Of a DNA stretch of 22,839 bases, positions 1-22,839 are shown piece after piece. The translations under genes were made by a program, and so were the position numbers. The notes beneath the pieces were generated by a model. That model was given only the letters and a program-made list of their open reading frames with translations, was not told where the DNA came from and ran no database searches. The stretch's first letter is position 1, and every line of letters starts with the position of its first letter. Source of the stretch: a virus; IMG/VR virus record IMGVR_UViG_3300047546_001801, positions 1 through 22,839 of that record, one strand, 5' to 3'.

Positions 1-180
1 CTGGTACTGTGTCCCATCTGCGCCCGTCCCACCGCGAACAAGGACGCCGGGCGTTTTCATGGATACCGCCTGGGTCATGGCCGCCGTGTCCGCGGATGCG
101 CCCTTTGCCCCCATGGCAATAAGACGGGCCTGCACGTTGGGGTCTTGGGAAACGAACGGGTCTTTTGTTTGCGTGGGCAT
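1..180 (-). CDS. Hypothetical virion-operon protein, N-terminal part only
   Basis: An open frame starts with ATG at 180 and runs off the left edge of the window, giving about 60 residues beginning MPTQTKDPFVSQDPN. It follows the LysM gene by 7 bases, with the A/T-rich junction TAAAAATATTATG typical of this operon. The visible part is hydrophilic, rich in Ala, Gly, Thr and Gln, with no signal peptide or membrane segment. I do not recognise the family. By position it should be a late virion or tail gene. The start is well supported by the T-ATG context shared by the other genes. Confidence 0.6.
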   Translation of the reverse strand, partial: MPTQTKDPFVSQDPNVQARLIAMGAKGASADTAAMTQAVSMKTPGVLVRGGTGADGTQYQ

Positions 181-187
181 AATATTT

Positions 188-1807
188 TTACTGCTCGTCG
201 TAGAAAGCGGTCCAATTCACAGTCCTGGCACTACCAGATTGCGTACAAATGAGGTTAAAGCCAGATGTGGATGTCACTACGGCAACGGAAAATGTCGTAG
301 GGCCGCTTTCTGCCCAATAAAGTGCAGAAGTACCCGAGTGTACGAAATAACTCGTCGCGCCTATCGAACCTCCTATAGCCCTTGAAGTAGAGGCGCCGCT
401 AGATAGGGCAGTCCAAGTGCCTATGGAAGCTCCAAGGCTGTTTGTATTTCCACCTTCAAGCTCAATTCTTGTAGGAGTGAATGGTACAGTTATCGCTTGA
501 TCGCCATTACATACGTTTGCGCTTGTTCCAGCCGTAACTGCCCTGAACTCGGGCTTACGGAGGAGCATTGTCGATGTCGAATAGGCTATACCGACGGATA
601 CCGGGATAGTGCCTGGCGATAGAGCTATGGCCCCGCCTGTAGAAAGGTAGTATTTACTTCCGGGTGAAAGGCCAGAGAAGCCCCCGACGATAGCACCATG
701 CCTAGCGAAGCTGACTGAATTGCCAGCGGTCGCAGCGCTCAAAGCCACTCCTACATACGCCCAGGCTGTAGTCGATACGCTAGAATCCGCCAGGAACAGG
801 CGAGAACTAGTTGACGAAAGAACGAGTAGACTACCGGCGGTTATCGTAGTCCCTGCCGTGCCAGTCGCAACGAGGTTTCCAAGCGCGCCCATGTTCACAA
901 CGTCAAAGGTTGTTGTGGGCGCGTTGACTAATGCGAACCTAGCCGTTGCGGTCGCGTTTCCAATAAACGAAGCCGTCCCATTGAATACGGTAGACGTGTT
1001 CACCACACCGCCAAAAGCCATCTCGCCCGTTGTCGGATTCCTATACAACCCGCCAGTCGAGGAAACATTTACAATCGCGCACGCCGCAGCCGTTGAGCAG
1101 TTAGGTATGCCGGAAGATATGGCTGTCAAACCACCCGTTGATGAGACGTTTGCCGCCGTGAACCCTCCCGCGCCGACGCTGTCGACGTAATACTTCGAGG
1201 CAAAATAAGCCGCCGATGGTGGGATGTAGGTTGTCGAGGACGAATAGATGTTACCCGGTATGGAATCCTGCCCGTTCAACATCCGCGTAATTAGGGCGAG
1301 CTGCGGGAAGTTGGATATCTTGACCACCGCGCCGCGCCGATGCTCGGCTTTGAGGGCCGATACCTCGGTCGAACCGTCCACCGGGCTTAGCCCACGCGCG
1401 ACAATGGTACAGGCCGTCGAAACGCAGGTCGCCGTCATGTACTCGTCGTCAATGCGGAACCCGTACAGCCCGGAGAGGGCCGTACCCGTACCGGGAACCG
1501 TGCCGCGGGTCAAGGTGAGGCTAGATGCCGATGACGTGATGCGCGAGGCGAGGCTATCGTCGAAGTCCGCAACCACGATAGGGAGGTTGGCTCCAAGGGA
1601 AGCGTCAATCTCTAGAACCTGCCCGGCAAGAATGAGGTCGGGGTCGGCTATGTCGTTCGCTGCAGCGATCTGCGCGACCGTCGTGCCGGACCGCTTGGCG
1701 ATACCAAAGAGCGTATCCCCGCGTTTGACCGTGTACGGAGCGGCTGCGACCGGCAAAGATGAGGCCAGGAGAGCCACCGAGAGTGCGATTGTTAAGAGCT
1801 TTTTCAT
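188..1807 (-). CDS. Secreted LysM-domain virion or surface protein
   Basis: A 539-residue protein. Residues 1-23 form a clear signal peptide (Lys-Lys, hydrophobic core, AAA before the mature Pro-Tyr). Residues 25-67 are a LysM peptidoglycan-binding domain with the YTVKRGDTLFGIAKR signature. The rest is Ser/Thr/Gly-rich beta-type sequence. A C-terminal part containing GFSGLSPGSKYYLS resembles a module common in phage tail and fibre proteins. The reading frame is open upstream to 2119, but ATG 1807 is chosen because it starts the signal peptide and follows the upstream stop by one base (TAATATG). A signal peptide on a protein encoded among virion genes is odd. It may be an exported adhesin, a cell-wall-binding tail component or a factor that changes the host surface. 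LysM is secure; the biological role is inferred. Confidence 0.85.
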   Translation of the reverse strand: MKKLLTIALSVALLASSLPVAAAPYTVKRGDTLFGIAKRSGTTVAQIAAANDIADPDLILAGQVLEIDASLGANLPIVVADFDDSLASRITSSASSLTLTRGTVPGTGTALSGLYGFRIDDEYMTATCVSTACTIVARGLSPVDGSTEVSALKAEHRRGAVVKISNFPQLALITRMLNGQDSIPGNIYSSSTTYIPPSAAYFASKYYVDSVGAGGFTAANVSSTGGLTAISSGIPNCSTAAACAIVNVSSTGGLYRNPTTGEMAFGGVVNTSTVFNGTASFIGNATATARFALVNAPTTTFDVVNMGALGNLVATGTAGTTITAGSLLVLSSTSSRLFLADSSVSTTAWAYVGVALSAATAGNSVSFARHGAIVGGFSGLSPGSKYYLSTGGAIALSPGTIPVSVGIAYSTSTMLLRKPEFRAVTAGTSANVCNGDQAITVPFTPTRIELEGGNTNSLGASIGTWTALSSGASTSRAIGGSIGATSYFVHSGTSALYWAESGPTTFSVAVVTSTSGFNLICTQSGSARTVNWTAFYDEQ

Positions 1808-1808
1808 A

Positions 1809-3641
1809 TTATGAGCGGTATTTTCGGGGAAGTTTGGCCTCATGGGTGCGGATGTCGTGGTCGGTGATGGCCGAAATGGAGGCGTACCCGATGCCGCGGG
1901 CCACGAACTTGAGTTTTCTATCCATGAACTTGTCCAAACGTAGGTGGATAGGCGCGTGATAATGATACGCCTCGACTGTTGAGGCGCCGCCGCCGACCTC
2001 CTTGGAGCCGACCGTATGCGTCCCGACGAGGACGGATTGGCTGGTATCGACGTAGCTCTCGCTTCCATCGACCGTCCCAACGAGGGCCATGCCGCCCCGG
2101 TCGTTCTCCTGGTACACATCGAAGGATTGCGCCTCCTGTATCTCGCCCTCTATCCAAAGACGCTTCACCTTTTTGAGATTGCCCGGACGTTTCAGGTTCG
2201 AGTTGTTGCCAGCCCAATAGTTGTTGATGAGGGAATCGCTATCGTCGAACCCGGAAAAGAGGGTGATGACGTTGTTCGAGATGCTTTCACCTGCGATGAG
2301 CGTCCCGTTGGCCTTGGTCGTGCAGGAGACGTAATAGTCCAGGATGTCGATGCTTTTCCAGCGCTTGTGGAAGGCAAAGAGGCGGTTATTGACCGTAGAA
2401 TCCGATGCGCGACCCGTGAACGTGATGTAATCGCCCCACTCCTCCATGCAGCAATCGTCGAAGATATAGCCCGTTAGGTCCACGTTCTCGGTTACGACGG
2501 ACGGGACGATGTTGCCGGACGCGCCGGAGGGGTAGAGCTTCTTGAATTGCGGGTTAGCCGGATCAGTTGTGTCGATGAAATAGATGCCGTCCCCAGCCGC
2601 TATAGCCGCGCGAGGGGAGGGGATGCCGACATTGACCCGGAAGATATCGTTCGAGGCCGCCGTATCGGTCGCCGTGAGGGTCAAGGCCCAGGAACGGTGC
2701 TCATGGAGGCAGAAAAGCGTGTCTCCGATGGGCAAGATGTTCATGAGCTTGCTGCCGCCGTCGTCCTGCCGGAATACGAAGCCCTGGCCAGCCGTGCGCG
2801 GGGTAGACTTGGAAAAGTCCGTGATGCCCGCCGCGTTGCTGTTCTCCCATTGGTAGTCAGCCGTCCCGACGCCAGCGTTCGACAAGGTGTATTCCCCGGT
2901 CGTGTAGTTGATGGTCCCCGTACCGCCCAAGGAGCCGGTCAGGACGCCGTTGTAATTGTCTGTATAGACCTCCCCGGAAGCCGTGATGGTGATTGCGACG
3001 CCAAAGCACGTCCGCTTAGGCCCGGCCGCCTTGAACGCGAGCGTGCCGGAGAGCGAGGTGGTCGCCTCTGCCGAAACGGTCGTATAGGTCGCCGTGTCGA
3101 TGTATGAGCCGTATGGCGCGGTTATGTCCGTCGTGCGCTGCCACAAGAGCATCCTGTTCTGATGGATTGCTATGAGGCCCTTAAAGTTTTTGGTGCTGTC
3201 GTAGAGGTCCGTATAGCTCCCCGGATTGGCCACCATGACCTTGAACAAGGAGCTGTTGGGGGACGAGAAGAACATCATCGCCCCGGCATTGGTCGAGTAG
3301 TTGGCAAAAAAGACGTTCTCGCCGTCCGCGGCCGTTCCGAGGATGTCGGAACCGAGCTCGGTCCATGGACCATCAACGGCGTTGGTCGTATATTCGACCT
3401 TCTTGCCACGGGCGCGGTAGTAGACCTCCGTGCCGTCGGCTTTGAAAGCGGTATGGATGCCCGTAACCCGGCCAGTCCCGGCGATTTCCGTCCCGATCAC
3501 GCGGGAGCCCCGACGAAGCTCTATCTTGTCGCCTTGCGTGAGCCAATTTAGCGCATCCGAAGCCGCACCATCAGGGATGCTCTGGTCTTCGATGCTATCG
3601 ACGACCCCGTGCTTGAACGCTGTTACCCGGTAGTCCTCCAT
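1809..3641 (-). CDS. Large tail-hub or DNA-stabilisation-like structural protein
   Basis: A 610-residue protein without signal peptide or membrane segment, rich in aromatic and Gly-Asp/Asn turns that suggest repeated beta strands (propeller or barrel). The N-terminus, GVVDSIEDQSIPDGAASDAL followed by an IELRRGSRVIG segment, resembles the start of podovirus tail-hub proteins (P22 gp10-like), where a 'which sites are defined, N-terminal RRG' pattern opens the beta domain. It directly follows the probable adaptor gene (TAGCTATG junction, two bases between stop and start), as gp10 follows gp4 in P22-like phages. Function is inferred from this order and the N-terminal resemblance. It could also be a receptor-binding or other tail protein. 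Confidence 0.7.
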   Translation of the reverse strand: MEDYRVTAFKHGVVDSIEDQSIPDGAASDALNWLTQGDKIELRRGSRVIGTEIAGTGRVTGIHTAFKADGTEVYYRARGKKVEYTTNAVDGPWTELGSDILGTAADGENVFFANYSTNAGAMMFFSSPNSSLFKVMVANPGSYTDLYDSTKNFKGLIAIHQNRMLLWQRTTDITAPYGSYIDTATYTTVSAEATTSLSGTLAFKAAGPKRTCFGVAITITASGEVYTDNYNGVLTGSLGGTGTINYTTGEYTLSNAGVGTADYQWENSNAAGITDFSKSTPRTAGQGFVFRQDDGGSKLMNILPIGDTLFCLHEHRSWALTLTATDTAASNDIFRVNVGIPSPRAAIAAGDGIYFIDTTDPANPQFKKLYPSGASGNIVPSVVTENVDLTGYIFDDCCMEEWGDYITFTGRASDSTVNNRLFAFHKRWKSIDILDYYVSCTTKANGTLIAGESISNNVITLFSGFDDSDSLINNYWAGNNSNLKRPGNLKKVKRLWIEGEIQEAQSFDVYQENDRGGMALVGTVDGSESYVDTSQSVLVGTHTVGSKEVGGGASTVEAYHYHAPIHLRLDKFMDRKLKFVARGIGYASISAITDHDIRTHEAKLPRKYRS

Positions 3642-3643
3642 AG

Positions 3644-4273
3644 CTAGCCCATTATTCCGTTCGCCACGTCCGGCTGCTGGCTCCCTTCTGCATACTGGCC
3701 GCTTTCGATAGCCGCCTGCTGCAAGGCTACGTCCCAGTCAATCATGGCGCGGCGCAATAGCTCGCGCTGGACCGACCACTTATCATCCCAAGACCGGCTA
3801 CGGTCGCCCTGGTCGATAGCAAAGAACAGCTCGGCCATCTCAAAGGCGATGAGCTTGTGGAACTTGGCGGGCCAGATGGGGGAAGTGGAGAGCGTCAGGT
3901 CGTCCGTCTGCTTCTTGTAGAAATGCTTGATGGTCCCCGACAGGTTCGATCCGGTGAGGTAGAACTGGCTGTTGGCCATGTCCAAGTACCAATACCCGCC
4001 CCCGGTGTACAAGTCCTGCTTCTCGAACGGAACCTGTATCAAGGGGTTTGATGCGCCGGAAATACGCATCTCAATCGTCCCTAGGTAGCCCGTCGGCAGG
4101 GTCTTGGCGGCAGAACTGGCCGACTGCGAGCTGTCCAGCCGCTTGACCATGGCCCAAGGCCGCTCGCCCTCAATCTTGTCCTTGGCGTTATTCGCCAGGT
4201 CAACAGCAAAATCCGCATCGAGCGTGTCATCGACCAGGTTCTCGAAAAAGTCGATAATTTGCTGTGTTGTCAT
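3644..4273 (-). CDS. Probable head-tail adaptor/connector protein
   Basis: A 209-residue protein. The N-terminal 45 residues and residues from about 135 onward are predicted helical; the middle is beta-rich with a Tyr/Trp-rich patch (YTGGGYWYLDMANSQFYLTG). This helix-beta-helix plan, the size and the position immediately before the large tail-hub-like gene fit a short-tail adaptor (P22 gp4-type) or a related head-completion protein. Start ATG 4273 sits four bases after the holin-like stop codon in TAAAAATATG; no Shine-Dalgarno sequence is present. The family assignment is by architecture and gene order, not by a diagnostic motif. Confidence 0.55.
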   Translation of the reverse strand: MTTQQIIDFFENLVDDTLDADFAVDLANNAKDKIEGERPWAMVKRLDSSQSASSAAKTLPTGYLGTIEMRISGASNPLIQVPFEKQDLYTGGGYWYLDMANSQFYLTGSNLSGTIKHFYKKQTDDLTLSTSPIWPAKFHKLIAFEMAELFFAIDQGDRSRSWDDKWSVQRELLRRAMIDWDVALQQAAIESGQYAEGSQQPDVANGIMG

Positions 4274-4277
4274 ATTT

Positions 4278-4505
4278 TTACAGCTTGCCCATCAGCTTGC
4301 CGTCTTCGGTCGTCAGGAGTTGCTTGCTCAAATAGCCAAGCGCGGAGGTCACGGCGACCGCGGCGATGGTCCGAAGGGCGGCGCCATCGAGCGCAAAGCC
4401 TTGGTTGCTAATCATCGTTCCCATGGCCGCGAATACGGCCGCAAGGACGGACACGACGAGGCCTTTGAGAAGGTCTTTTAGGTCGAGCTTAAAAATAGGG
4501 GACAT
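4278..4505 (-). CDS. Holin-like small membrane protein
   Basis: A 75-residue protein with two hydrophobic segments (about residues 13-33 and 43-60) separated by a short polar loop, a short N-terminus beginning MSPIFKLDLKDLLKG and a charged C-terminus. Length and topology match small class II-type holins, which make membrane lesions so that the endolysin reaches the cell wall. It lies directly after the papain-like peptidase gene (TAATATG, one base between stop and start) and near the XhlA-like gene, which suggests a lysis group. It could instead be a virion-associated membrane protein; topology alone does not prove holin function. Confidence 0.55.
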   Translation of the reverse strand: MSPIFKLDLKDLLKGLVVSVLAAVFAAMGTMISNQGFALDGAALRTIAAVAVTSALGYLSKQLLTTEDGKLMGKL

Positions 4506-4506
4506 A

Positions 4507-5493
4507 TTAGACGTGACGAGTGACGATTAAATGGCTCATAGGGCAGGGGAACTTGTCTACCTCTTTGATCGGCAGTTCCCGGAAATCCGTAATGCCGTAG
4601 AGGCTCTTAAACAAGGCTTGCGCTTCGACCGTACCGCCGGAAAAACCAATCATGCAGTTTTCGGAGAAATGCTTGACAGCTAAGGCCGGTTTCCCTTTCT
4701 CCTTCAATATCTGTATGTTCATCTTTTTTTTTGCGCTTACAACGAGTGGACTGCCGAACGGATAGGCCCAATCAAAGCGGATAAATTGCGTTGCCTCGCT
4801 ATCGAAGACGTGCCAGCATACGCCCTCCTCGTAACCGAACACCGTGACCTCGTGGGCGTATTGAGGCTTTTCCCTGTTCCACACGACGATGCCCTTGTCG
4901 TTCATGTCGTAGAACCCGGTGACATCCACCTGGACCGGGGAGAAGCGCAGCGCGTCCTTTAGGGCCGCAGGGGAGTTGTTACCGACCCATTTCCAGTAGA
5001 AGGCCCACTTGTCCAAATTTGCCTTGCCCTTGGCCAGCAAGGGGGGTACGAGAGGGGCATACGCCTGGTCTAGCGTCATGCTCTCGGTGTACGGGTAGTC
5101 CGTCTCGTGGACGAAGCCGTTGCGGCGCGCCCATTCGGCCACCGCGCGCTTGCTGTTCCCTTGGCCGCGGATGGTCCCGGAGCCGGAACCAAGGAAGACA
5201 TCGCTCATGTTGAGCACCTCCCCGTAGCGTCGGTTGGCCAGGAACTCGACGATGTTGTTCCAGGAGAAGGAGACGCACATGAACGTATCCCCGAAGCGGT
5301 TGCGCTGTAGCTCGCCCTCTGGGAGATAAGCCGTCCATTGACCGTCCGGCACAAGCATCTCGAAGTCCGGCCCGGCTATCCCACCAACAGCCCCAAGTAT
5401 GTGGTCCTGCCCGTCCACCTCGGACGCAATTAGGCCGCCCGTGGGCTGCACTAAGCGGTCCTTAGTAGCAAACGCGATATGTTTTTGTTTCAT
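4507..5493 (-). CDS. Papain-like (C1A-type) cysteine peptidase
   Basis: A 328-residue protein. Cys73, within FMCVSFSWNNIVEFL, sits at the start of a helix as the papain nucleophile does. A YPYT motif lies near residue 133, an SPVQVDVTGFY strand follows near 185, and His214 is in AHEVTVFGYEEGVCWHVFD, matching the papain His strand followed by a GY turn and a Trp. Asp231 occupies the place of the papain Asn. These features indicate a C1A-type fold. There is no signal peptide. The last 70 residues after an A9 tract (codons 254-257) form a separate tail of unknown role. Neighbours are holin-like, so a wall-peptide-cleaving lysin is possible; virion processing or host-protein cleavage are alternatives. 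Confidence 0.7.
   Translation of the reverse strand: MKQKHIAFATKDRLVQPTGGLIASEVDGQDHILGAVGGIAGPDFEMLVPDGQWTAYLPEGELQRNRFGDTFMCVSFSWNNIVEFLANRRYGEVLNMSDVFLGSGSGTIRGQGNSKRAVAEWARRNGFVHETDYPYTESMTLDQAYAPLVPPLLAKGKANLDKWAFYWKWVGNNSPAALKDALRFSPVQVDVTGFYDMNDKGIVVWNREKPQYAHEVTVFGYEEGVCWHVFDSEATQFIRFDWAYPFGSPLVVSAKKKMNIQILKEKGKPALAVKHFSENCMIGFSGGTVEAQALFKSLYGITDFRELPIKEVDKFPCPMSHLIVTRHV
4724..4732 (-). other. A9 homopolymer within the peptidase gene
   Basis: Nine consecutive A residues on the coding strand encode the three Lys codons just before an internal ATG (residue 258). The tract lies exactly between the peptidase domain and the C-terminal 70 residues. Runs of this length are known sites of polymerase slippage and of sequencing indels. 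No downstream stimulatory structure was recognised. Confidence 0.6.
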
Positions 5494-5535
5494 AGTTATT
5501 TTGGGAAAAGAGGCCAGATCTAGACGGCCTACGAG

Positions 5536-5775
5536 CTATGCCCCGGGATTGAGAGCGAGGAGTGTCTGAAAATCAAGGTTGATTTGATGCAGCTTCGCCT
5601 TGAATATCTGCTCCGCGACAAACACGGTAATATCCATGTTTGGGGCATGTCGTTGAAGTGTAATGAGCGCAGCTATGGCTTGGCTGTTGAATGGAATGTC
5701 CGGGATGACCGCGATAATGCGCTGCCCTTTGAATGTCGCCTCTGCCTTCATGACAGCCTCCTTCAGTCGCCTCAT
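5536..5775 (-). CDS. Small hypothetical protein
   Basis: A 79-residue protein with an alternating alpha/beta pattern: a strand near residues 18-26 (QRIIAVIPDI), a helix around 30-44, a strand near 47-54 (MDITVFVAE) and a C-terminal helix. No family is recognised. Two starts are possible. ATG 5775 has the T-ATG context of the other genes and lies in the loop of a 10-bp hairpin. ATG 5751 is preceded by GGAGG at five bases, one of the few good Shine-Dalgarno sites here, and gives 71 residues. I list the longer form. The gene lies between two probable lysis-region membrane or enzyme genes. Confidence 0.6.
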   Translation of the reverse strand: MRRLKEAVMKAEATFKGQRIIAVIPDIPFNSQAIAALITLQRHAPNMDITVFVAEQIFKAKLHQINLDFQTLLALNPGA

Positions 5776-5786
5776 AGCGACTGAAG
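5761..5786 (-). promoter_or_regulatory. Perfect hairpin around a start codon
   Basis: Two 10-base arms (5761-5770 and 5777-5786) are exact reverse complements around a 6-base loop. On the transcript strand the loop is TATGAG and so holds the ATG at 5775. The 3' arm ends just ahead of the GGAGG that serves the alternative start at 5751. No T-run follows, so it is not an intrinsic terminator. It could control which start is used. Confidence 0.65.
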
Positions 5787-5799
5787 CAGCCTCACGAAG

Positions 5800-6099
5800 C
5801 TAGCTGCTACGGACCACGAGTCCAGTTATCGCGCCGAGGACTGCAAGAAGGATAAAACCTGCCACCGCATAAAAGCCGTTTTTGACAGGCGAAAAATCCT
5901 CTTTTCTAACGTATGCCTCCGGCACATTGTCAACGGCATCCTTGACTGGCTTAAACTCCTGTTTTGTGACATATCCAACCTGGAATGCGCCTAGTGTCGT
6001 AACGATGCTCTTTGTGCGCTCATCAAGCCTAATAAGTAGCTCGTATGCGTTCTTTTCTCCCTCTAGCACTTGCTCGACATCTTTTTCCAAAGTGGACAT
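5800..6099 (-). CDS. XhlA-like coiled-coil protein with C-terminal membrane anchor
   Basis: A 99-residue protein with a charged helical N-terminus (about residues 3-35, LIRLDERTKSIVTTLG), a middle segment with KQEFKPVKDAV, and one hydrophobic segment near the C-terminus (about residues 75-95) ending VVRSS. This plan, a coiled coil followed by a C-terminal transmembrane helix, resembles the XhlA family of phage lysis accessory proteins. The match is by architecture only. It precedes the small 5536-5775 gene, the papain-like peptidase and the holin-like gene, which together could make a lysis cassette. Start ATG 6099 has the context AGTATATG and no Shine-Dalgarno site. Confidence 0.55.
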   Translation of the reverse strand: MSTLEKDVEQVLEGEKNAYELLIRLDERTKSIVTTLGAFQVGYVTKQEFKPVKDAVDNVPEAYVRKEDFSPVKNGFYAVAGFILLAVLGAITGLVVRSS

Positions 6100-6132
6100 A
6101 TACTTTTTGTATTCGCCTATTTTGCGGCGCAG

Positions 6133-6783
6133 CTAAAATGTGAGAGGACCGACAGAAGCCCCACCGCCTGGACCTCGCATATTCGTCATGGCACGCGCGG
6201 ATGGGGCTGGTGCTGTATATGGCTGTATCGAGTCGTAATACACGCTTTCGCCACCGGAAGTGCTGCAATTTATATACATGCGCGTAATGGCACCGGAATT
6301 CGTCATGTTGTAGTCACTAGCGACCAACGCATCATTCAGGTAAACATCAAACTTATTTGTTGACGCGCGCAAAACGACCCGAATCTTGTTCCACGCGCCT
6401 CCTGTAACTGTCCCAACATTAACATTGGAAGCGCCGTCATTTACATATAGGGCGCCATTCGACAAGTAATTTACGCGAATGTCCGCACGAGAACTTCCCC
6501 CAGATCGGAACTCTATCGCCCCGTATGCGTTGGTCGTCCCTGATGTCGGGAAAACATAAATCTCCATCTCATCCCCATCAGATGCGGTGAAGTTGCGATA
6601 TGCGTAATCATCTGCGCCCGTGAACTTCGCGGATAGCGTGCCGGATTGCGCTTGCGCGTTTGATATTGTCGGCGCGCCGCCAGCTAATGCCCAGGCACTA
6701 CTCCAACCAGACCCGCCGTTTTTTCCGTTCAGCGCGTCTCCATTTGCGTATGAGTCAAAGTTTTCACTTGCGGGCCAGGCCAT
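6133..6783 (-). CDS. Jelly-roll (LamG/concanavalin-like) virion protein
   Basis: A 216-residue protein. It opens with ENFDSYANGDALNGKNGGSG, the start pattern of laminin-G/concanavalin-like lectin domains, and continues with alternating strands, including the NKIRVVLRASTNKFDVYLN segment typical of the later half of this fold. The last 30 residues are Pro/Gly-rich and disordered. No signal peptide. Such domains bind carbohydrate or other ligands in phage fibres and head decorations. The upstream stop is TAG, followed by TTATGG. The fold is likely, but the ligand cannot be inferred. Confidence 0.65.
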   Translation of the reverse strand: MAWPASENFDSYANGDALNGKNGGSGWSSAWALAGGAPTISNAQAQSGTLSAKFTGADDYAYRNFTASDGDEMEIYVFPTSGTTNAYGAIEFRSGGSSRADIRVNYLSNGALYVNDGASNVNVGTVTGGAWNKIRVVLRASTNKFDVYLNDALVASDYNMTNSGAITRMYINCSTSGGESVYYDSIQPYTAPAPSARAMTNMRGPGGGASVGPLTF

Positions 6784-6785
6784 AA

Positions 6786-7235
6786 CTAAACAATTTCACC
6801 CACAGATTCTGAGATGCCTTCACCACCCGTATCGACAACCGGCTCGACAACAATACTCTCTTTGGCCTGCACCAAATCCCCGTCCTGCTGGCGTTTCTCG
6901 GCCAAAACGAGCGTATCGCCGCCGACCAGGGCCAAGGCGTCCATGTGGGCGCTGATTTCATCTAGCGTCACCTCACGCACCTCATCATCTTTGATAATCA
7001 TTTTTGACGCCTCCACTTTGGAGGCCGTATCTGCAAAAACTTTCGGGTGGAGGAGTCTAGGCGTCCGCTCGTCAAGAACGCGAGCCATCATGGTCTTAGC
7101 CACTGAGTCGATAAGCTCAGGAGACACGTTTTTCCCCTCAATAAAACCGTTGTTCGCCTTGTCAGGGAAGCTGCCATCGTCATTGTAGATCTGAACCATC
7201 ACACCTGCCTGAAGATACATCGCTTTGTAAAGCAT
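6786..7235 (-). CDS. Hypothetical acidic structural-region protein
   Basis: A 149-residue protein with a short hydrophobic beta-type N-terminus (MLYKAMYLQAGVMVQIYN), a Lys/Glu-rich middle with helices and an acidic C-terminus. No family recognised. The frame extends upstream to ATG 7250, overlapping the previous gene by 11 bases, but ATG 7235 gives the junction TAAATATATG with the T-ATG rule of this window, while ATG 7250 has GATG. I prefer the shorter form. It may be a tail-fibre assembly or accessory protein because it sits between two fibre-like genes. Confidence 0.6.
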   Translation of the reverse strand: MLYKAMYLQAGVMVQIYNDDGSFPDKANNGFIEGKNVSPELIDSVAKTMMARVLDERTPRLLHPKVFADTASKVEASKMIIKDDEVREVTLDEISAHMDALALVGGDTLVLAEKRQQDGDLVQAKESIVVEPVVDTGGEGISESVGEIV

Positions 7236-7239
7236 ATAT

Positions 7240-8511
7240 TTACCGAACATCGCTTAGACTTTTGACGCCAAAATTCACATACACAGCCGAAAGGCCTGCC
7301 CATGCAGTCTGGGTATCTGCCGATGCCGCCCCATCACGAGAAACTTCTATATACGCAACACGACCGCCAAAAGTGGAACCGCCGAGAGCGACAGTCGTAC
7401 CTGATGTGTACGTCATGGTGAGCGACGTGCCATTTGGCGGCGTTGTGACAGTCGAAGTCGTGCCCCATGTGCCATCTATCGCCCCACCAGATGCCACAAC
7501 AAAGCCGCGAACACCCCAAGTTACACCTCCCGTATTCGTGGACGTTGTTGTGAACATTAGGGTCGCCGTGACCGTGCTGCCGTCCCAATTATTCGGTATC
7601 GCTACCTTCCAAGTCGCTTTGTTGAGCGAAGATGGGGAGAATTGAAGCACGCTCTCATTTTGGAAGTTGGTCGGCATTTCAAGCTGTGTCGGGCCTCCGG
7701 CACCGTTAGTCACGTTTGGCATGCCGCCGCCAGCGGATAATATGAGCGGTTTTTGTAGATTTATGCCGCCAGCCGTTATATTTGTACTCGACGATGTTAG
7801 ATTTATGCTGTCAAAATGCGATGTTGATGACGAATACACGCCACCAACGTACAAATATCGCCATCTATAGAATGGAGAAGTGGCGCTGCCAAGATCGTAG
7901 GTGAGATTTGCCGTCGGTATGACTGTCGCGTTGACCTGCGTCTGTGAGCCGAACATCCAGCTCCAAACACCATTCCGTATGATGCGTACAACGCCGTCTG
8001 ATGTCTGTGAAAAACCGGTATCTTCATCGCTAGAGAAGGAATACTGAACAGGCCAGTTACTCGCGCTTACGCCAGATTGAGCAACGAAACGAGTGGATGA
8101 AACGGTCGATGTGTTTGTGCCTAAGCTGCCCGCCACCTGTAGGGTGCGTGAGTTAGTGGAGGTCGAATAAGTGTAATTCGCGTCACCTCCAAGGTTTGAC
8201 GTCCCAGCCCAAAATGTTGCCTGATTAGCTACGCCTGTGCCAGTGATAGTCCCGCCTCCGCCTATCGTCGAAGATGCCGAAAGAATGAGCCGCCCGAACC
8301 TATCGACCGCTAAAGCCGAACCATACCCGTCTTGCAGCACCAGGTCCGTACCCGTGGCGTTATAGATGCCAGGCAGGTTGCCGTTTGAGGGGACTGCGGC
8401 CCCAAGTGCCGTCTCTTGTTTGAGGTACGCGACCCCGATGAGCACCGAGAGAGTGACGAAGGCGCACCCGGTCAGCGCACCTAGGGCAGCAAAGATCTTG
8501 TTTTTGTCCAT
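7240..8511 (-). CDS. Membrane-anchored fibre-like surface protein
   Basis: A 423-residue protein. Residues 6-30 form a signal anchor (MDKNKIFAALGALTG start). Residues 35-80 carry a module with NGNLPGIYNAT, DGYGSAL and DRFGRLILSASST that is shared with the small protein encoded just upstream. The rest is Ser/Thr/Gly-rich with repeated strand-turn pieces (TGTGVANQATFWAGTS), like the repetitive surface proteins of Patescibacteria. The C-terminal part from about residue 290 is a beta-sandwich-like region. The open frame extends to 8760, but ATG 8511 starts the anchor and follows the previous stop (TAATAACTATG). Role inferred as an exposed adhesin or fibre; no enzymatic motif seen. Confidence 0.75.
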   Translation of the reverse strand: MDKNKIFAALGALTGCAFVTLSVLIGVAYLKQETALGAAVPSNGNLPGIYNATGTDLVLQDGYGSALAVDRFGRLILSASSTIGGGGTITGTGVANQATFWAGTSNLGGDANYTYSTSTNSRTLQVAGSLGTNTSTVSSTRFVAQSGVSASNWPVQYSFSSDEDTGFSQTSDGVVRIIRNGVWSWMFGSQTQVNATVIPTANLTYDLGSATSPFYRWRYLYVGGVYSSSTSHFDSINLTSSSTNITAGGINLQKPLILSAGGGMPNVTNGAGGPTQLEMPTNFQNESVLQFSPSSLNKATWKVAIPNNWDGSTVTATLMFTTTSTNTGGVTWGVRGFVVASGGAIDGTWGTTSTVTTPPNGTSLTMTYTSGTTVALGGSTFGGRVAYIEVSRDGAASADTQTAWAGLSAVYVNFGVKSLSDVR

Positions 8512-8516
8512 AGTTA

Positions 8517-8735
8517 TTATTGGCTCGTTGAGCTGGCGATGACACGACCGTATCGATCCGTCAGAATGGCGGCCCCGTACCCGTCGCCAAGGGCAGTCGG
8601 CGTGGCGTTGTAGATGCCTGGGAAGCTCCCATTTGAGGCTGGCGTCGCTCCAAGTCTCGTGGCTGGCGAGGTCTGGGCGATTGCGGCGGTCATGAGGAGG
8701 ATGCCCACGATTGCGCCTGCGAAGAACTTGGTCAT
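8517..8735 (-). CDS. Short secreted paralogue of the downstream surface protein's N-terminus
   Basis: A 72-residue protein with a signal peptide (about residues 1-20, MTKFFAGAIVGILLMTAAIA) followed by NGSFPGIYNATPTALGDGYG and a DRYGRVIASSTS ending. The mature part aligns along its whole length with residues 35-80 of the protein encoded next (7240-8511): PGIYNAT, DGYG and DR-GR match. It therefore looks like a freestanding copy of that module, ending about where the larger protein goes into its fibre. It is separated from the next gene by five bases and preceded by a strong hairpin. Confidence 0.75.
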   Translation of the reverse strand: MTKFFAGAIVGILLMTAAIAQTSPATRLGATPASNGSFPGIYNATPTALGDGYGAAILTDRYGRVIASSTSQ

Positions 8736-8757
8736 AGGGTGGTCGATGTAGTCGGCC

Positions 8758-8780
8758 CATCCCCGGACGAGCCGGGGATG
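8758..8780 (-). promoter_or_regulatory. Strong intergenic hairpin
   Basis: Nine-base arms (8758-8766 and 8772-8780, CATCCCCGG and its exact complement) close a 5-base loop in the 58-base gap between the 8794-9477 and 8517-8735 genes. No T-run follows on either strand, so it is not a classic terminator. It may protect or process mRNA or limit translation of the downstream gene. Confidence 0.6.
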
Positions 8781-8793
8781 AAGGACGACACCG

Positions 8794-9477
8794 TTAGAGG
8801 TACGTCAAGCTGCAAGCTCCTGCGTTCGTGGTCGTGGCAGAGACGAAGTTGAAGTATTCGCCACTAGCCCATTCCGTGTACGCTGTAAGCTGCGGGGTCG
8901 AGGTGGTCGTGATGCGGTCCACACCAGACAGCCGGACGACTGCCGTATTGAGCGCCTTTCCAGTCGCCACAGTAGCGACGCCCGGATAGGTGCTCGTACC
9001 AGCCAACCAGATCACGGAGCCAAGGGACGAGGCCGTGCCACGGTCGCGCACCCCAGCGGAGGTCACGGTGCGAACCACGCCAGACCCGTTATAGAAGGAG
9101 CAGGCCGTGGTCGTGGCCGAACTGGACATCGTGGAGGTCAGCTTGGCGGCGACGTTGCCGGTGGCTACGCCCGTAACGTACAGGTTCGTGCTCGATACAG
9201 AGCGGTCAGAGCCGACGACGGCAACGCCTTTGACGGCGATGCCTGCGTCAAACGTCTCCTGGGTGTTGTGGACAAGCCCGCCTAGCTTCTCCTCCGGCTC
9301 AGGAGCCGGGAGAGAGGCGACGTTTGCGCCCGAGGGCAGCACCACTACCGGGGCAGGCGCAGGGGCCGGGGCCACGGTCGGGCGTGCGAGAAAGAGCGCG
9401 GACAACGCGAGGCCTACAGCCGCGACCCCGAGGGCCACGGCTGCGAGCATTCCGTTGTGTTTACATTGTTCGTTCAT
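8794..9477 (-). CDS. Membrane-anchored Ala/Thr/Ser-rich surface protein
   Basis: A 227-residue protein. Residues 11-31 are a strongly hydrophobic anchor, followed by an Ala-Pro linker (PTVAPAPAPAPVVVLP). The remainder is beta-type and Thr/Ser/Val-rich, with Cys residues near 126 and at the C-terminus (ACSLTYL) that could form a disulphide outside the cell. There is no enzymatic motif. It lies immediately downstream of the capsid gene, first of three exported proteins in a row. The composition resembles repetitive secreted proteins of Patescibacteria. A fibre, decoration or host-surface role is possible. The start ATG 9477 has CTCTATG and no Shine-Dalgarno site. Confidence 0.7.
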   Translation of the reverse strand: MNEQCKHNGMLAAVALGVAAVGLALSALFLARPTVAPAPAPAPVVVLPSGANVASLPAPEPEEKLGGLVHNTQETFDAGIAVKGVAVVGSDRSVSSTNLYVTGVATGNVAAKLTSTMSSSATTTACSFYNGSGVVRTVTSAGVRDRGTASSLGSVIWLAGTSTYPGVATVATGKALNTAVVRLSGVDRITTTSTPQLTAYTEWASGEYFNFVSATTTNAGACSLTYL

Positions 9478-9509
9478 AGAGTTTGAAAGCCTGTTAGCTT
9501 CGTTTGCTC

Positions 9510-10671
9510 TTAGGCGAACAAGGTCGTGTCGGAGGTGTCGATCTTGACGTTGACGATTTCGTTCTTGCCCTGGTTGAAGGTCTTGCAGCCGAACACGTCG
9601 AGCGAGCCGACATTCACACCGAACTTGCCGTTAGACAGCATTTCGTCCATCTGCACGGTCGGCTCCTTCTGGATGACCATGTCGATAGCATTCTTCATGC
9701 CCGCGAGGACATGCTGGGTCGGTTTGGTCCAGGTGTCAGTCGCATCAGAGCCGGAAACCGTCATAAAGGACACGCCCTTCTGGTAGACGGTCACATAGGT
9801 CGTGCCATCGACAGCGACCATGTTCTGCACGATGCGCTGGTTGGCGACGGACAGGTCATAGCCCTGCGACGCCACGCCAGCACCGCCCGCGTTGATGAAC
9901 GCCACGAGGTTGTCGAGGGTCACAGCGGTCGAGGTTTCAGACTTGACCTTGCCGGCCGCATCGAGCGTTCCCGTCTCGAAGGTGAAGGTCACGCCACCGA
10001 TAGTGATGGTGTCACCGTCCGAAGGCTGGTTGGCAGGCGTCCAGACAGCCGAAGCGGTCAGGTTGTTGGTCAGGTACAGGTCGAGGCCAGCGTACTTGCC
10101 GACATGCCCATACTCGCCGCTCTTATCGCCAAGCAAGCTCTCCTTGCCCGAGATGTAATTCCACAAGATCTCGTGGAACTGCGGGGAAATAGCCGCGAAG
10201 CGGCCCTCCACCGGGCAATTCTGCGAGTTGAGCTTGCGGTTGATTTTGGCCGGACGAACCGCCGAAGTCGGCAGCGTCGATGGTGTTGTTGGCATTGATG
10301 ACCTCATACAAGAACTCGGCATCCATGGCCTCGCCCTGACGCTTGCCCATTTCCTCGGCATTGACCTGCATCAAGTCGTACTTGTTCTGCAGCTTATCCA
10401 CCGTGTCGATGTATATAAGGATGGTCTTTTGCTTGTTGATCTCCAGCTTGTCCGAGGTAGCGGAGATGTCCTGCACGTTGGCGGCAGTACCCTTCGTGTA
10501 GTTTTCAACGACCAGGTTCGAGCGGTACGGGCGGTCAACGCTCAACCCGAAGGTCAAGGAAGGCTGCTCGGCGAACGAAGCCAAGGCGCGGAACACGTTG
10601 GTCTTGAACCGCTTGCGGCCCATGATTTTGCTCCACAAGAGGGGAGAGGCCGCTGAAAGTGAATTTGCCAT
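9510..10671 (-). CDS. Major capsid protein, reading frame broken
   Basis: The gene starts at ATG 10671 (MANSLSAASPLLWSKIMGRK). The first frame reads to about 10,250 and would stop at 10,123 after 182 residues. A second frame then continues to the stop at 9510. The switch is near 10,245-10,260, where DAADFGGS of frame one meets KINRKLNSQNCPVEGRFAA of frame two; a shift of +1 joins them into about 386 residues. The second half carries ISPQFHEILW and an inserted beta domain (about 10,050-9,850) with DGDTITIGGVTFTF, a piece often seen inserted in phage virion proteins. Position after the scaffold confirms the capsid call (HK97-type fold). The first-frame product alone would lack most of the fold. 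Mutation, small deletion or assembly error is more likely than programmed shifting. Confidence 0.8.
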
Positions 10672-10703
10672 AATTGGTTTTTGTTTTGAGCCTCACCAAG
10701 TCG

Positions 10704-11573
10704 CTATCCTTTCGGATTTTTTCGCAGCCACTCGGCGTACTTGTCGATTTCCTCCCCGGAGAGGGATGCAAGCTGGTCCTCGGTCATTTCCTTGTAGTCG
10801 ATGACGCGAGTGCCGTTCCTGCTACCTCCCGGCGTCTCCATGGTCTTGCGACCCGGAGCCTCGGGGTTATCGTGCTTGTACGCGATGGCGAGCGTGCGGA
10901 GCTTGGTGTTGATGTTCTCCTCGGAAAAGGCCAGCTCTTTTAGAGCCTCTTTCCGTGAAGCCAGCTCGGGGAACTCTTTGACGATGCTGTCGAACTCGCT
11001 GTCGAAGTGCTTATCCTCGGCAGCTTGACGTTGCTGGGCTTCGGCTTCGGCGCGAGCCGCCTTGATTGCTTCTAGGTCTGCTTTCAGCTCCGGCGGCAGG
11101 TCTTTTTGCTGCCTTGACGTGAGCTTGGATACACCTTCGAGCAAGTCATTGACGAAACCGGGGTCTAAGTCGTGCTTTTCAGCGAGGGACTTGCCTAGGT
11201 TCGCCAGATCATCGTTCGCTTCCCCTGCGGGCTTGTTAGAAGCGGCATCGAGTTTGGCACGCAGCTCGGCGGCTTCGCGCTCGGCCTTTTCGGCGCGAGT
11301 TTCGGCTTCCTGACGCTTGTGCCGCTCCTCGACATGCTTGCTAACGGGAACGTATTTTGAGGTGCGTTCTACTTTGTTTTTGTTTTCGTCCGGCTCCGGC
11401 TTGTCCTGGGCTTCGGCCTTCTCCTCCGGCTTAGCCTCGGGTTTGACCTCCTCCTTGGTTTCCACCGTCTCCGTCTTAGCCTCCGGCGCGGGTGCGCTTT
11501 CGGCCTCCATCTCTTTGATAATCTCCCGAACTTCGGGCGAAGCGTTATCAAGCGCTTGATTGTCTTGTGACAT
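10704..11573 (-). CDS. Capsid scaffolding protein
   Basis: A 289-residue, highly charged, mostly helical protein. Residues about 20-70 are Glu/Lys/Pro-rich, residues 75-110 form a coiled coil (ETRAEKAEREAAELRAKLD), and another helical stretch runs through 135-205. It lacks signal or membrane segments. Low complexity, coiled coil, length and position right before the major capsid gene are classic for a scaffolding protein, which shapes the procapsid and then leaves. ATG 11573 has ACTTATG; the preceding 209-base leader is strongly structured and carries an intrinsic terminator. Confidence 0.8.
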   Translation of the reverse strand: MSQDNQALDNASPEVREIIKEMEAESAPAPEAKTETVETKEEVKPEAKPEEKAEAQDKPEPDENKNKVERTSKYVPVSKHVEERHKRQEAETRAEKAEREAAELRAKLDAASNKPAGEANDDLANLGKSLAEKHDLDPGFVNDLLEGVSKLTSRQQKDLPPELKADLEAIKAARAEAEAQQRQAAEDKHFDSEFDSIVKEFPELASRKEALKELAFSEENINTKLRTLAIAYKHDNPEAPGRKTMETPGGSRNGTRVIDYKEMTEDQLASLSGEEIDKYAEWLRKNPKG

Positions 11574-11656
11574 AAGTGTTTTTTGTCCCGGCGCTTAGCC
11601 GGTGGTCCTGTCGAAGTCGGACCAGGCTTAGAAAGGCTAAAAAGCCTTGATTTACG

Positions 11657-11679
11657 AAAAAACCCCCGCGATGCGGAGG
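11657..11679 (-). terminator. Intrinsic terminator before scaffold gene
   Basis: On the minus strand, CCTCCGC and GCGGGGG (one G-U pair) enclose loop ATC, followed by six T residues (11,662-11,657). It would end transcripts from the upstream packaging genes or act as an attenuator. A CGGAGG at 11,748-11,743 upstream could pair with the CCTCCG in its 5' arm and open it. Confidence 0.7.
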
Positions 11680-11697
11680 CTCTTTCAGGCGACGAAA

Positions 11698-11762
11698 CGA
11701 TAGAGACTTGCGAGTAACTATCGCTCCGAGGCCTATATAGAACCTCCGAACGTCGCAAGTCT
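11698..11762 (-). promoter_or_regulatory. Overlapping alternative stems upstream of the terminator
   Basis: Stem A is a 10-bp exact pair (11,762-11,753 with 11,713-11,704; AGACTTGCGA and complement). Stem B is a 6-bp exact pair (11,723-11,718 CGATAG with 11,703-11,698). Their arms interleave in the order A-B-A'-B', so they form either alternative structures or a pseudoknot. With no bases between A' and B', mutual exclusion is more plausible than a pseudoknot. Confidence 0.5.
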
Positions 11763-11782
11763 TTTATTGTTTGTCTAAGTGA

Positions 11783-12037
11783 CTAGGCTCGATTCCAACC
11801 CGTCAGGAGCGCGCGGCCCTCGGCCTCTGTCTTTGGCCGGCCAACCGCCTGCTTATTGTCGTTGAACACCACGAACTCGTCGCCAGCCTTGAAAAGCGAG
11901 AACTTCCCGCGTTTCTCCACCAGCTCGGCCTCGGGAACCTTCTTAGCCTCAACCGGGGCGACTTCCACCTCGGTATCCACCTCTTTGACTTCCGTCTGAT
12001 CCGCTTGGACCTCGGCGTTCTTCTTCGGTCTACCCAT
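11783..12037 (-). CDS. Small hypothetical protein with basic N-terminus
   Basis: An 84-residue protein beginning MGRPKKNAEV, with a Val/Glu-rich middle and a C-terminal portion (KFSLFKAGDEFVVFNDN) that looks like a small beta domain. The N-terminal GRPKK resembles an AT-hook core, and GRP recurs near the C-terminus (VGRPKTEAEGRAL), but this is weak. The open frame extends upstream to 12,076; ATG 12037 (ATTTATGGG) is favoured and overlaps the upstream stop by eight bases. It is the last packaging-side gene before the terminator. Function unknown. Confidence 0.6.
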   Translation of the reverse strand: MGRPKKNAEVQADQTEVKEVDTEVEVAPVEAKKVPEAELVEKRGKFSLFKAGDEFVVFNDNKQAVGRPKTEAEGRALLTGWNRA

Positions 12038-12416
12038 AAATGCGTTTGATTGCTTTATTGATGTTAAAAAGCGCACCGTCTACCCATTGAAAGAAGTTGT
12101 TGACGTGCGGGTTGGTGAGCGGTGTCTGCATGTGGAACATGATAGCGGCGATGAACTTGTCGATGGCCCCGTTCTTGTCGAACTTGGACACTTTCAGCAC
12201 CTCGCGGACCACGTTGCAGTCCTTCCCATCCTCGGATTTTATGATACCACCCGTTTGTTGACCCCTATGGGCCATGAACAGGGTATTATCCCTCGGGTCA
12301 GCGACGATTATGAGCAGTCGCTTGTTGGCGTTGGCGAACGCGGCGATGTTCGTCATGGAGCGCCTGATGCGCCAGTCCGTGTACTTTTTGACGATATTTT
12401 CTATGTATTCTTGCAT
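12030..12416 (-). CDS. Hypothetical helical protein of the head region
   Basis: A 128-residue protein with a helical, positively charged N-terminus (MQEYIENIVKKYTDWRIRRS), a central strand-rich part (LLIIVADPRDNTLFMAHRG) and a C-terminal helical part. No recognised family. It begins two bases after the previous stop (TAAATATG), and its stop overlaps the next gene by eight bases, so it belongs to the same transcription unit as portal and scaffold. It may be a head-morphogenesis accessory protein by position only. Confidence 0.6.
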   Translation of the reverse strand: MQEYIENIVKKYTDWRIRRSMTNIAAFANANKRLLIIVADPRDNTLFMAHRGQQTGGIIKSEDGKDCNVVREVLKVSKFDKNGAIDKFIAAIMFHMQTPLTNPHVNNFFQWVDGALFNINKAIKRIYG

Positions 12417-12418
12417 AT

Positions 12419-12763
12419 TTACTCAATCAGGCTGTCGATGGCACGGTCTATCTCCTCGCACCGTTTGCCGGGGTCGAAGGTGGACATGAAATCGCGGTAC
12501 AGCTCCTTCCTGTCCAGCAGGTTTTCACGGTCCAGGTCGGACAGCTTTCGCTCGGTCAGTAGGCGGGTGTCCATTTCCTTGACGCGACTCTCGCACTTCC
12601 CGACGAATTTCTTGATGATGTCGCTCTCGGCAATAGCCTCGACCGCCTGGACCTCGCGCACGGCCTCTAGGAAGCCGTCGAGCATAGCGTTCACGCGGCT
12701 GTCATACTCGGACCGATTGAACGAATTAATCTTGGCGATGAGGGTGGATGCCGTGATCTGCAT
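12419..12763 (-). CDS. Hypothetical all-helical protein
   Basis: A 114-residue protein made almost entirely of charged amphipathic helix with a probable coiled coil in the middle (CESRVKEMDTRLLTERKLSD). No known motif. It follows the 12765-12995 gene by one base (TAGTATG). It lies between portal and scaffold, a place often holding head-accessory genes. Function unknown. Confidence 0.6.
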   Translation of the reverse strand: MQITASTLIAKINSFNRSEYDSRVNAMLDGFLEAVREVQAVEAIAESDIIKKFVGKCESRVKEMDTRLLTERKLSDLDRENLLDRKELYRDFMSTFDPGKRCEEIDRAIDSLIE

Positions 12764-12764
12764 A

Positions 12765-12995
12765 CTAGACCAGGATGCGGCCAGCCTGCATTAGCTCCGT
12801 GATTTTATCGTCGAAACGCGCATGGACCGACGTTTTCCGGCGCTCGTCCCGCATGATGTCGCGGTACATGCGCGGCCTAGGGCCGGGCGCGATGGGCAAG
12901 TCGTCCTCGTCTACCACGGGAGCGCGGCGGCGACGCATCCACTCCCTTGCATACTCCCGGCGCTTGATACGTTGGGCTTCGTTCAGTATTCGCAT
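12765..12995 (-). CDS. Small Arg-rich hypothetical protein
   Basis: A 76-residue protein with a very basic N-terminal helix (RIKRREYAREWMRRRR) followed by an acidic, Pro-rich linker and another basic stretch. The basic helix could bind nucleic acid, but no family is recognised. It starts three bases after the portal stop (TAGACTATG), directly downstream of portal in the operon. Confidence 0.6.
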   Translation of the reverse strand: MRILNEAQRIKRREYAREWMRRRRAPVVDEDDLPIAPGPRPRMYRDIMRDERRKTSVHARFDDKITELMQAGRILV

Positions 12996-12998
12996 AGT

Positions 12999-14921
12999 CT
13001 AGGCAAGGGCCATGGCCGGATTGAGCGGTGGCTTGGGGGCAGGGGAGACGGGCATCGGCACGGCCTCCTCCGGGGGTAGACCGGTCTGGGAGCGGCGGCG
13101 CATAGCCTCGCGCACCATGTTCTCCTCCACGATGGCGTCATGGGCTTCGGAATAGGTCATGAGCGCCATGTACAGGTCGAGGTTATCGTCGGTATTGTCC
13201 AAGGCGAAGTCCACAATCTTTTGCTGGAAGGCCGTATTCGCCCCTCTAAAGAGCTTCGGCGTCTTTCCGGCCACAATGTCGTTGATGGCCTCGGACGCGC
13301 GCGCCATGACGGTTTTATTACCAGTCGTCTCGGTGTCCATGGCCACCCGCACCTCCTCATCGGTGAAGTCCCCGGCGAGCAAGGTCTGTTCAGCGCGCCA
13401 CTTGGGGTTGACCACGGCGAGAAGCGCCGGGTCGGCGTTGAGAGCCGCGAGCGCGTTCGAGCGCGACTGCTTCTTGACGAGGGCGACTTCCAGCTCTGCC
13501 GAGCCGCTTTCCACGAGGATATCGACGTTCGGGTCGATGTCCCGGCCTCGCAGGTAGTCCCATTCGACTCCATTCTCCCCGATGAGACGGACGGCCATTT
13601 GCTCGTTCAGATGTTCCTTGCAGGCCCACACAAAGGCACGAGCGATGGCGCGCCAGCATTTCGTATAGCTCTTGTTGACCAGGCCAAGGCGGTCAGCGAT
13701 TTGCTGCAAGTTGCCTTGGTAGATGCCGACCTTCTGCTCCTCTGCTGCCCCTTGGGAGCCAGCCGTGATGCCCGACTTCGTGCCGAGCATGTTATCCATG
13801 TACTCGACGAGGTTGATGGTCCCTTGCAGCTCCGGCGTCTCGAACTGGTAGATGCCGCTAGCGATCTGGCGCGTCTTGGTCGCCCCGGCGGCCGTAGGCA
13901 CGAGCCCATCAGGCCGGAACTCGAGAAGTGCCGCGTTCGGGAACATCTCGGGGTCATAGGCACGCTGCCCCATGTTCCGGCGATTGCGGTTGGTCAGCTC
14001 CTGATTGAACAGGACGGCGATGCTCTCCGCGACCGGGAGGATGTCGTCGCACGGCCCCTTGGACCAGAAGTTGAACTCGTCCTCGTGGGTTGCCCAAGAC
14101 TTCCAGGCCCACATGCCGCTCTCGAAAACCTTGTCCCACTCCTCCAAGCGGATGATGAGCTTGGTTTCGTAATTCCATAGGGCATACATGCGCTTGCCCT
14201 TATAGGTCGTGCCGCTCTCGATAAACTGCGTCATGCCTTCCCCTTGGAAGTTGAACATCGTGCCGGTCAGGCCCAGGGCATTGAGGCGGTTGGCCTTGTT
14301 GCGGTACTTGTCGTCGTTGTCCTTGATGGTGTCCTCCGACTGGCCGTTGATGAGGGTATCGACCGCTTTCGCGTCATACATCCCGTCATTCGCCCCGTCG
14401 ATGAGCTGTTGGCGTGAGAGCCAAATGCCAGCCTCGCCAAGATAACGGGCGTTCTCGACGCCCCCGCGCGTCATCGGGTCGATGTAGAAATCGTAGTGGT
14501 CAACCGGGCGCAGGTTGAACTTGAACTTTGGCTTGCTTTCGCCAAAAACCCGCCAGATGCCACGCCCGGACATGATGGCGAGCTTCTTGACGTTCAGATC
14601 CTTAGACGCGAAGTCGTTGTCGTCCTTGTTGCTCTCCGCATCCCAGAAGGCTTGGGTCTTTTTCGTGTTGCGGTACAGGCTCTCGTGGGCCTCCTTGAAC
14701 CGCACGATGGTCTTTTCGTCCACCTTAGAGTGCATCGTGTCCACGAACCCGGACATGATGGGGAGCGGGACGTTGAACTGGCCTTTTACCGTCTTTTTGA
14801 CCCTGCCGAAGTACAGGTCTTCGATGCGCTGCCAGTTGGCAACGCGGCCCTGCTTATATTCGAGGCCGTTTTCGTATTCTTGTGATAGCTGTAGAGCTAT
14901 CTTTTCTCTGTCGTTGGGCAT
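12999..14921 (-). CDS. Portal protein
   Basis: A 640-residue protein without signal peptide. The start resembles phage portals: a helical N-terminus, the RIEDLYFGRVKKTVKGQFNV segment, and a beta-rich middle with RPVDHYDFYIDPMTRGG. A long region (about residues 330-440) containing GTKSGITAGSQGAAEEQKVG matches the crown/stem part of P22-type or related portals, and the C-terminus is Pro-rich. The portal forms the dodecameric vertex for DNA packaging and is coded after terminase, as here. It lies 25 bases inside the end of the preceding small gene. A large antisense open frame across it is a shadow. Confidence 0.8.
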   Translation of the reverse strand: MPNDREKIALQLSQEYENGLEYKQGRVANWQRIEDLYFGRVKKTVKGQFNVPLPIMSGFVDTMHSKVDEKTIVRFKEAHESLYRNTKKTQAFWDAESNKDDNDFASKDLNVKKLAIMSGRGIWRVFGESKPKFKFNLRPVDHYDFYIDPMTRGGVENARYLGEAGIWLSRQQLIDGANDGMYDAKAVDTLINGQSEDTIKDNDDKYRNKANRLNALGLTGTMFNFQGEGMTQFIESGTTYKGKRMYALWNYETKLIIRLEEWDKVFESGMWAWKSWATHEDEFNFWSKGPCDDILPVAESIAVLFNQELTNRNRRNMGQRAYDPEMFPNAALLEFRPDGLVPTAAGATKTRQIASGIYQFETPELQGTINLVEYMDNMLGTKSGITAGSQGAAEEQKVGIYQGNLQQIADRLGLVNKSYTKCWRAIARAFVWACKEHLNEQMAVRLIGENGVEWDYLRGRDIDPNVDILVESGSAELEVALVKKQSRSNALAALNADPALLAVVNPKWRAEQTLLAGDFTDEEVRVAMDTETTGNKTVMARASEAINDIVAGKTPKLFRGANTAFQQKIVDFALDNTDDNLDLYMALMTYSEAHDAIVEENMVREAMRRRSQTGLPPEEAVPMPVSPAPKPPLNPAMALA

Positions 14922-15184
14922 AGCCCTTTTTGTTTTAGGTATTCGTCGAGGTCGAAGTTACGCGCGATGACCAGGACCTTGCCGCCCGTTGACCGCACCA
15001 GAGTCAATTTCGTCGGGTCACCGTCCATGAGGGTAATGCTGTAGTCGAAGTATCTGCGCCAGAAGGGTGACCACTCCATGAGGAAGCGCTGCCACCTTGG
15101 TACATGCTCTAGTATAAGCCTGTACTGTTGAACATATAAGGTATTCATCTGTTCGGCCGCAGCTTTTTCAAGGGATTTGTTCAT
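14897..15184 (-). CDS. Small hypothetical protein between terminase and portal
   Basis: A 95-residue protein with a helical N-terminal half, an aromatic patch (WQRFLMEWSPFWRRYFDYS) and a C-terminal strand-helix (GGKVLVIARNFDLDEYLKQ). No recognised family. Start ATG 15184 follows the terminase TGA by three bases (TGAAATATG). The stop lies 25 bases inside the portal gene, suggesting translational coupling. It may be a head-tail joining or packaging accessory protein by position only. Confidence 0.6.
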   Translation of the reverse strand: MNKSLEKAAAEQMNTLYVQQYRLILEHVPRWQRFLMEWSPFWRRYFDYSITLMDGDPTKLTLVRSTGGKVLVIARNFDLDEYLKQKGLCPTTEKR

Positions 15185-15187
15185 ATT

Positions 15188-16756
15188 TCAGTATGTTTCG
15201 TAGCTGCTCGTCGGGATATACGGCTCTTGGACGTACTGCTGTATGGCCACGTCCGGGCGGTAGAACGTCAAAGCCAAGGCGTCAGCCTTGTTAGGGGAGC
15301 GGCCATGGTTGAGGCCCAGCTTTCGCATGATAGGCTTGGGCATGATCTGTATGCGGTCCTTGGCCCCCGGCGTGCGGCGATAGCGGATGCTCAACAGCTC
15401 CTCGCGCCACTTGTCCAGGTCGCAGAACTCCCCACCGGCCTTGACCCACTCGCGCAGCCTCCAAAACAGCTCGGCACGGCGGTTGTAGAAACGCTCCGGG
15501 TCATCCGGCCCCTCGCCCACGTTGACGCCGTTGATGCGAAGGTTCGGGAGAGCCTTGCCGTCCGGCCCGGTCCCAACGCTTGAAAGCGCCACCTCTTGCG
15601 CCACGTTCGCGCCCTCCCCGAAGTTGTCGCAGGCCACATCGTCCGGGTCTATGCCAAAGGTCTTTATATGCCCCACAGCGCGATGGGCGATGCTTTTGGG
15701 CGTGTTGACCTTCTCAAGCTCCAAAATCTTCGCCTTGAGGCTATCCCTGGCCGCCTGGCACATATCGTCGCCACCATCCTTGGCCGGGTCTATGCCCAAG
15801 CGGATGCGCCCGCGTAGCGCCGTGTCCTTCGCGGCACGCAGGTCGGCCTCGACCAAGAGGGGAACATAGCCCTGGTCGTCCACCCCTTCCTCGGCAGCAA
15901 ATTCGCCAGCGACGCGGATGCGGAACTCGTCGCTATCCCGCCCATGCTTGGCGATGATGCCCGTCACGAAATCCTGGTCCACGATAGGGCTATCCTCGCC
16001 GTTGAAATGCAGGGTTTGCCAACGGGCGCTATCGCTATTGTGCGTGTCGTAGAAATAGCCCACCAAGCGCGTGCCGTTGGAAATGAGGATGACCAAGACG
16101 TTTTCGCCCGTCATGGCTCCTTCGGCGGTGTTGTAAATCTCCTCGTAGACGCCGGAGGCCTCATCAACCGCCATGAGGACGAAAGGACCGTGGACGCCGG
16201 CCAGGGCCTCGCTGTTCTCCTTCGAGGCCGTGCGAGCACGGGCAAACCACGTCTCGGGGCTTTCCCTCATGCGTATATACTCGCTCGACCAGTCGTAGAG
16301 CGAGGCGATCTGCGCAGGCATCTTGCGGAGCCAGGACGCTAGCTCCTTCCAAAGCACGTCATGCATCTGGCTCGACGTGGGAGCCGTGCAAGGCACTTGG
16401 GCGTCCTTGTGGCAGAACAAGGCCCATAGGATTATCCAGGACATCGTACAGCTCTTGCCAACCCCATGGCCGCTCCTGACGCTGATGCGCCTTTTACCCT
16501 TGCCGCGGATGGCCAGCTCGACGGCCACCAGCAAGAGCCATTGTTGCCAAGTGATGTGCTTGCCCTTCTCAAAAGGGGAGAAGTGGGACTTTTTGATGCC
16601 TTTGAGGTTGCCTGATGCAACCAAGGCCTTCACCTCGTCAAAGCACTCGGGTTTGACTGGCTGCGGGACGAGGCCCCACATGCGACGCACGAAATAGGTC
16701 GGGCTTTTCTGAAACCGACGCATCAGCTCCTTATCCTTGGCCAGCGTCTCATCCAT
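15188..16756 (-). CDS. terL: Terminase large subunit
   Basis: A 522-residue packaging motor. Walker A is SGHGVGKS (residues 95-102) and Walker B is VLMAVDEASG with Asp198/Glu199. ISNGTR near 226 is the coupling motif. The C-terminal nuclease half has GIDPAKDGGDD (Asp323) and, near the end, SPNKADALALTF, the classic RNase H-like final acidic motif. The enzyme cuts concatemeric DNA and pumps it into the prohead through portal, with ATP hydrolysis. A TTG at 16,765 gives three more residues, but ATG 16756, which overlaps the small-subunit stop by eight bases, is preferred. This is the one minus-strand start with GATG rather than TATG. Confidence 0.92.
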   Translation of the reverse strand: MDETLAKDKELMRRFQKSPTYFVRRMWGLVPQPVKPECFDEVKALVASGNLKGIKKSHFSPFEKGKHITWQQWLLLVAVELAIRGKGKRRISVRSGHGVGKSCTMSWIILWALFCHKDAQVPCTAPTSSQMHDVLWKELASWLRKMPAQIASLYDWSSEYIRMRESPETWFARARTASKENSEALAGVHGPFVLMAVDEASGVYEEIYNTAEGAMTGENVLVILISNGTRLVGYFYDTHNSDSARWQTLHFNGEDSPIVDQDFVTGIIAKHGRDSDEFRIRVAGEFAAEEGVDDQGYVPLLVEADLRAAKDTALRGRIRLGIDPAKDGGDDMCQAARDSLKAKILELEKVNTPKSIAHRAVGHIKTFGIDPDDVACDNFGEGANVAQEVALSSVGTGPDGKALPNLRINGVNVGEGPDDPERFYNRRAELFWRLREWVKAGGEFCDLDKWREELLSIRYRRTPGAKDRIQIMPKPIMRKLGLNHGRSPNKADALALTFYRPDVAIQQYVQEPYIPTSSYETY

Positions 16757-17144
16757 CGTCGGCAATCAAACCCTCGTTATCGTCCTCTACCTCATCGACC
16801 AAGAGCGCGGTCAGGCTCATGGAGCCGGATATGTGCTTCTTCTCGGGAGCGTATGATCCGTGAACCTTGAACACTTGCTCGGATGCCTTGAGCTTCACTT
16901 CGTCCCGTGTTTTCTCGCCGTGCAGAATCTTCGCCACGACCTTCATGGCGCTCTCAGGGTCAAAGCCAAGAACCTTTAGCTCTTCTTGCACCCCCTCTTG
17001 GGCAATAATGTCCCCTGGACGACCCCTAGAAGTCGCCTTGCTATAACCCACCTTTTCCAAAATAGCCCCAGCAGAGGTCTTTTTACCGCTTTTTGCGGCA
17101 GCGACTATCTCTTTGGCGAGGTTCTTTTGTCGAAGGGTGGCCAT
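16749..17144 (-). CDS. terS: Terminase small subunit
   Basis: A 131-residue protein with a Lys-rich helical N-terminus (TLRQKNLAKEIVAAAKSG), then a helix-turn-helix-like segment (AGAILEKVGYSKATSRGRPGDI) and a helical, acidic C-terminus. This matches small terminase subunits (DNA recognition), which bind the packaging site and stimulate the large subunit. It is directly upstream of terL, overlapping it by eight bases. Start ATG 17144 has TAGCTATG and follows the previous stop by two bases. Confidence 0.8.
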   Translation of the reverse strand: MATLRQKNLAKEIVAAAKSGKKTSAGAILEKVGYSKATSRGRPGDIIAQEGVQEELKVLGFDPESAMKVVAKILHGEKTRDEVKLKASEQVFKVHGSYAPEKKHISGSMSLTALLVDEVEDDNEGLIADDG

Positions 17145-17146
17145 AG

Positions 17147-17419
17147 CTATTTCTTCTTTCGCTCGGCGTTCGGCTTGACCTCTCCCTCGTTTGCTAGCAT
17201 CACGTCTTGCATGAGCTTGGCGAAGAACTGGCCTAGATGGTCGGGCCTGCAGAAGTGCAAAAACTTCCCATTGAGGCTAGCGAACACGCCCCAATACGGA
17301 GTGCCGTATATGAACGGCGGGAGGGCGATGCCGGAGAACTGGCCGAAGCTCAAACTGATGTGCGGCTTCTCACCGATAGCTCGCTTACAATGGTCGCATT
17401 TGTAGACGGTGGTTCGCAT
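17147..17419 (-). CDS. Small Cys/His-rich putative zinc-binding protein
   Basis: A 90-residue protein. N-terminal TVYKCDHCKRAIGEKPH and later FLHFCRPDHLGQF give two Cys-x2-Cys and Cys-x3-His type ligand sets, consistent with one zinc site in a treble-clef or similar fold. The C-terminus is basic (KPNAERKKK). It is the first gene of the minus-strand operon, so it might regulate late transcription, but there is no direct evidence. The frame also opens at ATG 17437, which overlaps the likely -10 box, so ATG 17419 (GCATATG) is preferred. The implied transcript start lies only a few bases ahead, so the leader would be very short. Confidence 0.6.
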   Translation of the reverse strand: MRTTVYKCDHCKRAIGEKPHISLSFGQFSGIALPPFIYGTPYWGVFASLNGKFLHFCRPDHLGQFFAKLMQDVMLANEGEVKPNAERKKK

Positions 17420-17427
17420 ATGCACAA

Positions 17428-17454
17428 AGTATACCATATGTGTTCATGGCTCAA
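17428..17454 (-). promoter_or_regulatory. Candidate late-operon promoter
   Basis: On the minus strand, TATACT (17,433-17,428) is a good -10 box and TTGAGC (17,454-17,449) a partial -35 with only 15 bases between. The start site would be within a few bases of ATG 17419. The short spacer makes the -35 weak. Confidence 0.4.
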
Positions 17455-17488
17455 CTAACGCTCGCCGGTTTCGGTAGGGCTTATCTTC

Positions 17489-17516
17489 TTGCAGCCCCTC
17501 ATGTATGAGGCACAAT
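17489..17516 (+). promoter_or_regulatory. Candidate early promoter with palindrome in spacer
   Basis: TTGCAG (17,489-17,494) and CACAAT (17,511-17,516) are 16 bases apart. The spacer contains the perfect palindrome CCTCATGTATGAGG (17,497-17,510), ideally placed as a repressor operator. A 5-bp hairpin (17,536-17,548) lies downstream. The divergent gap 17,420-17,557 holds no gene on either strand. Confidence 0.4.
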
Positions 17517-17557
17517 ACTAAGGCTCATTCTTAACGCGGCCAAGCCGCAATAATCGT

Positions 17558-17887
17558 GTGCAGAAGCACTTTGAAGACGAGTTGGAGATACTCATGCTGA
17601 CCAACCCAAGGGGAGGGAAGCCGCAGCAAATGGGGAGGACGTACTGGATAGGGATGCAGACAGGATGCCAGTCGCCGGAGGACGTGGTGGAGATAAGCGC
17701 GATCCGCGAGGACTCGTCAAAACGCTTTCACCTTGGCTATTGCAAGTGCGGGATGAAGATATCGGCAGGGGAGAAGCGCGCCCTGGTCCTCATCAAGACC
17801 ATGCAAAAGATACTTGGAATCGCAACCGAGGAGCAGTTAGACGCGAAGATACTGTCGGGCATGATGCAGAACGCCGGGAGAGGGTAG
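17558..17887 (+). CDS. Hypothetical early protein
   Basis: A 109-residue reading with GTG start, or 97 residues from ATG 17594 (GGAG six bases upstream, a fair Shine-Dalgarno site). Neither start has the T-ATG context; the ATG form (MLTNPRGGKPQQ) is plausible. The middle has GCQSPEDVVEISAI and YCKCGMKISAGEKRALV, where CKC and a preceding Cys near residue 37 might bind metal. The C-terminus is helical (KTMQKILGIATEEQL). No recognised family. It is the first gene rightward from the divergent control region. Confidence 0.5.
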   Translation: MQKHFEDELEILMLTNPRGGKPQQMGRTYWIGMQTGCQSPEDVVEISAIREDSSKRFHLGYCKCGMKISAGEKRALVLIKTMQKILGIATEEQLDAKILSGMMQNAGRG

Positions 17888-17892
17888 GGTAG

Positions 17893-17901
17893 TTATCCAC
17901 A
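17893..17901 (+). other. DnaA box (TTATCCACA)
   Basis: TTATCCACA fits the consensus TTATNCACA exactly, in the gap after the 17558-17887 gene. TTGACA follows at 17,903. The same 9-mer lies beside the iterons at 22,678. It may be a host DnaA site that regulates early genes, or chance. Confidence 0.5.
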
Positions 17902-17933
17902 GTTGACACATTAAATCGCTAAGCATAGCAGAC

Positions 17934-17963
17934 TTGACCGAACGCTCGGGCAGGCTGTATTAT
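17934..17963 (+). promoter_or_regulatory. Candidate sigma70-type promoter
   Basis: TTGACC (17,934-17,939) and TATTAT (17,958-17,963), 18 bases apart, lie just ahead of ATG 17979. The leader would be only about nine bases. Another TTGACA at 17,903 has a poor -10. Confidence 0.55.
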
Positions 17964-17978
17964 GGTCGTACACCGAAT

Positions 17979-18137
17979 ATGGAAGCCATCACAAAAGTCG
18001 CCTCACTCATGGGCAAGCGTAGCGCAGAGGTCCGCAAGAACCGCGCAGGCAACAGCCAAGCGTTCAACGACCAGATGCGTAAACTGTCCGAGAAGGCGCT
18101 AGAGAAGCGGAAGGCGAAAGTTGGGATGCCAAGGTAA
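17979..18137 (+). CDS. Small basic hypothetical protein
   Basis: A 52-residue Lys/Arg-rich protein beginning MEAITKVASLMGKRSAEV and ending with a helical KALEKRKAKVGMPR. The open frame extends upstream to a TTG at 17934, but that falls in the -35 box, so ATG 17979 (GAATATG) is preferred. It could bind nucleic acid because of its charge, but no family is recognised. It is followed by a structured non-coding stretch. Confidence 0.55.
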   Translation: MEAITKVASLMGKRSAEVRKNRAGNSQAFNDQMRKLSEKALEKRKAKVGMPR

Positions 18138-18138
18138 G

Positions 18139-18186
18139 CCTGACCGGGACATCGGCAGGAGCCTATCTACGCCGGAGGACGTAGAT
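18139..18186 (+). other. Two tandem hairpins downstream of a small gene
   Basis: Hairpin 1 (18,139-18,159) pairs CCTG and CCG with CGG and CAGG around a single bulged A. Hairpin 2 (18,165-18,171 with 18,180-18,186, ATCTACG and exact complement) shows CCGGAGGA in its loop. Neither has a T-run, so neither is a classic terminator. Confidence 0.55.
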
Positions 18187-18233
18187 CGCAAGTGGCATAG
18201 ACCCTTTGACAACAGAAGAAACTACTCATTAAG

Positions 18234-18380
18234 GGGTAGGCGGGGACACGAAGCGCGGCTTTTTTTCAAACGTAGTTGCGTCGTACAATATATCTGTTGA
18301 CACGCTGCCAGGTTTGAAGAAACGAGCCAAATACGGCCTCTGAAAAGGCAGAGCGTCGCATAACGTGTCCCCGCCTACCC
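18234..18380 (+). repeat. Perfect 17-bp inverted repeat enclosing a structured 113-nt stretch
   Basis: GGGTAGGCGGGGACACG (18,234-18,250) is exactly complementary to 18,364-18,380. Inside, TTCAAAC (18,265-18,271) pairs with GTTTGAA (18,312-18,318), extendable by four bases with a G-U pair. CTCTG (18,338-18,342) pairs with CAGAG (18,349-18,353). The fold is a multibranch structure closed by the long stem. No credible gene lies inside. It could be a non-coding RNA, a regulatory leader for the next genes, a DNA site or a MITE-like insertion; I see no flanking direct repeat. Confidence 0.6.
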
Positions 18381-18398
18381 GGAAAGACAAGAATGATT

Positions 18399-18536
18399 AT
18401 GAAAATCGAGCTGACCACGGTTGGCGAAGATTATGGGAGGGTGGAGGTGAACGGAAAGGAGTACGAAGTATCGCTCACGTCCTGGAAAGCGATAAAGCGT
18501 CTGTTCGATGCGGTCATTATCCTCATCGGGGCCTGA
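18399..18536 (+). CDS. Small hypothetical protein
   Basis: A 45-residue protein beginning MKIELTTVGEDYGRVEVNGK, with alternating strands, a helix (SWKAIKRLFDAV) and a hydrophobic C-terminus (IILIGA). ATG 18393 would add two residues; ATG 18399 (ATTATG) fits the start rule better. It ends in TGA, one base before the next ATG. Compact beta-alpha composition suggests a folded domain, but no family is recognised. First gene after the structured region, probably cotranscribed with the recombination genes. Confidence 0.6.
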   Translation: MKIELTTVGEDYGRVEVNGKEYEVSLTSWKAIKRLFDAVIILIGA

Positions 18537-18537
18537 T

Positions 18538-18615
18538 ATGGAACCGAACATAGACGAGCTGCTAGCCGAGTGGACCGCGCCCATCACGGGCATTAACGAA
18601 CCTATAGAAGATTGA
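18538..18615 (+). CDS. Microprotein between small gene and ERF gene
   Basis: A 25-residue acidic frame starting MEPNIDELLAEWTAPITG. It has TGATATG at the start and TGAAATATG at its end, leading straight into the ERF gene. This tight, tiled arrangement supports it as a real coding unit or a translational coupler. Function unknown. Confidence 0.5.
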   Translation: MEPNIDELLAEWTAPITGINEPIED

Positions 18616-18618
18616 AAT

Positions 18619-19380
18619 ATGCAAAACGAAGTCATCGTAGCCCCGCCGCAAGCGGTGGCTGTTTCGCCTACACCAACGGCAGAAACGCTTATCGCGCAGG
18701 CATTGGACAAGGGATTATCGGTCGATACCATCGAGAAACTTTTGGCCATGCGAAAAGAATTGAAAGCCGAAGCTGCAAAGGAGGCATATGATGCCGCCCT
18801 GGCCGCCTTCCAAGCGGACTGCCCGGTCATCAAGAAGGATAAAAAGGTAAAATTCGATACGAAGAACGGCGGGAAAGTGGATTACCACTATGCCCCGCTC
18901 GATAGCATCGTGAAGCAGGTAAAATCACTCATCGCAGAGCATGGTTTCAGCTACAGCTTCAAGATCGAGGAAACGCATGGAAGCGTAAAAGCGACGTGCA
19001 TCTTGAAACATAAGGCAGGACACTTCGACACGAGCGACTTTACAGCCGAAGGCATGGGGACTGGCCTGATGTCAGGAGCGCAAATAGCATCGGGCAAGGC
19101 GACCTTCGCCAAGCGCCAAGCGTTCTGCAACGTCCTGGGCATCACGACCGGCGACGAGGATACGGACGCGCCGCTTGGGAAGGACGAGGCCAAGAACAAA
19201 GGGGCCGCGACCCAGGAGCAAAAGGACGAGATTGACGCGCTGGCGCAGCAGGCCGGTTTGACCAAGGCTGAGGTGGCCAAGAAGTGCCGGGAAAACTACG
19301 GCGTGTCCATCACGGACATCACGAGCGTGCAGGCCCAAGGAATCATCGGCGGATTAAAAACGCGAATAGCCAAAGCCTAA
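18619..19380 (+). CDS. erf: ERF-family single-strand annealing recombinase
   Basis: A 253-residue protein. Residues about 40-190 are the ERF domain: KAEAAKEAYDAALAAFQADC, the VDYHYAPLDSIVKQVKSLIAEHGFS block and the MGTGLMSGAQIASGKATFAKRQAF block with NVLGITTGDED. The last 60 residues are helical. ERF proteins anneal complementary single strands and pair with a 5'-3' exonuclease for recombination-dependent replication or circularisation of phage DNA. The next gene encodes that exonuclease, one base away (TAATATG). The start, ATG 18619, is set by TGAAATATG. Confidence 0.9.
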   Translation: MQNEVIVAPPQAVAVSPTPTAETLIAQALDKGLSVDTIEKLLAMRKELKAEAAKEAYDAALAAFQADCPVIKKDKKVKFDTKNGGKVDYHYAPLDSIVKQVKSLIAEHGFSYSFKIEETHGSVKATCILKHKAGHFDTSDFTAEGMGTGLMSGAQIASGKATFAKRQAFCNVLGITTGDEDTDAPLGKDEAKNKGAATQEQKDEIDALAQQAGLTKAEVAKKCRENYGVSITDITSVQAQGIIGGLKTRIAKA

Positions 19381-19381
19381 T

Positions 19382-20005
19382 ATGAACATCATACGTTATG
19401 AGGACCGCGACCAATGGCTTGCGGGGCGGCTTTGCCGTATCACGGGGTCGCGCCTAAAGGACATCGTGGTCAAGCGCGGCACGGGCAAGAAAATAGGCTT
19501 TTACGAATTAATCGCTGAACGCATCGGCATCCCGGCTGACAATGAGAACGCCATGGACCGGGGCCAGCGCTTAGAGCCGGAGGCCATCGAGCGCTTCGAG
19601 GCCGCGACGGGCAAGAAGGTGGATACATCCCTCTGTATGTGGACCAGGGAGGACGGCGAACACATCGCCGTTTCCCCGGACGGCTTTATCGCCCCCAAGA
19701 AGGGCGGGAAGGTCAAAGAGGCTGTCGAGGTCAAATGCCTTGGTTCGGCGCGCCACATCGAGGCCGTGCTGACCAACGAAGTGCCGGACGAGTACCACTA
19801 CCAGGTAGTGCAATACTTCGCCGTGAACGACGACCTCGAAAAGCTGTACTTCGTCCTGTACGACCCGCGCTTGAAGGTCAAAGACTTCCACACTATCGAA
19901 GTCACGCGGGAGCAGGTGCAAGAGGAGGTCACGATGATGCTCATGTATCAACGCGACACCTTGCAGGAGGTCGAACGGATCGCGGCAGAGTTGATGGCGT
20001 TCTAA
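19382..20005 (+). CDS. YqaJ/lambda-exonuclease-like nuclease
   Basis: A 207-residue protein with the YqaJ-type fold: ITGSR (residues 20-24), a GQRLEPEA helix (61-68), Asp100 in SPDGF, Glu116-x-Lys118 in EVKC, and Gln141 in YHYQVVQYF. These form the PD-(D/E)xK catalytic set of alkaline exonucleases. It should resect double-stranded ends 5'-3' to give substrate for the ERF annealing protein encoded upstream. The start is one base after the ERF stop. All catalytic residues are present, so it is probably active. Confidence 0.9.
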   Translation: MNIIRYEDRDQWLAGRLCRITGSRLKDIVVKRGTGKKIGFYELIAERIGIPADNENAMDRGQRLEPEAIERFEAATGKKVDTSLCMWTREDGEHIAVSPDGFIAPKKGGKVKEAVEVKCLGSARHIEAVLTNEVPDEYHYQVVQYFAVNDDLEKLYFVLYDPRLKVKDFHTIEVTREQVQEEVTMMLMYQRDTLQEVERIAAELMAF

Positions 20006-20007
20006 GT

Positions 20008-20172
20008 ATGCCTCTCTCGGACCTTCGCTATACGCCCACCCGCGAGGAGGCGCAACGCTTAGCCATGCTTGAAGCCCTGGAAAAACGCCGGGGCTTCAAG
20101 TTGGCTTTGACGTTGGAAAAAGTAAGACAGCTACGCGAAAAAATATCAGAAACACACACTAAACAAAGCTAA
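20008..20172 (+). CDS. Small helical hypothetical protein
   Basis: A 54-residue charged protein starting MPLSDLRYTPTREEAQRLAM and continuing as a coiled helix (LALTLEKVRQLREKISE). It starts two bases after the exonuclease stop (TAAGTATG). A longer frame enters from inside the exonuclease, but ATG 20008 is the only credible start. Possibly a regulator or recombination accessory; no family recognised. Confidence 0.6.
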   Translation: MPLSDLRYTPTREEAQRLAMLEALEKRRGFKLALTLEKVRQLREKISETHTKQS

Positions 20173-20181
20173 AAACACAAT

Positions 20182-20805
20182 ATGAACAAAATCATCGAAT
20201 ACCGGCGCAATCGCGCCGGTGAGTTTGTGAATGGCCGCGACATGACGTTGCGACATATCGGCATCCTCTGCATGGCCATCGCGTTGACCGGGGCCATCGC
20301 CTATACCGCCCAACGCTTCACGCCGTTCCTGCCGGAGCATGAGGCCCTGGCCCAAGAGCTACCGGAAGGCTGCAAGCGCGGCCAGGACGGGTTGGAGTGC
20401 GACTTCACGACCCAAGACACCATCAACAGCCTGCGGAAGCATATACCGCTGCGTGACGTGCCGGAGGAAATCACGAGCACCAGCACCGACCCTGCCATCG
20501 TCGAGGCCAAAATCCGACGCATCGCTTGGGAGGAGGGATACAACGACCCGGACTATCTCGTGGAGCTGGCCCGGTGCGAGAGCCGCTTGGACGTGTACGC
20601 CGTGAATGGCAACGGGAACAAGCCAGCGTCGAGCGTTGACCGCGGCCCGTTCCAGATCAACAGCCATTGGCAGAAGGGCGTGCCGAATGACAAGGCTTTC
20701 GACCTTGATTGGGCGACCCGGTGGACCATTGGGAAGCTGAAAAATGGCGGCCATGGCCTTTGGATGTGCGACCCCATCATCCGCAAGAGGATGGGCCGCG
20801 CCTAA
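20182..20805 (+). CDS. Membrane-anchored lytic transglycosylase/lysozyme-like protein
   Basis: A 207-residue protein. Residues about 24-43 are a transmembrane signal anchor, followed by an acidic linker with Cys64 and Cys73. The catalytic domain begins near 117: LVELARCESRLDVYAVNG with Glu133 as the acid, then SVDRGPFQINSHWQKG (153-165), the DRGxFQIN strand of SLT-type transglycosylases, and WATRWTIGKLKNGG. It cleaves the glycan chain of peptidoglycan. Being membrane-anchored and encoded in the early block is unusual for an endolysin. It may act in lysis, or in local wall remodelling during infection. A strong hairpin lies over its fifth to twelfth codons. Confidence 0.85.
   Translation: MNKIIEYRRNRAGEFVNGRDMTLRHIGILCMAIALTGAIAYTAQRFTPFLPEHEALAQELPEGCKRGQDGLECDFTTQDTINSLRKHIPLRDVPEEITSTSTDPAIVEAKIRRIAWEEGYNDPDYLVELARCESRLDVYAVNGNGNKPASSVDRGPFQINSHWQKGVPNDKAFDLDWATRWTIGKLKNGGHGLWMCDPIIRKRMGRA
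20201..20220 (+). promoter_or_regulatory. GC-rich hairpin near the start of the transglycosylase gene
   Basis: ACCGGCGC (20,201-20,208) pairs exactly with 20,213-20,220 around the loop AATC. It lies 17 bases after the ATG, within codons for YRRNRAG, and no T-run follows. It may slow translation of a potentially lethal enzyme, or reflect only codon choice. Confidence 0.5.
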
Positions 20806-20829
20806 GTTCTAAACCTGTCCTAGACGGGT

Positions 20830-21168
20830 ATGCACAAGACGCCAAAGGGCGTCTTTGAGGAGATTGCACGGGAAAGGCCGCTCTGCGAAAGGGCGGTCTT
20901 TTTCCGTGACCATATCTGCTCGGGACGTTCGACCATGGAGCACGCCTTCGTTATTGCCGGCCGCCAATGCAACGAGAAGTGGTCAATCATCCGGGCGTGC
21001 GCCTGGTCCCACCTCGGGCCGGGGCTGGACAAGGAAAAGCATCGCTTCCTGGCGCTGCATCACGCGACCGATGCGGACCTTGCGAAATACCCCAAGGCTA
21101 ACCTGGGGCAAATGAAAAAGTACCTAACAAAAAAATATGGCCCCGGAGATACGAGACAAAAAGCTTAA
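20830..21168 (+). CDS. HNH-like zinc-finger protein
   Basis: A 112-residue protein. The core is RPLCERAVFFRDHICSGRST followed by EHAFVIAGRQCNEKWSII and CAWSH, which matches a compact HNH-like fold with Cys/His ligands (Cys19, Cys30, the EHA His, and Cys58/His61). The C-terminus is helical and basic. HNH-like proteins in early phage blocks nick or cut branched DNA, sometimes like NinG; catalytic potential cannot be judged without a full alignment. Its last 32 bases overlap the homing endonuclease gene. Two hairpins lie inside its first 75 bases. Start ATG 20830 has GGGTATG. Confidence 0.65.
   Translation: MHKTPKGVFEEIARERPLCERAVFFRDHICSGRSTMEHAFVIAGRQCNEKWSIIRACAWSHLGPGLDKEKHRFLALHHATDADLAKYPKANLGQMKKYLTKKYGPGDTRQKA
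20837..20903 (+). terminator. Two terminator-like hairpins inside the HNH-like gene
   Basis: Hairpin 1 (20,837-20,854) has arms AGACGCC and GGCGTCT around AAAG, ending in three T. Hairpin 2 (20,876-20,898) pairs GGCCGCTC with GGGCGGTC (two G-U) around a 7-base loop and is followed by five T (20,899-20,903). Both look like intrinsic terminators but lie in codons. They could limit downstream expression, or be chance. Confidence 0.45.
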
Positions 21169-21670
21169 TGGATATAAGCCAATTCAGGGGTTTAGCGGTT
21201 ATTACATAAACGATGTAGGAGCTGTTCTATCTACAGTTAAAAGGTCAAATCAACCGACCCCTAGATCGCCCAGACAATTAAAAACATACATTGCAAACGG
21301 GTATAAGAAAGTAGGCTTAGCCAAGGATGGGAAGATATATAAAAAATATATACATCGACTTGTTCTCGAGACATTCGTTGGGCCATCACCAAGTGGCTAC
21401 CAATGCCGTCACCTTAACGGGAATCCGCTTGATTGTAGGGTTAGAAATCTAAAATGGGGGACTTACAGCGAGAACCAACTTGATAGACACGATCACGGCA
21501 CGGACAACCGAGGCGAAAAACACGGGATGAACAAATACAGCGCAGCCTTTGTGAAAAGTGTAAGAGAGCTGTGTAAAGGCACTCAGCAAAAAATCGTGGC
21601 AAAAATGCTGGGAATACCACGTTCTACTGTTTCCGCGATAATGACAAGAAGGTCATGGAAGCATGTATGA
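21137..21670 (+). CDS. NUMOD4/HNH homing endonuclease
   Basis: A 177-residue protein. Residues 11-45 are a NUMOD4-type DNA-binding motif (GYKPIQGFSGYYINDVGAVL). Residues 70-115 form the HNH core (YIHRLVLETFVGPSPSGYQ, then CRHLNGNPLDCRVRNLKWGT with His as general base). The C-terminus, with KMLGIPRSTVSAIMTRRSW, is a helix-turn-helix-like target-recognition piece. It is much more A/T-rich than its neighbours, consistent with recent transfer. The start overlaps the previous gene by 32 bases, and its stop overlaps the NinB-like start in ATGA. It probably cuts a phage allele lacking it, spreading itself. Confidence 0.85.
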   Translation: MAPEIRDKKLNGYKPIQGFSGYYINDVGAVLSTVKRSNQPTPRSPRQLKTYIANGYKKVGLAKDGKIYKKYIHRLVLETFVGPSPSGYQCRHLNGNPLDCRVRNLKWGTYSENQLDRHDHGTDNRGEKHGMNKYSAAFVKSVRELCKGTQQKIVAKMLGIPRSTVSAIMTRRSWKHV

Positions 21671-22074
21671 CCTCTCCCGTTTTTCATTCGACGGTCGAAG
21701 GAGGGGAACTCATCATCCGAGATAGGCCATTCTTCGATAAATATTTAACCAACTTCAAAGAGGGCGAGCTGCTTGAATTAACGCTAAAAAAATACAAAAA
21801 GAACAGAACCCTAAAACAAAACGCATATTACTTCGGTGTAGTCCTTCCGCTCATGGCCGAGCATACGGGCTACAGCGCGAACGAGATACACGAAATCGAA
21901 AAGCGCCGCCACCTCCCCCGCAAGATTCTGACCCTGTTCGGGAAGGAATATCACATGCCGGGGAGCACGGCGACGCTATCGGTCGGGGAAATGGTGGAGT
22001 ACGTCGATAGGTGCATAGCGGACGCCGCAGAAATGGGCATCAACGTCCCGCCGCCGGATGGGTTGAGTCTCTAA
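21667..22074 (+). CDS. ninB: NinB-like recombination protein
   Basis: A 135-residue protein with KNRTLKQNAYYFGVVLPLMA, then HTGYSANEIHEIEKRRHLPR, GKEYHMPGSTATLSVGEM and AAEMGINVPPPDG. These are typical of the NinB (lambda Orf) family, which helps load recombinases on phage recombination intermediates. The frame opens at ATG 21655, but ATG 21667, overlapping the upstream TGA as ATGA and having GTATG, is more likely. It fits the recombination context with ERF, exonuclease and HNH. Confidence 0.8.
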   Translation: MTSPVFHSTVEGGELIIRDRPFFDKYLTNFKEGELLELTLKKYKKNRTLKQNAYYFGVVLPLMAEHTGYSANEIHEIEKRRHLPRKILTLFGKEYHMPGSTATLSVGEMVEYVDRCIADAAEMGINVPPPDGLSL

Positions 22075-22118
22075 AACTAAAAGCACTTTTAACCCCGGTA
22101 AAACCGAACTTTTTATTT

Positions 22119-22382
22119 ATGCAGGTCGAAAATACCACGCAGATTGAGAGGTTGATGGAGGTCTTGAAAGACAAAAAGGTCCACGAGGTGCCGGAGATAC
22201 TGCGCCGGGTGTACGGGGTACGCGGCCCATCATCGGCCCGCCTCGGCTCCCGCATCCACGACCTACGCAGCAAGTGGGGTCTGGACATCGAGACGCAGCA
22301 CGTCGAGGGGACGGTTTGGAGCTATCAGTTGATCCGTAAAACCTCGCCTTCCCGGAAAGCCGGAGGAAAGAAGGCGAAGTGA
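22119..22382 (+). CDS. Winged-helix (HTH_39-like) protein
   Basis: An 87-residue protein starting MQVENTTQIERLMEVLKDKK. The segment RGPSSARLGSRIHDLRSKWG followed by a beta wing (IETQHVEGTVWSYQLIRK) is typical of small winged-helix proteins found in phage replication regions. The C-terminus is Lys-rich. The frame runs from 22,011, but ATG 22119 (ATTTATG) is the credible start. It sits one base before the O-like initiator and may regulate or assist replication; function otherwise unknown. Confidence 0.7.
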   Translation: MQVENTTQIERLMEVLKDKKVHEVPEILRRVYGVRGPSSARLGSRIHDLRSKWGLDIETQHVEGTVWSYQLIRKTSPSRKAGGKKAK

Positions 22383-22383
22383 T

Positions 22384-22839
22384 ATGGCCAGTCCGCAGAC
22401 ACAAAACGGCTATCTACGAATTGCCAATGAGCTATGGGATGCGCTGCTGTCGCGCCGCATCCCGGCGCAATCCAGGAGCGTGTTCGACGCCATCATACGT
22501 CTGACGTGGGGGTTCAATAAAAAGTCCGAGCACATACCCCTCCTAAAGCTGATGGAAATGACGGACATGCCGGAGCGTCAGGTCTGCAAGGCAATCGCAT
22601 GGCTGAAAAAGGCAAACATGATAGCCCGAGAGAGGAGCGGAGAGACGAAAATCAACAAGGATTTTGAGACGTGGGAATTATCCACACCTGCCAAAAACGG
22701 CATCTGCCAAAAACGGCAGGAAAAACCTGCCAAAAACGGCAGGTCTACATCTGCCAAAAACGGCAGGTCCTTTACCTATATAGAAAGACAGACGGAAAAG
22801 ACAATTAAAGACATCACGGACGATAGAAAAACTGGGGAT
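22384..22839 (+). CDS. Lambda O-like replication initiator, C-terminus cut by window edge
   Basis: An open frame starts at ATG 22384 (TGATATG) and runs 152 codons to the edge without stop. Residues about 8-95 match the phage replication protein O domain: NGYLRIANELWDALLSRRI, IIRLTWGFNKKSEHIPLLKL, MTDMPERQVCKAIAWLKKAN, a winged-helix fold. From residue about 98 on, the coding sequence contains a DnaA box and four iterons (PAKNG motifs), so the protein carries its own origin, as lambda O does. It should bind the iterons and recruit the helicase loader. C-terminal function is not visible. Confidence 0.85.
   Translation, partial: MASPQTQNGYLRIANELWDALLSRRIPAQSRSVFDAIIRLTWGFNKKSEHIPLLKLMEMTDMPERQVCKAIAWLKKANMIARERSGETKINKDFETWELSTPAKNGICQKRQEKPAKNGRSTSAKNGRSFTYIERQTEKTIKDITDDRKTGD
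22678..22686 (+). other. DnaA box next to iterons
   Basis: TTATCCACA fits the consensus TTATNCACA exactly and ends one base ahead of iteron 1. The same 9-mer lies at 17,893. Host DnaA may assist origin opening. Confidence 0.6.
22688..22767 (+). repeat. Four origin iterons inside the O-like gene
   Basis: Copies start at 22,688, 22,704, 22,727 and 22,751. The core is CTGCCAAAAACGGCA; copies 2-4 have CTGCCAAAAACGGCAGG. Each is a palindrome (CTGCC and GGCAG around AAAAAC). Lambda iterons are likewise near-palindromes around CAAAACG, also in gene O. Spacings of 16, 23 and 24 bases are not all multiples of three, so the repeat reads in more than one frame. An A/T-richer stretch follows at about 22,771-22,800. 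Confidence 0.85.

Follow-up and report, generated by a model that had tools for sequence, protein, structure and literature searches.

The hallmark of RNase III processing in the messages of T7 and lambda is a long double-stranded stem between early genes. In lambda, nutR lies after cro, and the origin is laid out as iterons inside the O gene. RNase III sites in the messages of lambda, T7 and T3 are established (reviewed in PMC5371410), and putR, which comprises two stem-loops, lies about 270 nt downstream of the promoter start (PMC9378689). Recombination genes of the Erf/YqaJ type occur commonly in phages, and neither Rfam nor a literature search for structured RNA linked to Erf yielded a described RNA element tied to them.

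The locus considered here lies in a virus record of 22,839 bases, the whole of which we call the window. It contains an element at 18139-18380, with ORF52 on its left and ORF47 on its right, that we tentatively read as a structured RNA acting in cis between two cistrons of a lambda-like phage's early rightward transcript, most likely as an RNase III-type processing or insulation stem and possibly on the elongation of the transcript.

The element and its place in the early region

The late genes of this phage run leftward from 17437 and the early genes rightward, in the order ORF109 (17558), ORF52, ORF47, ORF25, erf, exo, a lysozyme-like ORF, genes for HNH and NinB-like proteins and, last, the beginning of a lambda-type O gene (PF04492). 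On the plus strand, erf (18619-19380) encodes a single-strand annealing protein (PF04404, E 7.7e-18; phrog_155, E 4.6e-34) and exo (19382-20005) a YqaJ-type exonuclease (PF09588, E 3.2e-18). Three smaller plus-strand frames flank the element, all with gene-like codon usage: ORF52 (17979-18137; frame +3 of 17980-18134), which encodes a small basic protein and had no relative in Pfam, PHROG or phage searches; ORF47 (18393-18536), the first frame 3' of the element, for which Pfam, PHROG and a further sequence search likewise gave no relative; and ORF25 (18538-18615; frame +3 of 18539-18613), a tiny frame between ORF47 and erf. The sequence-only reading had seen no credible gene in the region itself, and codon usage agrees: no frame of 18139-18392 carries a coding signal, and no ORF crossing the region matches Pfam. 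A second record, G001, comes from the same phage, with about 99.9% identity to window positions 1-9287 and 99.5% to 9235-17713, the latter match including an extra 44-nt insertion in G001 (the near-identical record there is L074/L012). It reaches 8.8 kb further left than the window and ends at window position 17713, and therefore supplies no second copy of the element. Elsewhere in the window, the minus strand at 11560-11790 is strongly structured (z -9.4 on that strand), with terminator-like hairpins; the leftward gene 10704-11573 begins just downstream of it.

The sole promoter-like site of the region is a plus-strand, sigma-70-like TTGACC-18-TATTAT at 17934-17963 (10/12 matches), which predicts a transcript start at about 17970; as about as many such sites are expected by chance (0.8), the promoter is inferred. 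Because this promoter is predicted and no intrinsic terminator was found on the plus strand from 17400 to 18700, the element probably lies inside one transcript, and a single predicted rightward message appears to run from the promoter through ORF52, the element, ORF47, ORF25, erf and exo. The element had been placed between the early genes and the recombination operon; its position holds, but the implied separation does not, as both sides appear to belong to the same transcript. A perfect DnaA-box-like sequence, TTATCCACA, at 17893-17901 on the plus strand (two exact matches in the window, 0.1 expected) abuts a TTGACA hexamer. Several related loci, L110, L128, L123, L127, L086 and L078, likewise have a DnaA box next to or near the early promoter, about 1240-1600 nt upstream of exo and so at a distance similar to that in the window, and perhaps DnaA controls this promoter.

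The plus-strand element begins with two tandem hairpins, as first noted from the sequence, at 18139-18159 and 18165-18186. The second has a 7-bp perfect stem and the loop CCGGAGGA, which does include the GGAGGA that had been pointed out, although we gained no independent support from that loop. Individually both hairpins are modest (z -2.9 each), and both are mostly formed in longer contexts, with pair probabilities of 0.84-0.99 and 0.65-0.95, respectively. A closing stem, P1, then joins 18234-18250 to 18364-18380, a perfect 17-bp inverted repeat with 113 nt between its arms (5'-arm pair probability 0.98-0.997 in all contexts); its 3' arm stops 12 nt short of the ORF47 start codon. P1 encloses a long internal hairpin, P2 (18257-18328; z -4.8 on the plus strand, -3.0 on the minus), whose base is a 15-bp helix, 18257-18271/18312-18328, followed by an irregular extension, and a short one, P3 (18334-18358; z -2.2, pair probability 0.99). 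The complementary arms proposed earlier inside the repeat, TTCAAAC/GTTTGAA at 18265-18271/18312-18318 and CTCTG/CAGAG at 18338-18342/18349-18353, are both present, the first within the P2 base. P1, P2 and P3 together form a three-way junction on the plus strand with five G-U pairs, four of them in P2, and all three have pair probabilities >0.9 both in isolation and within transcripts of up to 17970-18700.

This fold exceeds shuffled controls in two separate respects. First, the closing repeat, which had been singled out from the sequence, is 17 bp long, as against 14 bp for the longest perfect inverted repeat (spacing up to 250) that arose when the whole window was dinucleotide-shuffled 200 times. 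Related phage contigs have a perfect repeat of at least 16 bp roughly every 100 kb, which makes the element unusual, not unique. Second, the 147-nt element (18234-18380) folds with z -9.2 as plus-strand RNA, -6.9 as minus-strand RNA and -7.3 as single-stranded DNA. As the repeat alone would score well on both strands, its 113-nt interior was tested separately, giving z -3.6 on the plus strand (0/200 shuffles) and -1.6 on the minus (12/200). We take the element to be real, very stable, meaningfully placed and probably RNA-level.

Immediately 3' of P1 lies GGAAAG (18381-18386, plus strand), a weak Shine-Dalgarno-like sequence for ORF47 that is predicted to be unpaired, with a probability of 0.91 when P1 is formed and 0.83-0.96 when either P1 arm is blocked. 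As the site is open with or without P1, simple masking is unlikely, and processing or insulation is favoured; masking of the ORF47 ribosome site by P1 was rejected on the same ground, the site being open in all folds.

Long stems before erf in related loci

By sequence, the element stands alone in all the collections searched. It had no match by blastn among 50,697 phage records, no relative in a plasmid search, none when viral contigs and 84,980 genomes were scanned for exact patterns and none in a DNA comparison of 37 related records; a single-sequence covariance model found only itself, both in 56 whole records and in 83 sources made up of the window and 82 loci. Searched up to E 3, Rfam had nothing that matched the region, and a whole-window search was blank over it, in line with the initial impression that no known family has this layout. 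A structured non-coding RNA or control element, as originally suggested, is still the best reading, given a strand-asymmetric fold that exceeds shuffles on the plus strand, a region that does not look coding and similarly placed stems in relatives, but no homologue of the element itself turned up in the collections. The nearest relative by terminase, L073 (terminase 62%, exo 57%, erf 42%), has no such structure before erf and appears to have its own strong promoter directly before that gene.

We compared loci with erf and/or exo genes, among them ten erf-exo loci. A stem scoring at least 45 lies within 420 nt upstream of erf in four of these ten (the window, L079, L110 and L128); several other erf phages have no such stem upstream. 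Four stems compare with 0.12 expected from all other sequence, and three with 0.28 expected from non-coding sequence defined with a 120-aa ORF threshold (P 0.003), an enrichment that is suggestive only, because the score threshold and the region were picked after the data had been seen.

L079 (z -6.6) has tandem hairpins and then a long stem enclosing two small hairpins, which is the window's layout in different letters. L110 (z -7.8) has a 20-bp stem and a second hairpin, and the leader of L128 taken in full has no more than modest structure (z -2.5). The L110 and L128 sequences align well over the DnaA box, the promoter and the 3' flank (AGGATTAYSAA) but not in the stem arms, which suggests that pairing was kept while sequence changed. 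Like the window, all three leaders have a long and nearly perfect stem on the erf strand, upstream of that gene, but their sequences are unrelated, their loops are 28-57 nt as against 113 in the window and their distances to the next start codon are different.

Other loci carry a different fold at a comparable place. In L123 (3113-3177) and L129 (3235-3291), an H-type pseudoknot with stems of 16-18 bp that include G-U wobbles (S1 p 0.000 and 0.029, respectively) lies a short way before a start codon in the recombination operon; L122 (3148-3231) has a similar one that is weaker and not significant, and Rfam matched none of the three. The pseudoknots of L123 and L129 resemble the element in having a long stem that ends just before such a start codon. 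They differ from it in being H-type, whereas the window has no significant pseudoknot partner: a pseudoknot there was considered and rejected, as the two candidate pairings, 18207-18216/18293-18302 and 18173-18183/18332-18342, gave shuffle p values of 0.19 and 0.05 and neither outscored the other. As the structures of L122, L123 and L129 look like pseudoknots and not like the window layout, that they are of the same kind is unproven.

A possibility to which L079, L110 and L128 point, if a doubtful one, is that the window's three-way junction is one member of a class of cis-acting RNAs that immediately precede annealing-protein and exonuclease genes in a group of environmental phages. Such a class would conserve its layout, a long closing stem and sometimes a pseudoknot, with a sequence that changes too fast for family searches.

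Three further features of the compared loci are recorded here in their own right. L127 has a very structured leader (2700-3150; z -7.3) between a DnaA-box promoter and its operon, in which a different small protein with no family assigned replaces erf upstream of exo. L094 has two promoters (2768-2800 and 3716-3750) with an embedded near-palindrome, TGACACGTTA-N4-TAACATGTCA, that looks like a repressor operator. The 64-bp perfect inverted repeat at the start of contig L028 (1-163) is probably an assembly artefact.

Other readings of the element

The main rival, which we consider unlikely, is a nascent-RNA element of the HK022 put or nut kind, which would act on RNA polymerase, through antitermination or by preventing pauses, and so allow read-through of a long early operon. 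The early region is lambda-like, with erf, exo and the genes for the NinB-like and O proteins all in one direction, and its first ORF is small and basic. The element resembles put (PMC9378689) in lying in such an operon and in having tandem stem-loops at a similar distance from the predicted promoter: the two stem-loops at 18139-18186 begin about 170 nt, and P1 about 264 nt, into the predicted transcript. However, put is about 70 nt long with conserved sequence and has no 147-nt closed junction, and the blastn search, which found no similarity in the phage records, thereby found none to put-bearing phages at that sensitivity. A nut site would share the position after the first small gene of the early operon, but no boxA- or boxB-like motif occurs from 17961 to 18620. 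Nor were nearby terminators found that such an element would have to overcome.

Two further readings we regard as distinctly improbable, to the same degree. One is that the element was inserted, as a MITE-like or other mobile element without coding capacity whose ends are the 17-bp inverted repeats. Perfect terminal repeats do flank a non-coding 113-nt core, and the element is missing from L073, the nearest relative. Against it, there is no target-site duplication beyond a trivial TA and no second copy in the window, and paired 11-nt inner repeats at the element's spacing occur in none of 2.9 million viral contigs or 84,980 genomes (ten single-arm matches in viral contigs include no paired copy). 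No Y1 transposase turned up in the phage contigs, the core folds better on one strand only, and an insertion would leave the similarly placed stems in relatives unexplained.

The other is a DNA-level signal, such as a replication origin, a recombination site or a paired operator, in double-stranded or extruded DNA. Many protein-binding sites are perfect repeats like this one, there is a DnaA box 330 bp upstream and the single-stranded DNA fold is also strong, with the z of -7.3 given above. Against this, the interior fold is strand-specific and uses G-U pairs, no single arm recurs at any promoter and the element has no iterons. A much better candidate origin lies inside the O gene (22384-22839), where four iterons CTGCCAAAAACGGCA (also given as TGCCAAAAACGGCA) at 22688-22765 follow a perfect DnaA box TTATCCACA at 22678-22686. 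The stretch 22678-22765 is a likely replication origin, which further weakens the origin reading of the element at 18.2 kb.

That the element is a separate, trans-acting small RNA with its own promoter is very unlikely: it is compact, very stable and free of ORFs, but on neither strand does a promoter-like site immediately precede it or a terminator follow it. We give slightly less credence still to a chance or relic structure with no present function, to which a single sequence without demonstrated conservation and the background of such-size repeats in related contigs (about one per 100 kb) would lend themselves, since the stem and, independently, the interior exceed shuffles and such stems are enriched at this place. 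Two further candidates were rejected: a retron non-coding RNA, because the record, which may be incomplete, has no match to a reverse transcriptase (PF00078), and an intrinsic terminator, because no G+C-rich hairpin followed by a U run lies on the plus strand between 17400 and 18700, the right P1 arm being followed by GGAAAGACAAG. MITE, retron, terminator, nut site and replication origin all fit worse than a cis-acting intercistronic RNA.

A possible processing or insulation stem

Computation shows the fold and its bias towards the plus strand, the lack of coding character, the place within the operon and an open ORF47 ribosome site; we infer that the element is transcribed and processed and that it affects expression. 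In the processing or insulation reading, a message beginning at about 17970 would bear ORF52 and the two small hairpins and would then fold, from 18234 to 18380, into a three-way junction closed by the 17-bp stem, with the ORF47 ribosome site left open immediately 3' of it. The long double-stranded stems would form an RNase III-type processing and insulation point that parts the first small gene from the ORF47-ORF25-erf-exo section of the message, and they may determine how stable the message of the recombination genes is and how much product it yields.

If the stems are functional, these recombination genes would be controlled after transcription start by an RNA that is free in sequence and fixed in pairing. 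Such drift in sequence, if it is real, would explain why family searches overlook such RNAs, and would suggest a simple search rule: look for long stems just before the gene for an annealing protein.

Among the closest described counterparts are the RNase III stems of T7 and lambda, from which the window element differs in being larger, in forming a closed three-way junction and in having no sequence or Rfam relation to them; cleavage here is only predicted. The predicted fold does offer one feature of an RNase III site, extended double-stranded RNA within untranslated sequence of a polycistronic message: the 17-bp P1 and the 15-bp P2, with pair probabilities >0.9, lie between coding-like ORFs. 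What the element shares with the T7 early RNAs, the lambda N leader and cIII is a long RNA stem that lies, untranslated, within an early phage operon, a short way 5' of the start of a gene.
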